From positions 127,246,385-127,310,384 of the forward strand of contig NC_079487.1 in the NCBI RefSeq assembly GCF_020520425.1: a DNA stretch of 64,000 nucleotides, in the 5' to 3' direction. Below the pieces are notes generated by a model, which was not told the origin of the DNA, made no database searches, and saw nothing but the letters and a program-made list of their open reading frames with translations. The DNA is from Spinacia oleracea (Eukaryota; Streptophyta; Magnoliopsida; Caryophyllales; Amaranthaceae). The translations under genes and the position numbers were made by a program. Position 1 is the stretch's first letter; the number at the start of each line of letters is the position of its first letter. Positions 1 through 64,000 of the stretch are shown here, piece after piece.

Positions 1-839
1 ATATTTCCCCTCCATTATAGCTAGTCATCCAACCCCCATTCAATATCCTTAATACGCACTTCCTCCATTCTTTATTTATTGTAACGTTTTGACTTTTACA
101 CAATTTATATAATCTCCTTTGATCGACTTTGATGAATTTTATATAAACTAAAACATAATAAATAATGTGGGTTCTTGTGAGATTTATCTCAAATTATATT
201 TTCACAATATCATCAACTTTTACAATTTGTACTCATACACGATTAGAAATATTAATAGTTAAAGATATGCGTTGGCAAACATACAAGTCAAAACGTCGCA
301 AACTCGCAACTAAAAAAACAGATGAAGTATTAAAAATTGGTAATTGTATGAGTAACCTTTTCTAATTTATAAGTTGATATTTTATCTACTAGTTTTCCAA
401 GTAACTGACATCTCATTTGTGAGTGTTTCCACAACAATAAAATTTCAAAGGAATTTGCCAATTTGGATCCGGATTGTGCTTAATACCAATACTAGTAGGC
501 TAGTAGCCGTCTAGCCGAGTGGGTGTGGCACTGTGGCCGTGTGGACTTGTGAGGAAGGAGCCCATCTTTGACGTTTATTAGGCTTATATTTTTGTTTTAT
601 TTTAATTACAACAAGTACATGACACGGGCTTTTTGTCTTGGGCCAATAGGCCCAATATGATTTTTTTTGTTTTGTGTTGTTTTGTTTTGATAAGGAAATA
701 AAACTAGGCGGACTGCCTAGCTCACCTGAAAGGGTGACCCATCCTTTCGGATGAAATACCAATAGGTCCAATATGATGATTTATGTAATTTAGATCGTTG
801 GAGGTCCAATAAGAGTAACTACGGTAACTATGGGCATAA
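1..839. other. Non-coding AT-rich stretch
   Basis: No supported gene. Short open frames here have no recognisable domain and no codon pattern that stands out. The stretch ends at the TAA target site of the first MITE. Confidence 0.5.
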
Positions 840-1130
840 GAGCATCTCCAATGGTTGTAGCTAGAGACTAGCTTGAAATTTATAAAAGTTTCAAGCTAAT
901 AGGTAGACCGGCCATTGGAGTGAAAAAAATAATTACCTTGGTCAAGCAAATTAGTTTGTTAGCTCTCAAAATTGCCAAATAATTAATTGACAAGTGGACA
1001 AGTAAGACAAATTTAAATAACAAGCTAGTTGCTAGCCATTGGAGCACAATTAGCTAAACAATAAAATAGCTTGAAATGTTATGTGGCATAAAAAGCTAAT
1101 TGTCAAATTAGCTTACCATTGGAGATGCTC
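840..1130. mobile_element. PIF/Harbinger-type MITE
   Basis: A 291 bp element with terminal inverted repeats GAGCATCTCCAATGG and CCATTGGAGATGCTC. It is flanked on both sides by the 3 bp target duplication TAA (837-839 and 1131-1133). Internal sequence is rich in the palindromic word AAGCTAAT/ATTAGCTT. It has no coding capacity. TAA target duplications are typical of the PIF/Harbinger superfamily. Confidence 0.85.
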
Positions 1131-1232
1131 TAAATGGGATGAACTATATTAGACTTCAAAGTACAAATTCACCTAATCCAAAAAACATTAGACACCCGTA
1201 GACATTTGGATATACACGCTGAATGCCGTTAA

Positions 1233-1555
1233 GAGCATCTACAATGATAAGCTAATTTCTAAATTAGCTTGTCATGCCACATAATATTTTAAGCTATTTT
1301 CCTTTCTAGCTAGTTAGTACCCTAGTGGTTAGCTACTAGCTTGATATTTAATGTAGTCATATTTGTCAATTAATATTTTAATTTAATTTAATTTAATATA
1401 ATTTCATTGGCCAAGTTTTTTCAAGCAAATTAGCTTAAATAAGCTAATCTGCTTGGTCAAGCTAATTTATTATTTCAACTCCAATGGTCAAGCTAGTAGC
1501 TTGGAATTTCTAAAAATTGCAAGCAAGTCCCTAGCTAGAACCATTGGAGATGCTC
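1233..1555. mobile_element. PIF/Harbinger-type MITE, second copy
   Basis: A 323 bp relative of the MITE at 840-1130 in the opposite orientation. The left end reads GAGCATCTACAATGA and the right end CCATTGGAGATGCTC, flanked by TAA at 1230-1232 and 1556-1558. The left terminal repeat has drifted, so this copy looks older or is a separate subfamily. It has the same AAGCTAAT-rich interior. Confidence 0.8.
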
Positions 1556-1594
1556 TAAGAATCAAGTTTCATGACCTTGAGTATTACTAGTTTA

Positions 1595-1852
1595 CTACCT
1601 CTATTTCTGAAAATACTTTATCCTTTGAAAAATAAGTCCAAAGTATGAAAATTTTGGCTATAAATTCTCGTTATTATATACATCAAAACTTTACATGTAA
1701 GATCTTGTTAGATTAGTCTCGGTATATTTTTCAGAATATCAACATTTTATCATTTTCAAATACGAAATTGGATATATTTTTATTAGTAGTTAAACATTGC
1801 ATTGGAGTTCATGCAAATAGTAACTGTAAAGAACTTTATGAAACGGAGGTAG
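1595..1852. mobile_element. Stowaway-like MITE
   Basis: The ends CTACCTC and GGAGGTAG are flanked by TA dinucleotides. The interior includes TACATGTAAGATCTTG and an arm ending TAAAGAACTTTATGAAACG. The element at 58342-58595 carries the same interior words in the opposite orientation, so the two are one family. It has no coding capacity. Confidence 0.6.
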
Positions 1853-2815
1853 TACATAGCAAAACCTTCAATTTTATTAGCTCTATATCGTTGCTCACCC
1901 TGCACATCCCAAAAACCGCCTATGCACGTACCCTGTCTCATTATCCAATAGTAGCAATGGAGTATTCATGTTCTACTTATATTTTTGTAAATAAAATCAC
2001 AAATTTTCATCTAAATTTCTATGTTCTTTAAGCAAGATCAGTTGGAAAACTAGTACCACAAATATTTCTCTCTTTACATATGTAAAATCGCATAAGTATT
2101 GTCGTGGGTTTGTTTATGGATTTTTAATTAATGTCCGGCGTTTGCTAAAAACACTGTGTATTCATGGTGAAAGGACGTTTATTCCCTTTACAAGAAATCA
2201 CCTCCTCTTCCCCCTTCGCGGATGTAAAAGTTAATAAAATGGAATTATTTGTGATTTAAGTGGGCTCGTAATAAAGTAAAAAATAATAACCCACGTACGC
2301 TAAAATTGTCAAATACCCACTTGTATCATCATTATATGAAATTCAACTACAGTTCTTTAATACTTATGTTGGTCAAACATGTAATTCCTAAAAAAATTAC
2401 AAAATATAGGTAATATACGGAGTACCTTTTGAGTTGATGAATTGACTTTGCTATATGAAAAAATTCACACAAGAATTATAAAAAACAATATATATTTGAA
2501 AATATAATTTGATAATAATCCAAACATTCCTACCGCTTTTACGCAATAACATTATAACAAAATACTCCGTAATACGGTTTGAAAGAGGTATACAAGTAGA
2601 TTATGCAAAAGTGAAAAAGACTCCAATTAAAAAGGGATTGGAGGAATTTCATTTTTATTGATCCTTTAGCTACACACAAATTACCTTTTTATTTAAAAAA
2701 GAACGAGAGTCCATATACAATAAATCTCACGTTCGAATCTTGACCCATTTATAATTTGTTTAGTCTTCACGGCTCATTCACAAAAATAATTAAGAAAATA
2801 ATAGGAGACGTACGA
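1853..2815. other. Intergenic, nothing recognised
   Basis: AT-rich sequence downstream (3' side) of the minus-strand Kunitz gene. I see no gene. It contains two copies of the recurrent ACGGAGTA/TACTCCGT word near 2417 and 2564. Confidence 0.5.
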
Positions 2816-4511
2816 TTAAGCTTTAATGAAACTGAGCAAATGGAAGAAATTAGTGATACGAACCGGTGAGAGACCCAACCACACCAAGCGGAAATCATCT
2901 GTATAATCAAGAGCGTCGATAACGCCGCACACTATATTAGTTGAAGTACTACTAGGACAATACTCGAGTTGATAAAAGCTCGAATCAACACTACTTCTCT
3001 CTATCTTTAACCAATTAGCAGCTGTCGTTTGCGAACTCGGTTTTCCGATACTTCCTCCGGTAGATAAGTATAATTTACCGGAGTTAGCATCGGGGGTGAG
3101 CTGCCATGCCCCTTGAGAGCAGACGGTAGATGTGGTGTTGTTGAATATTATGTTAAGGTCTGAAGAAATGTGGATATGTTTGTTTGATGGGTCAGATGGG
3201 AGGAACGTTATTGGGGATTCCCCGTTCCAGCCTTCGGCTAATTGGGCTACGTATTGAGGGCATTCGGGGTGGTTTGGTTTTGATGCGAAGACTAGGCCAC
3301 CCCCGATTTGGAGTTTCGATAGTTCGGTGCGGACGTAATAGGGTGAGCCTGCTTCGAGTGGGTTCCCTTCGACGTCTAGCACGAGAGAGTCGTCGTCGGC
3401 TGCGGTTGCTATAGTAATCGTAAGAGATAAGATAAGGAGGATTGTGGTTGAAAGTTTTTTTTTTGGTTCGAAAGAGTTACTTAAACCATTACTTTAACAA
3501 AAAATTTACAAGGCATCATAGTTTCAGATAGTTTCCACTCTTGGTGGAGCAAAATTACAGCCATCCACTTCATGTGGCACAAAAAAACAGCCATCTATGG
3601 CGCAACCGGGATTAGAGTTTAAAGTTTCCAAAAAAGAGATATCATTGTTTTCAGAGATACTATCAGCTTTGTTAGGGGGGGTGTAGACTAACTCCTTGAT
3701 GCGACGGATTCAGCAGCCTCCTTGCCTTCCTTGCTACGTGATCCACTTCCTTCATCGAATCTCGCCTTCTTGTTTGCAAAAACAGGCTTCTTTGGCTTCT
3801 TAGGAGTTCCCTGCATTTTCCATATATGTTAGAAAGCCATGTTGTTGGAGTTGTTTCCTCGCCTATGCTATCAACTGCCACCTTACAATCTGAGATTACC
3901 ACAGTATCCTCCCACTTATTGACAGCAGCCCAAGATAGAGCTAGCAAGATTGCTTGAGTTTCAGCAGTTGTAGCTGACACTGTTGTTGTGGTACCAGCAA
4001 CTCCATCTATATACATGTTGTTCTTATCCCTGCAGATAATTGCATAGGAAGCAAGCAAAGAGGTAGAGCAAAAGGAAGCATCCACTTTAACTATATACCT
4101 TACAAAGGAAGGGCTTTGAACAATATGCATTGGTCTATTGGGGGTGGGTTTGGGTATTTCAGTTTTGGCAAACTCTTTGGTCAAGGAAATTGTTTGAGTG
4201 GCCCAGAATTCAATGGGCTTAGATTCTTTCTGGAAAACCTACATGTTTCTTCTCAACCACATTCTCCAAATACAGAAGATAAAAACAGTTGCATGTTCTA
4301 TATCTAACTCATCTACATTTTTGCTTTCAGAAACATTTTCCATGAACCAATTTTGAAAATCTGAGTTGGAGCATCTAACTTTGGGGATAAACTTGACTTT
4401 TGACCAAAACTCAACTGCCCTAGGGCAGCTGTAGAAGATATACTTGTCAGGGCAGAAAATGAGATTTTGGGGTTTGTTCTTTGGGGTTTGATTTGAAAGT
4501 TGATTAGCCAT
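2816..4511 (-). pseudogene. Kunitz-type inhibitor gene split by a LINE
   Basis: This is a Kunitz (STI) protease-inhibitor gene of the four-cysteine subtype, secreted in family members. The body at 2816-3455 carries the family signature around VLDVEGNPL, then CPQYVAQ, VCSQGAW and an EYCP...VCG pair. That makes four cysteines, enough for the two classical disulfides. The 5' part, an ATG at 4509-4511 with codons for MANQLS, is separated from the rest of the hydrophobic leader (STTILLILSL) by about 1.04 kb of LINE sequence. Both flanks carry the same TTGAAAG, so the break is a LINE target-site duplication inside the signal-peptide codons. The C-terminus, SPVRITNFFHLLSFIKA, is longer than in the paralogs. 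The host TATA box survives at 4585. A translated inhibitor is unlikely, because transcripts would run into the LINE. Confidence 0.85.
3456..4492 (-). mobile_element. 5'-truncated L1-type LINE with RNase H
   Basis: A non-LTR retrotransposon tail lies on the minus strand. The 3' end is a run of ten A (T on the plus strand at 3456-3465). Upstream is about 200 bp of 3' UTR, then an RNase H-like region (3672-4184) containing VDASF, AETQAILLALSWA and ISDCKVAVDSI, typical of plant L1 elements. Before it lies the zf-RVT-like stretch (FCPDKYIFYSCPRA...FWSKV...IWRMWLRRN). One in-frame TAG at 4239-4241 separates the two parts, so the copy is dead as well as 5'-truncated. It is flanked by TTGAAAG (3449-3455 and 4493-4499). 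Near its 5' junction a 19 bp word from the host 5' UTR (4512-4530) occurs again at 4464-4482, suggesting filler made during insertion. Confidence 0.85.
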
Positions 4512-4584
4512 ATTTTGGGGTTTGTTCTTTTGTGATTTCTGATTCTGACACTAAAATTGGTAAGAGAGAAGTAAGGAGTAGTTT

Positions 4585-4592
4585 ATTTATAG
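4585..4592 (-). promoter_or_regulatory. TATA box of the split Kunitz gene
   Basis: CTATAAATA on the minus strand, about 75 bp upstream of the ATG at 4511. The same CTATAAATA context precedes the Kunitz genes at 16380, 25163 and 47847. Confidence 0.6.
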
Positions 4593-4660
4593 ACAAGGAA
4601 AACGAACTCAACTCACAGTTTCACTTTCACTATCACATTTGGACGGAAATTGGTGGAATT

Positions 4661-5045
4661 TGGATCGGTGGAGCATCACCCTCATCCATCGACCCACTCC
4701 AACCGGACACCCGGTCTACCCGTCACCCGTTTTGCTCATCACTCGCACTCTGTCTATTCATCACTGGCGGGTGAACCAGGTGGATCAAGTGACAATTATT
4801 AACCATAAAAAAAAATCAACCCATAATAATATGCATAATAGTTAACCAAAAAAAAGCTTATATACCTACACTTACTTTTGAAACGTATACTTACATCTCA
4901 TCATGCATCACTTATAACCAAAAAAATTTAAATTAACATCAACTATAATAAATGCTCCGTAATGGATTTACAAACTCCGTAGTAAAATGAATAGGTAATG
5001 GGTCGAGTGATGGAATAAAAAACATCACCCGCATCCGATCCACAT
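4661..5045. repeat. Imperfect inverted repeat, possible MITE relic
   Basis: The left arm (GGATCGGTGG, then ATCGACCCA) and the right arm (TGGGTCGAG, then CATCCGATCC) are inverted and imperfect over about 40 bp. No clear target duplication was found. It could be a decayed hAT-type MITE lying just upstream of the split Kunitz promoter. Confidence 0.35.
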
Positions 5046-6086
5046 CCATTACACATGTGACTTGGCTCATCCACTTTTCTTTCCTTACTCTTACACATCT
5101 CTAAATAAAACTTCTATGAACATTCCTTATACAAAAAAGTTGTAGTTAATTAATTAAGACAATTTTTTTTTCCTGAAATACTACCTTATACTCCGTACAA
5201 ATTAAAATATTGTAGTTAATTACCTTGTAAAAAACTTATATTGCGAGACCAATAAAATTTTAGGCACATGTGTAGTATTTAGTTACTAACATTTTTTATA
5301 AGGTAGTTTTTTATGAATTTGTCATTAATTTATCATGTCTACTACTTCTTGATACAACTTCTTCAATTTTATGTTTGTACTAAGTTAAGATAGATAAAGA
5401 AAAGTTAAGATAGGTTTGAATGAGTTCAGTTTACTTGATATAAGTTTAGATAATTGCATACTTCGTACTACATAAAAGTCCAGAAAGAACAATTTCGATG
5501 ATATGGAGTATGCATTATGTAGTATGGAGTTCTCCGTATAAGATTAGACAAAATAAGCCAATATAGCATAACAAATTTTGCATGGCCGCGTAATATTAAT
5601 CATGTCTTTCAGATAAAAATGCACTGTGTACTGGATTTTAATCATTTTTATCACAAATTAAGTAGATAAGAACCGGAAGCCAGAATTCTAATCACCACTC
5701 ATTAAAAAAACAAAACAAGAAAAATAAGGAATGGAAAAAACGTGTATGTGTATGACTATGTACTGGATAATTCCTCTACCACAATATTTAGGTGGTCCTT
5801 CATTGAACTATTTTTTCTAACAATTGTGTTAGTGTCAATGTGTCATATTGGTTGTTGTCATGTTGGATTAGAGGATGATGTATGAAGTGATTAAATGAGA
5901 AAGATAGTGCACTCAATATTGGTGGTCCTTGTTCGGTGTCTTTAGTACGTAGTACCATATTGTTCGTTAATTTTGATAGACATATCTTTAGTACGGAGTG
6001 TAACTGTATGTATCTAATAGGATCAAATATATATAATTTGGTTATGGAATAACCAAAATAACGTAATGGAGTATCAATGTACATGA
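5046..6086. other. Intergenic, nothing recognised
   Basis: AT-rich, no supported gene or element. Open frames here are low-complexity. Confidence 0.5.
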
Positions 6087-6345
6087 AATAGTAAATAATA
6101 AATAGTAAATAGTAAATAATAAATAAAAAATAAAAAATAATAAATAATAAACAATAAACAATAAACAATAAATAATAAATAATAAATAATAAATAGTAAA
6201 TAGTAAATAGTAAATAGTAAATAGTAAATAGTAAATAGTAAAATAAATAATAAATAATAATAAATAATAAATAATAAAATAAATAATAATTAATAATAAA
6301 TAATAAATAATAAATATAATGTTAATATTTATAACAATACTCACA
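6087..6345. repeat. AT-rich minisatellite (AATAAAT / AGTAAAT units)
   Basis: Dense runs of AAATAATAAAT and a stretch of about ten AATAGTA units (roughly 6187-6240). The minus-strand open frames across it are an artefact of stop-free AT repeats (Tyr/Ile/Leu/Phe only). Confidence 0.85.
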
Positions 6346-6441
6346 ATAATAAATAATAACTACAATAATCATAATTATTTATTAATAACAATAATTACAT
6401 ATAATATTAATATAATAATAGTAATATTTAAGTAATAATAA

Positions 6442-6552
<111 letters not shown>

Positions 6553-6557
6553 TAATA

Positions 6558-7720
6558 GGAAAATTTGTAATTATTAATCCAACCTTTGCCCGGTTTTCTT
6601 TAATTAAGCCTACCTATGCGATATTTCTAAATAATCCAACTTTTATGACCCAACTACTATTATTAAGCCTGGATGACCGGTTACCTGCTACAAAGTCAAG
6701 GAAAATTTGTAATTATTAATCCAACCTTTGCCCGATTTTCTTTAATTAAGCCTACCTATGCGATATTTCTAAATAATCCAACCTTTATGACCCAACTACT
6801 ATTATTAAGCCTAGATGACCGATTATCTGCTACAAAGTCAACGTTAAAAACGTTGACAACCTAATGTTGGTTTCCCTCCTAAAATATTGGACACGTCATC
6901 ATCACTTGCCACCTAAACAAGGATTTCATTTTTTTTCAAAAAATTCTTAACCCTTCTCTTCTCTGTACCGTGTTTCAATTCCTCTCTCCTCCATTACTGC
7001 TGCTTCAACCACAATTATACTGGTTCATGACATCATCAGCGATTTTCTTGTGGAAATAGGTGACTTCATCCACGCGCATTCAAATTTCGTCTCCAAAATC
7101 GTACAATTGAAGGTGAACTTACGAACCTTAGCGTTTTTGTTCATTTTTTGATAAATTTTGAATTTTGGGCTTCCTTGAGGGTCAGTTCGTAAAAACCCGA
7201 GTTGTTGCAATAATATAGTTTTTTTTTTTTTTTATGTTGTGGGATGTTGGTTATTGTGGTCTTGTTGAAAATTTAGAAAGAAAAAAAAACCTTGAATTTG
7301 AAGAAGATCCAGGTCCAACAGGCAATTGCAGGCAATTGCTTTACCCCAGCCATAGCAATTGCTGATTATTTTTGATGAACTTCGAATGGAGAGGTATGAC
7401 CGTATGAGGGATCGACAATGGTGGAGAAGAGGTAGAAGAGAAATAATGGAGAGGAGTGGAGGGATGAAGCAGAAAATCGCAGAGGAGAGAGGAACGAAAA
7501 TTAAAATAGCAATTAAAGAAAATAAGGGAAAAAAAGGTTAAAAAAAATTATAATTGTTATATGCCACGTAAGGGTGAATACCGCCTATAGCAGGTTAGTA
7601 ACTTGTTAGGCTTAATAATAGTAGTTGGGTCATAAAGGTTGGATTATTTAGAAATATCGCATAGGTAGGCTTAATTAAAGAAAATAGGGCAAAGGTTGGA
7701 TTAATAATTACAAATTTTCC
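6558..7720. mobile_element. Non-autonomous Mutator-like element with duplicated TIR
   Basis: A 1163 bp element beginning GGAAAATTTGTAATTATTAA and ending with its reverse complement. Terminal inverted repeats are about 125 bp. It is flanked by a perfect 9 bp target duplication TAAGTAATA (6549-6557 and 7721-7729), the hallmark of Mutator-like elements. The left TIR is present twice in tandem (6558-6699 and from 6700), near-identical. The right TIR (about 7590-7720) occurs once. The interior has no transposase, only short open frames. Confidence 0.88.
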
Positions 7721-7782
7721 TAAGTAATAAATGTCAATTTTAATTGCAATATCAAGAATAAAAATGATTGCAAAGAAAGATG

Positions 7783-7901
7783 AATCTGTTCTTTTGAACA
7801 GAACTGAACTGAACTTAATAGAGCAGAGCTGAACTGAACTTAATAGAGCAGAGCTGAACTGAATTGAATGGAACTACAAAAAAGTCCAAAAGAACAGAGC
7901 C
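7783..7901. mobile_element. MITE fragment with GAACAGA ends
   Basis: The ends ATCTGTTCTTTTGAAC and GTCCAAAAGAACAGAGCC are inverted relatives. The interior has a tandem GAACTTAATAGAGCAGAGCT unit. The right side is followed by TAA. It is related to the MITE at 15251-15408, whose right end reads GAAAAGAATAGAGCC. The left target site is not clear. Confidence 0.5.
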
Positions 7902-7986
7902 TAAATGTACGTAGTATATATAAAGTATTAAATGTATCTATTTGGTTTTTTTTTTTTTAAACAAGAAATGGTAAGTAAAAAAGGCT

Positions 7987-8052
7987 AGCCATTAGATTTG
8001 AACATGCAACTAGCACTTTGGCAGCAAGCATTTAATACCAACTTAGCTAAGT
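7987..8052 (-). mobile_element. tRNA-derived SINE-like fragment
   Basis: On the minus strand TTAGCTAAGTTGG resembles a pol III A box, and GTTCAAATC about 35 bp downstream resembles a B box. The spacing fits a tRNA-like head. No full cloverleaf or acceptor pairing is visible, so it is not called a tRNA gene. A SINE relic is the likeliest reading. Confidence 0.35.
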
Positions 8053-8385
8053 CAGAAGAAGTAGTTTATAAATGCAGCTTCTATTATACAACATATATAT
8101 TCAATCTTAAGGGGGGCCATGGCCTACCCAGGCTCCCACTAAGTCTCGCCACTGGTTTACCTGATTATCGTTGAGCCATGTTTTATTTTTGGGAATTTAT
8201 GGTTAATAAGGAATATAATACTCTGTACATTTTTTAAAATTATTATGTACATTCGAGTGTACCGTGCACACAAGGTTATTTTTATGCACATTGGTGGCCC
8301 ATATCATATTTTCTCCTCACATGTAAGGAGAAAATGTGAGAGGGTGCACGGTGCAACCGGGTGCATGTAATAGAGGTTGTTTTTT

Positions 8386-8620
8386 CGCATATCAGATATG
8401 TGTGGCAACGCACATATCAACTAAAAGACAAATAGCTAAAAGACAAAAAAGGAAGTACCATTCATGTTAAAAGAAGTACCATTCTGTAAAAAAAAACACC
8501 ATTCTAAAAAAAAAAGTACCATTTTTGTTTTAATAAGTACCATTTAATTTCTTTTTTGTCCTTTTTCCTATTTTGTCTTTTGTTCTGATATGTATTTGCC
8601 CATACATATCTGATATGCGC
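8386..8620. mobile_element. Fold-back MITE with AAAGACAAA arms
   Basis: The arms CGCATATCAGATATGTGT and TACATATCTGATATGCGC are inverted repeats, followed inward by AAAAGACAAA and TTTTGTCTTTT. The centre holds a repeated GTACCATT word. The element at 13182-13439 has a similar design, so both may belong to one family. Confidence 0.55.
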
Positions 8621-9629
8621 AAAGCCTTCCTCGCATGTAATATGCTCAAGTATATTTTATCGCATTAGTAATATGATGCAGTACTGCAGTTTTAAGGCTT
8701 GCTTGAAATACAAAATACTTTGTACTTTCATATTTATTTTTGGGAATTTTCAGATAGTGTTGTATGAAACACATTTAGGAGGGATTTATAGAGAGTTGAG
8801 ACCAATTTTTTTGACATTGTATCAACCGATGAGATTAATATAATGGTTGGAGTTTTCTAATTTTGTAAATTCTGCCAGGCTAAGAAGAGGAAGTTATCTA
8901 ATTCATTGTTAATGTGGGAATGCTTGGTCGAGATGATGTATTGGAATGCCAAAGAAGCTAGATTGGGTTCTCTAATGCGTAGTAGAAGCTACCACTATAT
9001 ATGTAACAATAGCTTTTAATGTCCTCCTATTAATAATAGATACGTAGTACATAATACGGAGTAATTTTTTTTGTAAATGTGAACATATTCATTACACCTT
9101 CAATTTTTTTTTTTTTGGTAAATGTGAACATATTCATTACACTTCTTTCACTTGCAAATAAGAATTATACATTTTTCTTTGATTAAATAACTAAGAAAGC
9201 AATGTCATATATGTTATACAAAGTAGAAAATAACTTAGTACGAGTAGTGGACTATTGAAACACCAGCAAATTGTGTTTGTAATAACCAATTGATATTCAA
9301 TTGCTAACATCCTCCTTTTTCTCCTTACTAGGTAAATGATAATTATAAACCAGTAAAAACAAACTCCTTCCGAAAAGTTAGTTAAAAAATAAGAGGAAGA
9401 GAAAAGACTTAACTATATTTTGACATTACATGAATTCCCAAGTGTCATATCTTTCCTCCTCTCTCTAGAAAACCCATTTCACCGCCTTCACTTTGGGGGG
9501 TTTCCCTTGAACTCCCCATTTCCCACCATTTTTACCTATCCCCCCTAATATCATCTCCTCATCCTCCTGGTAAGGCATCTGGCCTCCTGTAAACCACCCC
9601 TCGCATTTTCCCTTTGCATTGATCATTGT
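8621..9629. other. Upstream region of the COBRA-like gene
   Basis: No coding region is supported. The part after about 9300 presumably holds the promoter and 5' UTR of the COBRA-like gene. I could not choose a TATA box with confidence. Confidence 0.4.
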
Positions 9630-9630
9630 C

Positions 9631-9671
<41 letters not shown>

Positions 9672-9672
9672 C
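9630..9672 (+). repeat. (CAA)14 tract in the COBL leader
   Basis: About fourteen CAA units end 67 bp before the COBRA-like start codon, so they probably lie in the 5' UTR. CAA-rich leaders such as TMV omega are known to enhance translation in plants. That this tract does so is inference. Confidence 0.85.
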
Positions 9673-9680
9673 GAATTATC

Positions 9681-9686
9681 ATGTAG
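9681..9686 (+). promoter_or_regulatory. Minimal AUG-stop upstream ORF
   Basis: ATGTAG, a start codon followed at once by a stop, lies between the CAA tract and the main ATG (53 bp upstream of the main start-codon end). If transcribed it would be a two-codon uORF of the kind known to stall ribosomes in some plant mRNAs. Transcription over this point was not shown. Confidence 0.45.
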
Positions 9687-9739
9687 ATAAATAGAAGGAA
9701 AAGATCCAAGGAGGAGACTATCTAGGAGGTGATAAGGCG

Positions 9740-12191
9740 ATGAAAACGTGCCTTAGATCTTCCCCAAAAATACCATGGAGGTTACCATTATTATTATTCA
9801 TTGCTTTTATTTTCCTATGTTCAATAGTTGAGGTATGTCAAGCCAAACCCAAACCTAAAGCCAAAGACAAAGACAAAGACGTGGATGAGTTTGGTGATCC
9901 GAAAACAGGTTCTGATGCCTTTGGAGGAAGCTCTGGTTCTGGAGGACCCCCTGGACCTCCAAAGATCCCCAAAGAAGCCCAAAGTTGTGATGGTATTTAC
10001 ATCTCCTACAACTTCTTAGGGCGTGAGAAAGAGTACCCTCATGTAAAGAACACGACAGCCCAATCGTGGGCCTTTAAGTCTCAACTGCAGCTCGTGAACA
10101 TGGGGATTACCGAGCTCAAGACATGGAAGGTCTTTGTCGGGTTCCAACATAAAGAGCTTTTGGTGTCGACTGATGGAGCTGTTTTGGTGGACGGGGATGA
10201 TTTTCCTGCCCAAGTTGGTATCAATGGTACCACTATTGCAGGGTATCCACAAGCGGATCTCAAGACCTCCATCGATACAGCTGGAGATTTTACCCAGATT
10301 GCGGTGCAGGTTGGCCTTAAGGGCACTCAATTTGGGGTCAAGCCTCCAGGAATCCCAATGCCTAAGACCATTAAGCTTCAAAATGATGGTTTCAAGTGCC
10401 CTGCTCCCTCTAAACGCAGTAAGTTTCATCGATACAATTTTTGCAATTTATACGTTGCATTTGCTCCATATATGAAATGAGACTGCATTTGTCCATTTTC
10501 GACCATTAACATTAACAGCTTCAAGAATAACAATCAAGCAACCAAGCCTGTAAAATAAGACAGGGGAAGAAGCTCTCCTTAGCCCCCTGTAACCCATTTT
10601 TCAAAACCATTAAGAATTTCTACTTCAATATTACTTGAGATAAATCATCATTTTTCTCGTGTATTATAATGTGTTTGGACAGAAAGCAACATCTATTTAT
10701 GTTGTCGGAAAGACAAGAAGTTCAAGGTGAACAACAGGCTGAAGTACACAAAAAAGAAAGCCGGTGACCTGAACATTATGTACGATGTGTTGCAAACAAG
10801 CGGTAACAACTACATGGCGCAAGTAACAATGGACAACGATCACCCATTGGGTCGCCTAGACCATTGGAATTTAACATGGGAGTGGATGAGAGGAGAATTC
10901 ATTTCCACAATGCGGGGCGCCTTTACCCACCTCAAGGATCCGGCTCAGTGCATTTATGGGCCTGCAGGCCAATACTACCAGGATATGGACTTCACTCAAG
11001 TGATGAACTGTGAGAGGAATCCAGTAATATCTGACTTGCCTGCTGAAATGAAGGATAATGAGAAGATAGGCAAGTTGCCTTATTGTTGTAGGAATGGCAC
11101 TGTGTTGCCCAAGATTATGAATGAGACCGAGTCAAGATCTATTTTCCAGATGCAAGTGTTTAAGATTCCTCCCGATATGAACCGTACTGCTCTCTACCCA
11201 CCCCAAAATTGGAAGCCCACGGGTGTTCTCAACCCCAACTACAAGTGCGGCCCTCCAATACGAGTCGAACCCTCAGAGTTTCCAGACCCCAGCGGATTGC
11301 AGGTACTTTAATAACAAACATATTTTGCATCCCCATAAGTTTATTGGACATTGGGATCTAACTAGAAACATATATGTAATCTAATGGGTTTTGTAGGCTA
11401 CTGTTTTGGCAATAGCAAGCTGGCAAGTGGTGTGCAACATAACCCGTCCAAAGGAGAAGCAAAACAGATGTTGTGTGTCATTCTCGGCCTTCTACAACGA
11501 GTCAGTGGTGCCATGCAACACCTGTGCTTGTGGGTGTGACAACCTTCCAGAAGATAGACAATGCAGCACCAAAGCACCCGCCATGCTCCTCCCCCCCGAG
11601 TCTTTACTTGTGCCCTTTGATAACCGGACCGACAAAGCCGTTGCTTGGTCAAAGATCAAACACTATCAGACATGGGACCCATTGCCCTGCCCTGACAATT
11701 GTGGGGTCAGTGTCAACTGGCACGTCGATGCAGACTATAAAAGCGGGTGGACTGCCCGCATGACCATCTTCAACTGGGGTGACACTGCCTTTGAGGATTG
11801 GTTTGTTGCGGTTCAGATGGGAAAGGCATCACAAGGGTATGATAAGGCCTACTCTTTCAATGGGACAATGTTGAAGGACCTGAATGACACTATATTCTTG
11901 CAAGGATTGAAGGGGCTAAATTTCCTGATTGCTGAGACAAATGGATCCAAACCCAGCGACCCAAGGGTGCCCGGGAAGCAACAATCTGTCATTTCCTTCC
12001 ACAAGAAGCTAAATTGGCATCTCAACATTCCTGCAGGTGATGGGTTCCCCAAAAAGCTACTCTTCAATGGGGAGGAATGTGCACTGCCTAATTTTGTTCC
12101 AGAAAAGAGTGGAGGCATCCCATCAAAACGGACGAATACTATCATTACTTTCCTCTTCACTTCTATCATCACCTTATTCTTGGTGAGATAA
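9740..12191 (+). CDS. COBL7: COBRA-like GPI-anchored protein (COBL7 type)
   Basis: A three-exon gene: 9740-10418, 10683-11302 and 11397-12191. Introns begin GTAAGT and GTACTT and end AG; phases agree, giving about 697 residues. COBRA-like proteins are extracellular GPI-anchored proteins that organise cellulose in the wall. The N-terminus has a hydrophobic signal peptide (LPLLLFIAFIFLCSIVEVCQA), then a charged and Gly/Pro-rich linker (PKPKAKDKDK, GGPPGPP) and a first COBRA-type domain (CDGIYISYNF). Exon 2 opens with IYLCCRKDKKF. Exons 2 and 3 hold the second domain with the Cys-rich core CCVSFSAFYN...PCNTCACGC, many N-glycosylation sites and NWWH-like NWHVDADYKSGW. The end, GGIPSKR followed by TIITFLFTSIITLFLV, is a GPI-attachment tail. 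The long N-terminal extension matches the COBL7-11 subgroup. The exact ortholog symbol is less certain than the family. Confidence 0.93.
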
Positions 12192-13181
12192 CTGCAGATA
12201 GGTTCCGTTTTATTTGATTGATTGGACAAATGTTAATGAAAAATGCAAGTAGATCAAAATGAGGTATTCTCTAACTAATGTTCTCATCCACTCCAACCAA
12301 GAGTAAGCTATCATATGCAAGGGAAAATGTCTATTTTTGTTAAGTTCCAGAAATTCTACATCTGTCATACAAGTCGAGTGGTGGTGGATGTTGGTGAGTG
12401 TTTGAGGTGAATTAGGTCGATAATTCTTAAGCTTTGTACTTGAAGTTATCTGATTTCCATATAAAACACAAAATTTTCAGAAAGAAGAAAACACATAGCA
12501 CCTCGAAAATTTTGTAATAGGGGCAGATTACGTCTCCTCTCAGTTTTCTATGCGTTAGAAGATGAAGAACGTATTATATCAAGCTAACTGTAAATACTTT
12601 CTTCTACCCCCCTCCCCCTTTTGCAGTTCTTTCTTTCTACTCATAGAGAAAGAGAACATGTTTCCTAAGATAGATTACTGTCTACAACAACAATTAGAAA
12701 ACTCGAAAATAAGCGGCAAGCAGGCAAGCAATACGTTTCAAGAAAAAAAACAAAACAGATAAGGGCCAACAAGTGTTGATACGTTTAAATATGAGCCAAT
12801 AAGTTCTAGATAAATAAATTTTGGTTCGTAAAATGGCTAGTCACTAATAAGTTCAGATTACTTGCTTTCAAACTTTATTTATCCTAATTAAAGAGACCAA
12901 AAAAATTGATGCAGAATCTTTGAGTACCCAAAAACTAACCAAACAGCAGAAATTGTATTGGAATTGCAAAACGAGTATACAATAAGCACAGACTAGAAGC
13001 TTTTCCTAATTATTGATTAGAAGAAGCAATATCTAAGTTGATGTTACATCAACATTCAATAGATTGGAGTTTACTAAAGCCCTTTTCTTTTCTCTTTTTT
13101 TTAACCCATCTTCCCAACCTATTTCTCTCTTTTTACATCAACAACTTTACGTATGCATTATGCGAATCACAACTATCACAT
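12192..13181. other. 3' flank of the COBRA-like gene
   Basis: Presumed 3' UTR followed by intergenic DNA. No gene or element was recognised. Confidence 0.5.
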
Positions 13182-13439
13182 AGGGCTAACCCGAGGAAAT
13201 ATATATCCATCTCAAATATGTTTTTACAAAAACATATCACCCCGCTAAACGACAAAATAGGCTAAAGACAAACGCTAAAGGACAAAATCAAATTTTTTGG
13301 AAAATGACATCTGTTTTTGAAAAATGGCGCCTATTTTAATGCTTGTCTTATCACTATTTTGTCGTTTAATGAGGTGATATGTTTTTGTAAAAACATACTC
13401 CGTATATGATATGGGGCACGCCACCCTCGGGCTAACCCT
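13182..13439. mobile_element. Fold-back MITE with AGGGCTAACCCGAGG ends
   Basis: The ends AGGGCTAACCCGAGG and CCCTCGGGCTAACCCT are inverted. Just inside lies a second pair of arms containing ATGTTTTTACAAAAACATA and its mirror, plus AACGACAAAATA and TATTTTGTCGTTT. It has no coding capacity. The target duplication is unclear. Confidence 0.6.
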
Positions 13440-13867
13440 GCCTTCACGCTTGATATAATCATCAACAACTTCCATTTCTTCAAGTGAGATATATATGTAC
13501 TTTCCTCTATCGTCCATGACTCCTAAAAGCCTTCCTGCAATTTTCAGAGCATAATCTTTTCATTTAGAAAACTGCATCAAATTTCTTCAATTATGACATT
13601 ATTCACAACTTTCACATAGAACTACAAAAGTGCCTTGTGGATTGAACCAACATACAGCATACCCTCCAAGATATTATAAGCACAAGCTCAATATAAAGTA
13701 ATAAAAACTATCAGCTGAGAATACTACAAATTTCTCTAGACAGACAAAACTCAAGTATTAAGGCCTAATACAGAGCATATCAGGGAACACTAGCAGGGTA
13801 AAACTATAGTAAGGAATCAAAAACTAGCATATCAATTACTACAACAACAGGGCTCGTATAAAATACT

Positions 13868-14201
13868 TTAAGAATTATCCAAATGGTTCTCCTTCATTTC
13901 TGCATAGCGATCTTGCTTGTGTAGCCTTGAGTCACGTGAAGCTTGTTCAACCTTCAAGAAAGAGAAACTTCACATGCATCTAATTAAACAGATCATTTCC
14001 AAAACTAACAACACATACCAAGTATAAGCAATCAAGAGCAACATCAAAAGTATAAAAACACCTCACACATATAAACCTTGATCATAAATAAAACCAACCT
14101 TCAACAGCTGCTGCAGCTGAAGATGTACTAGCCCTGGTCGTTGGCCTCCTACGCATACGACGAGCCCCAGTAGCGCGAACCACATTTCTCCCCTGAGGAG
14201 C
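13868..14201 (-). pseudogene. Two exon-like segments of an unrecognised gene
   Basis: On the minus strand, 14099-14201 follows an AG acceptor (ATATTTCAG) and can read APQGRNVVRATGARRMRRRP, then a Ser/Ala-rich tail. Segment 13868-13951 can read VEQASRDSRLHKQDRYAEMK and ends at a TAA. The sequence GTTGAA occurs at both sides of the would-be intron, and the simplest GT-AG joint does not keep frame, so a split gene relic is as likely as a working gene. I do not recognise the family. The basic, low-complexity composition suggests a nuclear protein at most. Confidence 0.3.
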
Positions 14202-14961
14202 CTGAAATATTTGCATTCCACCATCAAATTTTCATAAACCTTACAAATCCAAATTCAACAAAATAACTGAGGGCATTATTAGTAAATATGAGCAATGATT
14301 AGGTGTCATATTTATAGTAATATCAGAGGGCATTATTAGTAAATATGAGCAATCGTAGTGGTATGAAATCCTGGGCCTGTCGGAGGTAAGGTTTGGCCCC
14401 GAGATTCTGGTATGAGCCCATCAGAAGGTTTGCGTTCGGGGGTATTTAAGTAATATATTTTCCTAAGAAGGTATTTTTGTGATTTTTCTATATAAAAGTG
14501 GGTCACACAGAGGAGTCAAACCAGCTCGTTTAGTAAATGAGTTTTAAATATTTTATCTAGCTCGTTCGGTCAATTGCTTGATAAACGAGCTTTTTAGCGA
14601 GTTGTCCATCTTGCATTTGAAGCACTAGCCTATTCCCTTCGTCCACCTCTTCCGTTATCCTCTCTCTCTTATTCTTCGACACACCCTCATCCCGACCATG
14701 TTCCGCATTTTTCATTTGCTCCCTATTATTTTAAGTTGTCAAATGGACTTCCTATAGCAGGGTCATTAGTAATAATAGGGTTTTTAGGTGAACAATGGAT
14801 TTAGAATGGTTTTGGTTGATAATTTTAAAACTTCTAAATTCCTTTGAATGGGCTTGGGCCTAAGGATAGGCCCATTAGAAAGGGTGGCTAATAGGTAATA
14901 ACCCTGTATTCTAATTTAGTACTACATACTACGTAGTTGGGTAAGTTGTAGATCTAAGTAA
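14202..14961. other. Intergenic with a 28 bp direct repeat
   Basis: A 28 bp word starting GAGGGCATTATTAGTAAATA occurs at 14269-14296 and 14326-14353. A 52-codon minus-strand frame (14557-14715, charged, KNKRERITEEVDEG) is open but has no recognised homolog. Nothing else is supported. Confidence 0.4.
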
Positions 14962-15247
14962 GGGTGCGTTCTGTTCAATAATAAATAATAAATAACAAAT
15001 AATAAATAATAAATAACAAATAACAAATAATAAATAATAATATTATTATTAATATTGCAACTTATTGGAACTTATTGGAACTTATTGTAACTTATTGAAA
15101 CTTATCTGAACTTATCTGAACTTATTGTAACTTATCTGAACTTATCTGAAGTTATTGGAACTTATTGAAACTTATTGGAACTCATCTGAGCTTATCTGAA
15201 CTTATTGGAACTGAAACTTATTTTTTTAAGGTGAACAAAACGCACCC
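14962..15247. mobile_element. PIF/Harbinger MITE with internal 10 bp repeats
   Basis: The ends GGGTGCGTTCTGTTCA and TGAACAAAACGCACCC are flanked by TAA (14959-14961 and 15248-15250). The right TAA is also the left TAA of the next MITE. The interior is an AT-rich part plus a 10 bp minisatellite. Confidence 0.85.
15061..15215. repeat. Minisatellite of 10 bp units CTTATTGGAA
   Basis: About fifteen near-perfect units of CTTAT(T/C)(G/T)GAA in strict 10 bp register inside the MITE at 14962-15247. Confidence 0.9.
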
Positions 15248-15250
15248 TAA

Positions 15251-15408
15251 GGCTCTCTTCTTTTCAGTTTGGTATAGTATGATTCTTTCTTGTGTTGTCT
15301 GTTTTGAATGTTTTTTGTGAGTATTTTTTTTTCTTTCAGACATGATCTGATCTGATTTTTCTGGATCATTCTAATAAGTAATAAAAATAAGGTGAAAAGA
15401 ATAGAGCC
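15251..15408. mobile_element. PIF/Harbinger MITE adjoining the previous one
   Basis: The ends GGCTCTCTTCTTTTCA and TGAAAAGAATAGAGCC are flanked by TAA at 15248-15250 and 15409-15411. It has 158 bp and no coding capacity. Only one TAA separates it from the MITE on its left. Confidence 0.8.
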
Positions 15409-15411
15409 TAA

Positions 15412-16379
15412 ATGATTAATATTGTTTCGTTGAACGCAATTTCGATGGTATTTTGGTTATTAAGTACAGTACGTACTTTGTATAACAAGAGGATTATCAA
15501 GTGGGGAAAATTACATTGTCTAAACTCTAAAGGTCGATCAAGTACTACAAGGTACTCCATCTGATCATAAATACTTGCAATATTTTGGCTAACATACTTA
15601 TCAATGCACTAGTTTTCCAACAATTATCACAAACAAATAAGTTTACTTCAGAAAAAAATAATTTTTTATTGATTCAGGTAAATCCAAATAAAAATAAATC
15701 GAAGAGAACGAAGCCTAAGTTTCAGCAATTGCGGAAACATAGTACATTGTTCTCCTTGTGCGGCAAATACTATTTGAATATTAAAATTTTCAAAGTTTTA
15801 TTACAAATGCTCATCAACCGTTAATATATGGGTTTTGGATCCAGAGTTCTAAAATAACTCTACAAGGTAGAGTTTCAGCAATATCAACCATTGAATGAAA
15901 AATCAACGGCTCATAGATTATTTTTCCAAAATTCTCCCTATTTTTTCTCATGAATATTCACTCCCTGATTTTCCCTTTTCACTAATATGAGCCATTGATT
16001 TTAAAATGTATGATTTTGATAAAACTTTACCTTATAGAGTTTTATTAAAACTCTAGAGAATCCGAACTCATATATATGAGATCTTATTAGATTTGTTTTA
16101 ATTTAATCAACACTTTTAAAGTTTTTTAATCCTCCTAAACACATCCACTACTATATATACTCAAAGTTTTAACTAGAAAAATAAAAAGTGTACGTGATAA
16201 TGAATTTGGTATAGAGGGAGTAGTTGATATTAACTTAGATTTATATTCAAACATCATACTCTGTATTTATTATGTAATAAAAGTAACTCATGATTACACT
16301 CCAAACCATTGACTAATTAACTTTAATTAGCCAGACCATAGTTATTAATTAATCTTGCAATAATACTCCAACAATTGTT
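15412..16379. other. Intergenic, nothing recognised
   Basis: AT-rich sequence 3' of the Kunitz gene at 16380. Open frames have no recognisable domain. Confidence 0.5.
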
Positions 16380-17000
16380 TTAAGCTTTCTTGAACCTAAC
16401 CAAAAGAGGCTGACCACTAAAACCCAACAACCTCCTCCCATCTTCCTCAACAAAAGCACCAATATCTCCACACATAATCTTACAAAAGTTACAAACACCA
16501 GCACAATACACAATCTTATAATCATACTTCCCACTTCCCGCCTTCTCTATCTTAAACCAGTTACTAACCGTTTGCACTCCAGGATTACCGATTTCTCCTC
16601 CGACACCAATGTACCGCCTTCCGGTCTCTTCATCGATGGTTAACTCCCAAGTGTTGGATTGAACGCAGATGGTGGAGGCATCGAAGACGAAGTTGAGGTC
16701 AGTTGAGACAAATATCTTTGTGTCTTTAGGGTTGACCGAGTAGAACTTAAGAGGTAGGCCATTTGAGACTTCATGGTTTTCTTGTGCTACGTAGAGTGGA
16801 CATACTTCAGTGGTGTTCTTTGATAACATTGTTAGCCCACCGCCTCGGCCGCGGACTACTGGGAGGATGTAGTAGTTGGATCGCGGGCGAAGAGGGTGGC
16901 CATTGATGTCGAGGACGGCGGGGTTGGCAGCGGTGGTGGTGGGTGGAGAAAGGGATAAGAATAGGAGGATGGTGGCTGCTGAGAGGAAGTAATGGATCAT
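16380..17000 (-). CDS. Kunitz inhibitor, miraculin-like, six cysteines
   Basis: An intronless gene of 206 codons for a secreted Kunitz/STI-type proteinase inhibitor. Residues 1-24 are a signal peptide (MIHYFLSAATILLFLSLSPP). The mature part opens with the Kunitz signature VLDINGHPL...SNYYILP. It then shows CPLYVAQENHEVSNGLPLKF, typical of miraculin-like proteins, a second cysteine in STICVQSNTWEL, and the four-cysteine run YCAGVCNFCKIMCGD. The six cysteines suit three disulfides. The usual basic P1 residue of trypsin inhibitors is not obvious in the loop, so target specificity is open. A TATA box lies about 80 bp upstream. It is closely related to the copies at 23314, 47847 and 60151. Confidence 0.95.
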   Translation of the reverse strand: MIHYFLSAATILLFLSLSPPTTTAANPAVLDINGHPLRPRSNYYILPVVRGRGGGLTMLSKNTTEVCPLYVAQENHEVSNGLPLKFYSVNPKDTKIFVSTDLNFVFDASTICVQSNTWELTIDEETGRRYIGVGGEIGNPGVQTVSNWFKIEKAGSGKYDYKIVYCAGVCNFCKIMCGDIGAFVEEDGRRLLGFSGQPLLVRFKKA

Positions 17001-17076
17001 TTTTTTTTGTTATTGTGATGTTTGACTTTTGGAGATTGGGATAGATGTGGAGGAGAACGAAAGGATGGAAGACTGG

Positions 17077-17085
17077 TATTTATAG
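17077..17085 (-). promoter_or_regulatory. TATA box of the Kunitz gene at 16380
   Basis: CTATAAATA on the minus strand, about 80 bp upstream of the start codon. Confidence 0.7.
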
Positions 17086-17137
17086 AAAGCGTTAGTACGT
17101 GGGGAAAAGAAAAGGATGAGTTGTAGAGAATTGCATC

Positions 17138-17162
17138 CATGTCACCGTCCTCCAAGTTTGAC
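17138..17162. promoter_or_regulatory. Conserved Kunitz upstream motif (copy 1)
   Basis: TCCTCCAAGTTTGAC preceded by CATGTCACCG, about 140 bp upstream of the gene at 16380. It matches the motif also seen at 26040, 41020 and 48626 (consensus TCATCCAAAYYGGAC). Its role is unknown. Confidence 0.45.
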
Positions 17163-17718
17163 TAGATCTCATAATTCATAATTGTATATTTTATATTTTT
17201 GAGGAGATGAACAAGAATTAATATTTTTTTTACCAGAATAAGAATATGATTAGATGCATGAAAATGTAATTGTTAAGCCTTGTGTTGTGTTTAGTTGCTC
17301 TCTTCTCTCCTTTTCTCTCTAGAGGTTACAAGGTTTCTTAAGCTGGAAATTCGGAAATTTGGCTACAACATAAATCGTTAGACCATCTTTTTGAGGAAAT
17401 GAACAACATATATCGCTGTAATATACAATTTTTTTTGAAGAGATGGTCGTCTAATGAATCATGTTATAGTCGTGATCTCTCTAAAGATTGTATATTACAG
17501 CAATATTTGCAAGAGATCGATCAATATCCCACGGTACAAGATATTCAAGGATCGTAGTTTTGATAAAAGAATACCTTTTCTTTTGTTCAATTTGTTATAT
17601 ATTTGTTAAATTCATTTATTGTACATATCATATCATATGACTATTTATTAACGAATTAATTTTACTACTTCGTTAAAACAAAATAGTGTATTTAGTTGAC
17701 TTTGTGTAATTGGTTCAT
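17163..17718. other. Intergenic with a short inverted repeat
   Basis: No gene. ATATCGCTGTAATATACAAT (near 17411) and ATTGTATATTACAGCAATAT (near 17486) form an imperfect inverted repeat, possibly a small MITE. Confidence 0.35.
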
Positions 17719-18102
17719 GAGCATGTACATTGGGGCTCTTGGAGTGGCTCTCCAAGTAGCTCTTCAACAAGAACTATCTCTTGGCCAACATTGTGGCTCT
17801 TGAGTAGCTTTTCATGGAGAGCTACTTCAAGGTAGCTCTTGTCCAAGAGACCTTCAAGAGTTGATTCTTGTTGAAAAGTGGGGAGTAACTTTGAAAATTG
17901 GATAGTAATTTGGTTAAAAACACAATTAATTATGGACCACCAAATGGTAAGAGTGATAATGGAGAGCTCATTTGAGTAACCAACCAATGTTGAGTGTTTT
18001 TAAGAATGAATTCTTGAGTGTGTCTTGTAGAGAGATAGTGGTAGAGAGAGAGGGGAGAGTCCTCCAAGAACTCTTTTAAAGAGCCAACCAATGTACATGC
18101 TT
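17719..18102. mobile_element. MITE with GAGCATGTACATTGG ends
   Basis: The ends GAGCATGTACATTGG and CCAATGTACATGCTT are inverted, and the pattern resembles the GAGCATCTCCAATGG MITE family. GAGCTACTT/AAGTAGCTC words recur inside. The 3 bp target duplication is not clean. It lies in a gene-free zone. Confidence 0.55.
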
Positions 18103-18150
18103 TAAGTTGTCGTTTTGTCGCAAACCTATAATGATTTCTACTATGTTTTA

Positions 18151-19518
18151 CTCCCTCCGTTCTTAAATAAGTGTCACATTTCCTTTTATGGCGTTCCCTT
18201 ATAAGTGTCACATTTCCTTTTTTGGACACGTACACTTTACCAATATACCCCCTTAACTTCCCAACAATTACACCCCATACCTACCTTTTATTAAAAAATG
18301 TGCCCAAAAAATAATAAATAAAAAATTTAAAAAAAGACTTTTTAGAAAAGGGGAACACAAAACAGAGGGAACAGAACACCCTCCCTCTCTCACGTTCACC
18401 CCTCTCTCTCTTCTTCATTTTCCATTTTCATCTTCTCTCTCCTTCATTTTCATCTTCTTTGTTCTTCCCTCTCCACTCTCTCCCCTTCATTTTCGTTCGT
18501 GCTTCTCTTATTTCACCCACAAAATTCAAGACTTTGTTTTAAATGGTGAAATTTGACCATGAAAATTCCAGATCTGAAGTTTTCATGGTTATTTGACCTT
18601 TTAAACCTCGAATTTGGCTTTGGATTGTTAGGTATATTGAGTTTTTGATAATTTTTTAGTTTATTTTAGTTTAATGACGATTTCTAGGTTTGTTGTTGAT
18701 AATTTGTTGTGATTTTATTGATTTTTTTTATTTGTCTGGGTTTTATGATTTTATGATTTTTTTTTTCCCGAATTTAGGGTGGATCTTAGGTTTTTGATGA
18801 TTTTTTTGTTAGTTTTGTTCGAATTTTAGCTGAACCTTTTGATGTTCGATTTTTAGGGTTCGTTTCATTTTTGGTGAATTTGGGTTCGTTCGATCGATTT
18901 TTGATATTTCGAGTTTTAGGGTTTGTTCAACTTTTGTTCGATTTTTTGATAATTCGAGTTTTAGGGTTTGTTCGATTTTTGGTGAATCTGAGTTTGTTCG
19001 ATTTTATTATGATTCGAGTTTTAGGGTTTGTTCGATTTTGGGTGAATCTGGGTTTTGTTCGATTTTTTGATAATTCGAGTTTTGTTCAATTTTTTTTGAT
19101 GATTTTAGGTTTGTTCGATTTTTTGAGATTTTAGTGTTGTTCGATTTTTTTTGATAATTAATCCTGGATTTGTTTGAATTTTTTGTTCGATTTTTTGAAA
19201 TTTTTGGTGAGTGGGTTGAGTTTTTTTGGATGATCCATGGATTATTGCTCTTGTATTTCTATTGGTTGATGTTTTTTTTGTTGTAATTTGATTGGTTGAT
19301 TTTGTGGGTAGTGGATTGATGACATGACAATGTCTTTAATTTTCTGATTTTTCTCTCTTTTCTCACTTTACTTTTTGTACTTTATTCAATTAAACAATTA
19401 TCTACTTTATCCTTTCCCCAAAAAAAACAATCCCAATCATTAACTCTTACACACTTTACAATTTTATTGATTACCGTGTCGGAGCACAAATGTGACACTT
19501 ATTTAGGAACGGAGGGAG
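18151..19518. mobile_element. Large Stowaway/Mariner-type element
   Basis: The ends CTCCCTCCGTTCTTAAATAA and TTATTTAGGAACGGAGGGAG are flanked by TA. The 1368 bp length is long for a Stowaway MITE. The left TIR motif AAGTGTCACATTTCCTTTT is repeated in tandem (about 18167 and 18201). The interior has a CT-rich stretch and a degenerate tandem array of GTTTGTTCGATTTTT units (about 18845-19150). No transposase was recognised. Confidence 0.85.
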
Positions 19519-20182
19519 TAGTTAATTAGGGTATAATTTTCAATAGCTACAATAAAAATGTAGCTATTATCACTACAATAAATTGTATTATTAACGACGG
19601 GAAATCCCGTCGCGAAAGGCCAATAAACGTTGATTAACGACGGAAAATCCCGTCGCGAAAGGCCAATAATAGTTGATTAACGACGGAATTTCATGTAGCG
19701 AACCCGTCATAAAAAGGGGGCCGTCGTTAATAGAAAAACTCGTCGTTAACCCGTCGTAAAAGACATTTTGCGACGGTTATTCTCGTCATTGATTGTTTGT
19801 TTGCCCCGTCGAAAAAGGCTTTTGCGACGGGATTTTTGGCCCGTCGTAATCGCAAATATGATGGTGCAGGGGTGTGCACAGTGCTCTTGGTGCACTGGTG
19901 TCCAAACGACATGCAATAAATATAAAACGCGGATATCTTGTTGAATTCGGAGAAGAAAAGAACAAACGTTGTTTTTTTGATAAAAAAAGAACAAACGTTG
20001 TTCTTTTGTTAAAAAAAAGAACAATGACTGCTCTGTCCCTTTTTTTTCGTTCTTTTGTTTTTCACTCCATTTTTCTGATATATATACCTTTTTTTTTTAT
20101 AATTTTCGAATCAGAATTTGTGAAGAGGAGAGAGAAAAACTATGGAAAGGAGAGAGAAACTGTGAAGAGGAGAGAGAAAGTA

Positions 20183-20288
20183 ATGGAAAATTCTCAGATA
20201 TTGGTTGATTTTTCTACTTCAATATCAAATTCTATTGATTCTTCTTCTTCAAATTTGAATTCCTCTGCTGATAATCCGATTTGTGAAG
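20183..20288 (+). pseudogene. Exon-like segment inside the nested element
   Basis: ATG followed by 35 open codons (starts MENSQILVDFSTSISNSIDS, then Ser/Asn-rich) and a GT donor context (GAAG|GTAATT). A purine-rich leader precedes it. It looks like the first exon of a transposase-associated or captured host gene. The family is not recognised. Confidence 0.35.
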
Positions 20289-21752
20289 GTAATTTTTCAA
20301 TTTTTTTAAAACGAATTACTTATTTATGATGATTTTGATTTCCATGTTCATTATTTTCATCATTTCAATTTATTTTGATTTTTTTGATCATTTCGATTTC
20401 TGCATTTCTCAATAACCTTGATTAATGTATTTTGATTCTATATTTTGATAATTTTGATGATTAATGTATCTTGATTATATATTTCTGATGATTTTGATTT
20501 CTGTTCTTTTTTCGATTTTATATGTTCTTTTAGTCTTATCTTTTGTTCTTTTATATATTGGTTCTCATATATGTATTAAGAGATTGTAATAATACAGAAA
20601 ATAATTATTGAACATGTTGTTCTTTTTTGCTTTAGCTTGTTGTTCTTTGTTCTTTTTTGCTTTAGCTTGTTGTTCTTTTGATATTACACACTTCAGATCA
20701 AATTGTTCTTTTACCATTTTTGTTGTTCTTTTATCTTTTTTGTTGTTTTTTTTTTCACATGGTTAAAATAAGTGTTCTACATGATATGTTCTTTTCTGCT
20801 ATTTTTAATGTTTTTTTTCTTTACTTTATTATGTTCTTTTATGCTCTATTGTTGTTCGTTTTTTATTGGTAATGTTGTTTTACATGGTTAAAATAAGTGT
20901 TCTACATGATATGTTCTTTTCTGTATTTATAATGTTCTTTTTCTTTATTTATAATGTTCTTTTAGGTTCATCCTCTTTTTGTTCTTTTGAGGAATTGCTC
21001 TGTTTATTCAGCCTCTCTTCTTGTTCTTTCAGCTGTTTTTGAAGATTTAACATCATTTGTTGCTGGTCAAGTAAAAGCTTTCTTTGCTCTTCAATACTGT
21101 ACTTTTTGAAAAAAGAACAAACATAAAAGAACATTAAGATTTATATCTAATAAACACAAAAGAACAGAACAACAAACCCCAAAAAAAAAACAAAAACAAG
21201 TGCACCGTTCTTATCATGAACATGGCTTGTATTTCTTCTCCTTCCCCCTCATTTTTTTTTATTTTTTTATTTTTCATTTTCTATATATATAATATTTCTC
21301 CTATTGGATTCATAACTTCTCATTTTAGAAACACATTCTTGAGAGAGAAAGATGAGAGCTTTTAGTTTCTCCCAACAAAAGAGAGATTTTATGAGAGAGA
21401 AAGTTCAAAACAAATTTACTCCTCCTTTCTCTGAAATGTGATTTTAATTGAATTACGTTTACAAAAAACTAGTTTATTAAGCGAAATACTATTTCAATTT
21501 CGCTATTTTTTGAATTTTATTATTCATTCAAAGAGGTTTATGCTGTTGATGAAGGTGCATCGGGTGATTAAGGTAAATTTTCTCGTTCTTAATTAATTCT
21601 ATGTTCTTTTTAAATTTTAATGTTCTTTTCTTATAACTTTCTATTTCTGTGGCATCAAAACACTGTGTTCTTTTTTAGAATCAGCAATTGTTCTTTTTAC
21701 ATATTTATAGTGTTGTTTTCAGATATCTTTTGATAAATAAAATAACGGAATT

Positions 21753-22033
21753 AGAACATAAATTGGTTGAAAAAGAACATTTTCAGAACTTAAAAGAACA
21801 AGAAAAAATATAGATCTGGTTTTAAAGTTCATCAAAGGTTCGTCGTTTTATTTTTTAATTAGAACATAAATTGGTTGGAAAAGAACATTTCCAGAACTTA
21901 AAAGAACAAGAAAAATTATAAATCTGGTTTTAAAGTTCATCAAAGGTTCGTCGTTTTATTTTTTAATTAGAACATACTGTAAATTGGTTGGAAAAGAACA
22001 TTCACAGAACTTAAAAGAACAAGAAAAAATATA
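21753..22033. repeat. 108 bp tandem repeat, about 2.6 units
   Basis: Units start at 21753, 21861 and 21969 with AGAACATA...TTGGTTG and share CAGAACTTAAAAGAACAAG. Units one and two are near-identical. Confidence 0.85.
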
Positions 22034-22280
22034 ACTGCTTTTTATATTTGTACCTTTTGTCTGATTTGTCAATATTAGTGTTCTTTTTGTTAGTGTTCTT
22101 TTTGTTAATGTTCTTTTTGTTAATGTTCTTTTTTTTACGGTTTTTATTTTTGTTGCGTTTTATTGTTATTTATGTGCGTTTTGGGACAGGTGCACCAAGA
22201 GCACCATGCACACCCCTGCACAATCTGAGCGTTGCGTCGTAATTAGGTTGTCATTAAAGATATAAATTTTTGTAGTGTAT

Positions 22281-23313
22281 ATATCTATTTTCAATCCCAG
22301 CCCCAAAGTAAAAACTAATCTTGTCCGTCTAATTATTTGACTTAATATTTTTCAAAAAGATAATTTTTCTTTAAAAAAAAAAAAAAATCACAATTAAAAA
22401 AAATAATTACTGCATTCATATTTATATGTTGAAAGAACCACTTTTATACTTCCAGAATCTTGCATCTCCACTGATGCATTTCCTAAATATCTCCTTTAAC
22501 ACTCTGCACCTTCTTCAATTTTTCTATCACTATTTTTTTTTTACTCCTCATATTATTTATAAAATCGTAAATTTTTTCACGCTATTGTGAAATCGTAGTA
22601 ATGTTTTAATTAACATTTAAAAACAATCCGGATTTTGAATCACATGGTATAAGAATGGAAGCAAGGAAAAGATGGAGAGGAAGAACTCAATTACATCAAC
22701 AAAAAAGAACGAAGAAACTGGAATTTTTTTATTACTGTTAATTTTATTTTTATTCCTTAATATATTTTAAATACAAAGTCACTTTTTTTTTTTGAACTAT
22801 GAAGTCAACCTAATCAATGGTCTTGATTTAGTATTCGAAATTCAACGGTTCTGATAAAAAAATAACAATAGCTACAAATTTAGTGTAGCCATTGTAAAAT
22901 CTTCCGTTAATTAGAATATATGAATTGAAATAGATTATCCTTTATCATTAATACTCCCCGTCCCGAAATACTTGAAATGGTTTGACCGACACAATGTTTA
23001 ATGCATTGATTGACTTCTTATTTAATTAGATGGTAGTTGGTAGTGAGATTTTTTTTTAATATAGGTAGTGAGATGCGTGCACAAGCTAAGTCTACACGGT
23101 ATAATATTTTATTTTTATATTTCATTACAAAATCACTCATCACATCTATATTATTACAAGATCATCACTTCGACATATCCATATAAAAAAAAAAATAAAA
23201 AAAAAAAGTAAAATTACACATTACACATTACACTCCAAGCTAAGGGTCTCCAACCCATTAAATAACTTTACAAGATTTTGCATATGCATGTAATATTTAC
23301 CACTCCAACCATT
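22281..23313. other. Intergenic, nothing firm
   Basis: AT-rich DNA with oligo-T and oligo-A runs. A lone Stowaway-like end (ACTCCCCGTCCCGAAATACT) lies near 22953 without a clear partner. No gene. Confidence 0.4.
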
Positions 23314-23943
23314 TTAAGCTCTCTTAAACCTAACCAAAAGTGGTTGCTCTCTAATACCCAACAATCTCCTCCCATCACCCTCAACAAAAACACCAACATC
23401 TCCACACATCACCTTACAAGTGTTGCAAACACTAGGGCAAAACACAATCTTATAATCAAACCTTCCACTTCCGGCCTTCTGTATCTTAAACCAATTACTA
23501 ACCGTTTCGATGCCTGGATTCCCGGTTTGTCCTCCGAACCCCACGTACCGCCTTCCGGTGGCTTCGTCGAAGGTTAACTGCCAAATAAAGGACGGGCCAG
23601 ATGGCACGCAGAGAGGGACGGCATCAAAGACTAAGTTAAGATCAGTAGAGACATAAACTGTTCTGTCATTAGGGTTGACCGGGTACAACTCAAGAGGTAT
23701 GCCATCTTCGACTTCACGGCTATCTTGGGCCGCGTTGAGTGGACATAGTTCAGTGGCGTTTCTTGGTGATACTGTAAGTCCCCCGCCTCGGCCGCGGACT
23801 ACCGGGAGAATGTAGTAGTTGGAGCTGGAAAGAAGAGGGTGGCCGTCAATGTCGAGCACCGCCGGGTTGGCAGCGGTTGTGGTGTGAAGAGATAGGGAGA
23901 AGAAGAGGAAGATGATGCTAGTTGAGAGGATAAAGTGAGTCAT
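23314..23943 (-). CDS. Kunitz inhibitor, miraculin-like, six cysteines
   Basis: An intronless gene of 209 codons. The signal peptide (MTHFILSTSIIFLFFSLSLH) is followed by the Kunitz signature VLDIDGHPL...SNYYILP. Cysteines occur at LCPLNAAQ, PLCVPSG and in FCPSVCNTCKVMCGD, six in all. The loop after the first cysteine (DSREVEDGIPLELYPVN) differs from the HEVSNGLPL loop of its relatives and is more acidic, so inhibitory specificity may have changed. A GPSF insertion extends the second-cysteine region. A TATA-like sequence lies about 90 bp upstream. Confidence 0.95.
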   Translation of the reverse strand: MTHFILSTSIIFLFFSLSLHTTTAANPAVLDIDGHPLLSSSNYYILPVVRGRGGGLTVSPRNATELCPLNAAQDSREVEDGIPLELYPVNPNDRTVYVSTDLNLVFDAVPLCVPSGPSFIWQLTFDEATGRRYVGFGGQTGNPGIETVSNWFKIQKAGSGRFDYKIVFCPSVCNTCKVMCGDVGVFVEGDGRRLLGIREQPLLVRFKRA

Positions 23944-24028
23944 TTTGTGAAATTTTGGGGTTGTTTGACTTTTAGTGTCGTGGATAAATTAAATGTGGGA
24001 TGAGAAATAATTAAGGATTTAGAAGTGG

Positions 24029-24038
24029 GTATATATAG
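24029..24038 (-). promoter_or_regulatory. TATA box of the Kunitz gene at 23314
   Basis: CTATATATAC on the minus strand, about 90 bp upstream of the start codon. Confidence 0.6.
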
Positions 24039-24684
24039 AAAGTGTTAATGGGATTATGAACACAAGATAAGGTGTAGAAAATGGTAAACTACTTACACGT
24101 TATTGTCAATAATTGGAGTGTTGGACTGAATTTACTAATTTGAACGTTACACTTGTTTTTTTAATCTTATTGAAGGTTTGAAAAAACAATAATTATTACT
24201 ATAATATGAATTGAAAATGGTTTGTTGCGTAAGAATTTGAGTATATACTTTGATTTGGGGATAAGTGGCCAATTCAATGAGGTTGCACTGGAAATACGTT
24301 CTTAAAAATAAGGGACACGCGAACAAAACAAAATTGTCTAGAATAAAATATTAAAATTGTTGCTTAGCTTTTGATTAAATTTATAGAAAACTTTGCGCGT
24401 TTCTTGTTGGTGTAAGTTATGTGGCGTTAACAGAAATGAAATAGAGTATATTGATAAAAAAGAATTAGAAAAATCAAAACTATATCCACAATCATACAAA
24501 TAATCTGCCATCTATCAACATGGCAAATAATCATATAATTCGTATATGTATCTTATTAGTTTTACTTCCTTCGCTTCACAAATCAATGTTTTTCATTTAT
24601 TTTGATAAATGGATTTAAGAGAGTTGTTTTATGTAAGTATGCCCGTGGCCTCGGGCTTTATCGAGAAAATTATGAATCAAATTA

Positions 24685-24829
24685 GGCTATGTTATGTTCA
24701 CCTTATTTCACAGTAAATAAGTTCAGATAAAATAAATTAAGGAAAAATAAGAGTATCACTAAAATAAGTTTTAATAAGTTTAGATAAGTTTAGTAAAATT
24801 AAGTGAAAATCAAGTGAATAGAACACACC
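24685..24829. mobile_element. Possible small MITE
   Basis: The arms GGCTATGTTATGTTCACC and GTGAATAGAACACACC are imperfect inverted repeats. The interior repeats AATAAGTTTAGATAAGTTTA. It is similar in style to the MITE at 14962. No clear target duplication. Confidence 0.4.
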
Positions 24830-25162
24830 TACTATCAACTTCACATATTTACTCTCACATTCTATTATTTAAATTAGCAAAAAGACCAAACTATCAACTT
24901 ACCTACATGCTTTCATTTTGCATTATACTTAATAAAGTGAAAAATATTATATGGGGAAATCTTGTAGGGAGTGGTAGGGAGTATTTCGCAGAAATTCAGA
25001 ATTTTATTCATATGATAATGACATTATTTAAAACGGAGCTGAGATAGAGTAACGCATGAAACTTAAAATGGAGATACTTGACCAACAACGTAAAGGTAAT
25101 ATTCCAATAAAGTAATATTTCAAGCTTTGATTTATTTTTATTTTTATTGTGACGGGGATTTA

Positions 25163-25811
25163 TCAAGCTCTGATGAAGTTAACCAAAAGAGGCTGATCAT
25201 CCCTCCGTAAACCCAACAATCTCCTCCCATCTTGTTGTATGAAAACACCAATATCACCACACAACGGCAAACAAAAGTCACAAACACCTGGACAAAACAC
25301 AAACTTGTAATCATATTCCCCATTTCTGGCTTTCTCTATCTTAAACCAATTACTAATGGTCTGTATGCTTGGGTTACCAATTGTACCCCCTATCCCTACA
25401 TATAAACCTTCACTCATCTCGCCCTCGGTCAACCTCCACACTGTTGATTCCACGCATATGGTTGCGACATCAAATACGACGTTAAGGTCAGTGTTGAGTG
25501 GGATTTTTTGGTATTGAGTGTTAACGGGATAGAACTTAAGAGGTAGGCCGGCCATTTGAGACTTGGAGGTTATCTTGACCTACGTAGGCGGGTGGGCATA
25601 ATTCAGTACCGTTTTTACGCACCAAAGTTAGGCCTCCGCCTTGGCCTCCGATCACTGGGAGGACGTAATAGTTAGTGTCCGCTTGAAGAGGGTGGCCATC
25701 GATGTCAAGGACGGTCGTGTCAGCGGCCGTGGTGGTGGTGGTGGTGGTGAGGGGAGAGAGACAAACCAAGAGTATGATGGTAGCAGTTGAGAGGATTATT
25801 GAGTAGGTCAT
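25163..25811 (-). pseudogene. Kunitz inhibitor, miraculin-like, frameshifted
   Basis: A sixth member of the six-cysteine group. The 5' frame (25536-25811) gives the signal peptide (MTYSIILSTATIILLVCLSP), a Thr run and VLDIDGHPL...TNYYVLP. The 3' frame (25163-25555) continues LPLKFYPVN...CVESTVWRL...FCPGVCDFCLPLCGD. The two frames meet at SNG|LPLKF, where the DNA has GGCCGGCC and the paralogs have GGCC. A 4 bp tandem duplication therefore shifts the frame. The rest is well conserved, so the lesion looks recent, or it could be a sequencing error. The TATA box at 25851 is intact. Confidence 0.88.
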
Positions 25812-25850
25812 TTTTGTGGAATTGTGTGGCTAATTAGAAACTTAAACTTG

Positions 25851-25859
25851 CTATTTATA
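25851..25859 (-). promoter_or_regulatory. TATA box of the frameshifted Kunitz gene
   Basis: CTATAAATA context on the minus strand, about 45 bp upstream of the start codon. Confidence 0.65.
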
Positions 25860-26039
25860 GACTCATTAACATGTACGGTTGCGAATTAAGATAGTTGAGG
25901 TTAAGCAGATTTGAACCTAAGACCTATTGTACACAAGCCCTCAGTTTTAACTAACAGACCAAAACATCATTGGTACAACATGATAATTACGAAGTACGTA
26001 GTAGTAATTACCAAGGACTCAAGGAGTATTATATGTCAT

Positions 26040-26059
26040 TGATGTCATCCAAATTGGAC
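26040..26059. promoter_or_regulatory. Conserved Kunitz upstream motif (copy 2)
   Basis: TGATGTCATCCAAATTGGAC, about 230 bp upstream of the frameshifted gene, matching the copies at 17138, 41020 and 48626. Confidence 0.45.
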
Positions 26060-26689
26060 TATCGTATCGTATCGTATGTACGGTACATGCGGTTTTTTTC
26101 TTTTGGGATCTTATTATTATTATTCATAATTTGAGAGAATCTTGTAATTTATTTCCAATACGTATTTCAAAATATGTTCACGTGGGATCTTATTTTTTTT
26201 GTATCAATGTTTAGTTAAACAATATTAAATTTTTATATTTATTTAACGTACGTATTTAAAGATATTTATGTTTAAATATTGAGTTTAAACGGGTTAAAAA
26301 ATTAAAAGGAGACTAGTATTTAAGAACGAAGACATCGGAGTATTAATTTTGTTGTAAACTTGATCCACAATCTCTTAATTAAATTTGCTAGTATAAAATA
26401 AAGGTTGGAATACGGATAAGTTACCCAAAATGTTTAAAGTTATCCGATATAATGTAAAAATAATTAATTACAGTTGGGTTTGTGGTTTTTTTTTACGGTT
26501 TTCCTTTTATAAAATTAAAAATTTATTTCTTAAAAACCAAAATAATGTTTGACGTGTAACCGATGTAATTTCAAACATATACGGAGTATCTTCTCTATTG
26601 CATATTTGGCTAAAAAGTCAACATATGGCTTGGGTTATACGTTTCCTATAGAAATAAATCTAGAGGCTCCTACTTGCTCTAATTTTTTC

Positions 26690-26895
26690 TACGTTTGGTA
26701 TCAATCAATTTGAATCAATTTCGACAATTTCCTAACTCTTCTCATAGTCATATATGATTGATGCTCTCGTCTTGCAACAAGTGCATGTATTTACAAAATT
26801 ACGAAGTAGAAAACAATTTTATCCTAGTTTTTGACGTGTCGTGAATGTATTTTTCAAAATGATAGCAACAACTACGTTCATGTCTAGAATAACCC
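26690..26895. repeat. Diverged copy of 28355-28490 plus 40915-41020
   Basis: Shared blocks in the same order: TTTGGTATCAATCAA, GTCTTGCAACAAGTG, TTTTTGACGTGTCGTGAATG (the other copy reads CTGACGTGTCATGGGTG) and CAACTACGTTCATGTC. The second copy is interrupted by the Copia element at 28657-40800. It probably marks an old segmental duplication of Kunitz flanking DNA. Confidence 0.6.
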
Positions 26896-26950
26896 TTAGT
26901 TAAAACCTAATCTAGCTATGTATATATTCTGAGAAAAAATATTTCTCACA

Positions 26951-27190
26951 TGGTATCAGAGCCAGCGTAGCACAAAGGTTATATACGTCAAGCCCTACAG
27001 TATGCGTATCAAGGTGTTGTCCAACAACCTTCGTAATGTCGGAGTCCCCGTGTCAAACGACCGACTGTCCAACATTCATAAAGTGTACCTCTCCCACTCT
27101 TTGAGGAGGTTCGGACTATGTTGGAGCTTGAAGAGGATTCCCTCACCGACAACAGCAACTCTAGTATTACCTTTGAATGTGCTCTTTTAA
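26951..27190 (+). mobile_element. Copia-type LTR element fragment
   Basis: TGGTATCAGAGCC at 26951 is an initiator-Met primer-binding site. Shortly downstream a gag-like segment (LSNNLRNVGVPVSNDRLSNI) resembles the Copia UBN2 region. Only this 5' fragment is seen. Old and incomplete. Confidence 0.5.
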
Positions 27191-28651
27191 ATTCTCATTA
27201 TAATGAATTTGTTGGCCATGATCAAGCACAAGATTAGTTTTACACTCTATCACACCCCTTCCCCCAACACGAAATCCCTTTGGGTTTGAAGTGTGGTGCA
27301 ACATAGACCTCTTCATACCTAGCGCGGAATATTTCACTTTGAAAGAAGAATTGAATGAGATTAATTTGAACCCGTGATCAAACTTTGTGTCACGCTGGCT
27401 ATGATACCATGTCAAATAACCAACTCAATGAAAAGGTTAAGCTGATGGTTGAAGCCCCAAAGACCAAGTTTGCTTTTATACTTATCAATTGTATACTTGA
27501 ATTAGTCCAAGTATATATAAAACATACAAAGTGTATGCTAACGTATTTGGAAACCATGCATGCCATGTAATTATTTGAGTGATATATAATCAATAATTTC
27601 TCCGTTTTGTTCTCCAACATCATTTGATGTTTCACGTTTATCAATGTAAATATTTAGCCATGAATATCTCTAATTATACATTAGGTGAAACTATAAAGAT
27701 CGATATTTTGAAAATATATATCGAGAAAAACCTAACAAGATCTGACATGACTATATAATTAATTATTTATAAATAACAAAAAAATGATAAATTGAAGAGA
27801 GCGTGAATAGTGTAAAATTGCAAATGGTGCAAGTATAAAGATAAAAATAAAAATCTCGAATAATGGTAGGCCATGTGCCCCACCATGCCCATGCTAACTA
27901 GATCCACCAATGCATTTAACATGGTTGCATGAAATGAAATTCTTTGTTTTACCAAATGAAAAATTATTGATAGAAATGAATTCCTTCAATAGCACTTTTT
28001 CTTTTGAAAAAAATAAAAATTTAGGGATTAAGGATTACATATTTTTGTAAAATTTTGGATAAACATTATTCAAGTTAAATCGAAATTCGGCAAAAGATAG
28101 CCAGTCTTTCGCTAAAATTTACGAACACGATTTCTTGCATGTCACAATATTTTTTAAAGGTGGTTTTTCACAAATATTAATTTTTTAATGTGGTTTTGAC
28201 AAATTTTTGTATGACATGTGCATAGTCATCCCTTGAAAATCAAGTCAATCATCCTAATCAACAATAGGTGGTCTCTCACAAAAATAAGTTATAAAACAAT
28301 TTTTTTTTTCTTGAGCTAAAATTAAGTTGAAGTTAAAAACTAATGTCCTTAATTGTCGTAAATTTGGTATCAATCAACTTAAAGCAATTTGGACACTTTA
28401 CTAACCATTCTCAACGACATATATTATTGATATTGTGTCTTGCAACAAGTGTGTTTACATTTACGACAATTCTCACAACAAAACACAATTTCATTAAAGA
28501 TGAAGTGTTTATGACAGGCTCAAATCCCGTCATTTATGACGACAGAGTATTTAGGCTTTTCATAACTTGGCCCAAAAAATCTAATGTGTCAAATGATCAC
28601 TAGCTGTGAGTCTGTGATATTTGCGACTGAATAGTCAATTATGACGATCCT
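27191..28651. other. Intergenic with LTR-like scraps
   Basis: GGCTATGATACCATGTCAAA near 27398 looks like an LTR/primer-site junction on the minus strand, but no partner was found. The rest is AT-rich and without a gene. Confidence 0.35.
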
Positions 28652-28656
28652 CTTTC

Positions 28657-28871
28657 TATAGAAACTAAGCGCAAGCATGAAGATATTTTGGAGAGAATTA
28701 TCAGTTTTCCATTAACTGAATCTCGTGAGAAAGAAGAAAAGAGAAAGCAGTAGTTTAAATACAACAATACTACAAGCTTAGCCTAACAACTTGCTGACTA
28801 GGACTAACAAACTTGTAACAACTTTTGTGTAAGGAAAATAAATCAATAACCATAAATAATCAGCTCCTATA
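28657..28871 (-). repeat. 3' LTR of the Copia element
   Basis: 215 bp, starting TATAGAAACTAAGCGC and ending CAGCTCCTATA on the plus strand. No difference from the 40586-40800 copy was seen on reading. Confidence 0.92.
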
Positions 28872-29384
28872 CTCCCCCTTCAAGCTGGACTTTAGATAAA
28901 AGTCCAAGCTTGGCAGACAAAGAGTGATGTTGAGAAGAAGCCAAAGGCTTTGTGAGCAAATCTGCAAGTTGTTGAGAGCTTGATACATGACTAGTGTGTA
29001 TGAAGCCAGCTTCTACCTGTTCACGAACATAATGCATATCCCTTTTGAGATGTTTGGTTTTGTCATGGAACATGGGATTCTTAGCTAAGTGTTCAGCTGA
29101 AGTATTGTCACAGTACAAGGTGATGGGAAGAGGAATGTTGACCTGAAGATCTTCAAGTAAGCCTTGTATCCAAACAAGTTCACTAGCTGTTGCTGACATA
29201 CTTCTGTATTCAGCCTCAGCTGATGATTTGCTGACACTTCTCTGTTTTTTTGTTTTCCATGAAATTAAGTTAGGACCAAGAAACACAGCATATGCACTGA
29301 GAGATCTACTGATGTATTGACAGGAGCTCCAATCAGCATCACTGTATGCTGACAATTGCATATCAGAACTTGATGAGTACCATA

Positions 29385-32305
29385 CACTACTAGAAAAAGG
29401 GTTTATAACGACGAACTTTTTCGTCGTTATAAGGCCAAAAAGTCGTCGTTAAAACCTTTAACGACGAACCAAGTTCGTCGTTGGTTTTGTCGTAACAGCT
29501 TCCGACGTTATTAGTTATAACGACGATGTTCGTCGTGAATTTTAAACGACGAAATCATGTGTTCGTCGTTACTTATTAACGACAATATACTTCGTCCGTC
29601 GTTAACTTATTACGACGACTCAATTTCTTGCCGTTATTAATCATGAAATAACGTCGAACAAATAGAAAATAATGACCAACTAAGTTGACGTAAAAAGAAG
29701 TTCAAATAGTAAGCGAAATTGAATTAGCATCTAAAAACAATAACACCGCTTAAAATATTTCATTACTGATTCAAATCAAAAGTAACAAATTTAAACGATT
29801 CGTATAAAACCAATAGAAAAAATAATATTTTTATTAATAGCCAAAATATGGAAATACAAATTAAAGATCTCGCTCCATTTCACTAATCGAAGAAAGAAAA
29901 AAAAAGATCTAACACCCAGTCTTAGTTCTACTGTTAGCTCCACCGTCTTGTGATCAAATTGGACAAATCACCCAATACAATTATTTTTAGTACCTATATA
30001 GAGTATGTCAATACTAATACCACAAATGACTAGTATTGGCACTTGCTTCTATTTTGAACACAAGACACTTTTGACATAGACTTCTTTCTCCTACATTAGC
30101 CCGAAAATACATAATAAGTACATCAAATGATTTGGTGGTAAAAAAGCGAGTTGTTGACGGCTTGATGTCAGCTCCCTTGTTAAAATGTAAAATACCTACA
30201 AATGTAAAAGAAATCGGAAATTGTAAGTAGTAATGTTAATAGAAATAAAATATAAGATCATATACTCTGTATATAAACCATAGCATAAGTAATACATCAT
30301 GTATTCCTCTGTTTTAGACTTCAAAATTAACCAATGATGCCCAAAAGTCTACAATTTTTCCACGCTTGGAAGTTAAAAAATGGAAGAAAAGGTTCTGAAT
30401 GGTGAGCATTAGACCTGAGGAGAAATACTTGAGCAGATTATCAGTAGCCCAGTAGAATTATTGTCATTGTCATTCTAGAAATCCGGACTTCACATTGACA
30501 TCTCCAACCTGCAACAAAGCAAGTTACTTAACTCCCTATTGATTACAAAAGAACCTCCCTAGAATCATAATGGTTATTATCTCTAGAATCATAAAACTTA
30601 TTCACCACCATTCTGATTATCGAATAATAAAAATATTTTAACTTATGGAACAGAACATAAATAGCAGCATATTTAGTTATGACTAGAACATGAAAATCAT
30701 GATATCAAAATTATTTATTTCCTGAGTTAAGTTATAGGTTTTGGTAAACTCGATTTCTACGGAGTGTATTAGAATCTAACAAAATTAAAAATTCTTGATA
30801 AGGATTAATTAGATATATAGAACTTTAAATGTCATTCAAACTTTATTATCAATTGTGTACTAAGTATTATTTTTTAGAATATACGACACATTAATTTGGG
30901 GGGAATATTGGTGGAATTCGCCCGAATTGGATATGTAATGAACACTTTGCCAGACTTTCTTAACAATTAGCAGAATTAAATAATAAATTTCTACATTGGA
31001 AAATTCAAATAAACATGTTTTAAGGAACAACATTGTTTGAATTTATAAACAGAATTATGGGAATTATACTCAAACGAAATTCAATATATGACATACCAGT
31101 TTTCTCATGTCTGCTACTTTAATGGCTTCTCCTTGAAAATACCAATAGGTTTTTACAATCATGACTCTAACATGAGCTACTGATCATCATATTCATATAC
31201 TAATTTCAATTTCACAACAATTCCAAGTTTACAGCAATAACTTGTGAAGAAGATCAACAATTCTTATTCAACAATCTAACTATCACCATAAGCCAAATTG
31301 CAAGAAGTAGGACAATTAGAATTGATACCTGCACTATTAACAAATGCAGCAACATGAACTCCACCACTACCCGTAATCTGCACATGATGTTGCGGAACAC
31401 TTTGTTCTTCAGAAGACGAAGTCGCCATTAAAGAGCTCACCAATTTCTTCAATAAAATTCTACAAATCGATCAAGAATCCAAAAGAAAACCCTCAAAAAT
31501 ATGGAACAAGAATCAAGCTGCAAATTGATCTGAATTTGCAGTAACGAACAAAGAGAACGACTAATCAGTCGCAAATGAAGAAAAGAGGCTCAATCGAAAT
31601 TTCTAGAAATTCGATTGAACAGTACCCACAAAATTTGGGGAAAAATTACTCCAGATTAACAACTCTCATAACTTGAGATGCCGAATACGGTTTCGTAAAC
31701 CAGTAAAAGAAATTCAAATTAAATCCCAGGAATTAGAGACTACCAGAACTCAAAACAGTACCTTACAAGAAACTTCAAAGGAGAACCCACCAACAAAACA
31801 GGAAAAAGATAACAAATCAGGTTAAATAAACACACAAAACCCAAATCCTATAAAATAGGAAATTATTAACGGAATCAACAACAATCTGAATTCGAAAGAG
31901 TTAAGCAATGAAAGAAATCAAGACAACCATTGATTTACCTGGATCAGGTGACTATGGAATTCGATTACTGTTTCCTTCTCAATTTTAATATTAGATCCTC
32001 AAATCCTCGATTTTGGGGAAGAAGATTGAGATTGAAAAAATCAACGAAGTTGTGCAAAAGAGGAGAGATGGATACGGTGGCTAGGGTTCACCTCTAGAAG
32101 GATTAGAAATGGGTTATAATAAACTTTAAAGCCTTTGTTATCTAAGCAAAGACGACGAACAGGGAAAACAAATGAAATTCCGCTTTTTTTATTTTTCATA
32201 AAATTTAAAATTAGATTAACCGCGCCTCTATATATTAGTTATTGCGACAATATTTTCCACATTGTCGTTATTTGGTTGTCGTTAATGTGTTTATTTCTAG
32301 TAGTG
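29385..32305. mobile_element. CACTA-type element inside Copia RNase H
   Basis: Starts CACTACTAGAAAAAGGG and ends TTATTTCTAGTAGTG, with 3 bp target duplication ATA (29382-29384 and 32306-32308). 2921 bp. Subterminal repeats of CGACGAAC/GTTCGTCG mark the left end. No transposase was recognised. The right part has a leader, an ATG exon on the minus strand (31329-31428) and intron-like DNA, suggesting capture of a host gene 5' end. Confidence 0.9.
31329..31428 (-). pseudogene. Captured first exon in the CACTA element
   Basis: ATG then 33 open codons (MATSSSEEQSVPQHHVQITG, then SGGVHVAAFVNSA) ending at CAG|GTATCA, a good donor. The leader upstream on the minus strand (31429-32100) resembles a plant 5' UTR. 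The source gene is not recognised. The Ala/Ser-rich MATSSSEE start is typical of many plant proteins. Confidence 0.5.
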
Positions 32306-34332
32306 ATAAGCCATCAGCTAAAGTGCCTTTCAAATACTTAAGAACATGCAGGGCAGCACGCAAATGAGGTGTTCTTGGTGAATGAACAAATTGACTGAGG
32401 TGTTGAACACAGTAAGACAGATCAGGTCTGGTGATGCTCAAATACAAAAGTCTTCCTACCAATCTTCTGTATACCTCAGGTTCAGCAATTAGATCACCAA
32501 CATCAGTGGACAACTTTAATCCACATGACAATGGAGTAGAAGCAGGATCACAGTCCTCCATGCCAGCATCAACCAAAATATCATTGATGTACTTCCTTTG
32601 AGAAAGGAAGATGCCATTGTCATTTCTGTGTACCTCTATCCCAAGAAAATAAGTTAGTTGGCCAAGATCTTTAATGGTGAAAGCTGGATCCAAAGCAGTT
32701 TTGACCTCATCAATTTGACATTTAGAAGTTCCAGTGAGGAGTATATCATCAACATAGACCAATAACACCAGAAATTCACCATCAAGATTCCTAGTGAACA
32801 AAGAGTAATCTTGTATTGACTGTTGAAAATTCAGTGTTTTAAGAAATTTGCTAAGCTCTTTATTCCATTGTCTTGATGCCTGTTTCAAACCATATAGGGA
32901 CCTTTTGAGTTTACAAACCTCTCCTGGTTTTGCCTTAGTGTAACCAGCAGGAGGAGTCATGTAAACTTCCTCATCAAGAAAACCATGCAGAAAAGCATTG
33001 TTGACATCAAGCTGATACAGTGTCCAATTTTTCATGGCTGCAAGGGCAATAACTATTCTCACAGTAGCAAGTTTAGCCACAGGAGAGAAAGTTTGGTTGA
33101 AATCTTTGCCTTCTATCTGTTGATAACCAATAGCAACAAGTCTTGCCTTATGCTTATCAATTGTGTAATCTGGATTGAGCTTTGTTCTAAAAATCCATTT
33201 AGAACCAATAGCTTTCTTGTTCTCAGGTAGCTCAGTTAAATCCCAAGTGTCATTACTTTCAAGAGCCTGAATTTCCTTTTCCATAGCTAGTACCCAATTT
33301 TCATTATTTTTGGCTTGGTTGTAATGCTTTGGATCAGAAGAAGAAACACACACAGAAAAGGCAAGGGACTCCCAAGTGTCATAGTCATTCAATGCTAGAG
33401 AAAGTAACCAGAGATCATCAGGTTCCATGGTAGAAGTAGAATCAATGTTGGGAAATGTATTGCTGACATTGAATGAAAGAGATTCACTGTCAGCACTATT
33501 TGGTGGAAGTGTTTTATCTCTGTGAGGTACATAGCCACCCACAAAGTCTTTAAAGGTGGATGGAGGTTTAATTGGTCTGGTAGATTTCCTTAAAACAGGT
33601 ATAGAATCTGTGTTTGGGTTTAGAATAGGAACATGTTCAGAAAGAGGGGAAATGGTAGAATCAGAGGTAGAAAGAGAATTGTGAGAAGAAAGAGATTCAA
33701 TAGGTGTGTTTGGGGAATTGTGTGGAGATAAAATGTCATTTTCAGTATTGACATTTTGAAAAGAATCAAGAGAAATAGAAGTATCAGACTCAGTAAACAA
33801 GTCATTGTTGTCTTGTGCTCTAGCAGTTCCAGAATCATCAGCAGATCCAAAATGAACCAATTGAGGAGTGGGAGATAACTTGGACTGAGAAGACAGTTTA
33901 TATGGGAATATATTTTCAAAGAAAATAACATCCCTTGAGACAAATGTGGTATGAGTGTCCAAATCATAGAGCTTAAAAGCTTTATACCCACCAGGATATC
34001 CAATGAAAAGACATCTTCTAGTTCTAGGATCAAATTTATCTCTGTGAATGTGACCATTGTGAGCAAAACAAAGAGAGCCAAACACCCTGAGCTTGTCATA
34101 AACTGGTGGAACTTGGAACATGATCTCAAAAGGAGTTTTCCAATTTAACACTTTGCAAGGAATCTTGTTAATCAAAGAAGTTGCTGTCAGAATACATTCT
34201 CCCCAGAATTTCTTAGGAAGATTGGCATGAAATCTCAAAGCCCTAGCTATTTCAAGAAGACTCCTATGTTTTCTCTCAACTCTGCCATTTTGCTGAGGTA
34301 TGTATGGCACACTTTTCTCATGTAGGATACCC

Positions 34333-37300
34333 CACTACTAGGAAAAGGGCTTTAGGCAACGGCTATAAACTGTTACTATAAGTCATGATACCGTTGCAAC
34401 AAGCCTATGGCAACGGTTTAAAAACCGTTACCAATAGGGGGCGTTGCCATAGGTTTATTGCAACGGATTATAAATCTTTGGCAACAATTTTTTAAAACCG
34501 TTGCTTTAAATATCTTTGGCAACATTTTCCTACAGTAACAGTTCTAAACTATAGCAACATTTATCTAATAATCAAAGGCAACAATTTTTACCTCTATAGT
34601 AACATTTTTCCTACAAACTTTGTCAACACTTTTTAACTTTGGCGACAGTTGTATAATACGGAGTATGAAAACCCATTTCACCTTAAAACATATCCAATAG
34701 TTAAATACGGTTTTAAGATTGAAGAGAACAAGCTTATATACGACACAAAATTGATCATTTGCACAAAAAAAGTTGTATTCGTATATTGAAATCTTGAAAA
34801 CATATTCTCAGTAGAACCAAATAACCAGTAAAGTTTAGAACAAAAAAAATAACCAATACATTCCCTTAGAGATTTATCTTCTATCAGGGAAAAAAAAGAA
34901 ACAATAATTGTAGGTCTCTTCTAATAAGAATAAATGAACTATTAAATATACATTAAATTACCACCAATTATGCCATTTGAATTCACGAGAACATCTCACT
35001 AAGAAACATTACACAAACTCTATCCATGTTTGAAAACTTGGGAGTAAGGAGAACATGTAGTTAGCCCTTCAGTGGCCTACAAAATGATTGCATCTGCAGC
35101 TTGTCATCATGTTCAAAATCAACCCAAATTTGAGATGCTCTTCATACAGGTAGTAGAGAAGTATGTCCATAACCGAGAGGTTGTAACTTAGATATATTTG
35201 TATAAATAGCTGCAACAACATGACACCAGTAGTGGCGAGGAAGGAGAAAGAAAAGTAAGCAGCTACAAAGGAACTCCAATCATTACATTCACCTCCATGT
35301 GAGTGCGCTTCTTCGTAATCCTGATATGTTATAGTCTACTTCATTTACATAGATTCCATAGGCTCAATGTATTGTTGAAGCTATCTGAATAGTTGGCATT
35401 CATTTTATTCAACATTCACAGAGAGTGACAGACTAACATTATGGTTCTCATGCGGTTATAAGTTCTCAAGATGGCATATATAGCTGCCTAGAGAGCAGGA
35501 GGATGAAGAGTTGTCTTTAGGGTCCTTTATAATCCAATTGACAGCCTGATCTGCCTCGGAAAAAGGGGATGGGAGAAGTTTGCAGTAACAGTTAGAACAA
35601 AGCAAAAGACAAAAATAAGCATAAACGATTACATACTAAGAAGTAAGAATACATCACATAAATAGTTACTTAAAATATGCTACATTTTAACAATTGAGCT
35701 AGAGATAAAGAGAAATAATCTTACTTCCTTGGATCTTGCAAGAAATTTCACAATTCTGAATTTTTCTCGGGTATGGAGAACCTGCAACATAGAAAAGAAA
35801 AGCATTAATATCTTGTTGTGATCATACTTAGTAAGATAGGAAAATAAGGAGCATATTTGTCTAAATAACAATTAGCAACACGGTACTAATTAAATACTTG
35901 AGGCAAGCTGGTAAAAGTGGTAACACCTTATCTCAAGGGTCTTACCACTTTTCAAATAGTCCTAGACATGATTGATATTTAATTATGTTTTGTTCTTCTT
36001 ATTCCTTAGTAATAAACCAATTATGTAGAAATTTAACTGTGTAAGGAATCAATATCATATGGGGAGTTGCCAATTGGACTATGTTACAGGATTTGGTACT
36101 TGTCTAGAAAGGTAGGCTCCATGAGAGGGTTCTTGCTGCACTTGTCATGCTACATATTCTAATCAACACCATAAGTTTCATGACCACAATGTATGAACTA
36201 CCAGAAGAAATTATGAATGCAGGGAACAACAGATATATATATTCAAAATAAAGAGAAATATTAGATCAATTAAACACATCTTAAGCAGGAACAATTATTC
36301 GTATACTCAATTAAAGGTTTTCCGTTAACCTTGCTTTTGTCAAACTTCATGTCCAAAATACCTTATAATTCTCAAACCAAGACTTTCAAAAATATGTCAG
36401 GGCCTCATTTATTATTCAAAAACTCACCTGAAGCCAAGGTGCTCACATATAGGTGTAATTTAATCAGGCATCAGTTAGAATCATAAAAGAAAATTTTAAT
36501 AATATGAAAATCCAACCTTATGCAACAGCAATACAACGACAATTCTGGAAGGTGAGTAACAAAGTATCAGTCTAACAAAAACAACTGATGTTCTTACGCA
36601 GACCTGAACCTGAATATACATCTCCCAACTGATTGTCCACATTAGAAATCTGCTTCCGGCTTCCTTATCCAATATATGAGTAATCATCTGCAGGAAAAAA
36701 TCTACTTTAGATTTTACATTAATCAACATATTGTGAAAATTTAAAACTGAAGTTGATCCATTATTCATCAAATTAGTTGCATTCCGACAGTCCAATCAAG
36801 AAAGCATATATCTCAAGCATACCAATTTCACATTATATCTCATACTAAACCTAATAGATTGATTACCAACAACAAGTTTGATTACCATTAAAGAGTAAAA
36901 ACAACCCTAGCATAGTTGAGAATATGTAAAAAATTATAGTTGCGCTCATAAACCAACCATCTATAGTAGCACATATGAAACGCCCAAATGCACAAATCAA
37001 CTTCCAATTTATCATGATAAGAAGAAATTTTGGTAGGTACTTAGTAAAATCAAGCATACCCTCAACAAATCATTAGGAAGAGGTGACAAAACCTTGAGGT
37101 TGGAAAGAGAAAAGGAGCAACCCAGCAAAAACATACCCCTGAAACCAAGGATAGATGGAATAAAGGCCATAACCAACACTCAAGGAATGAAGACATTATA
37201 AAAATACATTGATAATTATACTTTCCATGGGACAATGGTGTAGGAGTTTAGGAGTCTATTACATTTTTGACTTACAAAAACCTAGCAGGAAGACGATGAA

Positions 37301-38241
37301 AGTGCGCCCAAAGCTTGTCATCGAAGCCAGGAGGAGGAGATTATGGATTGTTCGATTCCTCCAACCTCTTATGCACCTCAGTCTTATGGCGCTTCTGCAT
37401 CAAATTTTGCGCACCATCATCGAAGCCCAAGACGTCGTCTCCGACATAATAGCTACTCTCCTGCGGTTGGATTCGCACGAGGTTCGCCCTGCCGCCCTGC
37501 TACTATTGCAACAATAATCGTTAGTTTCCATCACCATTCCTTCCTCCATCTCCCTCCTTCGATTTCACCTAAAAATTAGAGAGAAAAACTTAATTTTCTT
37601 AAAAGAAAACAAAATTTCTCTCTTCTTCTGCCGTTTGAACTGATGGGCATCAATTAAATTGCAGAAAAGTTAATTAATTGATAAAAATATATACTCAATG
37701 CAAAAGAAAGTATAAGAAATTGGAAGGAAGTAGCAATGCTCCATTTATCAATAGTCTGGAGATCGATATGCGAATTCTACTAAACACTAAATCAATTACC
37801 TATAACCATTAAAGAAATCTGATCGCCGACCATGGATCGATGTTATGCTCAACCCTAGTCATCTGATTTGCAAGCTAACTTCTTGTGAGAAGGAAACTGC
37901 TATGAAGAAAGCAAACGGAAGAGGGCGGTTTAAGGGTTTGTGAATGAAAAAGCGCCCAAACGAATAAAAGATTAGCAGGCATAGCATTTAGCCGCATAGT
38001 AGCCCAATTCCTTTTATTAATTTATTTTAATTTTTATCTAGGCATTAAAACTGTTGCAATAAAATAGCCCTTAACTCAATAATCAATAAGTGTTGGTATA
38101 GTTTTTCAATAGCAACAGTTTTTTAAAGTCAAAGCCAAAGAAAATGAATAAATTTATAACCGTTACAATAGCACTGCTATAGCAACGCATATAAAACTGT
38201 TGCCAAAAATGGCGTTGCTAAAACCCTTTTTTCTGGTAGTG
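34333..38241. mobile_element. CACTA-type element inside Copia integrase
   Basis: Starts CACTACTAGGAAAAGGGC and ends ACCCTTTTTTCTGGTAGTG, with target duplication CCC (34330-34332 and 38242-38244). 3909 bp. Subterminal repeats are built on GGCAACGG/AACCGTTGC. Exon-like minus-strand pieces lie inside: 36610-36687 (MITHILDKEAGSR, between CAG and GTTCAG) and about 35722-35784 (VLHTREKFRIVKFLARSKE, between GCAG and GTAAG). A plus-strand segment at about 37340-37580 reads PPTSYAPQSYGASASNFAH. None was identified. No transposase was recognised. Confidence 0.88.
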
Positions 38242-40585
38242 CCCTTAGCAGCAAACAAGGATCTACATGACTCATTGACTATTTCAGTCCCATTATCATA
38301 TCTGATTTTCTTAACCTTGGTGTTAAATTGAGTTTCAACCATGGATAAGAATTCAGATATGACTTTTTCAGTTTGCATTTTGTTATGCAACAGGAATGTC
38401 CATGTAGTTCTACTGTGATCATCAAGGATAGTAATAAAATAGGATGCCCCATCCAAACTTTTGACTTTATAAGGACCCCATAGATCCATGTGTATTAAGT
38501 CAAAACATGCAAGTGATCTGTTTTCACTCACACCAAAAGGAAACTTGTGTTGTTTTGAACTAAAACATACACCACAATTGTATTCAGTTATTCCTTTGCA
38601 AAAATCAGCATTAACATATTTCATCTTGGACAAAGAAGCATGTCCTAGCCTAGCATGCAGTAAATCAAGATCAACTCTATGCTGTTCCTTATTTACAGAG
38701 ATACTAGTACTAGTTTTATTTGGTAAAACCAACTGGTTCACATCAACTAGGTTTCCCACAGTATTACAACTTGTATGTTGGGTAGCCTCTCCTTGTTGTA
38801 TGCCAATACTTGACTGCTTATTTCCAGAATTTGCAACAAAATAGTAAAGTCCATTTGTCCTCTTTCCAGTGCCAATCAAGACAGATTTAGATGGGTCCTG
38901 GAAAGTATACCCAACAGTGGTGAATTCAACTTTAATGCCAGTGTGTTCTATCAATCTACCAACAGATAACAAGTTGTGTTTGAAACCTTTAACCAGCAGA
39001 ACATTGTGCAGAACCAGATCATCACTCAAAACAACATCACCCATGATTTCAACAGTTAACTGAGATCCATCAGGTAATCCAACCTTAATAGGATTTTTAA
39101 GTGTTCTTATGTTGGTTAACATATGTTCATTATAAGTCATGTGATCACATGCACCAGAATCCACAATCCACAAGCAATCATCAAGCATTTCATTCACAGA
39201 ACAGTTGAGGGAATGAGATATTATACCTGCATAGTTTGCATAGGAACAAGCCATTCCATTGTTGGTGTTGTTCTGTGGTTGCTTGCCTTTCATGGCCTTC
39301 ATGACCTCTTGACAAATAGCATTCAGCATTTCATTGTTGACTGTTGTATTTTCAGCTCCAGTATCATCCAGAGGACAGTCTGCAAAGTCAATGTTAGTAT
39401 GAACATTTGCAGCAATTCTGCCACCTTGTGAACTGTTTCCCTTGGAAGCTTTGATTGTATTGTACCAATCAGGATATCCAATGATCTTGAAACACTGGTC
39501 AACAGTATGACCCTTTCCTTTGCAATGTGTACACTGCCTGTTCATTTTATCTTTCTTCAGATCTTTCCAATCTTTCTTCCCTTGTGTTGATCCAACACTT
39601 CTGTAAGCCTGTGCAGCCATTGCACTACTATTCATAGCATTGCTTTCCACTGCAGCATGACACACTTCTTTCTGTTTTTCAATCTGTTGAGTAATAGAAA
39701 ATACTCTGTTTATGCTAGGTAATGGATCCATTGACAGAACATTAGTCACAGTGTTTTCAAATCCACCATTCAAACCAAGTAGGAATTTCATCATCTTGTC
39801 TTCTTCTTCAAATTCAGCTACCTTCTTCATGAAGTTACAACTGCATTGTAACAAAGCACCACAAGAACAGGTAGGAAATGCCCTCAAATTCTGCATTTCA
39901 TCCCAAAGTTTCTTCAGTTTTCCATAATAACTGACAATAGTCATGTTTTGCTGAGTCAAATTCTCAATCTCCTTTTTCAGCTGATAGATCAATGGTCCAT
40001 TGGATTGACCAAATCTTTCAGTCAATTCTCTCCATAATTCCACAGCAGTGTCAATGTATCCAAAATCATCAGCTAAATAATGATTCATTGAGCTTAAGAT
40101 CCAGCTGATTACCATAAAATCAGCACGCTTCCATTTTAAGTAATCCTTATGATTAATTGCAGGTTTAGCTATCTCACCATTGATGAAACCCTCCTTGTTC
40201 TTAGCAATTAAGGCTCGTTTAACATTTCTGCTCCATCGCACAAAATTTGTACCAGAAAATACCACAGCAACTAATGCAGAAGTCGGATTATCAGAATTTG
40301 CAATGAAATAAGGATCAAGATTATCACTATTACCTCCTTGATTCATGTTGTTGTTTTGAGTTTGTGATTGATTTTCTTCTGAATCATCAAACGCCATCAC
40401 AATCTTAGGTGAACAATCAATCTGATTCTATAACTTTGCGCAAGAAAATTTCGCAATCGCAGAAATTTTCGCAACAAATTTTCAGATAAGATGATCGAAA
40501 ACAGATCTTTAATCTGTTAATAATATGAGAAAACCTCAAGATCAAGCAACCTCAATCTCTTACCAGAGATTAAGCTCTGATACCA

Positions 40586-40800
40586 TATAGAAACTAAGCG
40601 CAAGCATGAAGATATTTTGGAGAGAATTATCAGTTTTCCATTAACTGAATCTCGTGAGAAAGAAGAAAAGAGAAAGCAGTAGTTTAAATACAACAATACT
40701 ACAAGCTTAGCCTAACAACTTGCTGACTAGGACTAACAAACTTGTAACAACTTTTGTGTAAGGAAAATAAATCAATAACCATAAATAATCAGCTCCTATA
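40586..40800 (-). repeat. 5' LTR of the Copia element
   Basis: 215 bp, next to the primer-binding site at 40574-40585, followed by the CTTTC duplication at 40801-40805. Confidence 0.92.
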
Positions 40801-40805
40801 CTTTC

Positions 40806-41522
40806 ACAGCGTGTTTGTAACGGGTAATTATCCTGTCGTAATTATTCATTCACGGCGGGTCGGCGGCCGTCGTTAATTAATACGGAGTAATACTTTTTCT
40901 TGTAAGTTTCTATCACAATTTCTGACGTGTCATGGGTGTATTTTTCAAACATATATTTTGGGAATTTGGCTAGAAATTCCACAAAAGACCTACATAATCA
41001 AAATGATAACAACTACGTCCATGTCATCGTCATCCAAATCGGACATTTTGTATCTTAATGAGTTAATTAGTATGTGACTATGTGCATGTAGTGAATGGGA
41101 ACAATTAAACGGGCCGTGGTATTTGTTTTAGAAAAATGAGGTTCATGGCTGTACACTTGTACGGAGTACTCCGCAATAATATACACCTTCCGTCTCGAAA
41201 TATGCGAAATGGTTACCAGCTCAGGGTTTAATGTATTGTAATTGATTTATCAGTTAATTAGATGAGAGTTGATAAGGAGAATTTTTTAATATAGATAGTG
41301 GGATATGTGTCAAACTTGTAAATGGTAAGGGGTGGGATGGGGGTAGTGGAATTTTTTAATGTTTTTAAGGGCGAAGTCAAGTGGGTGGGTACTTAGATAA
41401 ATGAGAAATTACTATAATATTAATAAACCTTTTCATTTTCAGAAACGTTGCAAGTAATCAGAAACGGTCTTATAAGGATTGTGTTTCGACTATTCCGCGA
41501 CGGGGGAGTAATAAATAAAATC
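40806..41522. other. Upstream region of the plus-strand Kunitz gene
   Basis: Continues the segment that begins before the Copia element (see 26690). It also holds a decayed Stowaway-like element (left end TTCCGTCTCGAAATATG near 41189, right end CGCGACGGGGGAGTA near 41497). Confidence 0.45.
41020..41044. promoter_or_regulatory. Conserved Kunitz upstream motif (copy 3, orphan)
   Basis: CATGTCATCG then TCATCCAAATCGGAC. Unlike the other copies it has no minus-strand Kunitz start just to its left, so it may be the upstream region of a lost or displaced copy. Confidence 0.4.
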
Positions 41523-41529
41523 TATAAAA
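41523..41529 (+). promoter_or_regulatory. TATA box of the plus-strand Kunitz gene
   Basis: TATAAAA 47 bp upstream of the ATG at 41576. The leader between them ends CAACAACAACAAAA. Confidence 0.7.
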
Positions 41530-41575
41530 ACCATCCTTAAGCTTCTCCCAATTAACTTTTCAAACAACAACAAAA

Positions 41576-42187
41576 ATGAATCCTATCTTCCCCTTTGCAA
41601 CTGCAATCACTCTTCTTGTGTTTCTTTCTCCTCTTCCTACACTCAACGCCGTTGTTCTCGACACCGACGGTGAGGATGTACGTAACAGCGGCGGATCCTA
41701 TTACATCATCCCAAAAGGAAGTAGTAACGGCCTCACTCTTACCCAGAGACCCGGGAGCCCATCATGCCCACTCTATATAACCCAGATAACCACCTCTCCG
41801 GGTACATCTGTAACCATCTCTGCTCTTGTGAGAACACTTTTCATTCCAGTTTCCGCTAGAGTTAACATCGTGTTCAACACTGACGTTGCCACGTGCGCGG
41901 ACCCGCTTGAGTGGCACGTGACCCCTGATTTGGCTACCGGGAAGTCTTATGTGACTGCTGGTGGTGGTTCGACGGTTTCCAGTTATAGATTCAGCATTGA
42001 GCAGGCTGGCAATGGTGAAAAGGACAATATTTATAAGATAAGGTACTGTCCGTCTGCTGAGGAAGATGAAACAAATTGTGGTGACGTGGGTTTTCTCGGG
42101 GAGAATGGATTATTGGGTATCAATAATGAGAATCCACTTTTCGTTCAGTTTAAGAAAGTTAATACTGGAATGTCTGAGATAGTGTAA
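41576..42187 (+). CDS. Kunitz inhibitor, four-cysteine subtype
   Basis: An intronless gene of 203 codons. The signal peptide MNPIFPFATAITLLVFLSPL is followed by VVLDTDGEDV...GSYYIIP, the Kunitz signature. Cysteines: SCPLYI, TCADPLEW, YCPSAEEDETNCGD, that is four, arranged as in classical soybean trypsin inhibitor with two disulfides. The longer loop after the first cysteine (QITTSPGTSVTISALVRTLFIP) contains an Arg that could act as P1, unlike in the miraculin-like copies; this is inference. It is the only copy on the plus strand and is divergent from its neighbours. The hydrophilic tail NTGMSEIV is unusual. Confidence 0.93.
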   Translation: MNPIFPFATAITLLVFLSPLPTLNAVVLDTDGEDVRNSGGSYYIIPKGSSNGLTLTQRPGSPSCPLYITQITTSPGTSVTISALVRTLFIPVSARVNIVFNTDVATCADPLEWHVTPDLATGKSYVTAGGGSTVSSYRFSIEQAGNGEKDNIYKIRYCPSAEEDETNCGDVGFLGENGLLGINNENPLFVQFKKVNTGMSEIV

Positions 42188-42333
42188 TAATCTTCTCATT
42201 TACTGCTGCTTTTTCTTGGAATTATGTCGTCAATAATAATGGATTAATGGGTATAAAGTATGAATGTATAATGCCTGTAAGTTTATTACAATAAGGAGAA
42301 CTCTCTGTCTCGTGTTAAACTTAACATTGTTCA

Positions 42334-45300
42334 TCATTGCAACTTAATTATTTGCATAGCTTCCCTCCATCCAGCGTCTTTCATTGCCTCATTAAAAGTC
42401 CTAGGCTCAAGGCCGCCAAGAACAGCTGCAAGAAATATACGATGTCGCAAAGAAAATTTTTCGCAATTCATAAAATGTGCTATAGGATAGGGAGTACCTG
42501 AAGAGCCAGTGGAGAATGGTTCATGGGTGGACGGACTCTTAGCTTGTACAGTGTGCGTGACAAAATTCTTGAGTAGTACGGAAGGGCGCCTGAGACGACA
42601 CCCCTTGCCCAAACCAATCGGACCATCATCGTCCACCTCTTGAGAAGAGGATTGGGCCTGCTGCGTATGCGGCCTAGGTGGAGTAGAGGGAACGGACTCC
42701 TGTGAAGCAGGAGAAGAGAGATCAGCCTGCTGGGCCAAATGAGGAGATGGGCCCAATGGAGACACCAAGGCAGTTCGCTGGTCCAGTGCTGGTGTTGTAG
42801 GTGTTTGTGTTGGACTGGGCTGCTCTAAGGGATCAGCACGATCCACAGCCAAACCGTGGCCAGGGGCCATAAGATGCTCCCCTACCGTGGACTCCACTGG
42901 TCCAGTATTATCACCAAAAGAGTTTTCCAAATCATCCAAAATTGTTCCAGCAGTATCACCAAATGTGTTTTCCAAATTATCCAAATTAACCACATTATCA
43001 TCACCAAGTGCCAAATCAACATCACCAATTGATGTAGCAAAAGGGAATTCGTTTTCATGAAATTTGACATCCCGAGACACAAAGATTTCAGAAGTTTCCA
43101 TATCATACATTTTCCACCCCTTCTTACCATTAGGATACCCAATAAATGCACATTTTCGACTTCGAGACGCAAATTTATGACCCTTAGACTTTAGATTATA
43201 CGCATAGCAAAGACAACCGAACACACGCAAATGATCCAAATCCGGTTCTTTGCCAAATAAAATCTCAAACGGAGTCTTATTTTGCAATAATCCTGACGGT
43301 GTACGATTAATCAAATAAACTGCACCCAGAATACATTCACCCCAAAGCGAAAGCGGAAGATTACCCTCAAACATAAGAGCACGACCAACATTTAAAATGT
43401 GTTGATGCTTTCGTTCAACCCGACCATTTTGCTGAGGGGTACCAACACAAGAAGTTTGAAAAATAATCCCATGTTCATCAAAATAACCCAACATACATTT
43501 GAATTCTGTGCCATTATCACTACGGACAAATTTGACAGTCGTTTCAAATTGACGTTCAATCATAGCAAAAAACGAACGAAAAACTTTATAAACTTCTGTT
43601 TTTGAATGTAAAAGATACACCCACACCGCTCTTGAAAAATCATCTACCAAGGTTAAGAAATAATGTGCACCACTAGTTGAAGAAATAGAATTGCGACCCC
43701 ATAAATCACAATGAATTAATTCAAAAATTCTACTTGCTTTGCTATCACTAACAGGAAAACTATCACGATGTTGCTTGGCTTGGGGACAAATTCCGCAAGC
43801 TTTATTTAATTTCTTCATCACATTACGAGAACAATTCTTAATTGCAGGTACTAACTTGAGAACTCTATCAGACGGATGCCCCAGTCGACGATGCCATAAC
43901 TCAAATGTAGATGATGCAGGAACAGTCACTGCACACACTGTTGGTATTTCCCGAAAATAATAGAGTCCATCCTTCCGTTCACCGGCTCCAATCAGGCTCC
44001 CCGAATGTTGGTCCTGTATAGCACAAAGTGAATCAGTGAATTTAACGAAGCATTTAGAATTATCAATCATTTGCGACACCGATATTAAATTGCAAGGCAA
44101 ATTAGGAACATATAAGACATTATAAAGAATTAATGAGTTCGATAGTGCAGCTTGGCCCTCCATGGTAGCTATGACAGTATTTCCGTCCGGCAGGCCAATA
44201 GGAGAGTCAATAATAGACTCCATATTTGTTAACCGAGAAGCATCACCAGTGACATGACGGGACGCTCCAGTGTCAATTATCCAAGGTAACAAAGAACACT
44301 TACCCGTCATCTTATCTAACTGTGAACCATTATTGTTAAGCATATTAAGAATCGCTCGAACTTGCTCCGGTGTATACTCCACGGTGCCTGCTGTAGCTTC
44401 ATCAGAAGCAGCCACAAAACTGCTCTCCCCTATACAGCCACTGCCAGAAATGGCATTCACACGCGCAGGCACCCCACGACCAGCAGTAACAGACGCAAAT
44501 CCTCCCTTCGAAGAACCTCCCTTAGCCCGTTTCTGCTTCATCTCTTCATACCATTCCGGATAGCCATGGAGTTTGAAACATGTGCTATTATCATGCCCCG
44601 TACGTTTGCAGTGAGTGTAGGTAAGCTGTGTTTTATCAGGCCGGTCAAATCGAGGCTTCACACGTTCAGTTTGCACGGCAAAAATGGATTGAGTTTGCAA
44701 CCCTTCCTTCGAGGCCTTTACATTAGCAATTTCACGGGAGCGTTCTTCTTGTATGAATGCGAGGTAAGCTTCATCAAGGGAAGGCAACGGGACGCGAGAC
44801 AAAAGATTTGTGCGCACCGTAGCATACATGTCATCATCAACACCGACCAGGAATTGGTGTAGGATCTCCTCATCCCGATCCTCGGCTAATTTTCCAGCCA
44901 TATCACACGAACAAGCACCACATTCACAGGTACGAAGAGGCTTGAATTGAACCAAATCATCATACAACCCCGTGAGCATGGCATAGTAATCCTCCATGGA
45001 CATTCCCTTACCTTGCTTACAAGCCGTAATTTGGCAACGTAATTGTTGCAGACGAGGACCGTTTGCGACACCGTACTTCTTAGCCAAGAAATCCCATAAT
45101 TTCTTTGCGTTGTCATGAAAGGGAATATGAGCAGCAATCTTTGGTTCCATGCTCCTCAACATCCAGGAAACTAGCATCGAATTAACAGTCACCCAATCGA
45201 GCAGTTTCTTTTTCTCAGTAGGTTGAGTAATCGTGCCATCCACGAACATAAATTTCCGGCGAGATTGAAGGGCCAATTGCATTGCCCTAGCCCACGCCAT

Positions 45301-45700
45301 GTAGTTCTCACCCCGTAGTAATACGTGAGTAATTATGGTCCCCGGTTGATCTCCAGAACTTAAGTAATACGGAGATGCGGGATCGATCTTTCCATCACCT
45401 TCCATGGGTATTCAAGAATTTGTATTCACGCTGGTGAAACTTGAAGGAAGAAGACGGACGAGGATAGAAAAAAATTTGTAGGTTAGGGTTTGCTAGGCTG
45501 CTAGCTCCGATACCATGACAAATTAATTAGGGTAGATTGTTTTCTTGCCTTGTATTTCTCAGTAACGTGCGTTATATAGTACAGCTCTAATCTATGGGCT
45601 TTTAGGTTAAATATATTAAATACAAAATATAACCCTAAGCCCAATTTACAATAAATAAGCCCTAATAGACTTTAATGACGATGAGAATTTTCACCATACA
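42334..45700 (-). mobile_element. Incomplete Copia LTR element
   Basis: A long uninterrupted frame (42334-45405) covers gag (UBN2-type), a CCHC-like knuckle (YTHCKRTGHDNSTCFKLHG), protease (WIIDTGASRHV), GAG-pre-integrase (LWHRRLGHPS) and integrase (HCDLWG...DDFSRAVWVYL...NGTEF...PQQNGRVERKHQ), then a Pro/Ser-rich linker. Reverse transcriptase, RNase H and a second LTR are not seen. A primer-site-like TGGTATCGGAGC (minus strand, about 45504-45515) abuts an LTR that starts near 45516 and ends about 45700. It lies directly 3' of the plus-strand Kunitz gene. Moderately young by the open frame. Confidence 0.85.
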
Positions 45701-45710
45701 ACCGGTTATA

Positions 45711-46903
45711 CACGTCTGTTTGGCAACACTAGCTGAAATTAACCTGAAACTGATAAGGCAACTGAAACTGATAAGGTAGTACCTGAAACTGATAAGGTGC
45801 TGAAACTGATAAGGTAGCTGATTATATTGTCCGTTTGGTAGAACTAATTTTATAAGTAACTGAAATTTGTAGTAGTTTGATTGACATTCTATATATTTTA
45901 ACATCTATAATTATTTTAATTGATGTATTACTCCATAAAAGTTAGTAGTACGAAATAGCTAGCTATTATTCTTAACTATAAATACTTCATGCTTTCAAAG
46001 TTAAAAGATCCAAAATCTTACCACCAAATCAATCACATTGCTTCAAGCACACCAAATATAAACTAGATTAACCCTAAACAAACAAAGTTAACGTTAAACA
46101 AACAAAAATAACGCTAAACCAAGCAAAATTAACACAAAAATAATTACCATCATCAGCAAAAAGGATATACAGGGTGGTCGCTTTCAAACACCATTATTCA
46201 CCAAAATCATACCACCAAATTATTCACACTGCTTGTAGCAGACTAGTAGACCAATGACAAACACAATTAACACAAAAACAACAAAATTAACTCTAAACAA
46301 ACACGATTAACACAATTCTATTTTTTTTTAGTTTTGTAATTGCGTCAATATATGTCCCAGTTTGTAAACAACTAATTGCAACAATTTTCCAGGTTGTAAT
46401 CAACATTTTTTTGTTCTTTTAGTTGCCTCAGTGATCCAAATTTGTAATCAAATAATTGCAATAATTATAGGTTACGATTGAACCCAAAAAACTCCAAAAC
46501 AACATCTAGATTTATAATTAAAAAAAAGATAAGAATCAAAGTAGTAAAATTGACAACAACTCATCATATAATTTACAATCAAAAATCAAATTCAAGGAAA
46601 AACAATAAGAATAAAGAAAAATATAGAGAAGTAGAAGGAATCATCACATACCGAATACGACGTTTTATTATGGGTTTTTATTTTTTGAGGGTGATTCTAT
46701 TATCAATTTTTTTTTTAAAGAAAATAATAATTTCAGGAGCTGAAACTCAAACGTTAATCAGATTAACGTTTCAATATCAGTCACTTTTTCCACCTTATAT
46801 TTTATTTCAGCTACCTGCCAAACACTCCTAATTGTTTAAGGTGACTTATCATATTAGCACCTAATGATTTAAGGTGACTGAAATAGCTTACCAAACAAAC
46901 CCT
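45711..46903. mobile_element. Candidate PIF-type element, 1.2 kb
   Basis: Left: CGTCTGTTTGGCAACACTAG. Right: CTTACCAAACAAACCC, an inverted relative, followed by TTA. Both ends carry AGGTGACT/CTGATAAGGT words, and the left has a tandem CTGAAACTGATAAGGT unit. The middle is A-rich with AACAAACAAA. Tourist-like ends of the GTTTGG type fit, but the left target site is uncertain. Confidence 0.5.
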
Positions 46904-47846
46904 TAAGATACCCAAAGAAAAAAAAAACATTTTTGACCTATATGCTACCTACAATAAGTACGAGCATATAAGCAAAGATATATGGCCAATTGGTTCTTTG
47001 TACTGATTACTGTTTAATTGTGCCTCGATCATAATAAATTAAGAAACAATTGAAGATCGATAAGAGAAAACGTAAAAGGACACAATTGAAAAAATCATCA
47101 TAAGGTGGGCCGGGATTGAGTTAATTGACCATTTAAATATGAGGCAAAAAAATTCAAGGGGGCTTCTCAGGAAAATTAACAACGGGGCTACACGGCAAAG
47201 CTTTCCAAAGTGGCATAGTCAACCAAAGTTAATTTGCAAGGAAGTTAGTCAACAAATTAAATTAACAAGGGGCCTAGACGATAAAAAAAATTTAAGGTTT
47301 AGCCAGCCATTTCAAGTGTATATAATAATGTGCTAGAATTTTAAGTCAGTTTAAATGATTAGAGTGGTTTGACAAGCACCTTAAATAGAATACAAGGTTT
47401 TGAAATCGACTTAAATTGAGACGTTACTTTGACTCCCGTTTCAATTTATATAAAGTCCTTAAATTTTCATGTATTTTACCTTCAATTTATTATTTAAAAC
47501 AATTAATTTACAAATTTCAGTTTCTTAAACCATTAATTCTACCAAATAACTCATCTTATCTGGTACCTTATTAGTGTCAACACATTATCAGTTTTAGCTA
47601 TAATTTAATCTTTTTATTTTCATCTCTATTTCAATTAGTTTTGTCAAAAATAGCTTTCATCAACGATTACACATTGAGGGGGCTAGTTGTTCGTGGAAGA
47701 AATAGACAATTCTAAACAATTACTTCTTGTATAGAGTAACACGTGATCGGTACTCTAAAATGGAGCTAGGTAAAGTAGCTAGCTATTTTAAGACGATGTT
47801 ATAATACGAAGTATTAATAATTCCAGTACGTACGTAAATTAAAATT
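46904..47846. other. Intergenic, nothing recognised
   Basis: AT-rich 3' flank of the Kunitz gene at 47847; no gene or clear element. Confidence 0.5.
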
Positions 47847-48494
47847 TCAAGCTTTCTTGAAGTTAACCAAAAGAGGCATATTATCCGTATTTATACCCAA
47901 CACCCTCGTCCCAATTCTCTGTTGAAAAACACCAACATCCCCACAAAACGGTCTACAAAAGTCACAAACACCAGGACAAAACACAAACTTGTAATCATAC
48001 TTGCCACTTCCAGCCTTCTCTATCTTAAACCAATTACCAAGTGTTTGTACCCCTGGATTTCCAATTGTTCCTCCTGTGCCTACGTACGGCCTTCCCTCCG
48101 CCTCATCGTTGGTAAATTTCCATTGAGTAGATTGCACACATGTGGTGGAGGCGTCGAACACGACGTTGAGGTCAGTGGTAAGAGGGATTGTTTTGTCTTT
48201 TGGGTTAACAGGGTAGAATTTAAGAGGTATCCCTTTCGAGAGTTCGGCTGTATCTTGAGCTACGTAGAGTGGGCATGATTGAGTTGATGAGTTTCTAGAC
48301 GCCAAAGTTAGGCCTCCGCCTAATGGGACTCTGATCACTGGGAGGACGTTGTAGTTGGTGCCGGCTTGAAGAGGGTGGCCATCGATGTCGAGGACGGCCG
48401 TGTTAGCGGCGGTGGTGGTCAGAGGAGATAGACAAAGGAAGAGGAGGACGGTGGCAGTTGAGAGGATTAAGTAAGCCATATTTGTGGACTTCAT
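47847..48494 (-). CDS. Kunitz inhibitor, miraculin-like, six cysteines
   Basis: A secreted Kunitz inhibitor. The frame opens at 48494 (MKSTNMAYLILST). The second Met at 48479 matches the start of the paralogs (MTHFILSTS, MTYSIILST), and the first lies only about 35 bp from the TATA box, so 48479 is the likelier start (210 residues). The signal peptide is followed by VLDIDGHPL...TNYNVLP, CPLYVAQDTAELSKGIPLKF, TCVQSTQWKF and FCPGVCDFCRPFCGD, six cysteines in all. The loop has Lys in ELSKGI where relatives have ELSNG or EVSNG, a possible basic P1 residue. The C-terminus PLLVNFKKA is typical of the cluster. Confidence 0.94.
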   Translation of the reverse strand: MKSTNMAYLILSTATVLLFLCLSPLTTTAANTAVLDIDGHPLQAGTNYNVLPVIRVPLGGGLTLASRNSSTQSCPLYVAQDTAELSKGIPLKFYPVNPKDKTIPLTTDLNVVFDASTTCVQSTQWKFTNDEAEGRPYVGTGGTIGNPGVQTLGNWFKIEKAGSGKYDYKFVFCPGVCDFCRPFCGDVGVFQQRIGTRVLGINTDNMPLLVNFKKA

Positions 48495-48527
48495 TAAGAG
48501 ATATATGAATATATGGATGGAAGAAAC

Positions 48528-48536
48528 TATTTATAG
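48528..48536 (-). promoter_or_regulatory. TATA box of the Kunitz gene at 47847
   Basis: CTATAAATA on the minus strand, about 35 bp from the first ATG and about 50 bp from the conserved second ATG. Confidence 0.7.
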
Positions 48537-48625
48537 ACTGCATGCATGTTCATGTGTAACGTGTATACGTACCTGAATATAGGTGACGTACTAGTTGAGC
48601 TATACAATATGAAGACTACATATTA

Positions 48626-48643
48626 TTGTCATCCAAACCGGAC
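48626..48643. promoter_or_regulatory. Conserved Kunitz upstream motif (copy 4)
   Basis: TTGTCATCCAAACCGGAC, about 150 bp upstream of the Kunitz start at 48479, matching 17138, 26040 and 41020. Confidence 0.45.
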
Positions 48644-48665
48644 CATTGTCGGCATTGTATGTTTA

Positions 48666-49187
48666 ATTGCATCGTATGTAAATGCATTTTTTGTAATGTA
48701 CGGCATTCACACGTACTTGTAATAACTAATAAGTAATCAAATTTGTAATGAGTATACCTAAAGATTAAAATAAAATGGAAAACGATCTTTTTTAGTTGAC
48801 TACTTAGCTTTGACAAAATTATTTACCAAAATTGTCATTTTCAAATTCTAATTCCTAAACTAGCTAAGAATTTTAACTGTGTTTTAAAATTTATTAAACG
48901 GCTTTGGTTTGGGTGCTTTTTACGTAAATATGGAAAAAGATTAATACTTTTTATATTCCGTAATAGGAATATATGTATGGATCGGAGTATCATTTTTTGC
49001 TCCCTGTACTATTTTGTTTAGATTTTTTTTTTTTTTATAATATACCATATAGATCCGGAAATTGAGAAGGACGTTTATTTGTGTTAAATAATTCAGCATT
49101 GACTATTCTAGATTTCTAGGATAAGATCTTTACGGCTACGTAACAAAACGTCCCACCGTATGTACAATCTTACTCCGTAGGGAGTAA
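48666..49187. repeat. 0.52 kb direct repeat, left copy
   Basis: 522 bp nearly identical to 56553-57073 (about five substitutions and one T-run length change). It ends exactly at the A that precedes the Helitron-like terminus CTAG at 49188. It includes upstream DNA of the Kunitz gene at 47847. Confidence 0.93.
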
Positions 49188-50529
49188 CTAGTATAGTACC
49201 CGTGCGATGCACGGTTTATAATCTAAAAATAAATTTATATGAAACCTAGTAGATTATAGATGTTCTCCAAGTTAAAAATATGATGGATAATTTGTTATTG
49301 CTCATGCGACGTCGTCTTATTTATTGGTTTAATTGAAACAAATAAGCTGGGTACATAGATAAAATTATTTCCATTCTCATTCACCACTTGTGTCAAGAAT
49401 AAAGGTATCGCTTCCACCCTTCACTTCGATAGTAAAACCCACTTAATATACACATGTTCCCCCATCAACCTCATTACCAGATCATTTAACACGTACCTAC
49501 ACCATTTACTTTATTCATTTAGAGATGACTTTAAGGCAAGGTGAGACCTGCCCACCCGTACCCGCCTTCAATTCTCATCCTCATCCACGCCGTTCACGAT
49601 AGGTTTGATACCCACCCCTCTCAATCCTCGTTTTGATAGATACAAAATAAAATGCATTCACTTCATCACCCTCCATGTATCCACATCCCCCTCAAACTCA
49701 ACCCTAGACTCAACATTTTTTTTTTTTGGCAAAGGAGCTTTGAATTTTAAAACTTTAATCTAGAGTCTTTTGACAATTCGTTTGTTTAATTAGAATAATT
49801 AAGTAAACAAAACATTATAATATGCACTCTTAAGTTAGTACGGAGTAGTATTTTTTTCTATATTATTCATAATCAATTATATGTATGATTAGCGGCGCAG
49901 GCGAGTCCACTAGTGCAAAAACGCTCATTTGCGTCGGTACAATTGCCTCGCTCATTCAAATGAGCGACGCAAAAATACACATTTTGATTTGTAAATATGC
50001 TTTGCGTCGGTGATTTACTAATCTGTGACGCAAATGGACCTATACAAGTTAATTTAATTATTTACGTCGGTGATTAGTAAATCAGCGACGCAGTTTACTC
50101 TTAAATTGCGTCACACGCGTATAATTGAACGACGCAAGTGACCCTTTTATATTTTTTCATTTATTTTCTCGCATAGATCCAGGTCGAACAAACTTTTCGC
50201 CTCCTCTCCTTCTCTCTCCTCCTCCTTTCGAAATCTCCATTGCCGGAACTCCAACACCTCCCATCTCACCTTCAAAAATTCAGAGTCAACCTTATCCATT
50301 CGAAGTCTTCTCTCACCAAGCCGCCCCTTTCTATTTAATCTGAAAATTCGAGCTCTGCGAAAATGGGAAGAGGGGCGAAACCCTAGGTTTCGGCGCGGGG
50401 AGAAAGGTGACATCCTGAAGCAGAAAGGCTTAGTTTTTTAAGGCTGTGAAACACACCACACTACTGGATCACGAATTGTTGGTGTTGGAGCTCTAGTTTA
50501 ACTCGCCGCCCGTACTTGGCTACCTTGAT

Positions 50530-52537
50530 TGTAACACCCCCGATTTACTAACTATAAATAAATAAGAAATATAAAAGACTTTATAAAAATTGCGGAAGCT
50601 TACACCTAAATCGGAGGTATCACCACCACACTTGACCACCTTGTCAAGTGCTAAGGCTTTCAAGACTTAAACTATTACAACTCAATTACTAGGTGGTCTA
50701 TTTACAACTGAAAAGTGTAAAACTGTCATAAAAGACTAAACAATAACACTTGAGCTCCTTCATCTTGAACTGCGATCTTTCACGATCAGTCTGCTCCAAT
50801 TAATCTTGACTGCTCACCATAGAGGACAAATTCCAAAAGGATCGTCGCAGGGCGACCATAAGAAAAAGACATGGCCGCAAACACACATAGCAAATAAACA
50901 CACACGTCAGCAAAAAGCTGAGTAATCACCTGTAATATACAAAAACATACTAATGTAGAATATATAATAAAGCTCATATAAATAATGTAGTATGAAACTA
51001 CATTCAAATACGATCCCAAAGATAAAACTAACTCCATACTCTATGGAAACTATAAATCTTTACTTCATATGAACCTCAAATATATTGATATGATCTTTTC
51101 CTCTAGTAAACATACTAAAACCAATAGGTGCCATATTTGCTCTTTGTTCTATACCTAGCCTTGGACATGGGTAATTCGAATAATAAACCAACAAGTATAA
51201 AAACTTGAAACTCTCAATAGCTACTAAAAAGACTCTCTGAGTCAAGGCCACTTTTGGACCAAATCCCACTTTGAGGATATTAAGAAAATAATAAAGATTG
51301 TATCTTGCTCCTCTACTAATGGTTATCATCTCCTTACCAACATGCCAAGGACCAAGGTTTATAACATTGAGCCTCAAACCAAGAATATGATAATTCAACT
51401 TTTCCTCATGATTACATAATGTGATCAAAATCAACCTTATTGTTAAAATATACAAAAGAGTATTTCTCAATAATAGCACCATGATCCCAAAATCATATAC
51501 GAATTGAAGTAACTCATTCTATAATATCTCACTCCTCCACTGCAAACAAAACTAATTCCCAAAAAATAATATTTGATCAATTCCAACAATTTATTTTGAC
51601 TAAACCCAATATAAATAATCTAAGTCTATCACTAACCATAATAACAATAACACACCTACATCGCCATACTTGCATTCAACTACTAAACTAAAAAAAAAGC
51701 ATATATACCAACAATTCGTATGGTACTCTTCTACAGCATCAAATCTATGAACATACAAAAATAAGTCATATACTTTGCACACCAAAAATCGAAATAAACA
51801 ATATGATAACATATAATTAAGGAATAGATACGAACATCTTCAAAAAAACTAGCTAAGTGCGCGTGATTACAACTAATAATATACAAGAACAATTAGAAGG
51901 GACTAAGTGTGATTACACATAATAATTAATAAATATGAATAACTCAATAGACTAGGCCTGTGTGATTACCTTTCCGGATAACAATACCAAATAGTAAAAT
52001 TCAAGCGAACGAGTAACATAATCAGGTACGACGTGCGGCTTATGCTCAATGATAATATGACGCGCATGATTGTGTGGTGATTCATTAGAGTTTGATAAAG
52101 AAAATTAAATACATGACCTGAGTAATCATGTGTGAGCTAGATCATGTGCTGCAAAAGGAAGATTTGATGATTTGTGAAGAAGATGAAGAAAGGAAATAGT
52201 GAAAACTCACGCACAAACCTAAGGAAAAATAACAATGACGGCTAATCACTACTTTATTAGAAATAGTTAGGGTTTAAACTGTATTTATATTTTTTCGTAT
52301 ATAAGGGTCCTATTAAAGACAAAAAAAAGTTTTATAACTTAATAAAAATAGAAATGCATCATTTAGTTTAGAAATGCATCATTTAGTTTAGAAAAGCTCA
52401 CTTAAAAAATAAATATAACCTCATTCTAGATATAAACATATTTTATAAAATCATAAAATATTAGGGTATTACAATCTACCCTCCTTAAAAGAAGTTTCGT
52501 CCCGAAACGTCAAGTTAGAAAAATACAGGGTATTACA
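50530..52537. mobile_element. Solo LTR, 2.0 kb, inside the CACTA element
   Basis: Starts TGTAACACCCCCGATTT and ends CAGGGTATTACA, with 5 bp target duplication TTGAT (50525-50529 and 52538-52542). A TTCGTCCCGAAAC motif near the right end and the length suggest a Ty3/Gypsy chromovirus-type LTR. No internal coding region is present, so it is a solo LTR. It is younger than the CACTA element it sits in. It interrupts what looks like an exon whose donor follows at TGCTCAG|GTATAT (52542-52554). Confidence 0.8.
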
Positions 52538-52901
52538 TTGATGCTCAGGTATATTCTATGTCCTATCTTGATTTCCATGTTTAATTAATTTCCTCTGAAT
52601 TTTTTTAATATGAATTTGGGGTTTAGTTATGTTGGTTAGTTTGTGAATTCAAGTATTTTTTTTCAATTTTTTATATGAGTTTTGTTGTGCGCCTGTGCAT
52701 TTGATGATAAATTAAGTGATTGATTTGAATTTGATGATAAATTAAGTGTTGAATATCCAGAGCATATAATGAAATAGTTTCTCGTTGTGTGGATTGGATA
52801 AAATAAAAATTCATGCTGAAAATTTGTTTGGTAATCTTTGATAGCTTTGCTCTTTTGAATGTCTGGTTATCTTGGGGAAATTCTGAACTATGTATATGCA
52901 G

Positions 52902-53216
52902 GCAGTCATTTACTACACACCTGCTTCAGCTAATGACATCTTGGGCCGTTGTTTGTGATTTTTGGTATCTAGAGCCCCAAACAATAAAACCTGGAGAGAC
53001 TCCCATCGAATTTGCCGAGAGGTGAATGAATATTTCTCTCTCTGGTACATTTTTATATACATGTTATGTTGGATACCGGATCAATTTGTTGCCTATTGTA
53101 TCTATTTCTTTTTGCAGGGTCAGAGACATGATCTCTCATAGAGCAGGCCTGAAAAAGGTTCCTTGGGATGGCTACCTGAAGAGCTTACGCCCTAGCCCTA
53201 GGTTCACAGAGAGCAA
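52902..53216 (+). pseudogene. Captured GPAT9-like exons
   Basis: Two exons with GT-AG borders: 52902-53021 (after ATGCAG) and 53118-53216 (after TTTGCAG). Their codons give LMTSWAVVCDFWYLEPQTIK, then PGETPIEFAER and VRDMISHRAGLKKVPWDGYL, then KSLRPSPRFTES. This matches the C-terminal region of plant glycerol-3-phosphate acyltransferase 9, an ER enzyme starting glycerolipid synthesis. The acyltransferase catalytic motifs lie further N-terminal and are absent, so this piece cannot be a working enzyme. The frame is unbroken across both exons, which suggests recent capture. Family assignment is from memory of the conserved C-terminus. Confidence 0.8.
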
Positions 53217-53224
53217 GTAAGCCA

Positions 53225-53245
53225 CCCCCCCCCCCCCCCCCCCCC
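53225..53245 (+). repeat. Poly-C run of 21
   Basis: An unbroken run of C just after the captured exon's donor site. It could form G-quadruplex or i-motif structure; the exact length may be a sequencing artefact. Confidence 0.85.
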
Positions 53246-54764
53246 GCCAATTATATCTACGGCGCGCGTCATTGGACTTAATTTGCCTAATCGTTTACTT
53301 GAGTGTACTTCTATGTGTTCTACTGTAACATTGGCCTACTTTTTGAAATAAGTAAGACTTTTTCAATTGTTTTCCATGTCCAAATCTTAGTAATATGAGT
53401 TCTTTTGATGGTTAGCTTTCAACTATTCTTTTTAATTGGTTTACTAGTAGAATTTGGATGGGTTTTTCTTTGGAAAGTTAGGGTCTGAGTTTGTTTGTTC
53501 AGCGTTCCTATGGGGCTTTGTTGTAGTTTGCAGTAGCTCTTTCATATATTGATGTTGCCTGTAATAAAGAATGGAAGAAGCATATACAATACTAATGGAA
53601 GGCTTTTTATGCTGTGAATATGTGCTCTTTGCAGATGTTAACTGTTTTGTTGTAATTCGAGTCCTTGTGATTTCTTGTTTCTTTATGATAAGCTTTCTTC
53701 TTAATTCCTGATGTTGCTCTAACTTTTTTCTTTCAAATTTTTTATTTACAGCTTGATAGCTATGATATCGGAAGAGGGAAAGAGAACTAAAAGTATACCT
53801 GATACTCTGATGGCATCGCTAGTAAAATATTGTTAGTGTAATATGCAAGATTGTTAGTTAATTTGTATAATTTTTCTAATAATACCCTGTAGCATTTCCC
53901 ATTAAATAATGTCAAAGGCTAATACGTGAAATAGGATTTGATAACTTGAGAGGTTAGAGGTATTGAAGGATACTTCCCAAACTGTATGTATCATGTTTCC
54001 TTTGATGCAGCTTCAACAGATATTTTCTAGATCTATATACCTCTTTCTTACGCAAGTCATGGAAGTAGAATGCTCCGGAATGTTCCCTTTTATTGATATC
54101 ATTTTATTTTAATTTTTGTAGACTATTTTATTGTTGAAATTGAATGTTAATTTGTATATTGTTAGTGTGAGGGAAAATATAACTAAGACTTTCACATTTT
54201 GTTTATTTTAATCTACATATATAGTGCAGATTAAATAAATAAATTGTGGAGGTCTTTTTTTTAAAAAAAAAACAAAAAGTCATTTAGCTAATGTGCGAGG
54301 CAAATGACTTTTCAGCATGGCACCAAAAACGTCATTTGCGTCGCACATTTAGCTAATGTGCGACGCAAATGACTTTTCAACATGGCGCAAGAAAAGTCAT
54401 TTGCGTCGCACATTTGCTTAATGTGCGACGCAAATGACCCTCATTTGCGTCGCACATATGTGCGATGCAAATGACTTTTAGTCATTTGCGTCGAGAGCTT
54501 TTGCCACGCGCAATGTGCGACGCAAATGCACTTAAATGTGCGATGCAAATGAGCCTTTTTCCACTAGTGGTCCAATCTAAAATCCATCATCGCCCTGTCA
54601 CTCCATAACACATACATTTTTAAACCTCGTCACCCACCAAACTTTCCTCTATCCCCGTCCCTTAGGAAGGATGCACATGGGGATCCACAAAAAAACTTGA
54701 TCCACAGGCAATCTGACACCCCTATATTTGATAAATAATCCACTTTTGGACAGCACATCTATAC

Positions 54765-55070
54765 CCCCCTTACAATTCTCATCCCTATCCCCTCCATCCA
54801 CGACAGTAATGATACTCACTCCTCCCAATCCCCGTTTCGAGAGGTACAAAAAAAATGTATCCCCTCTTCATAGCCCCTCCCCATGTTTCCACACCCGCCT
54901 CAAACCCACATCTAGACTCAATTCTTTTGTTGGTAAGACAATTTTGAAATTTAAAACTCTATTAATTCTAGAGTGTTTGGCAATTCGTTTGTATGATTAG
55001 AATAATTAAGTAAATGGACAAAACATTATAATATTTTAGTTATTAGTAACATTTTTTAAATATTCATAAT
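54765..55070. repeat. Diverged direct copy of 49553-49880
   Basis: Shared order of words: ATTCTCATCC, ATACTCACTCC (left copy ATACCCACCCC), TCAATCC/CCAATCC, TTGGCAATTCGTTTGT and TTAGAATAATTAAGTAAA. It flanks the CACTA-type element on the right. Confidence 0.7.
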
Positions 55071-55273
55071 CAACGTGGTAGCACTTTTAGTAAGTGTCAG
55101 CTATACATATTATATTTGGTAGAAAGTAATAAACCATTTGATATTACGTTTCTCAACCCTATATTTAGGAATTTGCATACTATTTGCGTCAGGTCGATTA
55201 TAGGACTGTGTTGTTGTAATTTCTTTTTTAAGTTTAATTATATTAAACCGTGCATCGCACGGGTACTATACTC

Positions 55274-56552
55274 GTATTATACTAAAAGAGAGTAAATCAA
55301 TGTGTTGATATGATAACAAATGTCACTCATTGACGAATCAATGAGTGATATTTTTCATCACAACATTGATTTCCTCTATGTTAGTTCGTAGAATATATAG
55401 ATAGATTACAATATATTAGTCAAAATTTCAATCAAAATACCCTTAAGACTTCAATAATATGAGTGAATAATTATTATTCGTCATAAAAAAGTAATTTTTA
55501 GAATGCCGGTGGCCGTGGACGCTATTGTAAATCTTGCATCGCAAAGGTGGGAGATGAAGTATGGATGATTTTTTATTTTGTACCCGACCTCTCGAGACGC
55601 GGATTGGGAGGGGTGGGTAGGCGTTAAGTGATCAAATAATGAGGTAAATAAGTACTTAGTGGTATGACTACCGAAGGAATGGTGAATGAGATAACTTAAT
55701 GTTTGACAGGGGTGAAAATAATTTGTCCATGTACCATTATTTGTTTTAATATTTTTTAATAAATAAGACACTGATAGGGCAATAATAATTTATCCGTCAT
55801 TATTTTAATTAGGAGAATATCTATAAGCACTATTTTAATGATAATTATCTACCAGATTTTCATATAAATTTATATTTAGATTATAAGCCGTGAATTGCAC
55901 GGATACTATACTACACAGTACAAAGCACGAATAATAATTATCGTTAAACGTAGTGTTAGGATCTTCAACCGTTAAGGCATAGGAGCTTGGGAGAGAGTAG
56001 AGATACAATTTATTATTGTGCTTGATAATGATTATAAACGATTAACAATAGTTTTATTTTTGTATGGAAATTTACATAGATTTCATGGTAGTGAGCAGTG
56101 GGAGTTTGCAGAATTGCAATAACTCAATAAGGGATGAGGGAGGAGAGAAAAGAGACGGTAAAAATTTACCCAGTTAAACAAAAAAGTGAATAAATAAATT
56201 GAGTAATTTTATGATGTGGACTAATGGTATTAAGTTGTACACAGTGGGATAAAAGAGTGGGATAGAGAATCGAACACGTAAAGTATTTGATGTTTTTATT
56301 TTTTTAAGTTAAATTATTTATATTAAAGGAGATGACCATCAATGAATGAAATTTGTCATCACCACATTGATTTTCTTATCTTTTTGTATAATATATAGAT
56401 TATAAGATAATCAAATAAAATAACGACACTTGTCATCACTATGTAATCAGATTTGTACATAGTTTGAGGAAAAAATAACATATAAGAATGTTTAAAAATG
56501 TAAATCTTGATAAGTTATATTTTTACGGTATATTTTTAGGATGTTTAAGTAA
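55274..56552. other. Helitron-like scraps, no gene
   Basis: Another stem-loop, CCGTGAATTGCACGG (55888-55902), is followed by ATACTATACTA. AATCAATGTTGTGATG-type words occur head to head at about 55295-55375 and again near 56330. TATATAGAT near 55396 and 56392 could be Helitron 5' ends (TCTATATA) on the minus strand. The pieces are too decayed to delimit. Confidence 0.4.
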
Positions 56553-57073
56553 ATTGCATCGTATGTAAATGCATTTTTTGTAATGTACGGCATTCACACG
56601 TACTTGTAATAACTAATAAGTAATCAAATTTGTAATGAGTATACCTAAAGATTAAAATAAAATGGAAAACGATCTTTTTTAGTTGACTACTTAGCTTTGA
56701 CAAAATTATTTACCAAAATTGTCATTTTCAAATTCTAATTCCTAAACTAGCTAAGAATTTTAACTGTGTTTTAAAATTTATTAAACGGCTTTGGTTTGGG
56801 TGCTTTTTACGTAAATATGGAAAAAGATTAATACTTTTTATATTCCATAATAGGAATATATGTATGGATCGGAGTATCATTTTTTGCTTCCTGTACTATT
56901 TTTTTTAGATTTTTTTTTTTTTATAATATACCATATAGATCCGAAAATTGAGAAGGACGTTTATTTGTGTTAAATAATTCAGCATTGACTATTCTAGATT
57001 TCTAGGATAAGATCTTTACGGCTACGTAACAAAACGTCCCACCGTATGTACGATCTTACTCCGTAGGGAGTAA
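56553..57073. repeat. 0.52 kb direct repeat, right copy
   Basis: Near-identical to 48666-49187. Here GGAGTAA runs on into TTACTAATTAATCAG, so this copy preserves the A|T join at which the Helitron-like terminus sits in the left copy. Confidence 0.93.
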
Positions 57074-57297
57074 TTACTAATTAATCAGATCAAGTAGTGT
57101 AGATCAGAGGCTTAGGCGATTGAGGAGGAATGCACGTGTATTGCATCTTATATTCCTATGAATGATCTATGTCATGACGTATTCACGCTCGAGGTTGTAA
57201 ATGGGGTCAATGCAAAATTGCTTTAAGCAAACATAGACTTTTGGTCATTTTCAGTACAACAGAATTAATTTTATTGACTAAAATTAATTATTCATGT

Positions 57298-57834
57298 TTC
57301 CTCCCACTGCAAGAATTTGTATGTTTAACGACGACCTAATAACGACGGGTCAAAAATTCCGTCGCAAAAGGATTTTGCGACGGGGAAAACTACCAAACAA
57401 TGACGGAAAAAACCGTCGCAAATATCTTTTACGACGGGTTAACGACGGGATTTTTAATTTACGAGGGCCCCCTTTTATGACGGGTTCGCGACAGGGAATT
57501 CCGTCGTTAATCAACGATTATAGGCCTTTCGCGACGGGGTTTCCCGTCGTTAATGGTAGAATTTCTTGTAGTGTCTGTATTTAATTAAAAGATACACTTT
57601 TTTTAATTGGTCGTATTTAATTAAAAGATACATTATTTTTGGGCATATCATTGTCCCACTGCCAATTATATTTATATTTCTCTTATACTTGTGCTCCTAC
57701 ATTTACTCACATTATCTTTTTGCTACAATAAATAATTCATCCACTATCTCACTTTCATCTTATTTTAATAAACCACTCTCCTAAAATTTTGTGTACGTCA
57801 TCAAAATACATCTTTTAATTAAATATGGAGGGAG
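57298..57834. mobile_element. Stowaway-like MITE interrupted by a CACTA MITE
   Basis: The right end TTTTAATTAAATATGGAGGGAG is followed by TA. The left part, CCTCC, is separated by the CACTA MITE from TGTATTTAATTAAAAGATAC, the inverted counterpart. The TTTAATTAAAAGATAC word is repeated in tandem at about 57584 and 57610. Confidence 0.6.
57305..57573. mobile_element. CACTA-type MITE with CGACGGG repeats
   Basis: Starts CACTGCAAGAATTTG and ends GAATTTCTTGTAGTG; flanks TCC and TCT are a near-match 3 bp duplication. 269 bp built almost entirely of CGACGGG/CCGTCG subterminal words, as in the 2.7 kb element at 19571-22277, of which it is a deletion relative. Confidence 0.75.
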
Positions 57835-57836
57835 TA

Positions 57837-58341
57837 ACTATTGAGATTCTGTGAATATGAAATGACCCAGGCCACTCAAGATGTAATAAGTCCACAAACT
57901 TATACTCAGTAAGATAGTGTTTATAGTCCTCATTGCGAAGGAACAACCAATAGAGGTTAACTAGTGGCTTAGACATGCCTAGTTATGAAAGGCCCAATAA
58001 ACTTTAGCTGTGATACCATGTTAAATGTCAGACATTAGGAAATAGGCCTGGGCAACCGCTTAAGGAGGTGGGAGTTCAGTCCAATTATAAGCTCAATAGA
58101 GGTTCGATATTAAAACCAAAATTGACAATAGTGAGAATAACTCCACGATCTTATAATGTGGTATTTTTTTCCTTTTTCTCCGATGTGAAACAAATCAGAT
58201 GTCTCTATTGTTGGGACATTCTACTGAATTTTATGAATCATGTAATCATGGAGGATAAACCTCCCTAGACCTCTTGCTTGTTGTCTTTAATGGATTTATT
58301 CCCAGCTTTGCATAAAAAAACAAAAACAAATCACAATTATA
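57837..58341. other. Intergenic, possible old LTR scrap
   Basis: GTGATACCATGTTAAATGTC near 58010 resembles an LTR/primer-site junction. No element could be delimited and no gene is supported. Confidence 0.35.
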
Positions 58342-58595
58342 CTACCTCCATTTCAAAAAGATCTTTACAGTTACTATTTGCACGGACTCCAATGCAATAT
58401 TTAACTACTAATATATCCAATTTCGTATGTGAAAAATTATAAAAATTTGATATTCTGAAAATACATCCCGAGATCAATCTAACAAGATCTTACATGTAAC
58501 GTTTTGATGTATATAATGGTGAGAATTTACGGTCAAAGTTTTTATACTTTGGACATATTTTCCAAAGCGTAAAGAACTTTCTGAAACGAAGGTGG
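58342..58595. mobile_element. Stowaway-like MITE, relative of 1595-1852
   Basis: Ends CTACCTCCATTTC and GAAACGAAGGTGG, flanked by TA. It shares AACAAGATCTTACATGTAA and TAAAGAACTTTCTGAAACG with the element at 1595-1852, inverted. Confidence 0.65.
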
Positions 58596-58597
58596 TA

Positions 58598-60150
58598 TAA
58601 CATTAGGTTTCAAAAAATGACCGGTTGTTCACTAAACAGTGGGTTGGTGATGATAATGATGATGGGCACATAACATTAGGTTTCAATACTGAGTAAGTAA
58701 TGAAATAAAAGTTCTTGTTATATTCTCGTTTAATGAACGAACAATTATATAATAATTGTTAAGCCGTCTATTAAAATGTCAATTTTATCGAAAACTTGTG
58801 GTTTTAGTGGAAATCAAGAATTCAAGATCAAGCCTTGTAATTCTACTTTGAGTCCATAGTTGGAACTTGAAAGTTGGAACCCGCCCAAAATCATAAATTT
58901 GTGAAATTTTTAAAGCTAAAATGTTAAATGGCCCATGGACCTTATTATTAAGTAGTAATATAAACATAAACAGAAAGCCGAATAAATTGTTGTCGCTGAC
59001 TCACTTGTCCCTCCACGGAAGAAGAAATATAAAGGGTCTCTGGCAGAAGTAGGAAGTCTCAATCTCTTTTTGCTCAATTTGGTGAAGTTTTGAAGAAGTT
59101 CTAGACTTTAGAACTTCAGGTATAGAGAAAGAGAAAAGAGAGAGATCATTTTATTGATTAGAAAGAATCAATATTATTACAACAAGAAGCTTGTACAGTT
59201 GTACATGGTAGTCTATTTATATGACTGTAATACAAAGCTCATGTTTGTGATCAAGGAATCAATTGTAACTGATTCTTATAACCTATAACAAACTAGTACA
59301 TGTCATCAATCTGTGTGTAGAACTGACGTGTCACTAGTCCGTGCACCTTGGTCTTCCAAGCTAAACAACTTTAGCAATGTAGTAACTAACTGCTGGTTGT
59401 GTTTGTTGTTGTCAACTTGATCAGCAGTCTGGTCATATACTCCAATAAGTTTGGGTGGAAAAATTTTACAACAATTATTCAAAGTTTTAGCTTGTTGTGC
59501 AAGTGGAAAATTTTTACTTCCATCATTCCATAAAGATGCATGTTTTTTTTATTTTTCACGTTTTTCAATGCATATTTTATATATTTTTATCTCAAATTAT
59601 ACGATAGTAAAATTATATATACAATATTGACATTTTTAAAGTATTCGATGAGACAAATTAAACATGTACAAGTTTTTTCTCATATATTTGAATAAATTTA
59701 CAAGATAATATTCAACTGTAAATAGTGTCAAAATTCTTATGAAACAAAAGGCGAGTAAAACAATAATTTGAATTTAAACTTTACCTACCCAAAAAATTGA
59801 GTGGAAAAACTTTATAACAATAATTCAATTTAAGCAAATAAATGTATTAATTTTATCATAATGGATGAATTCCAAAAGTAAACAATAAACCTTGACTTGA
59901 GAATTGAAGTTAAGACTTGCAACATGCAACATGCAAGTTTAAACTTTTTTTACTTAGCTTGCAACATGCAAGTTTGACTTTCATGCTTACATAAAGTTGA
60001 TATCATATTGAGACAAATCATTAAAGATAAACATATTCCGTATTTTTGTAATACATAGAGTCTATAAATAGCGTAAATGTTAAAGTGTAACCATTAAAGT
60101 TAACCGGAAGGAGAACCGGAGAAGGATGATAGTATTAATTGTCAAAATCT
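58598..60150. other. Intergenic, nothing recognised
   Basis: AT-rich; GCAACATGCAA repeats near 59920. No supported gene. Confidence 0.45.
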
Positions 60151-60777
60151 TTAAGCTTTCTTGAACTTAACCAAAAGAGGACGATCGGTAAGACCAAGAA
60201 ACCTAGTGCCATCTTCCCCAATAAAAACACCAACATCCCCACACATGACCGTACAAAAGATACAAACACCTGGGCAAAACGACACCTTATAATCATACAT
60301 CCCACTCCCAGCCTTCTCAATCCGGAACCAGTTACTCAAGGTATCGACACCCGGGTTTCCGATTGTTCCTCCAGTCGCCACGTGTTGTTTTCCGGTGGCC
60401 TCGTCGAAGGCCAGCATCCATCCGGTGGATTGTACGCAGATGGAGGCGGCATCGAAGACGATGTTGACGTCACCCCCTAAAGGGACTCTTTTCTCATTTG
60501 GGTTGACCGGGTAGATTTTAAGAGGTAGGCCGTTTGAGACTTCGTGGTTTTCTTGGGCTACGTAGAGTGGGCATGATTGTGTGGTGTTTATGGGTGTCAT
60601 TGTAAGGCCCCCGCCTCGGCCTCGGATCACGGGAAGGATGTAGTAGGTGGAGCCGGTTTGGAGAGGGCGGCCGTTGATATCGAAGACCGGGGTTATTTTT
60701 GCGGCCGCGGTGGTGGATGGAGGAGAGGAAAGGAGGAAGAAGAGAAAGGTGGCTGCTGAGAGGATAAAATTAGTCAT
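60151..60777 (-). CDS. Kunitz inhibitor, miraculin-like, six cysteines
   Basis: An intronless gene of 208 codons. The signal peptide MTNFILSAATFLFFLLSSPP is followed by PVFDINGRPL...STYYILP (Phe replaces the usual Leu before Asp in the signature). Cysteines: SCPLYVAQ, ICVQSTGWML and FCPGVCIFCTVMCGD, six in all. The loop ENHEVSNGLPLKIYPVN is the same as in the gene at 16380, so the two are probably the closest pair. The frame is intact and ends PLLVKFKKA. TATA-like sequence lies about 70 bp upstream. Confidence 0.95.
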   Translation of the reverse strand: MTNFILSAATFLFFLLSSPPSTTAAAKITPVFDINGRPLQTGSTYYILPVIRGRGGGLTMTPINTTQSCPLYVAQENHEVSNGLPLKIYPVNPNEKRVPLGGDVNIVFDAASICVQSTGWMLAFDEATGKQHVATGGTIGNPGVDTLSNWFRIEKAGSGMYDYKVSFCPGVCIFCTVMCGDVGVFIGEDGTRFLGLTDRPLLVKFKKA

Positions 60778-60845
60778 TTTCGTTGACTTTTTAAGCTGAG
60801 ATATGATAGGCTAGGGGATGAAGAAACGGAAGTAGTTTAGGAGGT

Positions 60846-60853
60846 GTATATAA
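60846..60853 (-). promoter_or_regulatory. TATA box of the Kunitz gene at 60151
   Basis: TTTATATACA on the minus strand, about 70 bp upstream of the start codon. Confidence 0.55.
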
Positions 60854-60958
60854 AACGAGTTGAGTAAAGTACATTCAATCCTGAAAATATAATTATAATC
60901 CATTTTTCTTACATTGGTTTCTTGCAAGTTGGGGAAAGGATAACGAAATTTCCAACTA

Positions 60959-61281
60959 CTCCCCCGTCCCTTAATACTCGCACCGCTTTTCTTTTCGGGT
61001 CGTCCCTTAATACTTGCACCGCTTCTATAAATGGATATTTATACCAATATTATATTATTTCTCACACTTACTTACTAACCCCATCTGCACCCCTATTCCC
61101 TACAAAAAATCATTTAAAAACCCACACTCCCACTCACCACTCTCCACCTCTTATACTTTTTTCACTAACTATTAAAAAAATACCCCACTATCAACTAACA
61201 CTCATTAAATTAATAAGTCAATTCAAATGTCTTAAACTCCGCACCGGTCAAACCGGTGCGAGTATTAAGGGACGGAGGGAG
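60959..61281. mobile_element. Stowaway MITE
   Basis: Ends CTCCCCCGTCCCTTAATACT and AGTATTAAGGGACGGAGGGAG flanked by TA. 323 bp, no coding capacity. The left TIR inner part (CGTCCCTTAATACTTGCACC) is repeated once. It lies about 180 bp upstream of the Kunitz start at 60777, so it may be part of the promoter region. Confidence 0.88.
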
Positions 61282-61351
61282 TATATAATATCGATCGTTC
61301 CTTTTATTGTAAGATCCTACAAGTATAAAGTTGCATATACGTAGTATATAA

Positions 61352-62883
61352 GATTTTTTTTTTTTAAAAACAAGATAAAAAGAAAGAAACTCCCCTCCGC
61401 ACGAGGATAACTCCTAAGTAATCATCATTTACAATAGACTATAACTGCAGACTGTTACTAAAATCAATATACATAGAATGGGACTAGGGATGGCAATGGG
61501 TCGGATCTGGACCGGGTCCGACAGGATCCAGACCCAGACCCGCTTTTTAAGAGGTGGATCCAGATCCGACCCAGATCCGTTGGGTCCAAAAAAATCAGAT
61601 CCAGACCCAGATCCACTGGGTCTAATGGGTTTAGGGTCAGGTCTGGGTCCTAAATGGGTCTAAGCGTATTTGTTTTCCAAAAAAAATTGTCCCTCATTTT
61701 TCTTATAATATGTAATTTTTTCGCCCATTTTTTGTATGTAAACGTAACGTTGCTTTAATAAAACCACTAAATATGGAATATTCGTTAATTTTGTTTAGGA
61801 AAAAAAATCATATTAGCCTTGTGATACAATAAGTATTTAAAGTTTCTAATATTATTATTTATATGTCACATCAAACAATTTTTAAATAGTTTAGTATCAT
61901 AAGAATTGAATAAAGTTTAGCACGCAAAGATTGAATTATATTTAAATTTTAATAATTTTTTTAAAATTATATATATGGGTCTGTGTGTCGGATCTGGACC
62001 GGATCTGGATCTTTAATTCTTGGACCCGGACCCAGACCCGCCCCATTGAACAAAGACCCAGATCCGCCCCAGATCCACAGGGTCTAATTTTTTTGGACCC
62101 AGACCCTTAAAAATGGACCGGGTCCAACCGGATCTGGGTCGGATCTTGGACCCATTGCCATCCCTAAATGGGACACTAGATGACCAACGTTCGCAATCCA
62201 ATATGTCGCTCTGTTGGCTTCTCTGTACACGTGCTGAATCTGAACATTTTGGAATTGCTGAAGAAGTATTCGAATGTCTTGAACAATGTTTTGTAGCTTC
62301 CAAGGCGTTTTCCAGATCTTTTTCACCGTATTAATAACAAGTAGATTATCGCCTTCGACGTGAAGATTTTGAATACCAAGACGGATCGTTTCTTGAATGC
62401 CTTTGTGAAGAGCCAAAACTTCTTCCATAAAAACTTGTGTGCTTCAGGTTGAAGGTAATAGCTGAAGAGACTTTGCCAGTGCTATCTCTGATGATGACAC
62501 CTGCGACTGCTAAATGGGATTTGCAAGAATCGTCGAAATTGAGTTTGTAGGCTCCCGTAGGGGAGGAAACCATCTAACTAAGATGGGAGAAGGGGTATGA
62601 ATAGTAGGAGAGGAGGAGTTGTTTGAAAGGGGTACCTCTAAGTTGTTGGGAGTTAATATGGAGCCGGAGCTCCTATTCCTTGTAGGCATTTACAGCCTTA
62701 AAGTAGTAGCAACAAGCGGACATAATAGTGTTGGAGAAAACACAATCATTTCTTTCCTTCCATATTGACCATGCTAAATAAATACATTTATGCAAAACAA
62801 TGCGATGATTTCTTAGGTGTTCTAAAGTGTCAAGAAAATCTTCTAAAGGGATAGTCTGTCCTAGCCACTTTCTTAGGTGTTCA
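61352..62883 (-). mobile_element. 5'-truncated L1-type LINE, split by a hAT element
   Basis: A minus-strand LINE tail. It ends in a poly-A (T run from about 61352). RNase H parts read AYKLNFDDSCKSHLAVAGVI and VEGDNLLVINTVKKIWKTPW, then QHVYREANRATYWIANVGHL. Upstream, LAWSIWKERNDCVF is the typical end of the zf-RVT region. The two RNase H parts are in different frames near 62430, and a stop separates the upstream part, so it is dead. TAGTATATAAGA beside the poly-T and TAGTATATGAGA near 62888 may be a target duplication. Confidence 0.75.
61485..62166. mobile_element. hAT-type non-autonomous element
   Basis: Starts TAGGGATGGCAATGGGTCGG and ends GACCCATTGCCATCCCTA, with a perfect 8 bp target duplication AATGGGAC (61477-61484 and 62167-62174), as in hAT elements. 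682 bp; the subterminal parts are arrays of GGATCTGG/CCAGATCC words. It has no transposase and sits inside the LINE. Confidence 0.9.
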
Positions 62884-62999
62884 TAGTATATGAGATATAT
62901 AAACTCTACTTTAAACTTGTAAACTAACCGTATACGGAGTATGAAAGTAATAAAGGTTGCATATTGTAATAATAATATTAGTAGTAGTGACTGGCTAGA

Positions 63000-63260
63000 T
63001 CTGGAAAACGGGTCGTTTGGATCGGTTTCGGATCAGGTCCATTCGGGTCGGGTCATTTCGTGTTATTTTCCTTTCAGGTCAGTTTCGGGTATAGATCAGG
63101 TCCATTCGGGTTTCGGGTAACTTCGGTTTTTTATAATTGGGTCGGGTCAGGTTCGGGTCAGGATTTCGGGTCAATGTCGGATCGGTTCATATCGGATCGG
63201 GTTTTTCGGGTTCGGGTTTTTCGGGTTAGATCGGGTTTTTCGAGTTGGATCAGATTTTTC
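63000..63260 (+). repeat. TCGGGT-rich simple repeat
   Basis: Irregular array of TTCGGGT, GGATCGG and GGGTCGG words. It resembles the subterminal repeats of hAT-type elements, but no ends were found. The open frame across it is an artefact. Confidence 0.6.
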
Positions 63261-63384
63261 GTGTTTCGAGTTTTGATTACGTTTTTTGTCTTTAGATTTG
63301 GTGGTCACTATCATAATATTGTCAAACATTTTTCCTATAAGATAAAAGAGTATAAATTAATATAAAGAAAATAATAACAATAAT

Positions 63385-63430
63385 AATAATATCAAAATCA
63401 AAATCAAAATCAAAATCAAAATCAAATAAT
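63385..63430. repeat. AATAAT / AATCAA microsatellite
   Basis: About six units of AATCAA followed by AATAAT units. Confidence 0.85.
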
Positions 63431-63466
63431 AATAATATGAAAAGCTAAAAAAACTTGTATTTAAAA

Positions 63467-63720
63467 CTACGGATTTTTCATGAAATACCCCTCAATTTTC
63501 ACGAAATTCACCAAATGCCCCTCAACTTTCAGAAATTCACCAAATGCCCCTCACCTTTAATATAATACCCAAACTACCCTTACTAATGACGCGCCGTTAG
63601 TCCGCCGTTAGTCTGCCGTTAGCCTACTTTTCTAATTCACCAAATGCCCCTACAATGTAACTTATTTCACCAAATACCCCTATTTTAAAATATAATTCAC
63701 CAAATGCCCAAATGTAAAAA
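63467..63720. repeat. TTCACCAAATGCCCCT dispersed tandem repeat
   Basis: At least five imperfect copies of TTCACCAAATGCCCCT, plus GCCGTTAGTC(T/C) repeated three times near 63592-63622. It may be the terminal region of a Mutator-like element or a promoter-associated repeat. Confidence 0.6.
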
Positions 63721-63783
63721 TTACCTTTTTAAAGCCCAACGGCTAGTTTTTGGAATTGAAAAATAGCCGTAGCTTATTGTTTT

Positions 63784-63793
63784 AGTATAAATA
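63784..63793 (+). promoter_or_regulatory. TATA box of the edge gene
   Basis: GTATAAATAA about 70 bp upstream of the ATG at 63859. Confidence 0.6.
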
Positions 63794-63858
63794 ACCCTGT
63801 TCTGAGTGTTTATTTAGTCACCAAATTGTTTTGTTGTAGTTTCATCTCATTTTGTGTC

Positions 63859-64000
63859 ATGAGTTATCATTCAAAATCATCATCCACACATAATGAGTCC
63901 ACATATGTTAGAGTCCCAAATAAAATCTGTTATCGTGGGAGAAAATTTGTCATTCGTAGCTCCGATACAACACTCATTCCACAAAGGGTATACTACAAGT
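63859..64000 (+). CDS. Partial gene, possible GRF-type zinc finger
   Basis: ATG at 63859 opens a frame that runs off the window: MSYHSKSSSTHNESTYVRVP, then NKICYRGRKFVIRSSDTTLI and PQRVYYK. A Cys followed by GRK and an S-DTT--P-R-YYK spacing is like the N-terminal half of GRF zinc fingers, which are found in small plant proteins and in some transposon-linked proteins. The second Cys pair would lie outside the window. A TATA box is well placed. Only about 47 residues are visible, so the call is tentative. Confidence 0.5.
   Translation, partial: MSYHSKSSSTHNESTYVRVPNKICYRGRKFVIRSSDTTLIPQRVYYK

Follow-up and report, generated by a model that had tools for sequence, protein, structure and literature searches.

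Two non-autonomous CACTA elements of different families inside a young Copia retrotransposon of spinach

We analysed a stretch of 64,000 nucleotides of the spinach genome (C1:127246385-127310384, referred to as the window) and conclude, with a probability of about 0.93, that it holds a young Copia retrotransposon that was later split by two non-autonomous CACTA elements of different families moved in trans. The Copia, in minus-strand orientation, would have entered a CTTTC target, probably within the last half million years or so, and the two CACTAs would then have been pasted into its gag-pol coding region. CACTA1 would have landed between the reverse-transcriptase and RNase H parts and CACTA2 beside the integrase core, each making a fresh 3-bp duplication and together breaking the polyprotein, and the transposase for both would have been supplied by elements elsewhere. 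The locus itself is a case of ordinary nesting by known kinds of elements. What the analysis usefully adds are the dated near-identical CACTA copies, the presence of two families rather than one and the candidate helper transposases. Genome searches covered 894,210,420 bases in 242 contigs.

The features of the window are given in Table 1. As an earlier note on this DNA had claimed, the Copia carries 215-bp LTRs without a single difference on alignment, and CTTTC is duplicated on both of its sides; its minus-strand orientation, the TATAG...CTATA LTR ends, the PBS and the purine tract are features absent from that note. Its two LTRs within a 5-bp TSD, the integrase placed before the reverse transcriptase (RT) and a copia-type gag identify it as Ty1/Copia. 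All three polyprotein pieces stay open up to the CACTA junctions. The pieces were searched separately; GAG-pre-integrase scores below the Pfam cut-off in the first, and the last gave no Pfam match at 1e-3, although, judging by a motif, we take it to be the RNase H region. The PBS presumably matches the plant initiator-Met tRNA. The usual, but not universal, TG...CA termini are absent, and the TATAG...CTATA termini that stand in their place are common to the window copy and to the sister copies described below (L009, L010, L012, and L011 by its printed ends). Pipelines demanding TG...CA may miss such a Copia family.

Table 1. Positions of the nested elements and of the Kunitz-type frames in the window
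Feature	Position	Strand	Remarks
Kunitz frames (PF00197)	2819-3493, 16383-17009, 23317-23988, 25166-25579 (partial), 47850-48530, 60154-60810	-	
Full-length Copia LTR retrotransposon	28652..40805	-	including TSDs; reads on minus strand
Copia TSD left, CTTTC	28652..28656	.	
Copia 3' LTR, ends TATAG...CTATA	28657..28871	-	215/215 identical to 5' LTR
Last pol frame piece	28870..29384	-	open as far as CACTA1 junction
Polypurine tract AAGGGGGAG	28872..28880	-	adjoins 3' LTR
CACTA1 TSD left, ATA	29382..29384	.	
CACTA1	29385..32305	.	2,921 bp; 12-bp perfect TIR CACTACTAGAAA; ACGACGA/TCGTCGT subterminal repeats
Gene-like exons in CACTA1	30508..31428	-	31428-31329, 31131-31097, from 30508 downwards; GT/AG introns, ATG, stop
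CACTA1 TSD right, ATA	32306..32308	.	
Middle pol piece: SH3-like + RVT_2 (reverse transcriptase)	32306..34332	-	fully open
CACTA2 TSD left, CCC	34330..34332	.	
CACTA2	34333..38241	.	3,909 bp; imperfect TIRs; GCAACGG subterminal repeats
CACTA2 TSD right, CCC	38242..38244	.	
First gag-pol piece: copia-type gag, Pol_BBD, GAG-pre-integrase, integrase core	38242..40427	-	fully open
PBS TGGTATCAGAGC	40574..40585	-	adjoins 5' LTR
Copia 5' LTR	40586..40800	-	identical to 3' LTR over 215 bases
Copia TSD right, CTTTC	40801..40805	.	
Kunitz frame (PF00197)	41528-42184	+	starts about 720 bp from Copia right end

Both inserts show CACTA-tipped TIRs, a 3-bp TSD and a subterminal repeat array, and the exact ATA and CCC duplications previously described for them are present. 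The 3-bp TSD was found in 9/9 full CACTA copies compared (6 of CACTA1 and 3 of CACTA2). With up to 3 mismatches allowed, the terminus CACTACTAGRAAAAGGG occurs four times in the window; shuffled sequence gave a mean of 0.42, and 0/100 shuffles reached four. The two transposase queries gave no tblastn match in the window at 1e-5, and three frames of CACTA2 gave no Pfam match. Since no transposase was detected, we regard both elements as non-autonomous, which is allowed within the CACTA family.

The earlier note had also proposed that the two elements, with their related ends, are one recently active group moved by one transposase. The relatedness of the ends is clear on the 5' side, where 17 aligned bases differ by one change, and weaker on the 3' side, where about 15 bases agree with two changes; the shared 5' bases are what speaks for a single group. 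Beyond these tips, ACGACGA/TCGTCGT occurs 11 times in the two terminal 350-bp stretches of CACTA1 and never in its interior, and GCAACGG/CCGTTGC occurs five times in the terminal stretches of CACTA2 and never in its interior. Each motif is absent from the other element and, of the subterminal motifs tested, none is common to both, bar one match in the CACTA2 interior. Besides, neither element turned up in the genome search made with the other (best 40 of 464 candidates for CACTA1 and best 40 of 360 for CACTA2), and the transposase families near CACTA1-type and CACTA2-type ends are just 44-47% identical. A single group is thus unlikely and was rejected on its differing subterminal repeats; by these comparisons, two CACTA families have been active, not one.

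Regarding CACTA1, at least six full copies including that of the window, on five chromosomes, were found among the best 40 of 464 candidates. The five other copies differ from the window copy at 1, 6, 6, 7 and 10 of 2,921 positions and have exact TSDs of their own (TCC, TTC, TAT, TTG and ATC). A search with the right end, in which 18/18 candidates were scored, gave eight matches at 99-100%, including the window copy, and ten at 85-92%. The closest pair, with one difference in 2,921, lies entirely on C1, its members being 5.6 Mb apart (the window copy and C1:132.87 Mb), and dates to about 13-24 ky, with a 95% upper limit of 73-136 ky. For CACTA2, at least three full copies including the window copy were identified (best 40 of 360 candidates); the other two, with TSDs GGC and TAC, differ from it by 4 substitutions and by 5 substitutions plus a 5-bp deletion, with pair ages of about 39-91 ky and 95% upper limits of 101-213 ky. 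All these dates refer to the common ancestor of two copies, so that at least one of each pair has moved since, not necessarily the window copy. The earlier note had asked to look genome-wide for near-identical relatives; those found here have TSDs of their own, and their near-identity suggests that both kinds of CACTA jumped recently.

Several CACTA1 copies have neighbours of their own. One (L015) sits inside a Copia gag frame, another (L014) has a helicase frame about 1.1 kb away, and a third (L021, C5:94109455-94127294) adjoins a frame with an endonuclease domain, which we assume to be of the LINE type. The last of these is a 99% copy split by an insert of about 14.9 kb that starts with TGTTAGG, and its two matches to CACTA1 overlap by 6 bases; the insert is possibly an LTR element, that is, nesting in the reverse order. 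At C3:106.2 Mb, a CACTA1 relative of 3,939 bp (TSD ATT) is bordered on the left by a Copia integrase/SH3 frame and on the right by a frame with no Pfam match. The flanking frames of L014 (left side), L017, L018, L019 and L020, all CACTA1 copies or relatives, gave no Pfam match at 0.01.

We infer that both elements were mobilised in trans, and candidate sources of transposase were found in unequal measure. Transposase_21 frames had 1,375 candidates in the genome, the best 150 of which were scored, all over the cut-off; 149 of these, after one on C84 was dropped, were compared with the positions of CACTA ends. For seven of 34 CACTA2-like left ends, a frame of this kind lies no more than 20 kb away on the inner side; random placement gives a mean of 0.12 (largest of 500 trials, 3). 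CACTA2-like ends are therefore found beside transposases more often than by chance, with the frame on the opposite strand in six cases and on the same strand in one. Six of the seven frames were compared: five belong to an eight-member set sharing 99.2-99.8% identity with one of its members across 622 aa, and the other (L063) reaches 95% across 372 aa. Three of the eight members have no scored end alongside. The terminal 300 bases of these putative helpers are only 73-76% similar to those of CACTA2 (best 40 of 360 candidates), which makes them candidates. Among CACTA1-like ends, 1/34 (C3:83604585, 83%) lies 9.5 kb from an 868-aa frame (chance 0.09, largest of 500 trials 2), a single case that hints weakly at an autonomous partner. 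Judged by their termini, helper and cargo are not closely matched (73-76% for CACTA2 and 83% in the one case of 34 for CACTA1). The search for an autonomous source that the earlier note called for has thus given a candidate family for CACTA2 and just this one instance for CACTA1.

The age of the Copia was approached with sister elements of the same genome. An LTR search, in which the best 40 of 42 candidates were scored, led to four full-length copies (L009, L010, L011 and L012) whose LTRs share 92-99% identity with that of the window, relatives with LTRs at 70-88% being left out. Two substitution rates were used, the Arabidopsis rate of 7e-9 and a rate of 1.3e-8 per site per year. The second has been applied to spinach (PMC6337768). 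The window copy, with 0/215 LTR differences, would be at most 0.66 My old at the faster rate or 1.2 My at the slower one (95% upper bounds). Across the five copies, 133 of about 5,308 aligned sites are variable (gap columns left out), and the window Copia has 17 private changes (5 synonymous, 8 non-synonymous and 4 non-coding), with no private stop in its LTRs or interior in this five-copy comparison. If all 17 arose after insertion, which makes this an upper estimate, the element is about 0.25 My old at the faster rate (95% 0.14-0.39) and about 0.46 My old at the slower (0.27-0.73). These values suggest an insertion below about 0.25-0.46 My ago, so that 'very young', as the Copia had been called, allows for ages up to that range. 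The element as a whole is the better guide to its age; the dating by LTRs was overstated, as on their own they give only the 0.66-1.2 My bound. As spinach LTR elements have a mean age of 1.42 My and a peak at about 0.5-0.8 My in the account of PMC6337768, the window Copia is young but unexceptional.

One could argue that the Copia is old and that gene conversion homogenised its LTRs, in which case their identity would misdate the insertion. Just 215 bp of LTR were compared, and LTR gene conversion is described in PMC7251063 as widespread in plants and able to hide age, with about a quarter of nested elements showing higher LTR divergence than the element hosting them. We consider this very unlikely, given that interior and LTRs together hold only the 17 private changes and no private stop, with the upper age that follows from them. 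Moreover, the LTR pairs of L009, L010 and L011 also show 0 differences (for L011, in a comparison offset by one base from the LTR ends), while the pair of L012 shows 1.

That the CACTAs came after this young Copia is supported by its sisters. In 4/4 of those fetched, the ATA and CCC sites are single, unduplicated and uninterrupted, which is the pattern of sites that were never filled. Clean single target copies are not the usual outcome of excision, since in rice only 8/94 DNA-transposon excisions left just two target copies and the rest left deletions or filler, according to PMC4423477. Both window CACTAs would therefore postdate the split from the sisters. The window flanks and TSDs of CACTA1 or CACTA2 were found in none of the five other full CACTA1 and two other full CACTA2 copies, so the CACTAs most simply arrived after the Copia inserted. 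Slightly less credible still than an old Copia is that a parental Copia already held both CACTAs and was copied together with them by transcription and retrotransposition, making their insertions older than that of the Copia: the LTRs, PBS and purine tract are present, so that in principle the transcript might be moved by proteins from a different copy, but the inserts are missing from every sister in the LTR range sampled, no other full CACTA copy has the window flanks, and the scenario calls for a transcript of 12 kb and for the parent to have been lost. A Copia lineage that already carried CACTAs was rejected, as the inserts occur in none of the copies compared. The earlier claim that both CACTAs must be later therefore agrees with the empty sites, although 'must' also needs co-retrotransposition to be excluded, and no sign of it was found.

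Read on the minus strand, CACTA1 contains an ATG, two introns with GT/AG borders and a stop, which together define a frame of 57 aa with no Pfam match at E 1. A genome search with 312 bases of this cargo (21/21 candidates scored) returned 19 rows at 90-100% and two fragments at 72-74% on C6. Of the 19 rows, 18 lie in CACTA1 copies or relatives, two of them being parts of one split copy, and the other is a 90% match at C3:34628712. One of the two C6 fragments was inspected and does not form an intact gene, and no intact donor gene was found among the 21 candidates. The exons may represent a captured gene and are best treated as a lead. It is a tentative possibility that CACTA1 is a low-copy, gene-carrying Pack-CACTA still mobile in spinach, as the C1 pair with one base in 2,921 and the open transposase frames beside related termini might indicate, with CACTA2 served by a candidate helper family of transposases about 99% identical among themselves.

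CACTAs were met inside Copia more than once. Sister L009, whose LTRs are identical, has a third CACTA-type insert (1,778 bp, L009:4774-6551; ends CACTACAAGAAA, TSD CAC) at a position different from those of the window inserts, which brings the count to three in five young Copia copies, alongside the copy in a gag frame and the CACTA1 relative beside a pol frame noted above. We claim no enrichment for insertion into Copia: Copia is common in the genome and the locus was picked as striking. Copia makes up about 24% of the spinach genome (PMC6337768).

Around the split Copia, the window has a cluster of at least seven frames of Kunitz-type protease inhibitors (Table 1) and, next to the element, another Copia-type frame, distinct from it, which runs from gag to SH3-like over 1,025 aa (42337-45411, minus strand). 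Direct repeats of 529 bp at 48665-49193 and 56552-57079, 98.5% identical and 7.9 kb apart, are candidate LTRs of another retrotransposon. Units of 65 bp repeated in tandem at 54281-54569 contain GCGTCGCA motifs and, on the minus strand, a CACTAGTGGAAAAAGGC terminus; they are possibly another CACTA end. Pieces of a COBRA-like gene (PF04833, PF25079) lie at 10670-12188 on the plus strand.

A nested series with clean empty sites offers a relative clock for which LTR divergence is not the sole basis, and here it points to two CACTA families moving in about the past one to two hundred thousand years. The insertions could be used as markers, and the elements, with their candidate helpers, as a candidate active tagging system in spinach. 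A limited literature search found no report of an active CACTA in this species.

Finally, the elements of the window can be set against known systems. The Copia resembles plant Ty1/Copia elements in its gag, its domain order, its 5-bp TSD, its PBS and its purine tract, and departs from them in its LTR ends; LTR elements with ends other than TG...CA are already in print (PMC5659011). CACTA1 is like Pack-CACTAs as presented in PMC8903248 in having CACTA ends, no detected transposase and gene-like exons, and unlike them in its lack of an identified intact donor and of a Pfam match in its 57-aa frame. Compared with the Chenopodium CACTA (En/Spm) elements described in PMC8978399, CACTA1 and CACTA2 differ in having no detected transposase, and share the CACTA-tipped TIRs, the 3-bp TSD and the subterminal arrays of direct and inverted repeats. 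According to the same source, TIRs of the Chenopodium Jozin elements begin with CACTAGTAG, CACTAGTGG or CACTAGTAC, and the CACTA tips in the window are CACTACTAG/CACTACCAG.
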